NCBI GenBank assembly: GCA_037447655.1
Contig: JBBHKE010000454.1
Coordinates: forward strand, 112,826-176,825
Origin: Zygnema cylindricum
Taxonomy: Eukaryota > Streptophyta > Zygnematophyceae > Zygnematales > Zygnemataceae
Length of the DNA stretch: 64,000 nt
Direction: 5' to 3'
The notes under the pieces are model-generated. The model was not told the origin of the DNA. It made no database searches and saw nothing but the letters and a program-made list of their open reading frames with translations. The stretch's first letter is position 1; every line of letters starts with the position of its first letter. This document shows positions 1 through 64,000 of this stretch, one piece after another. The translations under genes and the position numbers were made by a program.

Positions 1-269
1 TTTTATGGTGTTGTATTTCGTACGAATTATATTGATGATCAATATGTAAGTTTTTTAGTGGTCATTATCGATATATAGACGTGTCGTATTGAAAAATCGA
101 GAAATGCTCGATGTTATATATCAATGTCACTATATGGAATTACATGGGTACATTCCGTACAATTGTAGCTTCCCTAAATTTTTGTACATTCTATATATTC
201 TGAAACCGTCATTTCGCACATGTTAAAGACAAATGTTTCATAAAAATATTGGGTGATAATTGGCCACTA
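1..269. other. unassigned AT-rich flank
   Basis: No recognisable gene, terminal repeat or RNA is visible. The stretch is AT-rich and ends at the TA target site (268-269) of the first TA-inserting element. Confidence 0.5.
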
Positions 270-663
270 CACCTTGAATCGCTTATAGTGTTAAAAAATT
301 ATTAGTCGAAAGAAACAAACAGTATAATTAACACTCTATTTGGTTTCACGACCTCGCGGCAACCAAACATGAACCCAAATTTTCCCATCTAACACTAATT
401 AGGATACACATTCCCATATTGTAGCCCCTCCAGCGCGTGTTCACATTGTCGACGTTTGAACATGTGAGAACATGTTCACGTGATTTCACTCTTCTTTATT
501 ACTAGGAGTCAATTCCTAGAGTGCTTACGAGTGTTAGTGCCACTCACTTTAAGCTCTCGACGCCGTTATGTGACACTTTTTCTGTGTGTTTGTAAACATT
601 GAAGCATTTCGTACACTACAATATTTAAAAACCTGCCAAATTAGAGTTAATGACGTTGATTAA

Positions 664-1371
664 GAGTGAAGTTCCATTAGACAAAAAGTGAGGTTGTATA
701 CAAAATTCGGACATCTCCGTACTACGTCGTACCTTTTATTTTGTTTTTACGCGGAAAACAACATTTCAGAGAATCTTGCCAATATTCTCCAAAAGTGATA
801 TTTTTTCATGAAGCATTCACGTGGAAAGTTTTTCTGTAATTGGTGATGTACCTCGCGAGGTACATCACCAATTACACAATTTTTTGAGCCGCGACACGTT
901 GGATAATGAGCATACGTGTCAAAATGAAAACCAATAGAAATCAATAAATTTCGCACACGATATACGTATTCAAAAATCCAACAAAAAATACAAACGAAAT
1001 GTCGTAACGCACTTTCGTCACGCTGTTTCTGTTAGCGCCCCACTTGTCACACTGTTTCTGGCAGCGCTCATTCGTCATGCGAAAAACCAAGAACCCTAAG
1101 AAAATTGAGGTGGTATCTGACAAGGCGTCTGCAAAGAGTACAACAGTTGTGTTGAACGATGAGCGGGTACGCACGCACATAGTACACAAATGAAGATTTT
1201 TGGTCGATGTGAAAATCATTGACGATTTTTAACATCCGAACTTAGCTCACGTGGTACCACTTAATTATGAACACGTGGATTAGAGACTTCGCGCAATGGA
1301 ACTTTGCTCAAATTGCAGCATTCTTTAATGATGGCCTTACAATTACAGAATGTCCTAATGGAACTTCACCC
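664..1371. mobile_element. Harbinger-like MITE B1 (TAA duplication), nested in A1
   Basis: The terminal inverted repeats are GAGTGAAGTTCCATTAG and CTAATGGAACTTCACCC, directly flanked by TAA at 661-663 and 1372-1374. A 3-bp TAA/TTA duplication with G-rich termini is typical of PIF/Harbinger (Tourist-like) elements. The 708-bp interior has no convincing coding sequence. Near its left third it carries a perfect 42-bp palindrome. Confidence 0.75.
835..876. repeat. perfect 42-bp palindrome
   Basis: The sequence is identical to its reverse complement over all 42 bases, with its centre between 855 and 856 in the core CCTCGCGAGG. It lies inside the TAA-type element B1. A second palindrome with the same core and different arms lies in the related element B2 (2166-2185). 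Confidence 0.95.
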
Positions 1372-1649
1372 TAAACCGTACCTATAGTAAGGTTAAAAAA
1401 AATCAGTTTAATTTATTCTATTTAAGGTTCAAGGGTCAAAATTTGGGGGCTCGGATATAGTGTTATTAACATTATAGGCGATTCACGATGCATCTCGATG
1501 CGAACATTTATGAGTTTTACGATAAAAGGAAGCACTAACTTTTTCGTACTTTCAGGGATTTATTGGAGTTTTCTTGGGTCTTATTGTCCTGTTTCGGCTT
1601 TTGCTTGGTTTTTTTCTTAAGATTAAAATCTATTTAACTCTCCAACTAA

Positions 1650-2409
1650 GGGTAGAATTCCATTAGGCGGTCCCAGTAAATGTACGGAAAGTTCTAGTGG
1701 CAGCGTTTAGCAGAAGACTATTCCATTTTGTCGGGCCAGTAACAAACCTTCCTCAATTATGATTGGCGCCACGTAGGTTAGAGTCCAGATTTTGAAAATC
1801 TTAAAGAAAATATTCAAACGGAAAGTCAGAACGAAATATCTGTACGACTAGAGGTAGTTAATGATTCGTACGTAAAGTTTGCGGCCAGATTTTTGATTTT
1901 GAAAATGGAAATCAAAATTTGGAAACATAATGGCAAAAAAACGCTGCAAATTTTGAAGGTCGCGACAAACTTTGAATGACGGTGGATGTCAGACAGAGCG
2001 TGCGAAAATATTTTCGGCTCACATGCATCGAGCGTGGCAGGCGGCACATGGACGTACGACGTAGGCACATGGCCTGTACGACGTGTAGACATGTGATCGC
2101 TTGTTCAAAGCGGATGTTTTTTTGCTTTTTCACGTGTACCAATGGTACACGTCTAGTATCCTACAACTCTCCTCGCGAGGAGAGTATCGTCACACTGGAT
2201 GATGTGCGCGATTGCTTTGCGGATCTGAAAAAGTGGAATATCCAACGGCCAAGAATTACGCCTACATCATTGGAGCTTACCGACAACTTTCCAATAACGA
2301 TATTTAGTCTGACAAAAAAAAAATTTAAGGCACGGCGTGGTACTGATATGTACGAACTTGTACGGCGCCCAGTAACGAACCACACTTTTCGTCTAATGGA
2401 ATTCTACCC
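1650..2409. mobile_element. Harbinger-like MITE B2
   Basis: The termini GGGTAGAATTCCATTAG and CTAATGGAATTCTACCC are perfect inverted repeats flanked by TAA (1647-1649 and 2410-2412). It is 760 bp. An open frame on the plus strand from 1976 crosses the right end and has no recognisable domain, so I do not call it a gene. The element ends directly against a solitary terminus of the same family at 2413. Confidence 0.8.
2166..2185. repeat. perfect 20-bp palindrome in B2
   Basis: The core CCTCGCGAGG is extended by ACTCT and AGAGT arms. It has the same core as the palindrome in B1 (835-876) but unrelated arms, which hints at a conserved palindromic centre in this family. Confidence 0.9.
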
Positions 2410-2412
2410 TAA

Positions 2413-2440
2413 GGGTGAACCTCCATCAGGCGAAAAGTGG
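2413..2440 (+). repeat. solitary terminus of the TAA-type family
   Basis: GGGTGAACCTCCATCAGGCG starts right after the TAA that follows B2. It is a single end of another family copy, and no matching opposite end was found. The same back-to-back arrangement occurs at 30054-30076. Confidence 0.6.
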
Positions 2441-2630
2441 GGTTCATTACTGGAAAAAGTGCATTTTCGTACAGATCCAGCTCATTTTCGTACTTAGCCG
2501 TACTGGTTTTTTTTTTATAGAACATGATTACTGGGGATTCGTCAAGATTCTCCAAACTTTTGGGCGACAATGTCAACCGTCCGATTATGTGTTTTCGAAG
2601 CAAGCGGTCACTTCGTCCAGTGATTAGCTA

Positions 2631-3720
2631 CACCGTGAATCGCTATTAGCGTACATGACGCTAATTGGGGTACCCCTTTTTTTGGGGCAAATTCTCAAAT
2701 AGAATAAACTACGCTAAATGTTTTTGCACGTTATTTGAGGTACCCCGCTCTATGCGGTTCACAACTGTAATTTAGTGTCCTTTTAAACAGTGTGGTGTAC
2801 GGACTGTCAGATCTGTACTATTCCGTACATTTTTGAATATAAAAGTACAGAAAATATAATAATATATAATTGCGTAAACATTTTCCGGCATACGCAGATG
2901 TAAAAAAAACGCGACGGCGTACGATTTGAACAATTTCGTACATCTACATGTTTTAGTGTGGACATATTACGTGCCAAATTTTTTTACAAAGCAGTTTACA
3001 AATTACACCGCGAATCGTAATTAGAGTAATGAAAAAATTAGAGTAAAAAAACAAAAAAAAACAATTAGAGTAATGAACTCTAATTTATGTGATAGAACTT
3101 TTTCACAGTCGAAGTTTACTCTAATTTATTTAAGTACTCTATATTGGGTTATGTCGGCGATAAATTTCCGCGCTGAAATTATAAACACTAAATTACGTGG
3201 ACGTACAAAATCTGTCAGTCCGTATAGTTTTGACGTCATTATGACGCTAGTATTATTTGTCGCGCTGAATGTTAGTTAATGTTCACACTGACGACGATGC
3301 TGTCGACGGACGAGAGTTATGCGAACGGCTTTTTTTTGATGTGATTGATTTTTCGCTTAGTCCGATTTCACGTGCGAGCGCGATTGTATTAAATCATTAT
3401 TTGTACTTTTTTCCTTAAAAAAGTACAGTTTTGCACGGTCGAACGTCGTCCGTACACCACACTATTTAAAACGAACCTATATTACAATTCTGTTACGCTA
3501 ATTAAACTTACCTAAATTAGAATAATGAAAAAATTAGAATCATTTACTCTATTTGATGTGATAAAGTCGAAATTTCGAGCGACCGAATTAGAGTAATTTA
3601 CTCTAATTACGATGCGCGGTGTAGTATCATGGTGTACCCGAAAAAACACAATTTACCGTAAAGTACGCTAATTGTTTCATTACGCTATATTTTTTATTAC
3701 GCTAATAGCGATTCACGGTG
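2631..3720. mobile_element. TA-inserting MITE A2, interrupted by A3
   Basis: The left end CACCGTGAATCGCTATTAGC and right end GCTAATAGCGATTCACGGTG are perfect inverted repeats between TA dinucleotides at 2629-2630 and 3721-3722. The outer segments match element A5 (5802-6320). A related copy is nested at 3006-3621. No coding capacity is recognised. Confidence 0.85.
3006..3621. mobile_element. TA-inserting MITE A3, nested in A2
   Basis: Its termini CACCGCGAATCGTAATTAGA and the inverted TCTAATTACGATGCGCGGTG differ at one position. TA flanks both sides (3004-3005, 3622-3623). Length is 616 bp. The interior includes long GTAC-containing stretches but no convincing protein. Confidence 0.85.
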
Positions 3721-3722
3721 TA

Positions 3723-4582
3723 GTCTCATGAGGGAGGAGACTAGCCAACCACCGGACGTGTAAAATGTTTACGCGTGGTAAGGTCACGTACGAGCCGCGC
3801 GGCTTTGGACATTTGCCACGCGCCTTCATACAGGCGGGAATCAGATCCTACGAAAACCACAAAAAAAAATATTTGTTGAAGAATGTGCCGTGACGCCTCC
3901 TCCACGATCCGCTGACATCCGAAATTTGTGGCGCCACGACGAAACACGAACGACAAAAAAACTAAAAAAAACAAAACACGATCGTACAAATTGTACATTC
4001 ATGGTATTTAATTTTGCGGCTAGATGTACGGATACTTCATCTATTCAGATACTGTTCAGAAGTTCAGATATTGTGCTTTTGGAATCTTTGACTGCTCGCC
4101 GTCAGAACAGGAACCTACGTGCATCCAATCGAAAGATAGCACGTACGCGATAGATTTCATTGCTGACACGACATGATGGAGAAGAAGTGAACGAAGTATT
4201 ACTGCCGGTAAACGTTTCCGTACGATTACCGTCGGCGCCCGATGGAGAAGCGGCCTAAATCAAAGCGCCTTGAACCTGATTTGTTTTGGAGTGTCGTCAG
4301 GTTTCAGTGGTGATTTTGTGGCCGGTTGTACCTTTCCCGCCAGCTGTAGAAGTTACAATTTTGGCCGTTCCCTCGTATCTTAATAGATATGACCACGATT
4401 TGTTGCGTCCCAAGGCAAAGATATTCTGTCGGCAGTCACTCCCCTTACCTGGATTATGTGTAGGATGACGTGTAAATAATTTTTTTTATGATGATGAGGT
4501 CAAAAGATTTTAGGGCATACATGAAACTTTTTGTCCCAGTTTTTCCGGCTAGAGAGCGTGAATATTTGGACGCGTGGCTCTA
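3723..4582. other. unassigned interval
   Basis: About 860 bp between two TA-type elements. Short open frames exist on both strands but none resembles a known domain. No terminal repeats or RNA genes were recognised. Confidence 0.5.
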
Positions 4583-4798
4583 CACCGTGTATCGCTATTA
4601 GAGCTGATTTTTTTCCGCCGCTTAAAACGTCATTTCTCCGTACACACCTGTCCGATTTTTAATTTTAAACCGCCAATAAGAAGCTGAGAGCTTAACCTTT
4701 CAATCGCAATCGTCAGATCCAAAATCCGACATGTGTGTACGGAGAAAAGATGTTTTAGAAGACGAAAAAAACATTAACACTAATAGCAATAAACGGTG
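4583..4798. mobile_element. short hairpin-like MITE A4
   Basis: CACCGTGTATCGCTATTAG at the left and an inverted, degenerate right end (CTAATAGCAATAAACGGTG) lie between TA at 4581-4582 and 4799-4800. Inverted similarity continues inward (ACGTCATTTCTCCGTACACA against TGTGTACGGAGAAAAGATGT), so the 216-bp element can largely fold on itself. Confidence 0.8.
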
Positions 4799-4800
4799 TA

Positions 4801-5791
4801 CAGTACCAGTGGAAGCTGGCGTGCGCCAGGGATGATGTCGGTGGTGCTGTTTGGCCGTCTAGATGCCAGATGGCGAAGTTGCAGAAACGGTCAGATTGTG
4901 TAGAATTTCTAGACTTTTGAATGAGTGTACGGAACCAATCGTACGGAGACGTTTCCACCTGTGGATGGTAAAGATCTGAAAACGCGTTTCAATTATCCAG
5001 CTTTGACACGTGGGAAAATGGAAAGAAAGAGTCAAAACGGATTGGAATAGCAGACACGACAAAAATAGTCTTCGGACGATTGTAGGATAACAAATCAAAG
5101 CAGATAAATGCATTTCACACGTGTCTGACAACTGTATAAGAACGTAAAATATCATTGTCGATTTATGACATGTGTGGGACCCACTATTGTACTTTACTCG
5201 ACAATTTTCGTCCTTCTTGGATGCAACAGGACAAAAACTATATGCAAGTCAGGTACGGATTGAAGAGTTCCAGCAGACCTTTATATACGACAAAATGTAC
5301 TTTTTCCAGAGAAGCTTTGTCAGATGGGCTGTTAAGATTCTGGAATATTGAAATCTTGGGAAGTACGGCTATCTAGTGAAGCATAAATTTTTTTTTGGAG
5401 TCCAGCGGAAAAAACAAAAAATATACAAATCAGCCGTCCAATCGTGTGGTATTAAACAGGTGTTAGGATTTACCGCTCCGCAGAGAAATCTATGAGCTGT
5501 GTTCTGTACGAAATCGACATGTGAGTGCAACGTGTCATGTAAAAGAGGTGCCCAAAATCCATTATAGATATTACTCCATTCGATCATTTTTTAAACATAT
5601 TTTTGTTATTCTCGAGCCTCGTTTTCCATTAATGTCTCTTGCTCATAAAACGCACGCATGAAACGGCCCAAAAAATAATGATACGCGCAAGTAACAAAAT
5701 TCAGAAGTATATAAAACGAGTTGACTGACTTTGACTTTAAAATAAAATAAGAAGTAGAAATACATTACAAAATGAAAAGTTCAAAACGAAA
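4801..5791. other. unassigned interval
   Basis: About 990 bp without a recognisable gene, repeat terminus or RNA. Open frames are short and unsupported. Confidence 0.5.
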
Positions 5792-5799
5792 CGAAACAC

Positions 5800-7206
5800 T
5801 ACACCGTGAATCGCTATTAGCGTAATGAAATAGATAGCGTAATGAAACAATTAGCGTTATTTACGCTAATTGGGAATGTCGTTTTTTTTCGAAATAATTT
5901 TTATTCTAATTTTTCGTACATTCTAATTTGTAAACTGCTTTGTAAAATTTTTCGGTGCAGAATATCTCCACACTACAATATGTGCATGTACGAAATTGTT
6001 CAAATCGTACGCCGTCGCGTTTTTTTGACATCCGTGAATGCCGGAAAATATTTACGAAATTGCATGTTAGCTCGACTACGGGACAGCGTGAATATCTTTT
6101 CTGTACTTTTCTACTTGAAAAAGTATAAAAAAGTACGTCTCTGATATACCGTACACCACACAATTTATAATGGCACTTTATTGGAGTCATGAATACTATT
6201 TAATGGGCTACCTCAAATAACGTGTAGAAACATTTAGAATGTTTAATTCTATTTGAGAATTTGCCTAAAAAAACAGGGTACCTCAATTAGCGTCCAACAC
6301 GCTAATAGCGATTCACGGTGTAGTGTTGTGTATCGGTAAGGATTTGTCGATAACCGATATGGGCCTTTTTTCGGGGACCCGATAATCGATATATTGGTAC
6401 GATATATCGCTATCGGTCTTATCGCCGATAAGTAGCCGATAATATCGGCTACTTATCGGCGATAATGCCGATAACGATAACTATCGGCGATAATTGTACG
6501 AGCTGTACAGATAAATGTACGGCATGTACACTCAATTGTACGTCTTATTCCCCCGACGCGCCCTATTCACAACCCCTGAGGTACCTACCAATCAGATCAT
6601 TTGTACAAGCCGAAAGTACAGTAGCCGGCATAAGATGTGTACGACTTTAGTAAGGCTCCACTTAAAACGATGTACCTTTCACATCCGACGCCGTGGCTTT
6701 GTCCCTTTATTTTTTGGGATCCATTGGAAACCTGCCACGTGTTAATCCGTCGACTTTTTTGGCATAAGCCGCCAAAAATGCCATTCCGAGATGCCGACGC
6801 TCACGTTGACCGTCCGCTCGTATTTTCTCATTGAATGTCGTCCGTTTGATTTCGGCGGCGCGCATAATGTTATTTTGCATCCGTTGTACTTTGTGTCCGC
6901 CGTCTTTTTACCGTTCCATGATAATCAGTTTATTGGTACAATTCCGTACGTTCTCGTAAAATTTATGTTCAGTTAACCGCCCAAAAAGTACTACAAAGTG
7001 CAACGTATTTTTTCGTCAAATTCCGTACATTTCCCGTAAAAAACCGTACATTTCTCGTAAATTTACCGTTCAGTTTACCGGATAGAAAGCACTCCGGACA
7101 GAAAGTACAGAAAGTACAAATATATCGAGACCGTTGACCGTTCGATAACCGATAAATATCGGTATCGCTGTTATCGCGATAATTTTTTTACCGATACACA
7201 ACACTA
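5800..7206. mobile_element. hAT-like element C1 with a TA-type MITE in its terminal TA
   Basis: The right end reads TTACCGATACACAACACTA and is followed by CGAAACAC (7207-7214). The same octamer stands at 5792-5799, directly before TA and element A5. After A5 the left end resumes as TAGTGTTGTGTATCGGTAA. The simplest reading is a hAT-like element with 19-bp inverted ends and an 8-bp duplication, into whose first two bases (TA) element A5 inserted. The interior has many CGATAT/ATCGGC inverted repeats and no recognisable transposase. Confidence 0.8.
5802..6320. mobile_element. TA-inserting MITE A5
   Basis: Perfect termini CACCGTGAATCGCTATTAGC and GCTAATAGCGATTCACGGTG lie between TA at 5800-5801 and 6321-6322. 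Length is 519 bp. The TA it used is the terminal dinucleotide of hAT-like element C1. Confidence 0.85.
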
Positions 7207-7281
7207 CGAAACACATTTTGACTTCACTTCAAATATTTAGCGACGACCTCCCATCGTCGCTACATTTTGAATCGCTATGAC

Positions 7282-8132
7282 TAGTGTGTGTATCGGCAGG
7301 GTATTGAACAGTTCGAGCCGTACAGCTGTACGGATCAGTCCGTTGTACTGAACCGCCGTTATTACGTTACACAGAGTACGGAATAGATTGTTACACGTGG
7401 TGTACCACGCTATATAGAGTGAAATATATAATACAGTATATTATAGATTAATATTATATAGCGTACTATATTTTTTCCCTTATCGTCGATAAGGAATTTG
7501 TTAGTATAGGAGCGATATATCGGGACCCGTGACTGTTCGATAACCAATTACTATCGGTATCGGTGTTATCGCGATAAAAGTCTTGCTGATACACAACATT
7601 ACACCGCGAATCGTTATTAGTGTCAAAGTCACTAATTTGGGTTCTTAAAATTTTGATTTTTTTCCTCAAATAGGATACATGATTTTAATTTTTCCTTGAC
7701 GTTAATTAAGGTACCGTACAAAATAGCGTAAAGAACGAAATTACAATAAGATATAAATAGTGTGGTGTACGGTCGATGACAAACCGTGCATGAATGTACC
7801 TTTTCAAGTGAAAATTTTACAAAAAATGAATTAAATTAAACGCGCACGCATAGGAACGTGCGCTCAAATAACGGGATGAGTTTGACACATAAACTAGTCT
7901 GGACATGTACGGATATTTAAATTTCACGACGGCGTACGATTTCTAATATTTTTTACGAATACATGTATTACTGTATATAATCGTACGGCGAATATTCCAT
8001 TTTTTCTGTTCCCGAATTAGCATAATGCCGAAATTAGAATACACCTTTAAAAAAAAATCAAATTCTTAATTAGCATCAATTACGGTAAATTTTCTTCAAC
8101 AAAAATTGACACTAATAACGATTCGCGGTGTA
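7282..8132. mobile_element. hAT-like element C2 with A6 in its terminal TA
   Basis: It begins TAGTGTGTGTATCGG and its other end reads CTGATACACAACAT followed by TA, then element A6, then TA. The pieces resemble C1 and the C3 end at 45456-45561. An AT-rich internal stretch includes TATATAGCGTACTATA, resembling the 42-bp minisatellite further right. No transposase is visible. Confidence 0.65.
7602..8130. mobile_element. TA-inserting MITE A6
   Basis: The termini CACCGCGAATCGTTATTAGT and ACTAATAACGATTCGCGGTG are perfect inverted repeats between TA at 7600-7601 and 8131-8132. Length is 529 bp. It is inserted in the terminal TA of C2, the same position A5 uses in C1. Confidence 0.85.
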
Positions 8133-8832
8133 GCTATTAGACATACAAAATAATTAGTGTAAAGAAATAGTTAGTGTTATTATCTCTATTCTGGGTTCAA
8201 AGGCCTAACGCCAACAAAATTAACGCTAAATTACAACTAACAATAATTTGGATACACATTCCCATATTGTAACCGCGATAGTTTGTGTTCACATTTTCGA
8301 TGCTTAACATGTGAGAACAAGTTCTCACAATTTACCCTCATCTTTATGACTTTTTGAGTGCACTTTTTAGTGGCGACGCACTCAATTTCACGTGTGGACA
8401 CATTTTTAAGACACTTATTTTGTTCGTTTATACAAAATAATGAACAATTTTAGCACGAAATGACACCTTTCGTACATTATACTATTTAAAAAAAGTCGAA
8501 ATAAGAATAATTAACAGTAATTAAAGAATACCAATATTAACGTAAAAATGAAATAGAGTTTTTAATTATATTTTAGGTGCGAGGGTCAAACTTTGGGGGC
8601 AATGAATCAATGTTATTAACGATAATAACGATTCAAAGTGTAATTCAAACAAACAAAAATTGAAACATTTTTTTTTTGAAATATTACGTAGATTTTATCT
8701 GTGCACAAAAGTATACTCTTATTCCACTTAAACAATTGCCCTGTATTTTTCGAATCATCAAGAAAGTCATTTGTCTTTCTTTACCTTTTGTCTTTTCTAT
8801 ATTTAATTCCTTCCTACTTTTTGTCCGCTACC

Positions 8833-9768
8833 ATGTCATATAGTACTATAGGTTATGAACCTTTCAATGCAAATTCAAACACAAATGTTACTTTCAACAG
8901 CGCGAACTTCTATGGATGGAAGTATCAGATTGAGCACCTTTTCTGACAAGAGAAACTATAATCTATCATCAGTTGAAGTGAGGAAGAACCTTTAGATGCC
9001 GCCATCAAACGTGCTTGGCTACTTCGCAATGAAAAGGCACATTCATGATTGGTTCATGCACTTAAGCCTTTTTAGCGTGACCTCATCTGTGGCGCTAGTT
9101 ATGCTCACGACGCTAAGGAAATGTTGACCAAAGCATACAAAAACCGATCATGGTCTGACGAACTTCTCCTTGGTAGGCAACTGATTTCTTCTCCAAATCT
9201 TTCCCCCAAAATTATCCAACAATGTATTCACAATGTCAAATCTATGTCTAGTCGCTTGAAAAGTACCAACTTGACCGTATCTGATGAAGATATTATCATG
9301 ACGATCTTAGTAAGACGGCACCATTATTCCATCTCTCAACGCCAGTTTGATGCATGAAGAGACAAAAGAAAATGTGCCTTGCCTTTTGGTGTTGCTTTGG
9401 CAGCGTATCATCGATCCACCGGGCCAACCAAGATCTCGACCTATTACTATTCCCGCGAGCTTGACCATGTTATTCACAATTTTCATGCACTCAAACGTAA
9501 GATGGACCGTCAAGGAGGTCCTGGTCGTACAGGTAGGCATGGACGCCAGGGTGGCCGCAACCTTTATCATGATTGCGCCTCTACGGTTGAAGCAATTCAA
9601 CCGGTCGTCCCTGATTATTTCGCGCCTACAAATCCTTTCGCCTATTCTCCTTCACCTGGATACGGCACTGCTCTTCAAATGTTGCCTATTGTCCAGCATT
9701 ACAACAATTATCCTCACTGTTCCAATCAAGCTTCGCTAGACAATTATTTGTTGTTCTATATTCTCTAA
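8833..9768 (+). pseudogene. decayed copia-type gag-like fragment
   Basis: An ATG at 8833 opens a frame starting MSYSTIGYEP and containing NFYGWKYQIEHLF. After stops and shifts it continues with YAHDAKEMLTKAYKNRS, an SSPNLSPKIIQQCIHNVKS-like helical stretch, and a Gly/Arg-rich tail near 9500 (GGPGRTGRHGRQGG). This order resembles the capsid part of Ty1/copia gag (UBN2/retrotran_gag) followed by a basic region. No CCHC knuckle, protease or polymerase follows. At least three breaks are needed, so it is non-functional. The assignment is from overall pattern only. Confidence 0.45.
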
Positions 9769-11300
9769 CACCGCATGATTATGGATTTGCCTTTGGCACA
9801 TCCGCAATGCCTTCTTTGCTGGATCCATACCAAACGGCTCTTGTTTCCTGGACTTTGGGGTGTCCTATTATTTATCCTCATGTTTCGATCGGTTCACACC
9901 TATGTCGCTGCGTCATTTTTCCATGATGATTTTGCTTGGTTACAATGTCACTTTAAGGACAACCCATATTTGGCTAGATCTCCATTGTCGACCCTAAAAA
10001 TATGATATCACTGTTTTCATTCCACAACCACTATTACTTTCTTTTCATTTACGCAAAGCCCAAGTGGGACTTGGAATCAAATGAGGATATGTATAAATCC
10101 TATCTCATTTCCAATTTGTTAAATTTGCAAACTTTGCTATATCACCATCACCTCAATCATTTCCACGATGCCATCTCCGATATGGCCATCTTTCAGCCTC
10201 CTTGCGACCTCTGATTTGTGGAGAGGCAACCAAAATTAAGGTTGTAGTGGAGTTTGACGATTCCCTCAATAGAGGGGTTTGACGGATTGTTAAGTTATTG
10301 TAGAAACAAACGGATCGACCAAATTTGGGTGGAGTGACTTAATTTCGAATTTGGTCGGCTGTATCGAGAGGTGCCATGTGACGAAGGAGTGAATATTTCA
10401 CGCGAAAGAGTTTTCAGTTTGAGGAGTATTTCACTGGAAATAGGCAATGATCGTTATGTTTAAGAGAGGGTAACCACAAATGGGGTTGGGTACGCCCTGT
10501 CACGATTACAACTAATCTCGTCGTGCCTTGTGACGACATTATAAATTCCATCATTATCCACTTTGAGGTCCTTAGAAAAGGGTTACACCGAAACTTATCG
10601 AGACCCTTTTTCAAATCCTTGGACAATATTATGTGGACCTAACTCAAGATCTTCGTAAATCTTATCTTAGAGTATATCACCATGTACTTGTAACTTAGCA
10701 AACTTACTTTGTATTTTAGCGCAAATCCTTTGTAGTCGGTTTTTAGGGGTCCTTACGTGTAAGGTGGAAATCGTTACTTAAAGGTGTGACGATTATATAC
10801 GTCGACAATGCACGTGACGATTGTCATCGTCTGCACTCTGTGATGATGCACGTTATTTTGTAACTGCTTGTGACGTCAAATGTTTTACCGTGACGTTGTA
10901 AACATACTGCCTTCTAGCCTGTGTCGTTTTATGGTTGAAGAAGATGCCCTTTGCCTTTGCGACTCCAATATAGTCAACGTGAAATGGCATCAAAATATTA
11001 AAACTCCTACAAAAAATATCTGTACGGGACAAAAACCGACAAATGAAAACAAATTTTGTACTTTTCCTAGGGGTACTAAATGTTAACGAAAAAAACAAAG
11101 TGAATCGTGTACTTTTCTTTGTTGCTAAAATCGTTCAAATTTTTCAAAAGATTTCGACACGTACGAGTATGTGTATTTATTTGTTAAGCGATGATACTTT
11201 AATTTAAAACACACCGCCGTTGTGTTTTAAAGAAGATTTTGAAGATGACATTTCTTGTCGCGGCTGTGGGTCGAAAAACATTAAATGACAACATGTAGAA
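9769..11300. other. unassigned interval after gag-like fragment
   Basis: Possibly further decayed interior of the element at 8833-9768, because codon-like composition continues to about 10210. I could not identify protease, integrase or RT motifs. No RNA gene or terminal repeat was recognised. Confidence 0.35.
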
Positions 11301-12304
11301 TGTAATTATGTGACCTTTATTGGCACAAAGAATATGCAGCTTGCTTGAAGCCTCTTGGATAATTTTAAATGCCTCTATCCTTGTTAGAACAACTACCACC
11401 CTGGCAAGCAATAACTCCGATTGCCTTCACCCTTGTGAAGGCTGGACTCCCCTAATCGTAATATAAAAATAGTTTCTCTAAACCTCCAACTAGGCGATTA
11501 GTTATCAAAAGGCAAAGATGCCAGTTTTTATACAAGCTCTCTAGGAGAGAGGCCGGTACCTACCTAAAATCTCTAAGTCCTAAAACCCTTCTCTTAACCC
11601 CCTAGTACTGAGGTACGGAACGAATCAATTGACTGTACAGTATAAAAAGGTATTGTTGCCAATGTACACTCTTTACGGCCACTGATCGACATGGTCATAG
11701 AGGGAATGCTTATTACTTCTAGACTAGTCTCCTGATTTCTTGCAAATTATGCGAACTACTGATACGGTGCCACGTGGCGTCGAATGACGTGATGACTGCA
11801 AACAACTAAGACGGCCATTGGGCAATGGCAGCTTGAACGGGAGTCGTCCGATGTTAACCGACTTTTACTTCGCGCCGTTGAAATTAAGTGTTCGCACCAT
11901 TGAATTTTGTGCTATCCGTACGCTTGCAAAATACCTAACTATAACATACGTATCTATGTTACGGTCCTATAATTCTGTTAATCGACGTAGTCCACTAGTA
12001 TGTATCAAACCCTATATATCCGAGCTCAGGTACTAAACTATAGGAAAAGACGGCCGACTAGTCTGGCAGTTTGTAGGGACCAAGATCAAATCCTTCGTTC
12101 GTCATCTTTTTGCAAAGGCTGACCCCTCTATCTTCTTTTTTCTCTTCATGCATCCATGGCTCTATCTCTCTATCACCAATATTCAGTAACTACGACAAGT
12201 ATGGGGATAGGAGAGAGGGAAAGGCAAAGCGTGACTGCTGAGTATGACCTTTTAGTTTTCTACATTTTGACCTAGAAAATACAACAAAACCTCAGATTTC
12301 AACA
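11301..12304 (-). mobile_element. copia LTR (solo or truncated element)
   Basis: Read on the minus strand it begins TGTTGAAATCTGAGG and ends at TGTAATTATGTG (plus strand). It carries the family order: terminal hairpin remnant, CCTTCAC/GTGAAGG hairpin, GTAC cluster, tRNA-like segment (about 12030-12090, GATCAAATCC B-box) and the CAGTAACTACGACAAGT loop hairpin (12147-12235). To its right CTCCCCTTATTTTCTAG (polypurine tract complement) and about 45 bp of pol 3' end remain before the sequence breaks off at 12350. Confidence 0.75.
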
Positions 12305-12353
12305 CTCCCCTTATTTTCTAGTCATTTCTCCTTAAGTCCACATTGTTCCCTAT

Positions 12354-12440
12354 TGCCTCGGTTGTCCTCTCTATGCCTCGGTTGTCCTCTCTATGCCTCG
12401 GTTGTTATGCCTCGGTTGTGAGGAGAGAGAGAGAGAGAGA
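12354..12440. repeat. short tandem repeat and AG tract
   Basis: Four partial copies of TGCCTCGGTTGTCCTCTCTA (20-bp period, last two shortened) are followed by an (AG)n run to about 12440. This marks the point where the copia fragment was lost. Confidence 0.8.
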
Positions 12441-13130
12441 ATTCAAGACTTAGAATTTTAATTAGTTTGTTGGTAAGTCAGCGACGAAATTACTGCGTCG
12501 CTGATGTTGAACGACAACATTGTCTCGTCACTAACTGAGTAATTAGGGAGTACACGGATTAATACAATCCCGGGACACGCGTCACAACGACGAAGAAAAT
12601 ATTTTGGAATATCCGTAGTTGGTTCCCACATACACTTTGAGTAGTACGGCTACACGCGGAGTCTCATGTACCATGCCGAATTGTGCATACGGACGTTGGA
12701 CGGAGACCGCCGTCAATTATGTTCGAAGACGACAAGATTCAATCTTCTATGACTCAGCATGTACGACCGACGTCGATGTAAAGTTTTGATATAACAAAGA
12801 TTTGTCGTTTTGTTATTTAGTTTATTAGTGTAGCTTAATTCATTTATGACGTACCCCGAAGTACTATAATATACTTACACTAATAGAGGTAGTTGGTAGT
12901 TAGCGTACAGCTGGTATGCCTCAGTACATTTCAGGGTTCTGTGTATATTAGTATGATTTAGGACTTAGTTTTTTTTGTAGTGAAGGAACACTCTGTACCA
13001 AAACTGTTTATGGTGATTTTTGCGAATATTTATCTGAGGATTACTCTCACAGTTGTTGGCAGAATTATCTGAAATTCTGCATGTATCTTCCTCTTTATAT
13101 TTTTAATCTTGTCACATATTTGCAGTCCTA
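12441..13130. other. unassigned interval with one strong hairpin
   Basis: No gene was recognised. A 9-bp stem (TCAGCGACG / CGTCGCTGA) around a 9-base loop lies at 12478-12506. The interval ends at the 5-bp target copy TTGTG (13131-13135) of the next element. Confidence 0.5.
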
Positions 13131-13135
13131 TTGTG

Positions 13136-14465
13136 TGCAATTCTGTGTCCTCCATTGGACCACAGAATACAGGAAGCCTCTAGATAGTATTTAACTAACC
13201 CACTTTAAGCCACAACCACTGCTGCCCAAGAATGCAAACTGACAATTTGACTGCACCCCTGTGAAGGCTGGACTCTCGTAATCCTAATACAAAAAGAGTT
13301 GCTCTAAACCTCCAACTAGGCGATTAGTTATCAAAAGGCAAAGATGCCTGTTTTTATAGAAGCTCTCTAGGAGAGAGGCGGGTACCTACCTAAAATCTCT
13401 AAGTCCTAAAACCCCTCTCTAAACCTCCTAGTATTGAGGTACGGAACCAATCAAATGACTGTACAGTACAGAAAGGTACTCCTGCCGATGTACACTCTGT
13501 ACGGCCACAGTACGACATGGTCATAGAGGGAATGCCCGTTACCTCTAGACTAGTCTCCTGATTTCTCACAAATTCTGCCAACTACTAATACGGTGCCACG
13601 TGCTGTCTAATGATTGACGACCGCAAACAACCAAGGCCGCCATTCGTCAATGGCAGCTTGAACGAGAGCCGTCCGATGTTGACCGACTTTTACTCCGCGC
13701 CGTTGAAATTAAGTGTTCGCACCATTGAACATTGTGCTATCTGTGCGCTTTCAAAATACCTAACTGTAATATATGTATCTATGTTAGAATCCTATAATTC
13801 CGTCAATCGACTTATTCCACTAGTATGTATCAAACCCTATATATCCGAGCGCAAGTACTAAACTATAGGAAAAGACGGCCGACTAGTCTGGTAGTTTGTG
13901 CCACGTGGCGTCCGATGACGTGACGACCACAAACAACCAAGGCGGCCATTCGTCAATGGCAGCTTGAACGGGAGCCGTCTGATGTTAACCGACTTTTACC
14001 TCGCGCCGCTGAAATTTAGTGTTCGCACCATTGAATTTTGTGCTATCCGTGCGCTTGCAAAATACCTAACTGTAATATATGTATATATGTTACAATCCTA
14101 TAATTCCGTCAATCGACTTAGTCCACTAGTATGTATCAAACCATATATATCCGAGCTCATGTACTAGACAGAAAGTGTTATTTCACAGGGGTGAATCTAT
14201 ATTTGGGTTCTGATTGTCAAGGGGTCAGTCATTTGGGTTTATATCAACTTGGAGTCGGCACTATCTAGATAAGCTTCTTTTTGGATCTGCTTACTCTGAG
14301 GGCCAATGGAGGTCTCAGAGTTTCATCCCTCTCTCACCAATCTTCAGTGACTATGACAACTATGGGGACTGGAGAGAGGGAAAGGCAGAGCCTAACTGCT
14401 GAGTATGACCTTTTACTTTTCTACATTTTGACCTAGAAAATACAACTAAACCTCAGATTTCAACA
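13136..14465 (-). repeat. 3' LTR of E2, with internal duplication
   Basis: It is 1330 bp against about 1 kb for relatives. Two extra pieces explain the length: a 305-bp direct duplication (13593-13897 and 13898 to about 14160), and an inverted LTR-end fragment from another copy (about 14167-14324) that includes its own terminal hairpin and CA end. The family loop hairpin follows (CAGTGACTATGACAACT, near 14350). It ends TTTCAACA before the polypurine tract. Confidence 0.8.
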
Positions 14466-14482
14466 CTCCTTTTATTTTCTAG

Positions 14483-15927
14483 TCATTTTTGCTTAAGTCC
14501 ACATTGTCCCATACAAAATTTGAGTTTAGGAGTTTTGACTGGCTTTGTCATCATATTTGGCACCATTTCCCCATCTGGTTTATACTCCAAATTCACAATT
14601 TTGTCCTCAACCTTTTCTCTCACAAAACTCAAGCTTATATTCATATGCTTAGCTTTGAAATGATGTTTTTGATCAATTGCAATCGCAATGTCAGCTTTAT
14701 TACCACAAAACACTTTTTGAACTCCAACCTTGATGAACCCAAGTTCTTGCAAAATAAACTTCACCCACATTAACTCTTTGACAGTAGAATAAGATGCCAT
14801 CTACTCAACCTCTAAAGTGGACTGAGCAATCACCTTTTATTGCTTACTCCTCCAACAGAAGGCACCATTCCCAACATACAAAACGTAACTAGATGTATAT
14901 CTCCTCATAGGAGCATCCCTATAACTGGCATCTCTCCAAGTGGTGATGTTAGTATTCTCCCCTCCCAGATGCAACCAAATATCCCTGGTTCCTATTAGAC
15001 ATCTCATAACCCTCTTGGCTGCATCCCAATCTTTGTTTCTAGGATCATTAAGACTCATATTGAGGCCCCCAATCGGTGCAGCTATATCTAGCTTAGGACA
15101 ATTTATGAAATATATCAAACTTCCTACGACGTGCCTATAAGTAATTGACTTCTATAAACTGCCTCTTTTCGTGCTTATTCCTCACCAAGAATGATCACAT
15201 CTCCTTCAACACTTCCACCACTTACTTTCTTAAAGTCCATAAAATTGGTACAACTATTTGCCTTATCGATTTGAAACTTTTCTAACATGTTTCCAATTGC
15301 CTCTTTATGAGTTAACCTTATTATCCTTTTCCCTCTATCTCTTTCCATATTATAACCTAGTATATATCTTGCCTCCCGTAAATCTTTCATATCAAATCTT
15401 CTTTTTAATTCTTTCTTTTACTTATTAATCTTTTCCATGGACTTACTGAATACTATTAAATCATCTATATAGATGGCAATAAAAGTAACCCCCTCCTCAT
15501 CTTCAAACATATAAATGGAGTGGTCAGAACTGATTCTGACATATCCCAGATTGGTTAGAAATTCATCCTGTTTATTGTTCCATTGCTTGAGAGCCTGTTT
15601 CAAACCGTACAAAGACTTAATCAGTGTGAAAACCTTACTTTTCTCTCTTTCCTCCACAAAGCCCTCCGACTGCCTCATTAAATTCTCTTCCTCTAACTCA
15701 CCATTGAGGAAGGTTGTTTTAATATCTATCTGTTAGATCTCCATGTATTCTGCTGCTGTTAAACTGAGGAGAATCCTTACAAAGGGAAAGCACACAACTA
15801 GTGCAAAGGTCTTTTCATAGTCTATCCCCTCTTTTTGGGTAAAACCCTTTGCTACCAAACTAGCTTTGTTTCTCTCAATGTTATTATCTAGATTTAGTTT
15901 TAGCTTGAACACCCATTTGCACCCCAA
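14483..15927 (-). pseudogene. E2 reverse transcriptase and RNase H, broken
   Basis: Minus-strand segments read, from RT to the end: GFTQKEGIDYEKTFA (near 15850), IKSLYGLKQALKQWN and FIAIYIDDLIVFSKS with the catalytic YIDD (15418-15678), RYILGYNMERDRGKRIIRL (15175-15390), a YFINCPKLDIAAPIGGL segment (14837-15118), and an RNase H end with VKFILQELGF and KADIAIAIDQKHHFKAKHM (14483-14800). This is the normal Ty1/copia order. Frameshifts separate the segments, and part of the first RT motif (FLHG box) near 15700 is out of frame. YVDD is replaced by YIDD, which is tolerated in some copia elements. Confidence 0.85.
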
Positions 15928-15960
15928 TCGGTATTCTGCCTGGAGGGCAGTCCACTAACT

Positions 15961-17503
15961 TCAAGTATTGGCTTTCATAATGGAAGCCATCTCATCATTG
16001 ATGGCCCTAGTCCATCGGTCTTTTCCTAGACTAATCACTGCCCTTGAGTAAGTCCGAGGCTCATCAGGATGTGACAGTTTTGTTACCTTGTGAGCTGCTT
16101 CTTTTTGTTGTAGTCTTTTGCTGCTCTTTTGTCCTACTTCAAATTCAGAAGCTAGAATGGAGGGTAATCTCGGGTTCTTCCGAACTATTTCATTTGCTCC
16201 CTTTTCCATAGGAATTGACTCATTTTCATCCATGTCCTCAAACTGTATCGGAGCTTGTAGATTCACCGGAATCTCCTCGTCCGTTTGAGTCTCTTCTGCA
16301 TCTGCAATAATCTGATGATTGATACTCCTTGCATTAAAATTTGACTCTTCCTAACTCTATTATTCAAATCTAATTGTGATTTTCTTACAGTATTTGAAGA
16401 GATCTATCAACTTCCCTTCATCCATGACAACTAGGTGCTTAATCATTATGATATCTTCCTTCTCAAGGTCATAAACTCAATATCCCTTGACATCCTCATC
16501 ATATCCCACTAGATATCTTGGCTTTCCTTCAGCATCTAGTTTTCAACTCTTTCGATCAGAATTCCGACTATATACTTGACTTCGAAATACTTTCAAATGA
16601 GATACATCCGGCTTCCTCCCAACCCATCTCTCATATGATGTTTCTCCTTTTATAGATGTCGCAAGATCTTTATTCTTGATATAATTGGTAGAGTTCATAG
16701 CTTCAGCCCAGAAGCATTTTCCTATCTTCTTATTTATTAGCATGATTCAGGCGCTATCTTCTAGAGTTCTATTTAGTCTTTTGTCCACACCGTTTTGTTC
16801 TGGATTATTAGGGACAGTCTTTTGATGTTGTTGTCCCTCCTCTCTCAATAAATCCTCAAACTGATTCGATGTATCATCTCCCCTATTATGAATTCTAATC
16901 CTCTTAATGGGGGTTCCATTCTATTTCTCACTCCATGTTTTATAATCTTTAAAATATAGTGGTGCTTCAAACTTATTTTTGAGGAAGTAAACTTGGGAAT
17001 ATCTATACTAGTCATCAGTTATAGTTAGCATATATCTTTTCCCTCCTACCTAAGGTACTATAGCCGGTCCTCAGATATCAATAAGTACAAGATCTAGCAC
17101 CCTTTCCCCTCCATACATAGCAGATTTGGAAAAGGGCAATCTGTGAGCCTTTCCTTCTGCACAGCCAATACAATCATCCATCACTTCACTTTCGTCAAAG
17201 CGAATCCCTTCCACTAGACCGAACTTGTTCATTTCTCTCAATCTGTCCAAATGCACAAGCACCAACGGCTTATGACATATCATTATCTCGGACACCAACA
17301 TAATAAGCATTCTTTTTTTTATTGCTCAAGTGAAGCCTAAACATTCTTTGGCTAACTTTGTCAGCAATTAAATAGACCTCATCATCATACTTTGCTGTAA
17401 AATTTCCCTTGATAGTGTAAGTCTCAAAATATTTTTCATAAACGGAAGAGGTAGAGATGCGATTCTTGCCTAATTGACGTTTATAGAGGACACGTGAGAA
17501 CAT
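15961..17503 (-). pseudogene. E2 integrase region, broken
   Basis: Segments on the minus strand include a GAG-pre-integrase-like stretch (DKVSQRMFRLHLSNKKKNAYY, 17270-17503), a zinc-binding remnant (DDCIGCAEGKAHRLPFSKS, 17071-17310), an integrase C-part (KKIGKCFWAEAMNSTNYIKN, 16543-16743) and the spacer before RT (16266-15961). Stops and shifts interrupt all parts, so it cannot encode an active integrase. Confidence 0.8.
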
Positions 17504-17639
17504 AACTATGGACGTTTAACCCTCCACTAGTACCTTTAGATCTACCGATCCCATTAGATCTGTAGTTATTAATCTCCCTCCCCCATTCTCTATCTCTACA
17601 GTGGGAATCTTTCTCAGATTAGTAAATAATTGCTTTTCA

Positions 17640-18827
17640 CGTCACATATGCATTGAGGCTCTCGGGTCGATAATCCAGCCTTCCTCAAGTCTTCTCGGAC
17701 TGCACCAATTCCACATTTTTGCCTCTTTGGGATTTCCTTCTCCTCTAGTTTTTTGTTGAGAAGAAGCTCCCCATCCTCTTCGTCGGAGGTCTCCTCTTAT
17801 TCGAACTCCCCTTTCAACTGTGTGGTCACAAGTGATTTTTTCTTTCCGGAAGGTCCACCTGATTTGTTCTCTTTGTGCCTCAAGTTCATCACCTTGGTGC
17901 ACTCTGCCATGTAGTGACCCGTTTTCTTGCAAAAATGCCAAAGCCCATTTGGAGGCCGAGATCCGGATCCATCAGGTTGAGCTCCTCTCCCTCCTCCACC
18001 AAAACTCCCATAAGGTTTCTTGTTCTTTTGGTCTATCCAATTAGTTTCGTCGGCCAAGGCTTTACCACTCTTTCCTCCGCTCCGAAGCTCAATGGTGTTC
18101 TCTTCAACAAAGATCATTCGAACCACTGTGTTTCCCAGCTATCTGGCACATCTTGAACCTTGTTAACAATATTGTCATACTCTTTTGGGAGCTTTATCAA
18201 CAAAGTATCCACCTTCTCCTTTTCTGATTCCCCCTTTCCACCACTCTCCAACTCCACAAAAAACCCATCGAAATCATTACAAAATTCAAGCATTTCCTCT
18301 CCTTTATAAGCAAATGCCTTAATTTTATAATCTGCAAGTTTGTGTTTTTGCAATGTGCCATTTCTATAAATATCTTCAAGTGCCTCTAACAGGTCGGCAA
18401 CTCTTTTTACATTAACATGAGGTGTGGCCAATTTCCGAGAAAGGTGACTGAAAATGAAGTGAAATGCGATAGAGTTGTTGAAGTCCCAGCCATCAAGGTC
18501 ATTCTCCTCAGTTTTAGGCATCACTTCCACCGGTACCAACTTTGGTGCCGATCTCGAAGTCACCGGTGTTAGCTACTCCTTTTCCTTTTTGTATTGGTGA
18601 TGTAACTCTTTTCTTAACCATCCTCCTTTTTCTGACTGCCCGAATCATGTTGAAAATTGCTGTCCTCCAAATCTCGGTGGCCCTCTCAATAGTGTGGATG
18701 GCCGCCCCACACCATCACTTACGATACCCCATAATATATTTGCAAGAAGTGGTCCCCTCATCATCTTGTTCCAGTAGATAAACCCTGTTCCATTAAAGAT
18801 GGGCACTGTAGAGGGTGGGCTTATAGT
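17640..18827 (-). pseudogene. E2 gag and protease, broken
   Basis: The gag N-terminus (VPIFNGTGFIYWNKMMRG) starts next to the LTR. The capsid-like helical region is at 18114-18563. The nucleocapsid knuckle is at about 17905-17950, where the first cysteine has become tryptophan (WHFCKKTGHYMAEC instead of CHFC…). The protease motif is WIIDPRASMHM: the catalytic DSG has become DPR. A stop follows. Confidence 0.85.
18814..18827 (-). promoter_or_regulatory. E2 primer-binding site (half tRNA-iMet type)
   Basis: The minus-strand sequence next to the 5' LTR, ACTATAAGCCCACC, matches 10 of 14 bases of the complement of the initiator tRNA-Met anticodon arm (GTTATGGGCCCACC). The differences are transitions expected of decay. 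The match supports the better-preserved sites at 38808 and 54442. Confidence 0.55.
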
Positions 18828-19148
18828 CGTAATTCTCTGACCTCCATCGAGACACAAAATATGCAGTTTCTTTGAAGCCTCTAGGATAATTTTAAACTCC
18901 TCCCTTTTTGTTAGAACAATTGTCACCTTGGCAAGCAAAGATTTTGATTGCCTTCACTCCTTGAATGTAAGACTTAAGCCTAAAACAATTTGTTTTGTCA
19001 AAACGCTGAACCATGATTAATTATCAAAAAGCAAAGATGCCAGTTTTTACAAGTTCTCTAGGAGAGGCGAATACCTACCTAAAATAATAAGTACCGTAAC
19101 TACTCTCTAATCCCTTAGTATTAAGGTACGGAACTAATCAAATGAGTA
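18828..19148 (-). repeat. 5' LTR of E2, right part in element sense
   Basis: It starts CGTAATTCTCTGACC, where relatives have TGYAATTNTGTG. It continues through the array region until E3 begins at 19149. The target copy GAGTA is at 19144-19148. It is continued at 26652. Confidence 0.8.
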
Positions 19149-20168
19149 TGGAACTCTTAGACCTCCATAGGTCCTCAGGTAAGAAGACTTTAAGATAACC
19201 CAACCCTTTGTGTTTCAGCAAGGATAACTGCCATCTTGGAAGACAAAACTCTTACCACCTTACCCTAGAAACAAGAGCTCCAGGTTGATAGCAAAAAAGA
19301 ATCTGAATTTGCTCCTTGAGCAGTAAGTGGAGGGTCATAGTTGACCTTTGTATAGAAGCCTCTTGGGAGAGGGCCTATCTACCAATTTTTTAAGTCCTAT
19401 CTCTTCTAAAACTCTATCTACCGACGTTCGACACCAATTATATTACTTGTCGTACCAGTACAGTGCCGGTGGATTTTTGTACGCACATTGTAGGACATAG
19501 CCAAAGCCAACATATGTTATATCCGATTTGTTTCCGTAATCCTGAGATGCCAAATCCAATGTCATGATTACCGTGTCATCCGATGTATTATGCCCACAAA
19601 CCGCTGAAATCCTCTTCTGCGATCTCGGCATTCATTACGGCCGTTTGATTAAATGCAGTTTTCAATCTTAGCTGTCATAAATAAATTTGCGGTATTCGTT
19701 TCGCTATCGAAAAAAATGCACGGTACTTGTTTCTTCTCCGTACCTTAATCCGTATTTTATATAACCGAATCTATGTATTCAGTAAATAGTTAGCGTTTAA
19801 TGAATTAGTCGATATGGAAACATTTATAGATTTATCAAACCCTATATGACCTAACACTAGTTTTAGACTAAACGACTAAAGCTACCGGCTATCGACAGTT
19901 TGATTGAAGGTAGCTACGAGGATCAAATCCTGGTGGTGAATGGTACTCTTTTAGTAAATAAACTAATTTACTACCCGTATATGAACTAATCTACTACCCG
20001 TAAATCTCTGGATAGCATAGCAGCCATGGCTGTAGCTTCCTCTCCAACTTTCACTAACTTCAACAAGTGTGGTAGTTGAAGAGAGGAGTTAGAGGCAGAT
20101 TGCCTCGACTTCTTTTCTACATTATATTTTAGACATAGAAAACATTAAAAGAACCATCAATTTCTACA
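19149..20168 (-). repeat. 3' LTR of E3
   Basis: 1020 bp, beginning TGGAACTCTTAGACC and ending ATCAATTTCTACA on the plus strand. It carries the GTAC cluster, a tRNA-like segment near 19870-19950 (GATCAAATCC) and the loop hairpin near 20040-20090. It borders the polypurine tract complement CTCCCCTTATTTTCTAG. Confidence 0.85.
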
Positions 20169-20181
20169 CTCCCCTTATTTT

Positions 20182-21974
20182 CTAGTCACTCTTTAATTTC
20201 AGACCACACTTCTCCCTGCAAAAAATTAGCCTAGGGAAAGGCACAGGTTTGGTCATCATATCTGCTACCATCTCTCTCTCTGGTCTGTACTCTAAACTGA
20301 TTATTTTGTTTTGTACTTTCTCTCTAATAAAGCTTAATCTAATGTCCATGTGTTTGGATTTAATATGATGTTTAGGATTGGCAAAAATAGCGATTGCTGC
20401 ATGATTATCAGAAAAACTTTTATGCACACCACTCCTAAGGTAACCAAGCTCACCAAGCTCACCAAGCAAAGATTTGACACACATCAATTCTTTTATAGCA
20501 GAGCAAGAGGCCATATTCTCAGCCTTTTGGTGGACTGAGCAATAACCTTTTGCTGTTTGCTACTCCAACAACAAGCCCCATCACCCACATATAATACATA
20601 TCCAAAAATACATCTCCTCATCGGAGCATCACCATAACTAGCATCACTCCAAGTAGTGATGTCAGTATTCTCCCCACCCAAATGCAACCATAGATCCCTA
20701 GTTCCTATCAAGTATCTAAGAACTCTCTTAGCTGCCTCCTAATCCCTCTTAGTGGGAGCATTTAGACTTCTACTCAGCACTCCTACAGCTGCAGCTAAAT
20801 CCGGCCGGGTACAATTCATAAAATAGATTAGACTTCCCACTACTTGTTTGTAAGGAATAGTCTGCATGAACTTCTGTTCTTCAGGAGATAATTCCTCGTC
20901 TAAGACTATGACTCCTCCTTCCTCACTCCCCTCACTTCCCTTCTTCAACTCCATTGGAGTTGTATAACTATTAGCTTTATCCATTTGAATTTTTTCAAGC
21001 ATGTTCCTTATTGCTTCTTTTTGAGTCAATCTTATAATTTTTCTTTTTCGGTCTCTGTCTACTTGAATTCCCAAAATATATTTTGCTTCCCCCATATCCT
21101 TCATTTCAAATCTCCCCTTAAGATTGGTTTTGAGTTTATTAAATTTTACCATTGATTTACTTAAAACAAGCAAATCATCAACATAAATTGCAATAAATAT
21201 AACACCTTCCTCATATTCAAAAATATAGATTGAGTGATCTGAGCTGATCCGGATATATCCCAGGCTGGTAAGAAACTCATCAAATTTCTTATTCCATTGT
21301 CGAGGCGCATGTTTCAAACTGTAAAGAGATTTAATCCGCCGGCATACCTTACTCTCCTCTCCTTCCTCCACAAATCTTTCGGGTTGTCGTATGAAGATCT
21401 CCTCTTCCAATTCTCCATGCAAAAAGGCTGTCTTGATGTTCATTTGGTGCACCTCTATGTCTTTCGCTGCTGCCCTATTTAGAAGTATGTGGACGGAGGG
21501 AAATCTGATGACCGGGGCAAAGGTATCCTCGTAGTCGATTCCTTCTTTCTGTGTAAATCCTTTTGCCACTAATCGAGCTTTCTAACGCTCAATGGTGTTA
21601 TCTAGGTTCAGTTTTAATTTGAAAACCCACTTACAATCGATTGGTTTTCGGTTAGGTGGACAATCCACCATCTCCCAATTATCGGCTACCATAATTGAGG
21701 CCATCTCCTCATTGATGGCTGTCTTCCACCGGTTCCTTTCTGGACAAGTCAGCGCCTCTCCATAAGTCTGAGGTTCATCTTGATGAGATAGTTTTGTTAC
21801 CTTGTTATTAAACTGTTTTTCTAGCAATCTTTTGCTACTTTTTTTACCTCCCTCAAAATTTGTGGCCGGAATAGATGGTTCTCGTGGGTTTTTTTGAACA
21901 ATCTCGGCTTCTCCCCTATCCGTTGATTCCAAATCAATTTCCACCACATCTTTTGCTTCGGGTAGAGTTGTCAC
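20182..21974 (-). pseudogene. E3 reverse transcriptase (276 codons open) and RNase H
   Basis: The best-preserved pol in the window. A single open frame at 20739-21569 starts MAKGFTQKEGIDYEDTFAPV and contains KTAFLHGELEEEIFIRQPE, LKHAPRQWNKKFDEFL, the catalytic FIAIYVDDLLVLSKS and GEAKYILGIQVDRDRKRKI, through the SLIYFMNCTRPDLAAA box. This is a near-complete Ty1/copia RT. RNase H follows in other frames (WLHLGGENTDITTWSDASYG, 20493-20711; KELMCVKSLLGELG and DNHAAIAIFANPKHH, 20182-20514), ending at the TAG next to the polypurine tract. The integrase-RT linker is at 21582-21974. Function is lost because the upstream frames are interrupted. Confidence 0.9.
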
Positions 21975-22019
21975 TGGAGTTTCTGAAGCCGAGTACTTTT
22001 CGGTCTGATTTGTACCTGT

Positions 22020-23126
22020 AAGACTGTCATCTTATCTAAAACTTGGATAGTTAGAAAGGTCAAAGTCATCGGAATTTTCTGACTCAAATCTGATTTTTAT
22101 TGACTTTGTATACTTGAAGGGATCCACAAACTTTTTTTCATCAATAACTACAAGATGCTTTACTAAGATTACATCCTCCCTTTTTAGATCATAAAATCTA
22201 TATCCTTTAACATCCTCATCATATCCTAATAAGTACCGTGGTTTTCCTTTAGGATCTAGCTTCTAATTAGACCGATCTGTATCTAGACTGAACACTTAAC
22301 TGCCGAAAACCTTTTAGAGAGATATGTCTGGTTTTCAGCCGGTCCATCTCTCATAAGAAGTTTGACCTTTTATAGATGAAGTAAGAACTCTATTTTTGAG
22401 ATAATTAACACAGTTCATTGCTTTTGCCCAAAACCTTTTTCCTATCTTCTTACCCGACAAAATACTTTTAGCACTATCACTTGGTGTCCTATTTAATCTT
22501 TCAGCTACCCCATTCTGTGCCGGGTTTATAAGAACTATCTTTTGGTGTTGCACTCCATCTTCCCTCAGAAAATCCTCAAACTGGTTAGAAGTATACTCTC
22601 CACCATTGTCACTCCTTACTCTCTTGATTCGAGTTTCATGGAGGTTTTAGCTCCATGCTTTATATTGTCTAAAATATTTCCAAGCTTTTGACTTGTTTTT
22701 CAAAAAATGCACCCTAGAATACTGATACTAATCATCAGGGATAGTCATCATAAATCTCTTCCCCCGGGTGATGGCACTCTGGCCAACCCCCAAATATCTA
22801 AGTGTACTAAATCTAGAATATTTTCTCCCTTATAGGTGGCAGTTTTTGGGAAAGGTAACCTGTGTGCTTTACCTTGAACACATCCACTACAATTCCTTAG
22901 ATTCTCACTTTCTCCGAACTGAATTCCTTCCACCACTCCTATCTTTTTCATCTCTCTTAACTTATCTAGATTCACATGCCCAAAGCCTCTTACGCCAGAA
23001 CATTATATCATGAACACTAGCATAATAAAATTTATTCTTTTCATTGCTTAAAATCAGCCTAAACATCCTTAGGCTACCTTTTTCAGCAGTGAAATAAATT
23101 TCCTCCTCAAAACTAGCAATAAAGTC
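22020..23126 (-). pseudogene. E3 integrase region, broken
   Basis: It contains LDKLREMKKIGVVEGIQFGE with CSGCVQGKAHRLPFPK (zinc-binding part, 22748-22975), the catalytic-core remnant with the QNGV box (NPAQNGVAERLNRTPSDSA) and KKIGKRFWAKAMNCVNYLKN (22335-22553). It then passes to the C-terminal YRFYDL-like stretch. Several stops interrupt the core. Confidence 0.8.
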
Positions 23127-24211
23127 TCATTTCCTAGTGCTACTATCAAAACCCTTATCATCTAATAAAGACGTAGAGATGAGGTTTTTGTTCAGCTCCG
23201 GAATAATCAATACATCGGAGAATGTAACTATGGATGTCTTTCCTTGTACTAACACTTTTAGATGTACCGATCCTACAAGAGTAGTAGTGACTATCCTCCC
23301 ATCCTCGTACTCTATCTCTAAGGTGGGAATCTTTCTTATCTTAGTGAACAGGTGCCTATCCTTACACATGTGCATTGAGGCACCTGAATCTACAATCTAG
23401 CCTGCTTTAGCTTTCAATCCATTAAAAGCACATTTTTGCTTTGGTGGAATTTCGACCTCGTTTTTGGCTTCCAACTCCTCACCTAATAGGAGTTCATCGT
23501 CCTCGTCCTCGGATTCCGCCTCATGTACATGTGTCACAAGGGTTTTTTTTTATTTCCTCTCGAGGGTCCAGCGGTCTGCCCCCCATTTAACGGAAGCTCG
23601 GTTAACTTAGTGCATTCATGCATATAGTGCCCCGATTTCTTACAAAAATGACACAAACCCATGGGAGTCGTTGGTCCGAACTCCTCGGTTTGATTTTTCT
23701 GCCGCTCCCCTCGATAATTTCTAACCTGTTTCTTGGAATCATTGTTCCTCCAATCGGTCCCAGCTGCCAAGGCCTGCCCACTCTCTCCTCCCATTCAGAT
23801 CTCAATCGTATTATCTCGAACGATAATCATTCCTACCACTGAGTTCCATATCCACCTTGAGTTTGGCAAGTCCTGCACACGGTTGACTATGTTCTCGAAC
23901 TCATCTGGTAACTTCATCAATAAACAGTTGACCTTTTCCTTTTCACTAAATTCTTTTCCAACACTCTCTAGCTCCATGAAAAGTGTAGCAAGCTCATTGC
24001 AAAAATCCAACATCTTCCCCCGTTTGTATATATACTCATTAATTTTCTGATCAGCCAACTGTTGTTGCTTAATCGTACCACTTCGGTACATCCCTATGAG
24101 AGCCATCCAAATATCGGATGCCCTTTCTACCTGCAAATGAGAACATGCAAGCTCTTGAGTAAGGTGGCGGAGGATGAAGTGCTTTGCCGCCTGAAATTCT
24201 GTGTCCTCCAT
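23127..24211 (-). pseudogene. E3 gag-protease, fused to an LTR start codon
   Basis: The open frame at 23795-24211 begins MEDTEFQ, then AAKHFILRHLTQELACSHLQ. The first residues come from the inserted LTR (24191 onward), whose terminal ATG reads in frame into this gag. The capsid-like region is followed by the knuckle CHFCKKSGHYMHEC (about 23620-23665) and the protease IVDSGASMHMCKD (23127-23400). The Trp normally before IVDSG is a TAG stop here. Confidence 0.85.
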
Positions 24212-25209
24212 TGGACTACAGAATACAAGAAGCCTCTAGATTGTATTTAACTAACCCACTTTAAGCCACGACCACTGCTGCCCAAGAAGGCAAAATGACA
24301 ATTTGACTGCACCCCTGTGCACCGTGGACTCCTCTGAGTCTGTAGCAAAAAGAATCACTGAAAACGGCCAACCAGCCGATAAGTTATGAGGCACTAAAAA
24401 TGCCATTTTGTACAAACTCTCAAAGGGGGAGGTGACTACCTACCAAAATTTTCTAAGTCCTGATTCCTTCTAATATTTTCTAATAAGTGAAGTACGGACC
24501 AATCAAATTACTGTACTGTACCAAAAAGTACTACTGCCGGTGTACCTTTTGTACGGCCTATGTACGACAAGGCTATTAAGTGGACGCTTGTCTGCTTTTT
24601 ACTAGTCCGTACATTCCTCGGAATTCCTATGACCGAATGTCATTTCTCCACTTGGCTCCAAGTCATGCCACGTCACAAAACGCCAAGGTGACCACTTCGG
24701 GATTTCGGCGATGACGTGCGCTGTCGGATTCGTAATGAGACGTAATCTTAACCGTTATAATTACTTGCGAGATATTTGTTTCGCTTTCAAACAAATGCGA
24801 GGTATTCATTTTGAAGTGATGTCGTACTAAAACTGTATCTATGCACGCCGTATCTTGTTTTAGTAAAATTGATTTCTTAGTTCCTAAATGTATATATATC
24901 TATCATACTCTATAACACTTAGCATTGGTCCTAGTCTAGTAGGATAAAGCTGACCGCTATCGACCAACTTGACGAACCGCAGGTTCCGGGTTCAAATCCC
25001 GGGTCCGTCAGGACTATTTTTAGTAACCTACTAAAAATAACTGCTTGTTGAAGTAAGGCAGCCATGGATCAACCACCTTCTATATCCTTCAGTAACTACA
25101 ACAAGTATGGGGGCTAGAGAAAGGAGGTGGAGGCAGGCTGTCTGTTCTTTTCTTTTTTCCTAACATATCTAAACCTAGAATATAGTATAGAAATCTATGA
25201 ATTTCAACA
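24191..25209 (-). mobile_element. solo copia LTR inserted in E3 gag
   Basis: 1019 bp, from TGAAATTCTGTG to TTTCAACA. The gag sequence continues on both sides. It carries the terminal hairpin (ATTCTGTG / the pairing arm ACAGAAT), the TGCAC-CCCT-GTGCA hairpin (24308-24321), CGGC/GCCG and GGCA/TGCC hairpins, a GTAC cluster, a tRNA-like module (24938-25010) and the loop hairpin at 25062-25140. No clean 5-bp duplication was found, perhaps because of a small deletion at the left junction. Confidence 0.8.
24938..25010 (+). ncRNA. tRNA-like module, antisense within LTR
   Basis: The sequence shows an A-box-like TAGGATAAAGCTGACCG, a perfect T-arm (CCGGG, loop TTCAAAT, CCCGG at 24986-25002) and a GTCCGTCA 3' end. 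A run of five T follows at 25017-25021, as expected for a Pol III terminator. The acceptor stem does not pair convincingly, so this is a tRNA-like promoter unit, not a clear tRNA gene. Equivalent segments lie at the same place in nearly all related LTRs. Confidence 0.65.
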
Positions 25210-25360
25210 TATATTGTTGAAGTCCTAGGTATCAGTATCATTCTTCTCGTTCCTCTGAATAGGTGACATGAATGCCGAACCAGTGGCTATTGGTGTGGTC
25301 GTCTCCTTCTCCTTTATTTTGTCCACCACGACGCCTTCCTTTGTCTCCTCCGTTGTACAT
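25210..25360 (-). pseudogene. displaced N-terminal part of E3 gag
   Basis: It matches the gag segment of E7 and E10 that codes around EKEKTTPIATGS and MSPILRNEE (compare 38500-38640). It was separated from the rest of gag by the solo LTR at 24191-25209 and is cut at about 25360 by an LTR fragment. Confidence 0.7.
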
Positions 25361-25691
25361 TACAATAGTTTAAATAGTAATGAAACCCTATATCTCCTAA
25401 CGGACTTCTACGACAGACTGGTTAGAGCTAACGGCTACGCCGCGCTCTGCCGGTCGGGGGTTCGAGTCCTGCCGGACTCAATCTTTTGTTGAGAGTGGCT
25501 TAAGCCACTCTTTTGTCCTTCCTATGGAGTTGAGGCAGCCATGGCTCCATTGCTCTCTCTCTCTCTCTCCTTCAGTGACTACAACAAGTATGGGGGCGAG
25601 AGAGAGAGAAGAGGTAGAGGCAAGCTGCCTACATTTTCTTTTCTAATAAATTTAGACCTAGAAAATATACTAAAAACTACTTATTTCAACA
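25361..25691 (-). repeat. LTR fragment of another copia subfamily
   Basis: It starts in mid-LTR and ends TATTTCAACA. It includes a tRNA-like unit, a perfect AGAGTGGCTT/AAGCCACTCT hairpin and the CAGTGACTACAACAAGT loop hairpin with (CT)n/(AG)n arms. It closely resembles the LTRs at 56646-57638 and, inverted, 46348-47357. Confidence 0.75.
25410..25480 (+). ncRNA. tRNA-like module, antisense within LTR
   Basis: Contains an A-box-like ACTGGTTAGAGCTAACGG and a consensus-like B-box GGTTCGAGTCC, with GACTCAATCTTTT downstream. The T-stem has one mismatch and the acceptor stem is not convincing. Near-identical units occur at 57361-57430 and, inverted, 46561-46632. Confidence 0.65.
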
Positions 25692-26646
25692 AATAACTGC
25701 CACCCTGGCAGACAAAAACTCTTACCACCTTCACCCCTATGAAGGTAAGACTCCCCCAAGTTGATAGCAAAAAGAATATTTGAAAGTGCTCCCTTGAGCA
25801 GTAAGTTATGGAGGGTCAAATTTGACCTTTTGTACAAGAGCTCTCTTAGAGAGAGGGTCCTCTCTACCAAATTTTTCTAAGTCCTATCTCTCTTTAAAAC
25901 TCTATCTACTGACGTACGGCACCGATCATATTACTGTGTCGTACAAAAAGGTATAGGTGCTGGTGTACTTTCTGTACGGACATTGTACGACATGGCCAAA
26001 AAGTTGACACATGTCATATCCGGATTTGTTTGCGTAATCGTTGGAGATGCCATAATCCAATGTCATGGTGCCACGTGTCATCTGATGTGGCGATAACCAC
26101 AAACCGCCGAAATCTTCTTCCGGGATTTCGACATTCATTGCGGCCGTCCAATTAAATGCAGATTTCAATCTTAGCCGTTAAAATAAATGCGCGGTATTCG
26201 TTTGGCTTTCGAAACAAATGCGTGGTACTTATTTCTTCTCCGTACCTTAAGCCGTATTTTATATAACCGAATCTATGTATCCAGTAAATAGTTACCGTTT
26301 AATGAATTAGTCGACGTGGAAACATTTATAGATTTATCAAACCCTATATGACCTAACATTAGTCTTAGACTAAACGGCTAAAGCTACCCCCTATCGGCAG
26401 TTTGATTGAAGGTAGGTCCAGGATCATATCCTGGTTTCAACAGGTACTCTTTTAGTATATCAACTAATCTACTACCCGTAAATCTTTGGATAGCATAGGT
26501 AGCCATGGCTCTAGCTTCCTCTCTAACTTTTAGTGACTGCAACAAGTGTGGGAGTTGAAGAGAGGAGTTAGAGGCAGATTGCCTTGGCTTCTTTTCTACA
26601 TTATATTTTAGTCTTAGAAAATACTAAAAAACCATCAATTTCTACG
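25692..26646 (-). repeat. 5' LTR of E3, truncated at its inner end
   Basis: The first ~105 bp, holding the terminal hairpin and gag ATG, are missing. The rest includes the CTTCACCCCTATGAAG hairpin, the GTAC cluster, a tRNA-like segment (T-arm CCAGG/CCTGG at 26418-26434) and the loop hairpin at 26505-26590. It ends TTTCTACG before the target copy GAGTA. Confidence 0.8.
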
Positions 26647-26651
26647 GAGTA

Positions 26652-27331
26652 CAGTAGAAGAAGGTACTTCTGCGGATGTACTTTCTATACAACCACTGTA
26701 CGACATGGATATAGAGAGAACGCTTGTTACCTCTAGACTTGTCTCCCGATTTCTTGCAAATTCAACCAACTATTGATAGGGTGTCATGTGGAGTCCGATG
26801 ACGTGACAATCGCAAACAGTGAAGGTGGCCATTCTGCAATGACCGCTTGAATTGGGGCCGTACGACGTTAACTTGCTTTTATTTCGCGCCGTTGAAAGTA
26901 AGTGTTCGCACCATTAAATTTTATGCTATTCGTGTGCTTGCCAAATATCTAACTGTATATATGTTATTATCCTACAATTCCGTTAATCAACTTAGTCCAC
27001 TAATATCTATTTTTATGTTTATCAAACCTTATATATCCCAGCATAGGTATTAGAGAAATGGATAAGACGACTGGCTAGCATGGTAGTCTATAGAGATCAG
27101 GATCAAATCGCTATCTTTTTGGAAGCTCGTTTTCTTCTTCTGGCTGCTCACGCAGCCACAACTCAATCTCTCCTCTAACTCTTTCTCACTAGTCTTTAGT
27201 GACTACGACAAGTATGAGGACTGGAGAGGTGGAAAGGCAGAGCGGGAAAGGCAGGGCCTAAATGCCAAGTAAGACCTTTTAGTTTTCCACATTCAGACCT
27301 AGAAAATAGGACCAAACCTCAGATTTGAACA
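26652..27331 (-). repeat. 5' LTR of E2, left part in element sense
   Basis: It continues the LTR cut at 19148 and resembles the LTR at 11301-12304: the GTAC cluster, CTCTAGACTTGTCTCC, a tRNA-like segment near 27060-27120 and the loop hairpin at 27150-27250. It ends GATTTGAACA. Confidence 0.8.
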
Positions 27332-27341
27332 TAGTGTATTT

Positions 27342-28381
27342 TGCAACTTTGACACCTCCATTGGTCCTTAGAGTAGCCAGCTCACTAGATGCCCTTAGGA
27401 TAACCTTTACCCCTTTGAGTTTGATCAATACCAATTGTCACCTTAACAAACACTAGACTAAACTAATTTCATTTTTGTGAAGACAAGACTCCCGTAAAAA
27501 GAATCACTTAATTTGCTCCCTTGAGCAGTGAGTTATGGATGGTCAAAGTTGACCTTTTGTATAGATGCGCTCTATGAGAGAGGTAACTACCTAAGAATTT
27601 TCAAAGTCTTAATCCCCTCTCTGAATCCCCTACTACTGTTGTACCTAGCCAATCCTACGACTATAAAGTATAAGAAGGCATAGGTGTTGCTGTACTTCTT
27701 GTACGACCATGGTACGGCATGGTCGTTTCCCTCACTTTTGTCAGTTCTTGAGCTTTAGTTTCTCCCTCCCCAATCTCCGCTGTCCACTAGTAGGCTGCCA
27801 AGTGTCATTCGGTGACATCTCCTCCATAAACCGCCAAAACGACCACTCCGGTGCCTCGGCTCCATTGTGAGCCTTCCGATCAACATCAACATATAATTCT
27901 GTCCGTTTAAATTGAATGTTTTTGTCATTTTGTGCGACTTGATTTCTTTTAGTGCGTCCACGGTAGTTCCATGTATTTTCCGAGCCGTAACTCGTTAAAT
28001 GAATTTCGTTTCGTGTACGTGTATAAATACTTATCGTACCCTATATATCCTAGGATGGGTCCTAAACTATAGGATAAAGCTAACGGCTACCAGCTACTTT
28101 GACAAACGGTAGGTACCACGATCAAGTCCTGATTTCGGTTGCCCTTTTGATAAATCTCGTCGAATCTGTTCCCTGTCCTCATGAGAAGTTCGGCAATTAT
28201 TCCTTGTTCTCTTGAGAAGCCTTGGCAGCCATGGCTCTAACTCCCTCTTTAGTCTTTAGTGACTACAAGTGTGGGGACTTGAGAATGGAGTAAGTGGTAG
28301 TCTGCCTTTGCTTCTTTACTATTTTTATTTTACACTATTCAGACTTAGAAATACCAAACTGAAACCATTAATATCTATACA
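27342..28381 (-). mobile_element. solo copia LTR E4
   Basis: 1040 bp from TGCAACTTTGACACCTCC to TATCTATACA, with all family modules including a tRNA-like segment (about 28065-28145, GATCAAGTCC) and a loop hairpin with a shortened loop (AGTGACTACAAGTGTGGG, near 28260). No matching target duplication was found. Confidence 0.75.
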
Positions 28382-28499
28382 TTCTAAAATAGACCATGAT
28401 ACAAATGTATTTCTAGATATTTCCATTTCTTTGTATGGCTCTTACTTACGCGATACCTCGCTCAGTTTTACACGATATCGACAGAATAAAACCCTTAGT

Positions 28500-29536
28500 T
28501 GCAATTCTGTGTCCTCCATTGGACCACAGAATACAGGAAGCCTCTACATAGTATTTAACTAACCCACTTGAAGCCACAACCACTGCTGTCCAGGAAGACA
28601 AAATGACAGTTTAACTGCACCCCTATGCAGCCTGGACTCCCCTGAGTCTGTAGCAAAAAGAATCACTGAAAACGGCCAACCAGCCGATAAGTTATGAGGC
28701 AGTAAAAATGCCAATTTGTACAAACTCTCAAAGGGAGAGGTGACTACCTACCAAAATTTTCTAAGTCCTGATTCCCTCTAATAACTTCTATCTACTAAAG
28801 TACGGACCAATCAGATTACTGTATCGTACCAAAAAGTACTACTGCAGGTGTACCTTTTGTACGGCCTATGTACGGCAAGGCTATTAAGCGGACGCGTGTC
28901 TACATTTCATTCGTCTGTACATTCCTTGGAATTCCCATGACCGAATGTCATCTCTCCACGTGGCTCCAGGTCATGCCACGTCACAAAACGCCAAAGTGAC
29001 AATTCTGGGATTTCGGCGATGATGTGCGCCGTTGGATTTTCAGCGAGACGCAATCTTAGCCGTTATAAATACTTGCGCGATATTTGTTTCACTATCGAAA
29101 CAAAATGTGTGATATCCGTTTTGAAATAGAATCGTACTTCGTACTTTCATAAATCTGTATCTATGCATGCCATATACAGTTTTAGTTAAATGGATTTGTT
29201 CCTCCCTAAATTTATATATATCTATCACATACTATAGCATTTAGCATTGGTTGTAGTCTAATAGGATAAAGCTGACTGCTATCGGCCAACTTGACGAACG
29301 GCAGGTTCCGGGATCAAATCCCGTTTCCGTCAAGGATATTTTTAGTAACCCACTAGAAATAACTGCATGTTGAACTAAGGCAGCCATGGATCAACCACCC
29401 TCTCTATCTTTCAGTGACTACAACAAGTATGGGGGCTAGAGAGAGGAGGTGGAGGCAGGCTGCTCGTCCTTTTCTTTTCTTTTATCCTAACATATTTAAA
29501 CCTAGAAAATACTCTAGAAATTTATTAATGTCAACA
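28500..29536 (-). mobile_element. solo copia LTR E5
   Basis: 1037 bp from TGCAATTCTGTG to AATGTCAACA, closely resembling 24191-25209. It keeps the perfect ATTCTGTG/CACAGAAT terminal hairpin, the CGGC/GCCG hairpin, the GTAC cluster, the tRNA-like segment (about 29262-29330, GATCAAATCCCG then ATTTTT) and the loop hairpin at 29383-29462. No clean target duplication is seen. Confidence 0.78.
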
Positions 29537-29799
29537 AAGTACTGTAAGTCTTGTAGGAAAATGTCAAAATGCACAGAAGGAAATAAACTTTGTGCACTAT
29601 AATAAAATGAACTGGCGTAAAAATATAAATTGAAATTAAATGAAAAAATGCACATCGTCACGCGCGACGAAATCGAGCCACACTATCTACAAATCAACAT
29701 TCTTACATTGACTACGAAATTTCGTGCGTTTCAAAAAAAAATCCGTATAAGACTTACAGTACTTCAGCTTAAAGAGGTTTCGTTTCAATTTGCGTCCAA

Positions 29800-30053
29800 G
29801 GGTGGACTTCCATTAGCAAGAAAGTAGGGTTTTTTACTGACGGTCGTACCGTTTCGTACAGGTTGGTACAATTTTTTTTTTCCTAGAAAAACAACATTAA
29901 AGAAAAATATCCAATGTTGTAGGTGTAATTTCGGACCGTCGAATTTTTTAGCCACGCAAATAAAAAGTGGTTTACTATCGCGACCTAATGGATGGCACAC
30001 ATTTCAGTAAAAAATTCCGTACAATTTTTGAGACGCCTAATAGAAGTCCACCC
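29800..30053. mobile_element. Harbinger-like MITE B4
   Basis: Termini GGGTGGACTTCCATTAG and CTAATAGAAGTCCACCC, flanked by CAA (29797-29799) and TAA (30054-30056). It is 254 bp. The right TAA is followed at once by a solitary terminus GGGTGAAGTTCCATCA (30057), as at B2. Confidence 0.7.
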
Positions 30054-30078
30054 TAAGGGTGAAGTTCCATCATACGTT

Positions 30079-31380
30079 TGAAATTCTATGGGCTCCATTG
30101 CCAGACAGAATTCACAGATCAAAAAGAAGCTAATCTAGATAGTGCCGACTCCAACTCGATATATATCCAAAATGACTGACACCTTGACAATCAAAACCCC
30201 ATTAAAGCTTCACCCTTGTGAATCAATACTTTCTGTGTGCTCAGTTCCACCACAGAATGCAAAGTTAGAATATGTGATTTGGATACATTCTCCCACTTTG
30301 ACTTTCCCTTAGAAATGCAGCCACCTAGGTAGGCAAAAACTCTGACCGACTACACCCTTGTGTAGCCTGAACTCCCCTGAGTCCGCATAAAAAAGAATCA
30401 CTGAAAATGGCCAAGTAAATTGATAGTTATGGCTGGCCAAAGTTTGCCCTTTATACAGATGCTCTCTAGGAGAGAGGTGGCTACCTACCCGAAATATTCT
30501 AAGTCGTAAACCCCTCTCTAAACCCTCTATTACTGAGGTACAGACCAATCATATTGCCGTATAGTACTTAAAGGTACAGGTGTCGCTGTACCTTTTGTAC
30601 GCCCATCGTACGACATGGCTAAAAAAGTCAACACATGTCCTACTCGGATTCGCTCTTATAATCCTTGAAATTCTTGCTTCCAAATCTTATCTCTCCACGT
30701 GGTGCCAGGTCATGCCACGTCAAAAAAACGGTACCGTATAAGAAAGTACAGGTGCCGCAGTACTTTTGTACGAAGAGTGTACGATATTGCCATAATGTGA
30801 CATTTGTCACATCCAGATTTGTTGTGTTCCGTTCTGGAGATTCCGCAACTTGTAAGATGTCACCACATGTCATCCGGAGTGGTGACGTCCGCAAACCGCC
30901 AAATTATCCTTTCGCGTAGCCGACGCTAATCATGGCCGTCCGATTTATTTCGGCATTTCATACGGATTGTCGAAACAAATGTCCGTACTATTTGTTTAGT
31001 CCGGTACTTAAAAGTACAACTGTTTCTATGCCATATAAACGTAATCCATTTAAATGAAAAACCCTAATAAATTCTATTTAAATATCTACCAAACCCTAGC
31101 ACTAGTCTGAGACTAAACGGACAAAGCTGACGGCTACTGGTTACTTGACGGACGGTAGGTACTAGGATCAATTCCTGGGTTCGTCAAATACCTTTTTGGT
31201 AAGTCTACCAAATATACACCCTTTCTCGATAGAGAGCCAAGGCAGCCATGGCTCTAGCTCCCTCTCCAGCCTTCAATGACTATAACAAGTGTGGGGGCTT
31301 GGATAAGGGAGTTAGAGGCAGACTGCCTCTGCCCTTTTTCCTATACTAAACCAGACCTAGAAAATACTCAAATATCAACA
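30079..31380 (-). repeat. 3' LTR of miniaturised copia element E6
   Basis: 1302 bp from TGAAATTCTATGGG to AAATATCAACA. The extra length comes partly from a diverged direct duplication of the GTAC-cluster region (about 30545-30725 against 30730-30905). It carries the terminal hairpin (AATTCTATGGG / CAGAATT), a tRNA-like segment (about 31115-31190; T-arm CTAGG/CCTGG) and the loop hairpin at 31246-31330. CTCCCCTTATTTTCTAG follows. Confidence 0.75.
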
Positions 31381-31476
31381 CTCCCCTTATTTTCTAGTCT
31401 ATTTTCCTTTCAACTCCCACAAACAAATAAACAAACATCCCCTCCCCTTTTTCTTTTTCTTTTTCCTTTTTCCTTT

Positions 31477-32480
31477 TCATTTCATAAAACTTAAGAAAAT
31501 ACTCTTGTATTTAACAGAATGCATTAGATGAATCGAAATAATAATTGCATCGCAAATTTTATTTAACATCCCACTTTTTATAAATCCGAGCAAAGATTTT
31601 ATCCACCTCATCACTTTTCCATCCACACACAAACCGATTTCCATCTTGCGATCCAAACAGCCAGCCCCATCTCCAATCTGCAACATACACCCAGATGCTA
31701 ACCCTTTTACAGGCACACCTTCATAAATGCCATGACTCCCTTTAGTGATGTCAAAACCATTACCCCCAGAAATTGAGTTTTCCTTACTCTCTCCCATCAT
31801 TTTCTTTCCACTATCACTTTCTATTTTTATTCCCAAAAAATATTTCTCCTCCCCTAAACCTTTCATTAAATATTTTCCTTCTCCCGTATCCTTTAGAGCC
31901 CCCTCTAGATTCACTTCTCCCCTTTCCTCGGAGTCCGTTGAAGTCTCCATTTCGAACCAGTTTTTAGTTTCCAAAATATCTATGAAATTGTCCTCACTAA
32001 TTTTATCTTTCCCGTTTTCACTTGTGGATCCTAGATCTGACTTTCTCATTTCTAAGTCATACACTCTACACTCCTCGACATCCTCAAGTAACTCCTCTCT
32101 CTCTACTTCCCTTATACCTCCAGAAGCACATTGTTTTTTTCGTGGAATTTCTGTGTACTTTTCTCTCTTCTCCATTCTACCAATGTGAAGAAGCTCCAAA
32201 ATTTTTTCATCCTCTTTCTCCTCTTCCCCTTCTTCCTTCTCATTCACACTCCAACTTCTAAGTTTTCCAAACGAGGACACTCCTCCATATAGTGACCCGG
32301 TTCTCTACAAAAGAAACAAACCCTTTTTTTCAAAGCTCCCGTTTCTTTTCCTCTCCCTTTCTTTCCACCAAAGTTCCCATAAGGTTTACCTTTGTCTTTC
32401 TTACTCTCATCACACTTCCGCTCGTCACCGCCACTCCAATCGATCGTCGGATTCCACTTTTGTAGCCACGGCTTCCTCAA
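31477..32480 (-). pseudogene. condensed copia polyprotein relic (267-codon frame plus knuckle)
   Basis: On the minus strand, a gag knuckle (CFFCREPGHYMEEC, 32244-32480) overlaps, after a one-base shift, an open frame of 267 codons (31477-32280). That frame strings together short copia-like patches in normal order: TEIPRKKQCASGGI (gag end), VEECRVYDLEM (integrase C-part), GLGEEKYFLGIKIESDSGKK (RT), MLQIGDGAGCLDRK (RNase H) and MRWIKSLLGFIKSG (RNase H end). Most intervening sequence is missing, including the protease and RT catalytic motifs, yet the frame stays open. It is not an active polyprotein. It may be a chance product of many deletions or a selected small protein. Confidence 0.6.
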
Positions 32481-32489
32481 GATTACCTC

Positions 32490-33396
32490 ATGGTCTCCAA
32501 GAGGTATACATGAAGGGTGTCGTACTATTGGAACTTCCCAATTCCGACGTGTAACCTCGGAGTACGATGAGTAATGGATAGGGAACTTCCATCGGCCAAT
32601 TGCACCGACTGACGATCCGTTAGCACCATGAGTGGAAGTTTCAACTTTTTCACTGTTACCTCGTTGATGAAGTTCCCCGATGCGCCAGAGTCTACCATGA
32701 AGCTAGCGGCGCTCATTCCAATTCGACCTTGAAATATTAAAGGGTCTCGTCCTTCACCAGCTAACCTCATGACGTTAAGTTTGCCCTTCTTGGGACCTCT
32801 CCTCTTTGGGCATTCTCGGGCCATATGGTCTGGAGAACCGCAATGGAAGCATAAGCCGTTTTCCTTCCTCCGTTGAAGCTCATCGGGGGACAAGTCATTA
32901 GTCTTGGCCTCGGTAGTCTTCTTCTTTTTCGGCAGCACGTTGACCGCCTCCTTATTCTCATCAATTGCTCCGAGTTCCATGGGAGTTGGACCAACATATT
33001 GTCCACCTCCTCCGCCGCTGCTCGACCCATAATGATAGGGTCTGCGGAAGGTGAAGTCAACAAAATCGGTTTGTTCGGCAAACTGAATGATTGCCGAGAG
33101 AGTAGGGGTCGTACTTTCTTGAGCAAGCCATTGCTCCACATCCCTCCGAATGGATGCTTTAAGCCCCTTCACGTAGCAATCCACGGCTTCATCCTCCGTC
33201 GTTGTAGGTATTTGAACTTTGCACTCCAAGAGCCGTTGCGTGCACTCCAACACCGAGGTTCGTTGTCTCAAAATCGCAATCTTATCCCTTGCGGCCTTAA
33301 CCGTGTTAACGAATTGCCAAGAGTCGCGGAGGAGTTGAATAAATAGAGACAACAAACAGTCGGTATCTCATCGTTTTCCACTATGGTCCTCCACGA
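32490..33396 (-). pseudogene. G1 gag C-terminal part, zinc knuckle and protease
   Basis: It reads WRTIVENDEIPT at the break, then (after a frameshift) LFIQLLRDSWQFVNTVKAA, a long helical capsid region and VDCYVKGLKASIRRDVEQW. The single knuckle CFHCGSPDHMARECP follows at about 32808-32855, then the aspartic protease FMVDSGASGNFI at about 32675-32710. This is a typical Ty3/gypsy gag-protease arrangement. The frame ends at a stop after VGIGKFQ (32525), and similarity continues faintly to about 32490. Confidence 0.85.
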
Positions 33397-34473
33397 TGCA
33401 ACTTTGAGACCTCCATAGGACCTCAAAGTAAGCAGCTCACTCGAAGCCTCTAGGATAACCCTGACCCCTTTGTCTTTCAGCACGAATAACTACCACCCTG
33501 GAAAACAAAAACTTTGATCACCTTTACTTATGTGAAGAGAAGACTCCACTGAGTCGATAGCAAAAAGAATCTATGAGTTTGCTCCCCTGAGCAGTACGTT
33601 ATGGAGGGTCAAAGTTGACCTTTGTACATAAGCTCTCTTGGAGAGCGGGTCCTATCTACCAATTTTTCTAAGTCTTATCTCTCTCACAAACTCAATCTAC
33701 TGATGTACGGAACTAATCATCTTACTCTTCCGTAGACAGAAGTACAGCTGCTGATGTACTTTCTGTACGGATGTTGTACGACATGGCCTAAATGTCGACA
33801 CGTGGTATAACCAGATTTGCTCCCTTAATCCCTGGAGATACCGCGATTCAATGTCATTGTGCCACGTGTCATCCGATGTGGCAATGACCAAAAACCGCCG
33901 AAATCCTCTTCCGTGATCTCGACATTCATTCCGGCCGTCTGATTTAAATGCACAATAAATCATAGCCGTAATAAATACTTGCACGGTATTGGTTTCACTA
34001 TCGAAACAAATGCGCGGTACTTGTTTCTTGTCCGTACATTAATCCATACTTTTACATAAGCAAATATATGTATCCTGTAAATAGTGTATGTTAAATGAAT
34101 TTGTTAGCGTAGAAATGTTTATGTAATTATCAAACCGTATATAATATAACACTCGTCATAGACTAAATGGATAAAGCTACCGTCTACCGGCAGCTCTAAC
34201 GGCCGGTAGGTACTAGGATCAAATCCTAGTTGCGACAGCTCTACTTTTAGTAAATTTGTAAATCAACTAATTTACTACTATAAATCAACTAATCTACTAC
34301 CCGTAAATCTCAGGATAACATAGGCAACCATGGCTCTAGCTTCATCTCCGACTTTCAGTGACTGCAACAAGTGTGGGAGTTGAAGTGAGAAGTAAGAGGC
34401 AGACGGCCTCGGCTTCTTTTCTGTATTTTATTTTAGACTTATAAAATACTAAACTAACCATCAATTTTTTACA
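33397..34473 (-). repeat. 3' LTR of E7
   Basis: It starts TGCAACTTTGAGACC and ends ATTTTTTACA (plus strand). It contains the TGCTC-CCCT-GAGCA hairpin, GGTCAAAGTTGACC and the GTAC cluster. The tRNA-like segment (about 34158-34235) has a perfect T-arm (CTAGG/CCTAG) and an 8-bp anticodon-side stem. The loop hairpin is at 34328-34410. Confidence 0.9.
34158..34236 (+). ncRNA. tRNA-like module, antisense within E7 3' LTR
   Basis: An A-box-like AATGGATAAAGCTACCG is followed by CTACCGGC (34184-34191) pairing perfectly with GCCGGTAG (34202-34209), then the T-arm CTAGG-ATCAAAT-CCTAG (34213-34229). CTCTACTTTT follows. The counterpart in the 5' LTR (39590-39665) has CCAGG/CCTTG at the T-arm. Confidence 0.65.
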
Positions 34474-34499
34474 CTCCCCTTATTTTCTAGTCAATCTTC

Positions 34500-36045
34500 A
34501 ATTTTAGACCACACTTCTCCTTGCAGAAAATTAGCTTAGGGGAAGGCACAAGTTTGTTCATCATATCTGCTACCATCTTGCTATCTGGTCAGTACTCTAA
34601 ACTGATTATTTTGTTTTCTATTTTCTTTCTAACAAAGCTGAGTCTAATGTCCATGTGTTTGGCTTTAAAATGATGTTTGGGATTGGCAGAAATAGCAATT
34701 GCTGCTTGATTATCACAAAAAAAATTTTGCACACCACTTTTAAGGTGACCAAGCTCACCAAGCAAAGACTTGACCCACATCAATTCTTTTACAGCAGAGC
34801 AAGAGGCCATATACTCAGCCTCCATGGTAGATTGAGCAATAACCTTTTGTTGTTTGCTACTCCAACATCAAGCCCCATCACCCACATATAATACATATCT
34901 AGGAGTGCATCTCCTCATCGAAATATCATCGTAACTGGCCTCACTCCAAGTAGTGATGTCAGTATTCTCCCAACCCAAATGCAACCATAGATCCCTAGTT
35001 CCTATCAAATATTTAAGGACTCTCTTAGCTGCCTCCCAATCCCTCTTAGTGGGAGCATTTAGACTTCTACCTAGCAATCCTACAGCTGCAGCTAAATCAG
35101 GCCGTGTACAATTTATAAAATAGATTAGACTTCCCACTACTTGCTTGTAAGGAATAGTCTGCATGAACTTCTGTTATTCACAAGATAATTCTTTGTCTAA
35201 GACTATGACTCCTTCTTCCTCACTCCCCTCACTTCCCTTCTTTAACTCGATTGGAGTTGTACAACTATTAGCCTTATCCATCTGAAATTTTTCAAGCATG
35301 TTCGCTATTGCTTTTTTTTGAGTCAATCTTATAATCTTTCTTTTTCGATCTCTTTCTACTTGAATTCCCAAAATATATTTTGCTTCCCCCATATCCTTCA
35401 TTTCAAATCTCCCCTTAAGATGGATTTTTAGTTTATTAATTTTTTCCATTGATTTACTTAAAACAAGTAAATCATCAACGTAAATTGCAATAAATATAAC
35501 ACCTTCTTCATCTTCAAAAACATAAATTGAGTGATCTGAGCTCATCCGGATATATCCCAGACCGGTAAGAAACACATCAAGCTTCTTATTCCACTGTCGA
35601 GGTGCATGTTTCAAACCATAAAGGAATTTGATCAACCGACATACCTTACTCTCCTCTCCTTCCTCCACAAATCCTTCATGTTATCGCATAAATACCTCCT
35701 CTTCCAATTCTCTATGCAAAAAGGTTGTCTTGATGTCCATCTGGTGCACCTCCATGTCTTCCATTGCGGCTAGACTAAGAAGTATGCGGACGGAGGGAAA
35801 TCAGCCGACCAGGGCAAAGGTTTCCTTGTAGTCGATTCCTTCTTTATGTGTAAATCCTTTTGCCACTAGTTGGGCTTTGTAACGCTCAATGGTGTTATCC
35901 GGGTTCAGTTATAATTTGAAAACCCACTCACAACCGATTGGTTTTCGGTTAGGTGGACAGTCCACCAACTCCTAAGTATTGGCTGCCATAATTGAGGCCA
36001 TCTCCTCATTGATGGCTCTCTTCTACCGGTTCCTTTCTGGACAGG
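34500..36045 (-). pseudogene. E7 reverse transcriptase and RNase H, broken
   Basis: RNase H parts are at 34589-34825 (EAEYMASCSAVKELMWVKSL, DNQAAIAISANPKHH) and 34868-35164 (YFINCTRPDLAAAVGLLGRS, WLHLGWENTDITTW). RT parts at 35174-35668 include KFLYGLKHAPRQWNKKLD, the catalytic FIAIYVDDLLVLSKS, RFEMKDMGEAKYILGIQVER and the MLEKFQMDKANSCTTPIEL stretch. The FLHG-type motif lies near 35700 beyond a stop. It is the normal Ty1/copia layout with several frame breaks. Confidence 0.88.
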
Positions 36046-37458
36046 TTATCGCCTCTTTATAAGTTTGAGGTTCATTTTGATGAGATAGTTTGTTACCTTG
36101 TTATTAACCTGTTTTTCTTGCAATCTTTTGCTACTTCTCATTCCCCCCTCAAAATCTGTGGCCGAAATAGATGGTTCTCGTGGTTTCTTTCGAACAATCT
36201 TGGCTTCTCCCCTATCCCTTGATTTCGAAGCAATTTCCATCACACCTTCCACTTCGGGTAGAGTTGTCACTGGAGTTTCCACAGCTGAGTCTTTTTCGGT
36301 CTGATTTGTACCCGCAAGAATGTCATATTCTCTAAAACCTGGATAGTGAGGAAGCTCAAAGTCATCGGAATTTTCTGATTCAAATCTGATTTTTACTAAC
36401 TTTGTATACTTGAAGGGATTCACAGACTTTCCTTCATCCATAACTACTAGATGCTTTACTAAGATTATATATTCATTTTCTAGATCGTAAACTCTATATC
36501 TTTTAACATCCCCATCATATCCTAATAAGTATTCCGGTTTTCCTTTATGATCTAGCTTCCAATTAGACCGATCTGTATCTAGACTGAATACTTGACTGCC
36601 AAAAACCTTTAAGTGAGATATGTCTTGTTTTCGACTGGTCCATCCCTTATAAGGTGTTTGATCTTTTATAGCTGAGGTAAGAACTCTATTTTTGAGGTAA
36701 TTAGCGCAGTTCATTGCTTTTTCCCAGAACCTTTTTCCTATCTTCTTATCTGACAACATATTTCTAGCACTATCACTTAGTGTCCTATTTAATTGCTCAG
36801 CTACCCCATTCTGTTCCGGGTATTCTGGAATTGTCTTTTAGTGTTGAACTCCATCTTCCCTCAGAAAATCATCAAACTGGTTAGAAGTAAACTCTCCACC
36901 ATTGTCACTCCTTACTCTCTTGATTGGAGTTTCATGGAGTTTTTCGCTCCATGCTTTATATTGTCTAAAACAATCCTGAGCTTCTGACTTGTTTTTCAAA
37001 AAATACACCCTGGTATACCGAGACCAATCATTAGTTATAGTCATCATAAATCTCTTCTCCCTTGGTGACTGTACTTTTGCCGGTCCCCAAATATTTTTGT
37101 GTACTAAATCTATAATTTTTTCTCCCATATAGGTGGTTTTTTTGGGAAAGGGCAATCTGTGTGTTTTACCTTCAGCACACCCATTAGAATCACTTAGATT
37201 CTCACTCTCAATGAACTATAATCATTCCACCACTCCTATCTTTTTTATTTCTCTTAGCATATCTAGATTCACATGCCTAAGCCTCTTATGCCACATCATT
37301 ATATCATGAACACCAGCATAATAAAGTTTCTTCATTTCATTGTTTAAAATCAGCCTAAACATCCCTTGGCTACCTTTTTCAGCGGTTAAATAAACTTCTT
37401 TGTTAAAACTAGCAGTAAAGACTCCTTTCCTAGTGCTAGTATCAAAACCCTTCATCAA
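36046..37458 (-). pseudogene. E7 integrase, broken
   Basis: From N to C: GAG-pre-integrase MMWHKRLRHVNLDMLREIKK (37222-37458), the core ITNDWSRYTRVYFLKNKSEA with DNGGEFTSNQFDDFL (36838-37155), then KKIGKRFWEKAMNCANYLKN, ISHLKVFGSQVFSLDTDRSN, GYDGDVKRYRVYDLENEYI and the long linker to RT (36046-36759). The active-site aspartates are recognisable in ITNDWSR and RSDNGGE. A stop separates the core from its third acidic region (the QNGV-type box near 36800). Confidence 0.88.
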
Positions 37459-38842
37459 ATATTGTCGTAGAGATGAGGTTTTTGTTTAGCTCCGGTATAA
37501 ACAATACATCGGAGAATGTAACTATGTATGTCTTTCCTTCTACCAACACTTTCAGATCTACCGATCGTACAAGAGTAGTAGTGACTATCCTCCCATCCTC
37601 GTATTCTATCTCTACTGTGGGAATCTTTCTTATGTTAGTGAACAGGTGTTTATCCTTACACATGTGCATGGAGGCACCTGAATCTACAATCCAGCTTGCT
37701 TCACTTTTCAATCCACCGAAAGCACATTTCTGCTTTCGTGGAATTTCTACCTCGTTTTTCGCTTCCAACTCCTCATCCAATAAGAGCTCATTGTCCTAGT
37801 CTTCGGATTCCACCTCAAGTACTTGTGTCACAAGGGCCTTTTTCTTTCCTCTAAGGGTTCCATCGGTCTGCCCCTCCTTTAACCGAAGCTCGGTTTGCTT
37901 AGTGCACTCCGCCATATAGTGCCCTGGTTTCTTACAGAAATGACATAAACCCTTGGGAGCCTTTGGTCCGATCTCGTCAGTCTGATTTTTATGCTCCCCC
38001 CCTCCGTAATTTTTGACCGGTCTCCGGGAATCCCGCTTCCTCCAGTTGGTCCCAGCTGCCAAGGCTTGCCCACTCTTTCCTCCCCTTTTGGATCTCAATT
38101 GTATTCTCCCAAACGAGAATCATTCCTACCACTGAGTTCCATATCCATCTTGAGTCCGGCAAGTCCTGCACACGGTTGACTTTGTTCTCGAACACATCAG
38201 GTAACTTCATCAGTAGATAGTTTACCTTTTCTTCTCATTAAAATCTTTTCCATAACTCTCTAGCTCCATAGAAAGTGTAGCAAGCTCATTGCAAAAATCC
38301 AACATCTCCCCCCCTTTGTATACATACTCTTTAACATTCTGATCAGCCAACTGATACTGCTAAATCCTACCACTTCGGTACATCTTTTTTAGAGCCATCC
38401 AAAGATCGGATACCCTTTCTACCTGCAAATGAGGACATGCAAGTCCTTGAGTAAGATGGCGGAGGATGAAGTGCTTTGCCGCCATATTATTAAAGTCTAA
38501 GGTATCAGTATCATTCTCCTCGTTCCTCAGAATAGGTGACATGAATGCCGAACCAGTTGCTATTGGTGTGGTCGTCTCCTTCTCCTTTCTTTTGTCCACC
38601 ACCTCTCCTTCTTTTGTCTCCTTCATTGAAGATGGTTCTGCATCTCTAGTGAATTTGCCTCTTGTAAACCATAGAGATATCCGAAGACTGGATGGACGCC
38701 TCACCTGTCCACTCACTATTCCCCAAAATCGTTTCTCACATAGAGCTCCTGTCATCATACTTTCCAAGTATATGAAGCCAGCTCCATTGAATATGGGCAC
38801 CCTAGATGGTGGGCATATAACGTGCAATTGTGAGACTTCCAT
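37442..38842 (-). pseudogene. E7 gag and protease, gag starting inside the LTR
   Basis: An open frame of 160 codons (38360-38842) starts MEVSQLHVICPPSRVPIFNG. The ATG lies inside the LTR, and the frame crosses the LTR edge and primer site. The capsid-like region continues through RHLTQGLACPHLQVERVSDL. The knuckle CHFCKKPGHYMAEC is at about 37900-37950 and the protease WIVDSGASMHMCKDKHLF in the frame at 37442-37780. Frameshifts lie near 38240 and 37800. Confidence 0.88.
38808..38821 (-). promoter_or_regulatory. E7 primer-binding site (half tRNA-iMet)
   Basis: The minus strand reads GTTATATGCCCACC one base after the LTR end. It matches 12 of 14 bases of the complement of the initiator tRNA-Met anticodon stem-loop (GTTATGGGCCCACC), not the tRNA 3' end. 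This is the half-tRNA priming arrangement known for Drosophila copia and yeast Ty5. It overlaps the gag reading frame. Confidence 0.75.
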
Positions 38843-39897
38843 AGGACCTCAGAGTAAGCAGCTCACACGAAGCCTCTAGGATAACCCTAACCCCTTTGTC
38901 TTTCAACACGAATAACTGCCACCCTGGCAAACAAAAACTCTGATCACCTCCATCCATGTGAAGGCAAGACTCCCCTGAGTCGATAGCAAAAAAAATCTCT
39001 GAGTTTGCTCCCCTGAGCAGTAAGTTATGGAGGGTCAAAGTTGACCTTTTGTATAGAAGCTCTCTAGGAGAGAGGGTCCTATCTTTCACTTTTTCTTAGT
39101 CCTATCTCTCTCACAAACTCTATCTACTGATGTACGAAACTAATCATCTTACTCTTCCGTACGGAGAAGTACAGCTGCTAGTGTACTTCTGTACGGATAC
39201 TGTACGACATGGCCAAAATGTCGACACGTGGTATATCTGGATTTTCTCCCTTAATCCTTGGAGATGCCAGGATCTAATGTAATTTTGCCACATGTCATCC
39301 GATGTGGGGATGACCAAAAACCGCCGAAATCCTCTTCCATGATCTCGGCATTCATTCTGAACGTCTGATTTAAATGTAGATTAAATTGTAGCCGTAGTAA
39401 ATACTTGCGCGGTATTGGTTTCACTATCGAAAAAAATGCGCGGTACTTGTTTCTTGTCCGTACATTAATCCGTTCTTTTACATAAGCAAATCTATGTATC
39501 CTGTAAATAGTTTCCGTTAAATGAATTTGTTAGCGTAGAAATTGTTATGTAATTATCAAACCGTATATAATCTAACACTTGTCATAGACTAAATGGATAG
39601 ACCTACCGGCTACCGGCAGCTTTGACGGTCAGTAGGTACCAGGATCAAATCCTTGTTCTGACAGCTCTACTTTTAGTAAATTAGTAAATCAACTAATTTA
39701 CCACTGTAAATCAACTAATCTACTACCCGTAAATCTCAAGATAGTATAGGCAGCCATGGCTCTAGCTTCATCTCTGACTTTCAGTAACTGCAACAAGTGT
39801 GGGAGTTGAAGAGAGAAGTTAGAGGCAGACGGCCTCGGCTTCTTTTCTGTATTTAATTTAGACCTAGAAAATACTAAACTAATCATCAATTTCTACA
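38823..39897 (-). repeat. 5' LTR of E7
   Basis: It runs from TGCAATTGTGAGAC to CAATTTCTACA. Hairpins seen are GACTC-CCCT-GAGTC (38968-38981), TGCTC-CCCT-GAGCA (39006-39019), GGTCAAAGTTGACC and CTCTC-TAG-GAGAG. They are followed by the GTAC cluster, the tRNA-like segment and the loop hairpin (39757-39840). Confidence 0.9.
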
Positions 39898-40223
39898 CAC
39901 CATGCTCCGGCTGCCCCTTTTAGAAGACCACCTGCGTAGTGAATCTTCTCATGGTCCGATAGGCTAGGAAAATTCTCGAGATAATTCGCAATGGAGAACA
40001 ACCACGCATCGAGGTTCCTGTGCCTGGCCGGGTCAAACTCGTCAGGAAGTCTTAACTTTGGTCTCGTGAAGTCACTGTGCATGCCTCCATGAGGTGGTTC
40101 ACCAAGCCGAGATTCCAAGGTTACGATGGTGTTGCTCAGTTGAGCATTCTGCAATCTATCGTTTTCTAACTGCTGAAAAACTTGCGCTGACATTTCCGTG
40201 ATGGATACTTCGTGTTCTCCCAT
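39898..40223 (-). pseudogene. G1 gag N-terminal part
   Basis: Starts MGEHEVSITEMSAQVFQQLE, followed by a coiled-coil-like segment and then KLRLPDEFDPARHRNLDAW and GGLLKGAAGAW. That is the conserved entry to a Ty3/gypsy capsid domain. It is cut by E7 exactly after GAW, and the remainder is at 32490-33396. The start sits 35 bases after the LTR/primer-site region. Confidence 0.85.
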
Positions 40224-40243
40224 GCTATGGAGTCACGAGGGAA

Positions 40244-40257
40244 GGGCTCCGATTCCA
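40244..40257 (-). promoter_or_regulatory. G1 primer-binding site (tRNA-iMet 3' end)
   Basis: TGGAATCGGAGCCC on the minus strand, one base after the LTR end, matches the usual plant initiator-Met primer site TGGTATCAGAGCC at 11 of 13 positions. Unlike the copia elements here, the gypsy element uses the ordinary tRNA 3' end. Confidence 0.75.
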
Positions 40258-40258
40258 G

Positions 40259-40709
40259 TGTAAAAGGGCCAAAATAACCACAATACACCACAATGCACAA
40301 CGGCAGGACTCCTAGGATCTTCCCGTAGCAACAGCAAGCATACACAACACTCACAGATAATGGTTAAGCTTTATTAATCGGAAGAAAGATTACAAGTTGA
40401 AAGCTCGCTGCAAAGGACTACACGAAGAGTGTCTTGTTCACTAAGTTTACTTCCCTATTTAAACTAACTAGCCGCTAGTGAACCTAGTACTATCCAATTG
40501 TACACGTGGACCTCCACGGTCAACCGAGGTCCATCCAAACTATCTTTTCTAGAACTATGTAGTTCAATCCAATCTGCGGCGTTGCTATGCTGCTACGCTG
40601 CGTTGCTACGCTGCGTTGCTACGCTACACTTCTAAGTTGCTACGTTGCTCTGTGGCGCTACTTTGGAGCCGCAGCTGCGTTGCTCTGGAACCGCAACTAT
40701 AGCAACCTC
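40259..40709 (-). repeat. 5' LTR of G1
   Basis: 451 bp, TGTAAAAGGGCC to CGCCTCTAACA on the plus strand. Near its right end are tandem variants of GCTGCGTTGCTAC (about 40575-40625). It has none of the copia LTR hairpin or tRNA-like modules. Confidence 0.7.
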
Positions 40710-40750
40710 GCCTCTAACAATGTTGTACACTTTTTTGTAACCTGTAACAA

Positions 40751-41509
40751 TAGCCCATACAATATGCATATTTTATGTATAACATACAATATGACCTTAA
40801 AACCCCTATTGTATGGGTCGCAAAATGAAAAAAAGAAGGTAACAGGGTTGAGTTACACATTGATCGATAGAGAATTAAACATCATGTCTAAATTTTGAAA
40901 AACATTCGGACAATTTATTTTTTGTGAGTTTTGAGGTATTTTTAAATTAAACTCTCAAATTTTGGACGATTGGACGGTTGTTGATCAAAGTAGCGATCTA
41001 AGAAGATCACATAAAAAGCCCATCATACAACTTACGATAAGACTATCTGTCATATTAATGTCTGCAATTTTGAAGGCCACACTAAATAAAGCCTCAAATT
41101 GACCATACAAGCAGTATGGGACTATAAAAAACTATATTTCACACTGCCAAAAATATTACCAAAACTTACCCGTTGGTGGCTCGAAAAACACTTTAGCGCT
41201 TTCTCCCTTTCCCAAAAAACAATGAACTCTCCGTAGAAATTTCACAGTAGATATTTTGTTTTGTTAGCTTGTCCGCTTTTTTTTTTTCGGGTTTTCTTTC
41301 CCGCAAAATATCATCCTACGCCGTGAGTATTCTCTTAAAAATATCGTCCGGCGGCCTGCGTTGTACTATGATCATACGTCAGATTCGTAAGTACGTTCAG
41401 AGTGTGCACAACGCACACACATACAGTATGCGTACTCTACGTGAGTTTTGTGCCAAGTTTTGTGCGCCTACCAAAGGCCTGCCATAAAAACGCCTACTTG
41501 TAAACTATG
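40751..41509. repeat. dispersed repeat related to the hAT-like MITE at 45681
   Basis: The segment 40751-41090 matches 45712-46010 (CCATACAATATGC, GTAACAGGGT, GATCAAAGTAGCGATCTAAG). A right terminus CGCCTACTTGTAAACTATG ends at 41509. The left terminus is missing and 41100-41480 is extra sequence. It is a partial or interrupted copy with no coding region. Confidence 0.6.
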
Positions 41510-41908
41510 GTCTGCAACACTTTTATTTACATGTGGCTACCGCAATTTTGTTACCGTAAACGTTCGCTGGCCGTGTGAATTGCTAATTTTATTAATGACG
41601 GTCGACACTCGCAAGCGCAGCAAAAGTTTAAGCGGTTGAAACAATATTTTGAAAGTCAAAGTTGTTCAACCGATTGATCGGTCAAATTTAGACTCAATGG
41701 TACTTTACTTTTACCAATGTGTACTTCAAACGTATAATTTTTGACAAAATGACGTAAGTGATTGTGCTTAACCAAAACAGTCACATCCATGATCAATTTC
41801 CTAAACATATGTTGTTGCGTATTAAGATCATGCACGATGTACGAATGTACCACATTCTTAAAACACGGTATCACAAAAGGTATGTGTTAAAATGTGTATT
41901 ATTATAGC

Positions 41909-43645
41909 ACAGTTGTTCAAATCCTGCGATTTTTTCCTTTTTTTTGATTTTTGCTTATAATTCGTGACTTTTGAAAAAATTGCAAAAAAGAGAAGAGTAC
42001 TTTCTGTCAAGTAAACTGAACGAAAAATTTACAGAAATGTACGTACTTTGACGAAATGATGCGTTGCACTTCTTAGTATTTCACGTCCGGTAAATTGAAC
42101 AAGAAATTTACGGAAAATGTATGGAATTTTACCGAAAATATACGGACTTTTACGAAAAAAGTTGTGCAGTGTTGCACCATTTGCGCGCGATAAGTTTGAA
42201 TTATGTACGATAATCTTCGTCATTTTTTTTGGAAGAAGTCGCCATGAAAACATATCTTCAAGGAAGCCTCGATTACCGACGCCACGGAAGTGGTTAGTGA
42301 AACTACCGTTCAAGTTTTTGTCGAAGCAGTCACAAACCTCGACATAAACAACCATGCCTAAAAATCGAAGAGAGGAGTGGGAGCACATTAAGGCTCCAGA
42401 CGATGGGATTATTGTAGCCAACCGATTATGTGTCTATATTTAGTGTACCTTCGAATATATCGCTCAACCCATTAGGATCAAAAATCATCTTCTAGGAAAT
42501 GTCAAGAGTGGAGGGATTAGAGCTTACACAATGTGTCTAGCCGAGGTGAAGGAGGAGTTTAGTGCTTCTGAAAACGAAAAATAGACTAATTCCTCTCAGC
42601 TAATTCCTCTCAAAAACGTGTACACTACAATATGGATGAACTCACCTGCATTTTTCCACCGATAACCAAATCTAGGAAAGGTAGGGAAAAAACAAAATCA
42701 TATGCAAAAAAGATGTCAGCGTGGAAATGGCGGCAACAGTTTGGGTCTACCACTCCTATCTTGAAGAAGGTAGCAATACAAATGCGTGGAAATGGTGGTA
42801 ACAGTTTGGGTCTACCACCCTTATCTTAAAGAAGGTAGCAATACAAATACTTGCACAATGCACAGCTGCCACCTCTTGTGAGCGAAATCGGTCAACATAT
42901 GACCATATTCACTGTAAGAAAAGAAATAGGGTAACGGCTAAAGGGGCTAATGATCTATTATGGTTCTTCACTAATCTCTCACTGTTAAAGAAGACTAGGG
43001 ATGTCAACTATGAAGAGAACATGATAGCATGCGAAGAAGAGGAAGGGGAGGTAGGAGAAGAGGATTTGGATGAAGACATGATGGACTTAAATGTAGGGGA
43101 AGAAGGTTTAGAGTAAAGATAGATTAAGGAGATATATGTTTTTTTTTTTTGGTTCAATGTGAATGTTTATTTTTAAATTATTAACCTATTATGTCATGCC
43201 ATGCTGAATGTTGAAAAATGTGATTTGTATATTATCTCTACTTACTTTTTTTCCAGTCGTATGCTCTCTGAGAGATAGAGAGAGAAGGCCATGGCTGGCT
43301 ATCAGATTGTTTAGGAAAGAAAGAACATATAACTTTGACAATGAAGCTGGTCTTATAGGTTGCCATAATAGCGTGCCTAACATTCGTCTATAACTAGTTG
43401 ATGTAGAAATTTTGATACACACACCAAGAGTGATAATTATTCAAATACAAAGAATGTTTAGCGCTCATTTAACGGAAATGTACAAACTGCGATACATGCA
43501 AAATTCAATTTTTTTTACATGTACGGAATAGTATGGATATAAAATCATTAAAGATTTTAACGATTTTTTCAAATTGTTCAATGGGTAACTTAAGTATAAT
43601 TTGCACGTTTGAATCGTGCGTAAAATTCTGTTTGAATTACTATAC
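41909..43645 (+). mobile_element. hAT element with broken transposase
   Basis: Flanked by a perfect 8-bp duplication ATTATAGC (41901-41908 and 43646-43653). The left end ACAGTTGTTCAAATCC and right end TTTGAATTACTATAC are imperfect inverted repeats. The subterminal regions match the non-autonomous element at 58484-58968. It contains transposase remnants at 42354-43116. Confidence 0.82.
42354..43116 (+). pseudogene. hAT transposase relic (BED finger and dimerisation ends)
   Basis: The N-part (42354-42584) reads MPKNREEWEHIKAPDDGII and, after one stop, IRIKNHLLGNVKSGGIR, resembling a BED-type zinc-finger region of hAT transposases. The C-part (from 42714) contains WKWRQQFGSTTPILKKVAI and, in another frame, CTAATSCERNRSTYDHIHCK followed by KRNRVTAKGANDLLWFF. 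That is the conserved hAT C-terminal dimerisation motif. It ends in an acidic tail at 43114-43116 (TAA). The catalytic centre is deleted. A 65-bp tandem duplication (42719-42783 and 42784-42848) shifts the frame. Confidence 0.85.
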
Positions 43646-43653
43646 ATTATAGC

Positions 43654-44459
43654 GTCAATGATTTTTTCGCCACTTTTAACATCTTTCTTCGTGCGCATTG
43701 TTGTAATTTATAAAATCTTTATTTCAATAAATAGAGGTAAAAATAACTTAGATTATTTTTCTAAGTGTTCTACTGTAATACTTACCTTCATTAGCGTTAC
43801 AGTAGCAAAAAGTACAGTAGAGGGTATTGTACTTTTACAGGGACACGTGTCGGCAAAAGAACGTATGCAAGTTTTTCGGAGTGGCGTCGACAGTCAGCCA
43901 CACGCGTCACGCAGTTGATGATATGATTCATAAGATCGAACGAACGGGATCTGAACCGGGTATTCCGGAAATAAATGGTACAGTTCGACGGTACCATCGT
44001 CGATTGAATTTGTTCCAACGAACGCGATTCACCTGGGACCAGAAGCGTGATTCACGAAGGACCACAAGCGTGATTCGCGTGGGACCACAAGTGACGAAGC
44101 ACTTAGGTGTTTCGTACTACACGACCACATTCGGCTGGATTTTAGCGACTCTGGCTGACTAAGCATTTGGAACGTTTTGTGTACGGTTGGAACGTTTTGT
44201 GTACGGTTCAATATCTGGAAATATCTCAATAACATTTTTTTGTATTTTAGTGTAATAAAAAATAGTGTTCCATTAAGCTGGATTTTAGAAAGTAATAATT
44301 AGGGTTTTGAGGTATAGTGACGTACAGGTAGGATGCGTTGTCGTTAGTCAGGATAATAACCGTATTAACGGTTACCCGAATTAGTGTAGATCAGTAGATA
44401 CACACTGTGAGTCTATAACTTAAGACTTAGCCAATTTTGTAGTATCCAGTATTGGGAAT
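43654..44459. other. unassigned interval with short tandem repeats
   Basis: There is a 9-bp inverted repeat (CTACTGTAA / TTACAGTAG, about 43770-43806), a 23-bp tandem repeat in three copies (GCGTGATTCACGAAGGACC type, 44015-44090) and a tandem duplication of GGAACGTTTTGTGTACGGTT (44168-44208). A 111-codon open frame spans the repeats but matches nothing I know, so I do not call it a gene. Confidence 0.5.
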
Positions 44460-44780
44460 ATGATTTTCTAGGGGCAGTTTTTGGGAAACTTCCAGACATC
44501 ATATCTTATGGTTTACTGAGTCAATTAGGCTGCAATTTTGGTAATTGTCAGTTTCTTGTATTGTTTATCACTGTTGCAAATTTGAAGCATTTTGGCTTCC
44601 TGAGTCATATTTTGTGTCTGTTCAAAGTTTGGTGTTGAGTAGGTACTTTGATAGTTTCCACTGTTTTCATGTCTACTTCCACTACTACTGCTGGTTCTCC
44701 TCCTGCAACGGTGGTCGTAGAACAACACGCACATGTCCTTTATTTCACCATCGCGACAGTCAAATACGTTACTTGGTAGG
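44460..44780 (+). pseudogene. 5' leader and gag start of another retroelement family
   Basis: The leader (from CAGTTTTTGGGAAACTTC) precedes ATG at 44669, which opens MSTSTTTAGSPPATVVVEQH. The same leader and a similar start (MSTYTTIAAPPPAPVVLEQ) occur on the minus strand at 63731-64000. The coding part fades after about 44780. Confidence 0.6.
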
Positions 44781-45455
44781 TGTGCATGGAGAAATAATAT
44801 TTAGGTTGCGAAATAATCATTGACGCTAATAATGTGCTTACATGTTTCCTACCTCAAAATTTCAAATGTGATATAGCAATTTAAAGCGGTATATGTTTTA
44901 AAATCATACTTTAGGCTTATTATACCGTGTAATTTTAAGCCATATAGTAAATTAATTACTATTTAATAAGGGATACATATAAATTCCAATTGTTTTCTGT
45001 CTTTCGAACTTCAAAGCACAAGCTTTATGTGCGAAAGACAAACACCAACGCTATAAATTGTAATATTGCGTTTATTTTCTCTTCAATTTTTTGTTGCGCT
45101 TGCTTACGCCTTGGCTTGCCGCAACCTTGCTTTGTAGGCAAGCCCCGTTGCATTTGTCGTCAACCTATAGACGAGCACAAGGTCCATTTTCGGCGTAGCT
45201 CACACGGTGGGGATCAATCAACAACACACAACATGGTGCAGGGTGTAGTTGTTCTCGTGGATTGTGAAGCAAGATACACACTCAAGCGAGAGGTGTCGCT
45301 CTTACCAATGTCACATGTCCAATCTAGGGGTACACAGAGCCCTTGTGTGGATCTTCTATTTCTCCATATAGCGACAAGTCATAAATATAATACAATATAT
45401 TGTAAACCATTATGATATAGTGTACTTATTTTTGTCTACTTATGCCCGACAAGAT
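44781..45455. other. unassigned interval
   Basis: A 141-codon plus-strand frame (44990-45415) has no recognisable domain. An inverted repeat GGCTTGCC/GGCAAGCC lies near 45113-45144. Nothing else was identified. Confidence 0.45.
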
Positions 45456-45561
45456 TTTTTTTGGTCTCGGAGCGATATATCGGGACCCTTGACTGTTCGA
45501 TAACCGATAACTATCGGTATCGGTGTTATCTTGATAAATTTATTGTCGATACACAAAACTA
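45456..45561. mobile_element. right end of hAT-like element C3
   Basis: GCGATATATCGGGACCC, GTTCGATAACCGATAACTAT and the terminus CGATACACAAAACTA match C1 and C2. The left end was not found nearby. A TA-type element begins at its terminal TA (45560-45561), the third such case in the window. Confidence 0.65.
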
Positions 45562-46287
45562 CATCACCAAATTGTTATTAGCGGTATGAACGCTTTATTG
45601 GCACCCCCGAATTTTGACCCCAAAACCTAAAATAATATTAAAAACACTACTGTTTTTTTTACTTTAATTAAGGTTCTAATCATAGTTCAAAAGTAGGTGA
45701 AAGTACACCCATACAATATGCCTATTGTATGCAAAAAATACAATATACCCTTAAGACCCATATTGTATTGGCCGCAAAATGAAATAAAATAGTAACAGGG
45801 TAAAGTTGCACATGGATCGCAGGAGAATTAAACGCCATGTCTAAATTTGAAAAAAAAACGGACAAAAATATTTTTTTCTGTGAGTTTTTAGCGACTTTTT
45901 ATTGAAACCGTCAGATTCGGACGATCGGACGGTCGCTGATCAAAGTAGCGATCTAAGACAATCACATGAAAAGATCATAACACAACTTACGATGAAGGCG
46001 TCGATAAAAGACCTACAATAGAAACGCCTACTTTTGAACTATGGTTCTAATGAATTAGCGTTAATATTTGTAATTTATGACCTTTAGAAATAGTGTGGAG
46101 TACGGACGTGTCATTCCGTACAAAATGGTACTTTGTTAAGTGAAAAGGTACAAAATATGGATTAAAATAATCGCGATCGCACGTAAAACTACCCTCCAAA
46201 TAAAAAGTTGAATGAGATTTTACCTATTTTAGTCCAAAGATATTTATCCCGTATTTAATCAAACGGGAGAAAACCCAAATTACAGTT
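45562..46287. mobile_element. TA-type element A8, partial, with nested hAT-like MITE
   Basis: The left terminus CATCACCAAATTGTTATTAG follows TA. The GAATTTTGACCCCAAAACC block and the AGTGTGGAGTACGGAC region match A1 and A7. The right terminus is not seen before the minisatellite begins. Confidence 0.5.
45681..46043. mobile_element. hAT-like MITE with perfect 8-bp duplication
   Basis: Termini CATAGTTCAAAAGTAGG and CCTACTTTTGAACTATG (one extra base in the arm) are flanked by GTTCTAAT on both sides (45673-45680, 46044-46051). It is 363 bp and non-coding. A partial relative lies at 40751-41509. Confidence 0.88.
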
Positions 46288-46347
46288 ACTATATAGCGTA
46301 CTATACGGGTTTTTTTATATAGTATGTGTACTATACGGAGTACTATA
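46288..46347. repeat. 42-bp minisatellite, first block
   Basis: The unit consists of GTATGCGTAC, TATACGGAATACTATACGG and a T-rich GTTTTTTTATATA part. This block ends at the CTATA target copy of the LTR at 46348. The array resumes at 47358. Confidence 0.85.
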
Positions 46348-47357
46348 TGTTGAAATTACTAGTTTTATGTGGTATTTTCTCGGTCAGAATTTAGTACAAA
46401 TGGAAAAAAGAAATAGGCGGACAGCCTGCCTCCGCCTCCTCTCTCTACCCACCATACTTATCGTAGTCACTGAGGGATGGAGAGGGTGGCTGAGCCATGG
46501 CTGTCCTAGCTTAAGCACGTTGGGCTAAAGAGTGACTTATGTCACTCTCAACAAAAGGTTGAGTCCGGCAGAACTCGAACTTCCGACCGGTAGAGCGTGG
46601 CTTAGCCGTTAGCTCTAACCAGTTTGTTGTAGAAGTCCGTTAGCATATGATAGGTTTGATATTTATTTAAACAGTGTTACAACCATGAATTCGATTAATG
46701 GGATTGCGAACGAAAGAACATGGAACCAAGTATTATATAGTGCGAACATTATCTCGCACGAAAACAAATGAATCGGACATTTGTTTTTACGGCGGACATT
46801 CAATATCGAATCTAATCCGACGACGTACATCGATGCCGAGATCGCGGAATGGTCACTTTTGGCGTTTATGGACGTGGCATGACGTGGCGCCACGCGGAGG
46901 GATGGCATTTGGTCGCAAAAATTTGTGCGAACATAAGGACAAGTGAAAAGTGGACACGCGTCCACTTAATGTCGTTGCCGTACATGAGCCGTACAAAAAG
47001 TACATCGGCCATAGCACTTTTCTGTACCCTACAGTGATCTGATTGGTTCATACTTCAATAGATAAGGGTTGTGAGAGGGATTTAGGACTTATAGAATTTG
47101 GTAGATAGGAACCTCTCTCCCTTTGAGAGTTTGTATAAACTTGGCATTTTTGCCGACTCATAACTTATCGACTGGTTGGCCGTTTTCAGTGATTCTTGTT
47201 GCTACGGACTCAGGGGAGTCCAGGCTGCACAGGGGTGCAGTCAAATTGTCAGTTTGCCCTTTTTTTGGCAGCAGTGGTTATGGCTTGAAGTGGGTTAGTT
47301 AAATACTATCTAGAGGCTTCCTGTATTCTGTAGTCTAATGGAGGACACAAAATTGCA
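46348..47357 (+). mobile_element. solo copia LTR E8 (plus sense)
   Basis: 1010 bp from TGTTGAAATTACTAG to AAAATTGCA with perfect target copies CTATA (46343-46347, 47358-47362). Being in the opposite orientation, it shows the modules in element sense: loop hairpin (46425-46505), AGAGTGAC-TTAT-GTCACTCT hairpin, inverted tRNA-like unit, GTAC cluster, GCATTTTTGCC hairpin, GGACTC-AGGG-GAGTCC, TGCAC-AGGG-GTGCA and the terminal region with the gag-type ATGGAG. Confidence 0.92.
46561..46632 (-). ncRNA. tRNA-like module, antisense within E8
   Basis: Read on the minus strand: CTGGTTAGAGCTAACGG (A-box region), GTTCGAGTTCTGCCGG (B-box region), then GACTCAACCTTTTG. It is nearly the same as 25410-25480 and 57361-57430, and again antisense to the LTR. 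Confidence 0.65.
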
Positions 47358-47502
47358 CTATACGGGTTTTTTTATATAGTATGCGTACAATACTGAATAC
47401 TATACGGGTTTTTTTATATAGTATGTGTACTATACGGAGTACTATACGGGTTTTTTTTATATAGTATGCGTACTATACGGAATACTATACTTATATAGTA
47501 TG
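47358..47502. repeat. 42-bp minisatellite, second block
   Basis: About three and a half units with period near 42 bp, ending at the GTATG target copy of LTR E9. Confidence 0.9.
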
Positions 47503-48402
47503 TGTTGAAAAGAGGTAATTAATAGTTCACTTCTATAGTTAAGTTAGAATGTAAAGAGAGAGAAAGATATAACCAAAGGCACGCCATGGCTGCCGCGTCA
47601 TTTAGGAGGGAGAATGAAATAGAATGTATTTTACTATTTGTAGGAAAATACTGTCTCTAGCCGGATTTGAACCGGGGTCTACAGAATACTACTTAGACCT
47701 TAGCCTTATCCATTAAGGCACTAATGAAACGATATACGTATTACGTTTCACGCATATTTATCTATTTGTAAAACGGTCTAATTTGCAGCAGACAAACGAA
47801 AACACGCATTAATCAATTCATGCATGGAAGCGAATCGAAGCCGCATAAATACAAATGATCGGACGGCCACAATTGCAGCCGCCACCCGCAATAAACTTTC
47901 GGCGGCCTTTGGGGATAGCGTCACGCGATGCCACGTGGCACCATACTATTGGATACTGAGGAAGATGGGAGGAGGAACTATGGCTCCCGTTTTGACAGGC
48001 ATCACTTTGAAAGCCATGTCGTACAATGGTCGTACAATAAGTACAACGCCTAATGTACCTTCTTGTATTATATTGTATTTCTATTGGACTAGGGTTTAGT
48101 AGAAGGCAATCGTAAGTAGGCAGACCAGGACTTAGTGAAATTTAGGTACCTCTCTCTAAGAGAGCTTGTAACTATAAAGGTCATCTTTGACCAACCATAA
48201 CTTACTGCTCAGGGGAGCAAATTCTGTGATTCCTTTTGCGTTTGACTCAGAGGAGTCTTATCCTCACAGGGGTGATGGTGGTCAGAATATTTGTGTGCCT
48301 AGGCGGCACTTATTCAGCGGGAAAGTAGAATGGGCAAATATTATCCTAGAGGCTTTACATAGGCTGCTCATTCTCTGGGTCAATGGAGACCACATAATTG
48401 CA
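47503..48402 (+). mobile_element. solo copia LTR E9 (plus sense)
   Basis: 900 bp from TGTTGAAAAGAGG to CATAATTGCA with perfect target copies GTATG (47498-47502, 48403-48407). It is a diverged subfamily. It lacks the CAGTGACT loop hairpin but keeps TGCTC-AGGG-GAGCA, a GACTC/GAGTC hairpin and a near-CACAGGGGTG hairpin, and the best-folding tRNA-like module of the window. Confidence 0.9.
47653..47730 (-). ncRNA. tRNA-like cloverleaf within LTR E9
   Basis: 78 nt on the minus strand. The acceptor ends GTTTCAT and TAGAGAC pair at 5 of 7 positions (one G-U). A D-arm-like GCC-TTAATGGATAA-GGC follows, then a stem GGTCTA/TAGACC with an enlarged loop, then a T-arm CCGG-TTCAAAT-CCGG. TATTTTCC follows. 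It resembles a tRNA with an abnormal anticodon loop and looks like a tRNA-derived Pol III unit rather than a functional tRNA gene. Confidence 0.7.
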
Positions 48403-49145
48403 GTATGCGTACTATACGGAATACTATACAGGTTTTTTTATATGGTATGCGTACTATACGGATTAGAATATGGGTTTTTTTATATAGTATGTGTACTATA
48501 CGGATTACTATACGGGTTTTTTTATATAGTATGCGTACTATACGAAATACAATACGGATATTTTATATAGTATGCGTACTATACGGAATACTATACGGGT
48601 ATTTTATATAGTATGCGTACTATACGGAATACTATACGGGTATTTTATATAGTATGCATACTATACGGATTACTATACGGGTTTTTTTATATAGTATGCG
48701 TACTATACATAATACTATATGGGTTTTTTTATATAGTATGTGTACTATACGAAATACTACACAGGTTTTTTTATATTGTATGCGTACTATACTATACGGG
48801 TTTTTTCCTAAAGTATGCGTACTATACAGAGTACTATACGGGTTTTTTTATATAGTATGTGTACTATACGGCATACTATACGGGTTTTTTATATAGTTTG
48901 TGTACTATACAGAGTACTATACGAGTTTTTTTATATAGTATGCGTACTATACGGAATACTATACGGGTTTTTTTATATAGTATGCGTACTATACTATACG
49001 GGTTTTTTTATATAGTATGCGTACTATGGGGAATACGATACGAGTTTTTTTTTTTAGTATGTGTACTATACGACGTACTATACGGGTTTTTTTATATAAT
49101 ATGTGTACTATACAGAGTACTATACGGGTTTTTTTATATAGTATG
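48403..49145. repeat. 42-bp minisatellite, main block
   Basis: About 17 units of GTATGCGTACTATACGGAAT, then ACTATACGG and GTTTTTTTATATA, with point changes and some shortened units. Because 42 is a multiple of three, all frames stay open over long distances and appear as repetitive 14-residue peptides. These are artefacts, not genes. The block ends at the GTATG target copy of E10. Confidence 0.92.
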
Positions 49146-50210
49146 TGCAACTTTGAGACCTCCATAAAACCTCAGAGTAAGTAGCTCACACGAAGCCTTT
49201 AGGATAACCCTGACCCCTTTGTCTTTCAGCACGAATAACAGCCACCCTAGCAAACAAAATCTCTAACCACCTTCACCCCTGTGAAGGCAAGTCTCCCCTG
49301 AGTTGATAGCAAAAAGAATCTCCGAATTTGCTCCCTTAAGCAGTAAGTTATAGAGGGTCAAAGTTGACCTTTTGTACTGAAGCTCTCTAGGAGAGAGGGT
49401 CCTATCTACCAATTTTTCTAAGTCCTATCTCTCTCTAAAACTCTATCTATTGGTGTACGACACCAATCATATTACACTGGCGTACATAAATGTACAGCTG
49501 CCGGTGTACTTTAAGTACAGATTTTGTACGACATGGCTTAAATGTCGACACATGTCATATCCAGATTCAGTCCCGTAATTTCCAAAGATGCCGCGCTCCA
49601 ACGTAATCGTGCCATGTTTCATCCGATGTGGCGATGACCACAAACCGCCGAGAATCTCTTCCGCGATCTCGACTTTTTTTTCGGCCGTCCGATTGAATGC
49701 AAATTTCAATCGTAGCCGTCATAAATGCTGGTGCGGTATTTATTTCGTAAAAGAAACAAAATACGCAGAACTCGTTTCTTCTCTATACCGAAATCTGTAC
49801 GTTTACATAACAAGATCTATGTAACCGTCAACATCCGTCGTTAAATGAATTTTCCTACGTGTTAACATTTAAATAAATATCAAACCCTATAGTATGTATC
49901 GTAACTTCTAGACTTAACGGTTAAGGCAACTGGCTACCGGCGTTTTGACGGTCGACAGGTTCCAAGATCAAAACCTGCGATCGACATAGACCTTTTAGTA
50001 AATAAACCTACCTATTTGTAAATTAACTAATCTATTTCCCGTAAACCTATAGATAGCCTAGGTAGCCATGGCTCTAGCTTCCTCTCCAACTTCTCAGTGA
50101 CTGCAACAAGTGTGGGAGTTGGGGAGAGAAGTTAGAGGCAGACTTCCTCGGCTTCTTTCTATATTACCATTTAGATGTAGAAAATAATAAAATAACCATC
50201 GATTTCTACA
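49146..50210 (-). repeat. 3' LTR of E10
   Basis: Modules on the plus strand: terminal hairpin CTTTGAG/CTCAGAG (about 49150-49176), CTTCAC-CCCT-GTGAAG (49271-49286), a degraded GACTC-type hairpin, TGCT/AGCA (about 49330-49345), GGTCAAAGTTGACC (about 49357-49370), CTCTC/GAGAG (about 49383-49396), GTAC cluster, tRNA-like segment (about 49915-49988) and loop hairpin (50067-50150). Confidence 0.92.
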
Positions 50211-50222
50211 CTCCCCTTATTT
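50211..50222 (-). promoter_or_regulatory. polypurine tract of E10
   Basis: The minus strand reads AAAATAAGGGGAG just before the LTR starting TGTAGAAATC. The same tract precedes the 3' LTRs at 20168, 31380 and 34473, and a variant precedes 14465. The pol stop codon TAG overlaps its upstream edge. Confidence 0.85.
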
Positions 50223-50223
50223 T

Positions 50224-52006
50224 CTAGTCAATCTTTAATTTTAGACCACACTTCTCCCAGCAGAAAATTAGTTTAGGGGTAGGCACAGGTTTGGTTATCA
50301 TATTTGCTACCATCTCACTATCTGGTCGGTACTCTAAACTAATTATTTTGTTTTCTACTTTCTCTATAACAAAGTTGAGTCTAATGTCCATGTGTTTAGC
50401 TTTAAAATGATGTTTTGGATTGGCAAAAATAGCAATTGCAGCCTTATTATCACAAAAAAAATTCTGCACACCACTATTAAGGTGTTCAAGCTCACCAAGC
50501 AAAGACTTGACCCACATCAATTCTTTTACAGCTGAGCAAGAGGCCATATACTCAGCCTCCATGGTGGACTAAGAAATAACCTTTTGCTATTTGCTACTCC
50601 AACAACAAGCCCCATCACCCACATATAATACATATCCAGAAGTGCATCTCCTCATCGGAGCATCACCATAACTGGCATCACTTCATGTAGTGATGTCAGT
50701 ATTCTCCCCACCGAAATGCAACCATAGATCCCTGGTTCCTATGAAATATCCAAGGACTCTCTTAGCTGCCTCCCAATCCTTCTTAGTGGGATCATTTAGA
50801 CTTCTACTCTGCACTCCTACAGTTGTAGATAAATCAGGCAAGGTACAATTCATAAAATAGATTAGGCTTCCCACTACTTGCCTGTAAGGAATAGTCTGCA
50901 TGAACTTCTGCTCTTCATGACTTAATTCCTCATCTAATACTTTGACTCCTTCCTCACTCCCCTCACTTGCCTTCTTTAACTCCATTGGAGTTTGTACAAC
51001 TATTAGCTTTATCCATTTGAAATTTTTCAAGCATTTTCCCTATTGCTTCCTTTTGTGTCAATCTTATAATCTTTCTTTCTCGGTCTCTTTCTACTTGAAT
51101 TCCCAAAATATATTTTGCTTCTCCCATAACCTTCATTTCAAATCTCCTCTAAAGATCGGTTTTCAGTTTATTAATTTTTTCCATTGATTTACTTAAAACA
51201 AGTAAATCATCAACATAAATTGCAATAAATATAAAACCTTCCTCATCTTCGAAAACATAGATTGAGTGATCTGAGCTGATCCAGATATATCCCTGACCGA
51301 TAAGAAACTCATCAAGTTTCTAATTCCACTGTCGAGGCGCCTATTTCAAACCATAAAGGGATTTGATCAGCCGGCATACCTTACTCTCCTCTCCTTCCTC
51401 CACAATTCCTTCGGGTTTTCGCATGAAGATTTCCTCTTCCAATTCTCTATGCAAAAAGGCTGTCTTGCTGTCCATTTGGTGCACCTCCATGTCTTTCGCA
51501 GCTGCTAGACTGAGAAGTATGCGGATGGAGGGAAATCTGACGACCGGGGCAAAGGTTTCCTCGTATTCGATTTTTTCTTTCTATGTAAATCCTTTTGCCA
51601 CTAATCGGGCTTTGTAACGCTCAATGGTGTTATCCGGGTTCTGTTTTAATTTGAAAACCCACTTACAACCAAATGGTTTTTGGTTAAGTTGACAGTCCAC
51701 TAGCTACTAAGTATCGGCTGCCATAATTGAGGCCATCTCCTCATGGATGGTTGTCTTCCACCATTTCCTTTCTTGACAAGTCACCACCTCTTCATAAGTT
51801 TGAGGTTTACCTTGATGAGATAGTTTTGTTACCTTGTTATTAACCTGTTTTTCTTGTAATCTTTTGCTACTTCTCCTTCCCCCCTCAAAATTTGTGGCCA
51901 GAATAGATGGTTCTCTTGGGTTCTTTTGAACAATCTCAGCTTCTCCCCTATCCATTGATTCCAAATCAATTTCCATCATGTCTTCCGCTTCGGGTAGAGT
52001 TGTCAC
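50224..52006 (-). pseudogene. E10 reverse transcriptase and RNase H, broken
   Basis: The RNase H end (EAEYMASCSAVKELMWVKSL, DNKAAIAIFANPKHH) is at 50224-50562. The preceding part (YFMNCTLPDLSTTVGVQSRS, WLHFGGENTDITT) is at 50683-51030. RT motifs with the YVDD region are spread over about 51030-51600 in several frames. The integrase-RT linker (EIDLESMDRGEAEIVQKNPR) is at 51707-52006. The order is standard; the reading frames are not intact. Confidence 0.85.
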
Positions 52007-52059
52007 TGGAGTTTTCGCAGCCGAGTCTTTTTCGGTCTGATTTGTATTTGCAAGAATGT

Positions 52060-53094
52060 TACTTCTCTAAAATTTGGATAGTTAGGAAGCTCAAAGTCAT
52101 CGGAATTTTCTGACTCAAATCTAATTTAAACAGACTTTGTATACTTATGGGATCTATAAACTTTCCTTCATCCATAACTATAGATGCTTTACTAAGATTA
52201 TATCTTCCCTTTTTAGATCATAAACTTTATATCCTTTAACATCCTCATCATATCCTAATAAGTATCCAGGTTTTCCTTTATAATCTAGCTTCCAATTAGA
52301 CCGATCTGTATCTAGACTGAATACTTGACTGCAGAAAACCTTTAAGTGAGATATGTCTGGTTTCCGGCCTCTCCATGTCTCATAAGGTGTTTGATCTTTT
52401 ATAGCTGAAGTAAGAACTCTATTTTTGAGGTAATTAGCACAGTTTATTGCTTCGCCCCAAAACCTTTTTCCTATCTTCTTGTCTGACAACATAATTATAG
52501 CACTATCACTTAGTGTCCTATTTAATCTTTTATCTACCCTATTCTGTTCTAGGTTTTCTAGAACTGTCTTTTGGTGTTGGACTCCATCTTCCCTCTGAAA
52601 ATCCTCAAACAGGTTAGAAGTATACTCTCCACCATTGTCCCTCTTAACTCTCTTGATTAGAGTTTCATGGAGTTTTTCGCTCCATGCTTTATATTGTCTA
52701 AAATAATTTGAGCTTCCGGTCCCCAAATATCTGTGTGTACTAATTCTATAATTTTTTCTCCCCTATAGGTGGTTGTTTTGGGAAAGGGCAATCTGTGTGC
52801 TTTATCTTGAGCACATTCGCTACAATCACTTAGATTCTCACTCTCACTGAACTCAATTCATTCCACCACTCTTATCTTTTTCATCTCTCTTAGCTTATCT
52901 AGAATCACATGCCCAAGCCTCTTATGCCACATCATTATATCATGAACACCAACATAATAAAGTTTCTTCTTTTCATTGTTTAAATTCAACCTTAACATCC
53001 TTTGGCTACCTTTTTCAGCGGTTAAATAAACTTCTTTGTTAAAACTAGCAGTAAAGACTCCTTTCCTAGTGCTAGTATCAAAACCCTTCATCAA
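52060..53094 (-). pseudogene. E10 integrase with internal deletion
   Basis: A GAG-pre-integrase stretch (MMWHKRLGHVILDKLREMKK, 52858-53094) and core/C-part (RDNGGEYTSNLFEDFQ, KKIGKRFWGEAINCANYLKN, YKVYDLKREDIILVKHL; 52178-52726) are present. Compared with E7, roughly 120 bp are missing at about 52718. That removes the segment carrying the first catalytic aspartate (ITNDWSR in E7). Confidence 0.85.
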
Positions 53095-54476
53095 ATATAG
53101 ATGTAGAGATGAGGTTTTTGTTTAGCTCCGGTATAAACAATACATCGGAGAATGTAACTATGTATGTCTTTCCTTCTACCAACACTTTCAGATCTACCGA
53201 TCGTACAAGAGTAGTAGTGACTATCCTCCCATCCCCGTACTCTATCTCTACTGTGGGAATCTTTCTTATCTTAGTGAACTAGTGTTTATCCTTACACATG
53301 TGCATGGAGGCACCTGAATCTACAATCGAGCCTGCTTCACCTTTCAATCCACCGAAAGCACATTTATGCTTTTGTGGAATTTCTACCTCGTTTGTCCCTT
53401 CCAACTCCTCATCCTATAGGAGCTCATCGTCCTCGTCTTCGGATTCCACCTCATGTACCTGTGTCACAAAGGCCATTTTCTTTCCTCTCGGGGTTCCACG
53501 GGTCTGCCCCTCCTTTAACCGAAGCTCGGTTAGTTTAGTGCACTCCGCCATATAGTGTTATGGTTTCTTACAAAAATGACATAAACCCTTGGGAGCCCTT
53601 GGTCCGAACTCGTCAGTTTGATTTTTCTTCTCCACCCCTCCGTAATTTCCGACTGGTCTTCAGGAATCCTTGTTTCTCCAGTCGGTCCCAGCTGCCAAGG
53701 CTTGCCCACTCTTTCATCCCTTTCAGATCTCAATTGTATTCTCCCAAACGAGAATCATTCCTACCACTGAGATCCATATCCACCTTGAGTGTGGTAAGTC
53801 CTGCACACGGTTCACTATGTTCTCGAACTCATCGCGTAACTTCATTTGTAAATAGTTAACCTTTTCTTTTTCACTATAATCTTTTCCCGCACCCTCTAGC
53901 TCCATGAAGACTGTAGCAAGCTCATTGCAAAAATCCAAAATCTTCCCCCTTTTGTATGCATACTCTTTAACATTCTGATCAGCCAACTGTTGTTGCTGAA
54001 TCCTACCACTTCGGTACATCTTTTTGAGAGCCATCCAAAGATCCGATGCCCTTTCTACCTGCAAATGAGGACATGCAAGTCCTTGAGTAAGATGTTGGAG
54101 GATGAAGTGCTTTCCCGCCATATTGTTGAAGTCCCAGGTATCAGTATAATTTACCTCGTTCCTCAAAATAGGTGACATGAACCGAACCAGTTGCTATTGG
54201 TGTGGTCTTCTCCTTCTCCTTTCCTTTGTCCACCACCTCTCCTTCCTTTGTCTCCTCCGTTGAAGATGGTTCAACATCTCTATTGAATTTTCCTCTTGTA
54301 AACCCTTGAGGTATCCTAATACTGGATAGACACCTCACCCGTCCACTCACTATTCCCCAAAACCTATTTTCACATAGAGCTCCTCTCATCATACTTTCCG
54401 AGTATATGAAGCCAGCTCCATTGAATATGGGCACCCTATATGGCGGGCCCATAACGTGCAACTCTGAGACCTCCAT
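53095..54476 (-). pseudogene. E10 gag and protease, gag ATG within the LTR
   Basis: The start ATG is at 54474-54476, inside the LTR terminal hairpin loop. The frame (MEVSELHVMGPPYRVPIFNG) crosses the LTR edge and primer site without a stop. It is open as part of a 193-codon frame (54141-54722) that begins even further inside the LTR. The capsid region is at 53723-54178 (HLTQGLACPHLQVERASDLW). The knuckle CHFCKKP-HYMAEC has a stop in place of Gly (about 53545-53595). The protease IVDSGASMHMCKD is at about 53288-53326. Confidence 0.88.
54442..54455 (-). promoter_or_regulatory. E10 primer-binding site (half tRNA-iMet)
   Basis: The minus strand reads GTTATGGGCCCGCC after a one-base spacer from the LTR. 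It matches 13 of 14 bases of the complement of the initiator tRNA-Met anticodon arm, ending at the position expected if the tRNA is cut after nucleotide 39. It is the best-preserved site in the window. Confidence 0.85.
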
Positions 54477-55509
54477 AGGACCTCGTAGTAAGCAGCTCAC
54501 ACAAGCCTTTGGGATAACCCTGGCCCCTTTGTCTTTCAGCACGAATAACAGCCACCCTGGCAAACAAAAGCTTTGGCCACATACACCCTTCTGAAGGGAA
54601 GACTCCTCTGAGTCGATAGGAAAAAGAATCTCTGAATTTGCTCCCCATAGCAGTAAGTTATGGAGGGTCAAAGTTGACCTTTTGTACAAAAGCTCTCTGG
54701 GAGAGAGGGTCCTATCTACCAATTTTTCTAAGTCCTATCTCTGTGTAAAACTCGATCTACTGGTGTAGAGTACCAATCATATTACTGTGGCGTACATAAA
54801 AATACAGCTGACGGTGTACTTTATGTATGGATTTTGTGTGGCATGGCCTAAATGTCGACACATGTCATATCTGGATTCGGTCCCGTAATTCCCGGAGATG
54901 CCGCGATCCAACGTAATCGTGCCACGTGTCATCCGATGTGGCGATGACCACAAACCGCTGCTACTCTCTTCCGCAATCTCGACTTTCTTTTTGGCATTCT
55001 GATTGAATGCAAATTTCAATTGTAGCTGTCAGAAATGCTTGTGCGGTATTTGTTTCGTAAAAGAAACAAAATGCGCGGTACTCGTTTCTTATCCATACCG
55101 AAATCCGTACGTTTTCATAACGGGATCTATGTAGATGTAAACATCCGCTGTTAAATGAATTTTCTTACGTGTTAACATTTAAATTAATATCAAACCCTAT
55201 AGTATGTATCGTAACTTCTACACTTAACGGTTAAGGCTACCGGCTACCGGCGTTCACGTTCCAAGATCAAAACCTGCTATCGACATATACCTTTTAGTAA
55301 ATAAACCTACCTATCTGTAAATTAACTAATTTATTTCCTGTTAACCTCTGGATAGCCTAGGTAGCCATGGCTCTAGCTTCCTCTTCAACTTTATAGTGAC
55401 TGCAACAAGTGTGGGAGTTGGAGAGAGAAGTTAGAGGCAGACTTCCTTGACTTATTTCTAAATTCCAATTTAGACCTAGAAAATAATAAAATAACCATCG
55501 ATTTCTACA
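54457..55509 (-). repeat. 5' LTR of E10
   Basis: It has the same modules as the 3' copy. The terminal hairpin CTCTGAG/CTCAGAG is perfect (loop contains CTCCAT, the complement of ATGGAG). The tRNA-like segment is shortened (about 55215-55285), and the loop hairpin lies at 55365-55450. Confidence 0.92.
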
Positions 55510-56286
55510 GTATGCGTAATATACGGAATACTATATGGGTTTTTTTATATAGTATGCGTACTATACGGAATACTATACAAGTTTTTTTATATAGTATGTG
55601 TACTATACTGATTACTATACGGGTTTTTTTATATAGTATACGTACTAAACGGAATACTATTAGGGTTTTTTATATAGTATCCGTACTATACAGAATACTA
55701 TACGGGTTTTTTTATATAGTATGCGTACTATACGGAAGACTACACGGTTTTTTTTATATAATATGCGTACTATAAAGAATACTACACGTGTTTTTTATAT
55801 AGTATGCGTACTATACGGGATACTAAATGGGTTTTTTTATATTGTGTGCGTACTGTCAGGATTTTTTATATAGTATGCATACTATACAGTGCTGGTTTTT
55901 TAAATATATTATGCGTACTATACGAAATACTACACGGGTTTTTATATATAGAATGCGTACTATACGAAATACTACACTGGTTTTTTATACAATATGCGTA
56001 TTATACGGGTTATTTTATATAGTATGCGTACTATACGGAATACTGCATGGGTTTTTTTTATACAGTATGCGTACTTTACGGAATACTACACGGGTTTTTT
56101 ATATAGTATGCTTACTATACTATACGGCTTTTTTTTATATAGTACGCGTACTATACGGAATAGTACACGGGTTTTTTTATATAGTATGCGTACTATATGG
56201 AATACTACACGGGATTTTATATAGTATGCGTACTATACGGAATACTACACGGGTTTTTTATATAGTATGTATACTATACGGAATAC
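55510..56286. repeat. 42-bp minisatellite, third block
   Basis: About 18 units, more diverged than the block at 48403, with several units shortened (ATACTACACGGG variants). Long open frames here are repeat artefacts. It ends at the AATAC target copy of the next LTR. Confidence 0.9.
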
Positions 56287-56645
56287 TGAAACTCTGTGTG
56301 TTCCATTGCCCACAGAAATCCCAGATCCAAAAGAAGCTTATCTAGATAGTGCCGACTCTTAGTTGATATAAACCCAAATGACTGATCCCTTGAGAATCAC
56401 AAACCCATTATAGCTTCACCCTTGTGAAATAAGACTTTGTGTGTGCTCAGTTCCACCACAGAATGCAAAGTTAGATTATGAGTTTTGGACACATTCACCC
56501 ACTTTGACTTTCCTTTAGAAATGCAGCCACCCTGGCAGGCAAAAACTCTGACCGACTACACCCCTGTGTAGCTTGGACTCCTCTGAGTCCGCAGCAAAAA
56601 AAATCACTGAAAATGGTCAAGTTAATTGATAGTTATGGCTGGCCA

Positions 56646-57638
56646 TGCAATTCTGTGTCCTCCATTTAGACCAAGAATGAGGAAGCCTCTAGGTAGTTTT
56701 TGACTAACCCACTTTCAACGAAAGCCACTGCTATCCTAGCAGACAAATAGATAACTTGACTGCACCCTTGCGCAGTCTGGACTCCCCTGAGTCCACAGCA
56801 AAAAGAATCACTGAAAACGCCTTACCAGGCGATTAATTATCAAGTGGCAAAGATGCCAAAATATATACAAGCTTGTTAGGAGAGAGGCGGCTACCTCATC
56901 AATCCTCTAAATTCTAAACCCCTCTCACAACCCCTATCTACTGATGTACGAACCAATCAGGAGAGTGTTCAGTACAGACAAGTACTATGGCCGATGTACT
57001 TTCTGTACGGCTAATGTACGTTAAGGCCATGGAGTGGACGTCTGTCTCCTTTGGACTTGCCCTTATGCTCCCGGGATTCCCGCTTCTCGATGATATCTTG
57101 CCGCGTGTCGATAGGTCATGTTACATCCGCAAACCGCCAAGCAAGCCATTCCGGGATCGCGGCGATGGTGTGGGCCGTTGGATCCAAACCGGCTTTAATT
57201 CCCAGCTGTTCAAAAACAAATGTCCGGTACATTTGTTTCGTGCGCACTTAATTCCCCAACTGGTTTTTATGTATCCTAATTGTAATTCCGTTAATCGGAT
57301 TAGTCGTCTATCTATTGTTTAAATAGCTATCGATTACTATGTATCCTAACGGACTACTACGACAGATTGGTAAGGGTTGACGGCTACGCCTCGCCCTACC
57401 GGTCGGAGGTTCGAGTCCTGCCAGACTCAACCTTTTTGGTTGATAGTGACTTAGGTCACTCTTAAGCCCTGCCTATGGAGCTAAGGCAGCCATGGCTCCA
57501 CCGCCCTCTCTTTCCTTCAGTGACTAAAACAAGTATGGGCGTCAGAGAGAGAAGGTGGAGGTAAGCTGTCTCTGCTTTTCTTTTCTTATTTTAATTAAGA
57601 CATAGAAAATACCTCCCCTAAATCTAGTGATTTCAACA
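56646..57638 (-). mobile_element. solo copia LTR E12 nested in E11
   Basis: 993 bp from TGCAATTCTGTG to GATTTCAACA with perfect target copies GGCCA (56641-56645, 57639-57643). It shows GGACTC-CCCT-GAGTCC (56779-56794), CGCC-TTACCA-GGCG, AGTGAC-TTAG-GTCACT (near 57440) and the loop hairpin (57489-57565). Confidence 0.93.
57361..57430 (+). ncRNA. tRNA-like module, antisense within E12
   Basis: GATTGGTAAGGGTTGACGG (A-box region) and GGAGGTTCGAGTCCTGCC (B-box; T-stem with one mismatch) are followed by GACTCAACCTTTTT. It is the same subtype as 25410-25480. Confidence 0.65.
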
Positions 57639-58463
57639 GGCCAAAGTTTGCCATTTATACAAGGTGCTCTTAGGGAGAGGCAACTACCTACCCAAAATTT
57701 TCTAAGTCGTATTCCCCCTCTAAAACTCTATCTACTGAAGTACGGCACCAATCAAAATACTGTGTCGTGCAGAAAAGTACAGGTGGCGGTGTACTTTCTG
57801 TACGGCCATTGTACAACATGGCCAAAATGTCGACACGTGTCAAATCAGGATTTGTTTCTGTAATCTCCGGAGTTCTCGTAATCCAATGTTATCACGCCAC
57901 GTGTCATACGACGTGGCAAAGACCGTATAACGCCAAAAGTACCTCTTCCGAGATCGCGGCGCCAATTGAGGCCGTCCGATCAAAACCGGATATAATCCTA
58001 GCCGCTGAAATTCGACGAGCGGTATTTGTTTCGCTATCAAAACAAATGCGCGGTATGTGTTCCGTCCCCATACCGTACTCCGTACTAAATCAAACTGTAT
58101 CTATGCACTAAGTATTTATTCTTCGTTAAATGAATTAATCTATGTGTAACAATTTATATATTTATCAAACCATATATATCGTAATACTAGTCGTAGACTT
58201 ATAGATTAAGGCTACTGGCTAATCTGACTAACGAAAAGTACCCGGATAATATCCCGGGTCCGTCAAATAATTTAGGTAACTCAATCAAGATTTGCCTTTC
58301 TGTCCTCTTTGGAGAGTTTAGGCAACCATGAATCTAACTCCTCCTCAAGTCTTCAGTGACTGTGACAAGTGTGGGGACTTGAGTGAAGAGTTAGAGGCAA
58401 GCTGTCATTGTTTTGGCTTTTATTTTACAATCTCTAGACATATAAAATACTTAAATTTCAACA

Positions 58464-58483
58464 AATGCTACACGGGTTTTTTT
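58464..58483. repeat. 42-bp minisatellite remnant
   Basis: A single partial unit (AATGCTACACGGGTTTTTTT) between the end of E11 and the hAT-like element. Confidence 0.75.
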
Positions 58484-58968
58484 CATAGTTGTTCACGGCG
58501 TTTAGTGCGAACGATTTAATCGTGACGAATTATACGTAACAAACGCATTGAACCTTTTGAAAAAATCGTAAAAATCGTTAATGAATTTTTGTCCATACTA
58601 TCCTGTACATGTAAACAAAAATAAATTTCACATATACCGCAGTTTGTACCATTTTCGTACATTTTCCGTATCTTTTCGTAATAGTCCGTACATTTTTGGT
58701 ACAATTCCGTACATTTCCGTAAAATTTGTGTTCAGTTTACTAGACAGAAAGTACTACGAAGTGCAACATATCTTTTCGTCAAATTTTGTACATTTACTGT
58801 ACAAAACCGTACAGCTATCGTAAAATACCGTACAGTTTTCCGTGAATTAGCCGTAAAGTTTATCGGACATAAAGTACATCGCGTTTTTTTCCGATTTATT
58901 CAAAAGTCAAGAATTATACGTTTTAATCAGAAAAAAAAGGAAAAAATCGCGCGATTTGAACAACTATG
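58484..58968. mobile_element. hAT-like MITE in the minisatellite
   Basis: Termini CATAGTTGTTCA and TGAACAACTATG (with one A/C change inward) are flanked by GTTTTTTT and GTTTTTTA (8 bp, one difference). The interior holds runs of GTACATTTCCGTA-type repeats and matches the subterminal parts of the hAT element at 41909-43645, so that family could have mobilised it. Confidence 0.82.
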
Positions 58969-59002
58969 GTTTTTTATATAGTATGCATACTATACAGAAT
59001 AC
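58969..59002. repeat. 42-bp minisatellite remnant
   Basis: One unit (GTTTTTTATATAGTATGCAT onward) ending in the AATAC target copy of E13. Confidence 0.8.
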
Positions 59003-60361
59003 TGTTGTTCTTTGGTCTAAAATAGACCGCAGAAGCGACCCAAACTATCATGCAAGAAGTTAAGCAAAGTTAGGCCAATGAACAATCATTTGAAATGCAT
59101 CCTCCATATGCGTACACAGACGCAACAGCCAACATTTAGGGATCCGTGAAAATCACAACTCACCATAAGACAATGCATGATATAACAAACATAACATTAA
59201 GGTTTGATGGAGTAATCAACATAAACAAACCTTAGGATAACATCTAAGGTTTGATGGAATAATCAACATAACAAACCCTAGGACAAATGCATTAACAATG
59301 CATATCAAACACATATATAAAATAACATAAATAAATAATAACAAACAAATGCATCACACATAAACAAAAGTATAATCAAAGTATAATCAAATAATCATTA
59401 TATCATTCAAAGTGCATGACCTAATCGACAACCCTAAAATACTACATCTTTGGTCCCCACTTTACTAACCAGCATTGATGATTTCGCTAACAAAGCTCAT
59501 AGCTATATATACTCTTGTGAGCTGTCAACAAATCACTAACTGTCAAAATATCCAACATAACTTCCACTAAAACATAATATCCTATTACGACAAAATCCTA
59601 ACTGGAAATTACGTAACTATCATTATCTCCTATAACCTACTATTAAGAATAAACTAATCGTAAGCGTACACCTGAAAGTCAAGCAATCGTAAGCGTACAC
59701 TTGTCTGCAAATACGACACATAAATTAAAGTGTCGATATCCTCATTAATCACGTAAAATATAACTATTTTTATCAACACTAAATCATTAGTTCGCATAAA
59801 ACAAAATATTGATGTTTCAAATAATTACACCGACGCGTCCGCAAAATACGCGTTATAAGCGACAACTCGCTTAGTCACTTGTAGATAAATCCACGTAGTG
59901 AACCAGCATCGCATATGTACTGTCCACTAGATAATGCGTCATAAAAAAACAATGTGATCTCTTTAAAAATATCGGCGGACGCCGTCCGCCCTCCACGTGT
60001 ACCTCAAACCACTGCCGAAATTAATCCGTACCTTCTAAATCTTTTCCGTACTGAATATGCGTCGTTTGCAATAAATGCGCCTGTCGCAAACTGTTTTATA
60101 CGTGCGACGTACTATTTTAACTTGTTGCATTCTGTTTTGTACGTGAGACGTACTATTTTAACTTTTGGAATATTTACATCGGATCGCTTCGCGATCCGCC
60201 GTCCATTTCACTTACGCATTCGGCGCCACTCAATTACTCCATTAATTTTACTCATGCATTTAATTCCCCTATCGGCAAATCCTTTCGAACCTCCACATTA
60301 CATCAGGTAATTATATACGCATGCGCACGCATGTACGAAATTGAATCTTCCAAAAACAGCA
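59003..60361 (-). mobile_element. probable solo LTR E13 of the E14-type family
   Basis: 1359 bp from TGTTGTTCTTTGG to AAAAACAGCA with perfect target copies AATAC (58998-59002, 60362-60366). Its minus-strand start TGCTGTTTTTGGAA resembles that of the E14 LTR (TGTTGGTTTTGGAA). It contains a diverged ~50-bp tandem repeat (CTAAGGTTTGATGGAATAAT, 59195-59280), a two-copy 40-bp repeat around ACGTACTATTTTAAC (60090-60168) and a perfect CGGATCGC/GCGATCCG hairpin (about 60180-60198). A 118-codon plus-strand frame inside has no recognisable domain. Confidence 0.7.
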
Positions 60362-60488
60362 AATACTACACTGGTTTTGATATAATATGCGTACTATACG
60401 GAATATTACACGGGTTTTTTATATAGTATGCGTACTATACAGAAAACTACACTAGTTTTTTATATAGTATGCATACTATACGAAATAC
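60362..60488. repeat. 42-bp minisatellite, last block
   Basis: About three units, ending at AATAC (60484-60488), the target-side pentamer of E14. Confidence 0.88.
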
Positions 60489-61306
60489 TGTTGATTTGAG
60501 GCACCCGGTTACCCAGAGAAGGAACAAGAGGCACCAGCAGTTGCCATAATATTTAGATTACAAAAGAGGAAACTCTCACGGAAACCACAAAAAGACTGAC
60601 TTCACAATGAAGTTCGAAGCAAACCAGACACACACTAGGTCTGCCAATTTGCCACAATATAAATAGTATAATAAAGAAACCTCATGGAGAATTTCACAGG
60701 GTTTGCCAAAAGATCACAATGATCTTGCAATTCAAAAGGACACAAAATCTGCTTCGCAGTTTTCCATTCATTGAATTCCTAACTCCAAAATATTCTAAGT
60801 CCTAAATATACAAAGTGAATCTACAACTGATCTAAACCGTACCACATTAACCGTGGAGTGTCAGTACACTAAACATTAATCAAAATAAACCCCGCCATCT
60901 ACCCTACAAGTATTTACATCAATCTTTAACCCTTGTCGTTGCTAAAATACGCAGTCAAAGTTAGTCCACTAAAATGACGGTTCAATCAATATTTCTCCTC
61001 CAAAAATGACGACGAACTCCGTCCGCCGTCTGCGTATTCATTCATCATCAAAGATGAACCTCCACGTGTAAATCTGGTCTCTCGAGTAAATATGTACTTT
61101 GTCAACCAAGTCAACCAAGCTTGACTTCCTCACAGACAGACATGTGTATATATAGTGTACTAAAATCTGTGAACTCCCTTTGGAGTAACATACCACACCA
61201 CATCTTGTCTACGTGAACTCAGTATATACACAAAAAACTGGCTAAGTCTAGACTCTCTTTCTCACAAACGAGATATAAAGAGGACTAAAGGTTTCCAAAA
61301 CCAACA
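60489..61306 (-). repeat. 3' LTR of copia element E14
   Basis: 818 bp from TGTTGATTTGAGGC to AAAACCAACA, followed by the polypurine tract complement CTCCCCTAAACC. It is a different LTR family: I do not see the CCCT-loop hairpins, the CAGTGACT loop or a tRNA-like unit. Confidence 0.8.
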
Positions 61307-61308
61307 CT

Positions 61309-62704
61309 CCCCTAAACCTTTAGACTCTCTTAGCCACCAAGTCCACATGCCTCTCTACAAAACTTCAACTTAGGTGCAGGTAAAGGCTTAGTGATCATAT
61401 CTGCTACCATCATCTCATCCGGCAAATAACTGAGTTTTAAAATTTTGTTCACCACGTTCTCTCTTACAAAATGCAACTTTATATCAATGTGCTTCCTTTT
61501 GAAGTGATGACTTGGGTTAGATACAATCGCTATAGCAGCGTGGTTGTCACACCATACTATTTGAGGTCCAGATTACATAAAGTGAAGTTCTTGAAGGAGA
61601 GACTTTACCCAAAGTAACTCCTTGACAGCTGAGCTGGCTGCCATGTATTTAGCCTCCATTGTAGACTGAGCTGTGACTTTCAAAGCTTACTTCTCCAGCA
61701 ACATGTTCGGCTTCCGATCTTTACAATAAATCTGGTGGTGGAGCACTGGCTTGGCATGTCCCCGTAGCTCGCATAGCTCCAAGTTTGAATCTGTACCTCT
61801 TCTCCACCGAGAGCGAGTCGTAGATTCCGTGTCCCTGCAAGATACCGAAGGATCCTCTTTGCTGCCTCCCAATCCCATCTCCTCGGATTTTGTAAACTCC
61901 GGCTTAGAGCACCAACTGCAGCCGCGATGTCCGGGCATGTGCAGTTCATGAAGTACATTAGGCTGCCAACAATTTTGACGATATGGAATGGCAGCCATAA
62001 AATGTGCCTCCCCTGATTCCAAGGTGTCATCAAAAATGAATCCTTCCTCGGTCTCCATGCCTTCCACCTTTTGCTTGAATTCCATGGGAGTGGCACTTCC
62101 CTTTGCCCCTGCCATGCCAAACTTTTCAAGCATATTCCCAATCGCTTCCTGTTGTGTTAGATAGATTATTTTCCTATCTTTATCCCTTTCTACCTGAATC
62201 CCAAGAATATACTTTGCCTCTCCTAAATCTTTCATCTCAAATCTCGAATTCAAGGCTGCCTTTATTTTCTTAATCTCTTTTAATGACTTACTCAGTAGCA
62301 TCAAATCATCAACATACATTGCAATGTAAATTATCCCATCTTCCCCTTCCATAATATAGACTTAGTGATCTGAACTAATCCTCACAAAACCGAGATCAGA
62401 TACAAACTCATCTAGATTCAGATTCCATTGACGTGGAGCTTGCTTCAGACCTTACAAAGATTTCAACAGTTTACAGAACAGATTTTCTTTTCTGATCTCT
62501 ACATACATTTCAGGTTGCCTCATATAAATCACTTCCTCTATATCTCTATGCAAAAAAGCTATCTTAACATCCATTTGATGGAGTTCTATATCCTTAATGG
62601 CTGCTAAAGACAAAAGAATTCTAACAGTTACAAACTGGACAACCGGAGAGAAAGTCTCCTCATAGTTAATTCCCTCTTTTTGATTATACCCCTTTGCATC
62701 AAGT
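61309..62704 (-). pseudogene. E14 reverse transcriptase and RNase H, broken
   Basis: The RNase H end lies at about 61330-61670 (VKELLWVKSLLQELHF, DNHAAIAIVSNPSHHFKRKH). The RT part at 61687-62352 includes IIYIAMYVDDLMLLSKSLKE (YVDD), RFEMKDLGEAKYILGIQVER and NMLEKFGMAGAKGSATPMEF. The frame at 62452-62724 includes KGYNQKEGINYEETFSPVVQ and HQMDVKIAFLHRDIEEVIYM. That last frame begins with MEVSQFQ, contributed by the LTR inserted at 62705. Gag, protease and integrase of this element are missing between 62705 and 63731. Confidence 0.85.
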
Positions 62705-63730
62705 TGAAACTGTGAGACCTCCATAAGTCCTCAGAGTGGACAGCTTCCAAGAAGCCTCTAGGATAACCCTGACCCCTTTTTGTTTCAGCAAAACAACTGC
62801 CACCCTGGGAGACAATAACTCTAACCACCTTCACCCCTGTAAAGGCATGACTCCCCTGAGTCGATAGCAAAAATAATCTCTGAATTTGCTCCCCTGACAA
62901 GTAAGTTATGGAGGGTCAAAGTTGACCGTTTGTACAGAAGCTCTCTGGGAGAGAGGGTCCTATCTCCTAATTTTTCTAAGTCCTATCTCTCTCACAGACT
63001 CTATCTACTGATGTACGGAGCCAATCAGATTACAGCTCGATACATAAAATTACAGCTGCCGATGTACTTTCTGTACGGACATTGTACGACATGGCCTAAA
63101 TGTCGACACGTGGTATGTCCGGAGTCGCTCCCTTAATCCTCAGAGATGCCTCGATCCAATGTAAATTTGCCACGTGTCATCTGATGTGGCGATGACCACA
63201 AACCGCCAAAATTCCCTTCCGCGATCTCGACGTTAATTCGGCTGTCGGATTTCATTCATATTAAATTGTAGCTGTAATAAATACATTCGCGATATTTGTT
63301 TCGCTAAAGAAATAACTGCGCGGTATTCGTTTCTTATTCGTACCGTAATCCGTACTTTTACATTATTGGATCTATGTATCCCGTAAATAGTTCTAGCTAA
63401 ATGAATTATCCTACCTGATAATGTTTAATTAAATATCAAACCATATAGTATTTAACACTAGCAAAAGACTTAACGGCCAAGGCTACCGGCTACCGGCTGT
63501 TTGCCGTCTGGTAGGTACCACGATCAAATCCTGTGGGCGACACATACCTTTTAGTATAAAAACCCCTAACTAATATGTATTTCAGTAAACCTCTGGATAG
63601 CGTAGGTAGCCATGGCTCTAGCTTCCTCTCCAATTTCTCAATGAATGCGACAAGTTTGAGAAGTTGGAGAGAGAAGTTACACGTAGAATGCCTTGGCTTT
63701 TTCCTATATTTCTATTTGGACCTAGAAAAT
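62705..63730 (-). mobile_element. solo copia LTR E15, truncated, in E14
   Basis: It starts TGAAACTGTGAGACCTCC and stops at CCTAGAAAAT, about 35-40 bp short of a full LTR. Modules present: terminal hairpin (CTGTGAG with a mismatched partner), GACTC-CCCT-GAGTC, GGTCAAAGTTGACC, CTCTC/GAGAG, GTAC cluster, tRNA-like segment (about 63475-63545, GATCAAATCC) and loop hairpin (about 63610-63690, loop changed to CAATGAATGCGACAAGT). The missing end and missing E14 interior point to one deletion. Confidence 0.8.
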
Positions 63731-64000
63731 GTTGTTCTAGAACCACTGGTGCAGGTGGAGGAGCAGCAATAGTAGTATAAGTAGACATGATACACTCTCA
63801 GAAGCTATCAAGAATCCTACCAAACAGCTGTTCTTAAGTGATCACCAATTCTTATACAAGCATCCAAATCTCACAAAACTCTATCACAATATAGAGTAAC
63901 ATAAACACTGACAACTCCCAAAGTTTAAGCACAATTGACCCAACAACACTCAAGATATAATACTCAGAAGTTTCCCAAAAACTGTCTGCAGTTTTACTAC
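63731..64000 (-). pseudogene. gag start and leader of a retroelement, cut by the window end
   Basis: ATG at 63786-63788 (minus) opens MSTYTTIAAPPPAPVVLEQ, which ends at the E15 junction. The upstream leader runs off the window. The same leader and start occur on the plus strand at 44460-44780. It may be the gag of E14, but the intervening interior is gone, so this link is inferred. Confidence 0.55.

Follow-up and report, generated by a model that had tools for sequence, protein, structure and literature searches.

A candidate antisense Pol III unit and an adjoining hairpin in the U3 region of Ty1/copia LTRs

Helenus elements (Kojima 2024), as described in the part of that paper cited here, are non-autonomous TRIM elements of 311-1263 bp which carry tRNA-derived sequence in their LTRs and were proposed as TRIMp3 (PMC10886601). 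The tRNA-like part is proposed there to promote the element's own RNA, and the paper also remarks that a fair number of Repbase LTRs look like a portion of a tRNA, only TRIMs having been taken further (PMC10886601). According to the same part of the paper, Cassandra is a TRIM whose LTRs contain a 5S rRNA promoter that drives the element's own RNA (PMC10886601). For the foamy viruses BFV and SFV, the cited sections describe a Pol III pri-miRNA cassette in U3, with one or two hairpins and measured miRNAs (PMC7693620). The boxes of plant tRNA-derived SINEs, in the excerpt used here, are RRYNNRRYGG for the A-box and GGTTCGANNCC for the B-box (PMC2774510). Neither 'antisense' nor 'opposite' was found when the main text of the Helenus paper was searched for these words (PMC10886601). 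Among the open-licence papers listed in literature searches, none reports an antisense tRNA-like unit in coding LTR elements by title or abstract. To our knowledge, an antisense Pol III unit has not been known as a feature of copia elements.

The window analysed here is a stretch of 64,000 nucleotides (G000:C348:112826-176825) from a 353-Mb eukaryotic assembly. The repeats in it are Ty1/copia elements, for the most part on the - strand, and six of the nine scanned frames contain RVT_2, copia gag, Pol_BBD or SH3-like domains, among them the copia reverse transcriptase (RVT_2) frame of element 3, identified by domain scan at 20742..21581 (- strand). Relatives of the reverse transcriptase share at most 50% identity among the 120 listed of 1566, and the named ones include plants and oomycetes. 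One host exon in the window has angiosperm RHOMBOID-like 2 as its closest relative among named proteins. The assignment to Ty1/copia follows from copia pol and gag lying between LTRs that start with TG and end with CA, and from a 5-bp duplication; the copia frames between the LTRs are broken in the window copies. The LTRs are about 1 kb long, the LTR-to-LTR spacing is 5.3-5.4 kb, and whole elements measure about 6.4-6.5 kb.

Element 1 is bounded by a 3′ LTR at 33397..34473 and a 5′ LTR at 38823..39897 (both - strand, 90.0% identity), and no 5-bp duplication was seen for it. Element 2 has its 3′ LTR at 49146..50210 and its 5′ LTR at 54457..55505 (both - strand, 87.9% identity), and is flanked by the 5-bp duplication GTATG (+ strand). 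It also has a polypurine tract, and its primer-binding site (PBS; 54442..54456, - strand) is complementary to the anticodon arm of what we take to be the initiator tRNA-Met. This element was inserted in a tandem repeat of ~42 bp around TATATAGTATGCGTACTATACGGGTTTTTT, which occupies 48401-49145, 55502-56290 and 60335-60530 of the window. Element 3 has a 3′ LTR at 19148-20168 and a 5′ LTR remnant at 25684-26641. In addition, a solo LTR of family B (24192..25209, 1,018 bp, - strand as the element's strand) is apparently inserted inside another copia element. It matches seven loci on other contigs over 863-1020 columns at 90.9-93.4% identity, six of them near full-length.

Motif scan and alignment detected 18 tRNA-like units in the window, 16 on the + strand and two on the - strand, and a model search gave one extra truncated unit at 13849. 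Since the copia frames are on the - strand, the + strand units are antisense to the elements. The units are located ~190-330 nt from the LTR 5′ end (in element orientation) on the opposite strand, and therefore in U3, with the order AT-rich TATCAAACCCTATAT block, A-box-like block, B-box and T-run. The solo LTR encloses the unit from which an earlier note on this DNA had started; the description given there for 24938-25010 matches the sequence, and antisense units with an A-box-like block, a B-box and a T-run do recur at a fixed LTR site, as the note had claimed. This family B unit (24921..25022, + strand) contains an A-box-like block, the B-box GGTTCAAATCC, the T-arm CCGGG/CCCGG and TTTTT, and a second copy is found at 29243..29344 (+ strand). 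The TATA-like block that the note had seen upstream is present and conserved as TATCAAACCCTATAT, but it may be the element's sense TATA box or Pol II promoter and not a Pol III signal. Another block, GCCACGTGTC with the G-box-like core CACGTG (33861-33870 and homologous positions), is among the most conserved LTR windows and is possibly part of the sense Pol II promoter.

Both LTRs of elements 1 to 3 carry a unit on the + strand: at 34148..34250 (3′ LTR; 82.8 bits for a unit that belongs to the training set of the search model) and 39574..39676 (5′ LTR) in element 1, at 49897..49998 (3′ LTR) and 55208..55297 (5′ LTR, with a shorter box-to-box distance than in its partner) in element 2, and at 19852..19953 (3′ LTR) and 26353..26454 (5′ LTR remnant) in element 3. 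A main-family LTR (62705-63730) has its unit at 63453..63554, LTRs of other subfamilies have theirs at 31098..31198, 28053..28152 and 58187..58284 (the last without TTTT nearby), and divergent subfamilies have theirs at 12024..12116 and, weakly, at 27041..27133, all on the + strand. Family C units lie at 25396..25492 (+ strand, LTR fragment 25365-25691), with the A block GACAGACTGGTTAGAGC and the exact B-box GGTTCGAGTCC, at 57345..57441 (+ strand, LTR 56646-57638) and at 46548..46644 (- strand, inverted LTR 46344-47357). A short palindrome of the GAGTGGCTTAAGCCACTC type is located directly past the first T-run of family C units (window 25490-25520 and 57440-57470, and L021:8775-8805). The remaining - strand unit, of the G type (47643..47730), has a predicted cloverleaf and a sub-threshold Rfam tRNA match at 47653-47727, and its LTR is homologous to the main family on the R/U5 side. 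Between families B (24192-24730, 28500-29037) and C (46344-47357, 56646-57638), the R/U5 side is ~70-81% identical whereas the U3 units are only 41-50% alike, which has the appearance of a module exchange.

A sequence model built from the LTR units matched 42 unit contexts. All of them are joined by LTR homology, and with the unit masked, 42/42 formed one group at 60 bits and 40/42 at 100 bits. The unit regions themselves are ~40-50% identical between families, with a minimum of 39-50% among subfamilies. Twenty 10-kb stretches (200 kb) contained 21 units at E 1e-4 or better, ten of the stretches being positive; the density is only indicative, because the stretches were sampled from 12 long contigs. 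The 17-mer of the family C A block occurs 919 times in the genome, versus twice for the reversed control, and among 100 listed sites there are 15 same-strand pairs 5,285-5,384 bases apart, as expected of the two LTRs of one element. Two LTRs were found to hold tandem unit pairs ~170 nt apart (L026:3069 and 3242, - strand; L011:7808 and 7978, + strand), in each case a G-type (tRNA-Arg-like) unit, then a second unit, then the hairpin described below. At G000:C2526:25449-27098 the exact family B T-arm occurs four times on one strand within 1.7 kb, at a spacing of 459-699 bases; this cluster is a possible tandem or shortened LTR array.

The resemblance to tRNA was scored in 39 of the 42 contexts, two tandem second units and one cut-off context being omitted; the same set served for the conservation, A+B, folding-window and SINE-box tests. 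Every copy descends from a common source, so that the counts are not independent of one another. Templates were taken from the same genome (20 of its 63 listed tRNA matches). Averaged over the 39 aligned LTRs (effective number 29), resemblance to their D-arms plus B-boxes was highest on the antisense strand at the unit, with z 5.7, a value to be read with the caveat that the contexts were collected with a unit-built model. Of the two runner-up peaks, one (z 3.4) is the unit's near-palindromic T-arm read from the opposite strand; the other has z 3.3. The SINE A-box was present with at most one mismatch anywhere in the 26-start search range in 33/39 units (control 23%) and exactly in 11/39 (control 2.6%), and the SINE B-box GGTTCGANNCC with at most two mismatches in 25/39 (control 6.7%) and with at most one in 8/39 (control 1%). 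TTTT within 30 nt of the B-box end was found in 38 of the 41 units counted out of 42 contexts, against 22% of random LTR positions, and in 37 of those 38 the T-run lies 13-18 nt past the B-box, where a tRNA would be expected to end. Among the genome's own tRNA genes only 10/20 show a TTTT that close to the B-box, which was counted against the Pol III reading. When a textbook A+B score is used, the unit ranks first among the pairs in 29/39 LTRs; only 6/39 single LTRs beat all 30 shuffles, and three units score nothing. The earlier note had made its reading depend on the boxes being better conserved than the neighbouring LTR, and here the outcome is divided: among LTR windows the B-box ranks at the 91st percentile and the D-arm 3′ half at the 97th, but the A-box 5′ half reaches only the 47th, and several LTR blocks elsewhere are equally or more conserved. 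In the main family the B-box has GGATC in place of GGTTC.

tRNA calling, which had been proposed as a check, yielded nothing over threshold: in the window there was no Rfam tRNA at the gathering score and no ARAGORN tRNA. The best case is the G-type unit at 47643-47730 (- strand), which folds as a cloverleaf (z -2.25) and in whose 116-base stretch Rfam tRNA was the sole match among 4,227 families, with 18.7 bits versus a cut-off of 29; this match was absent from the whole-window Rfam search up to E 10. The D-arm of this unit, GTGCCTTAATGGATAAGGC, is similar to that of the genome's own tRNA-Arg, GTGGCCTAATGGATAAGGC. Judged by the z 5.7 peak, the SINE boxes, the T-run, the Rfam match and the joint occurrence with the hairpin described below, the tRNA-type, antisense, Pol III-promoter-like reading of the units holds at the level of sequence; a Pol III role is likely, and the unit probably originated from a tRNA.

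Three other identities were considered and rejected. A functional tRNA was dismissed on the lack of Rfam and ARAGORN calls over threshold in the window. The unit is not a copied primer tRNA, as the PBS lies elsewhere and matches the initiator anticodon arm while the unit is in U3; and for 5S or other Rfam families there were sub-threshold matches only.

Does the unit itself have a conserved structure? The three compensated T-arms quoted in the earlier note exist, but compensation is not general, with 76.2% of T-stem cells paired over the 18 window units. RNAalifold gave no common structure for the 27 of 39 units used for it and for covariation (family C, G-type and other divergent units omitted). 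In a structure of T-stem plus 9-bp outer stem, which was read off those same aligned sequences, 77.0% of cells pair in these 27 units, and the covariation score was reached by 0/500 shuffles. Single folding produced a cloverleaf in one of nine units, and in none of the four among them that come from the two LTRs with tandem pairs (L026, L011). Neither strand is favoured by the unit stems (G-U 24 versus A-C 20) or by the unit MFE, the antisense strand being more stable in 17/39. In mean folding z, the unit ranks lowest of the seven LTR windows compared (-1.77 antisense, -1.52 sense).

The interval from the unit to the LTR 5′ end contains a long hairpin whose loop, CAGTGACTNCAACAAGTNTGGG, is conserved, a co-conserved feature that the earlier note had missed. 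The hairpin segment lies at 34305..34428 (+ strand; loop motif 34356-34377) in element 1 and at 50044..50167 (+ strand; antisense MFE -55.1 kcal/mol) in element 2, where it has a sub-threshold Rfam match to a plant miRNA precursor at 50053-50151. The loop motif alone, with at most five mismatches, occurs at 40 sites in 274 kb, compared with 0.3 matches per strand in letter-shuffled sequence, and a unit is located upstream on the same strand in 37/40; these sites were found independently of the unit, yet the motif was first spotted in unit-bearing window LTRs. Outside the window a unit is upstream of 21/23 sites. The three sites without a unit are window 14345, L009:2701 and L012:741. The distance from unit to loop is 67-228 nt, usually 67-108 nt.

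The consensus fold of 12 hairpin copies has -25.35 kcal/mol with favourable covariation as antisense RNA, versus -11.33 kcal/mol with unfavourable covariation as sense RNA, the two alignments being built separately. Among single hairpins the antisense strand is more stable in 33/37, a count whose p-value should not be taken at face value since the copies share descent and are not independent tests; the mean z is -2.7 antisense versus -2.1 sense. At five other LTR offsets, the antisense strand is more stable in 10, 20, 10, 24 and 9 of 39. TTTT occurs within 58 nt past the hairpin in 30/37 copies, a count made without a control. The hairpin, co-conserved with the unit and with a fold better kept in the antisense RNA, is the best sign that an antisense RNA matters.

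As in Helenus, the tRNA-like sequence here has A and B boxes, resides in LTRs and is unlikely to be a working tRNA, and there are 5-bp duplications, which the cited part of the Helenus paper gives for plants and fungi (PMC10886601). The tRNA-derived LTR sequence that defines Helenus has its counterpart here, with single tRNA calls below threshold. Unlike the short, non-coding Helenus elements, those described here are copia-coding and measure about 6.4-6.5 kb together with their ~1-kb LTRs, and the unit is on the strand opposite to the element. What is new, relative to the cited part of that literature, is therefore the occurrence in coding copia elements, the antisense orientation and the hairpin; tRNA-like LTR sequences as such were known from small non-autonomous elements (Helenus). 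The same genome seems to hold the sense, non-autonomous arrangement too: at L009:about 2780-3370 (G000:C137) a putatively Helenus-like small element has two short LTRs with the ends TGTTGGAT and TCTAACA, as read by eye, and an ARAGORN tRNA-Gln(CTG) in sense orientation in each LTR; the region enclosed by the LTRs contains the PBS TGGTATCGGAGC and a G-rich PPT.

The LTRs also share with Cassandra a Pol III promoter, predicted in our case, and differ from it in that the Rfam search of the window gave no 5S rRNA match. The earlier suggestion of a tRNA counterpart of Cassandra had already been published in the form of Helenus, going by the cited part of that paper (PMC10886601), while the antisense arrangement in coding elements is distinct. 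The combination of a Pol III-type promoter with a hairpin in U3 recalls the foamy-virus cassette, but that cassette belongs to animal retroviruses, whereas the present one, predicted from sequence, is antisense, has a tRNA-like body and resides in a copia group of a plant-like genome. SINEs form free-standing copies with a tail and a target-site duplication; no free-standing repeat was seen among the 42 contexts, all of them LTR relatives homologous outside the unit (the search model was itself built from LTR units). In RVT_2, copia gag, Pol_BBD and SH3-like domains, the initiator-arm PBS, the polypurine tract and the 5-bp duplication, the elements resemble Ty1/copia.

The feature is real, widespread and co-conserved. 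Its site and strand, the A- and B-box-like blocks, the T-run, the co-conservation of the hairpin and the better antisense fold of the hairpin are established by sequence. We hold with moderate confidence that a large Ty1/copia group carries in U3 an antisense, tRNA-derived type-2 Pol III unit with an adjoining hairpin, which would limit or tune the element. TFIIIC and TFIIIB would bind the A and B boxes, and Pol III would start ~10-15 nt before the A block and make an antisense RNA of ~100 nt ending at the first T-run, with occasional read-through past the hairpin giving an RNA of ~280 nt. Such RNAs would be complementary to the U3 sequence with which the element's own mRNA ends, and the arrangement suggests that the elements produce short antisense RNAs of their own. 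The element would most likely be limited or tuned by interference at the LTR promoter, by pairing with the U3 of its mRNA, or by small RNAs, and the bound factors may additionally hold the LTR open.

The main rival is a role at the DNA level only, in which the B-box block, next to the element's own Pol II promoter, binds TFIIIC, or TFIIIC together with TFIIIB, and thereby forms a boundary or anchors open chromatin, any RNA being incidental. The B-box and the D-arm 3′ half are indeed the better-conserved parts of the unit, which adjoins the conserved TATA-like block, a possible sense Pol II promoter; however, the A block, the T-run and the spacing are also kept, and the adjoining hairpin folds better as antisense RNA, so that we consider this explanation unlikely. 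A second rival is that unit and hairpin form a structured element at the 3′ terminus of the genomic RNA or serve as sense promoter DNA, the tRNA likeness being convergent or historical. U3 does belong to the 3′ end of the sense RNA, the hairpin is stable in that orientation too (mean z -2.1), the unit stems are strand-neutral, and many LTR blocks beyond the unit are equally conserved. Yet the consensus hairpin fold is far weaker on the sense strand (in alignments made separately), and the tRNA score peak, the T-run and the Rfam tRNA match are all antisense; we regard a sense-strand function as quite unlikely.

A third rival is that a tRNA gene or SINE once landed in an ancestral LTR and is only being inherited, and the degeneracy of the units would suit such a neutral relic, as would the SINE2 origin proposed for Helenus LTRs in the cited part of that paper (PMC10886601). 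On the other hand, promoter blocks, spacing and T-run persist at 39-50% unit-region identity between subfamilies, and families B and C combine R/U5 regions ~70-81% identical with U3 units of only 41-50%; we give this explanation little credence. Ty1 and Ty3 use Pol III genes for integration, and an LTR-bound Pol III complex could likewise draw in the same elements, giving rise to nested elements. Nested and adjacent LTRs are frequent in the window, but the insertion points read here, few as these events are, do not lie near units: the family B solo LTR interrupts a gag region, and element 2 the 42-bp tandem repeat. Such a landing pad strikes us as highly improbable.

The antisense Pol III unit, our preferred reading, can also be stated in a wider form: a two-part Pol III ncRNA gene, with a tRNA-like body and a pre-miRNA-like hairpin of fixed loop, would lie antisense in U3 throughout a whole superfamily of copia elements as a deeply conserved, self-made regulator, a plant reverse-orientation counterpart of the foamy-virus U3 RNAs. 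We put this forward tentatively and think it rather doubtful. The present LTRs are a warning that tRNA-like LTR sequences are not limited to small TRIM elements. If the units are transcribed, at about one unit per 10 kb in the sampled stretches, these LTRs would be among the genome's most numerous sets of Pol III sites, coding LTR elements would be tied to Pol III control, and these copia elements would offer a natural case of an element with its own antisense regulator.
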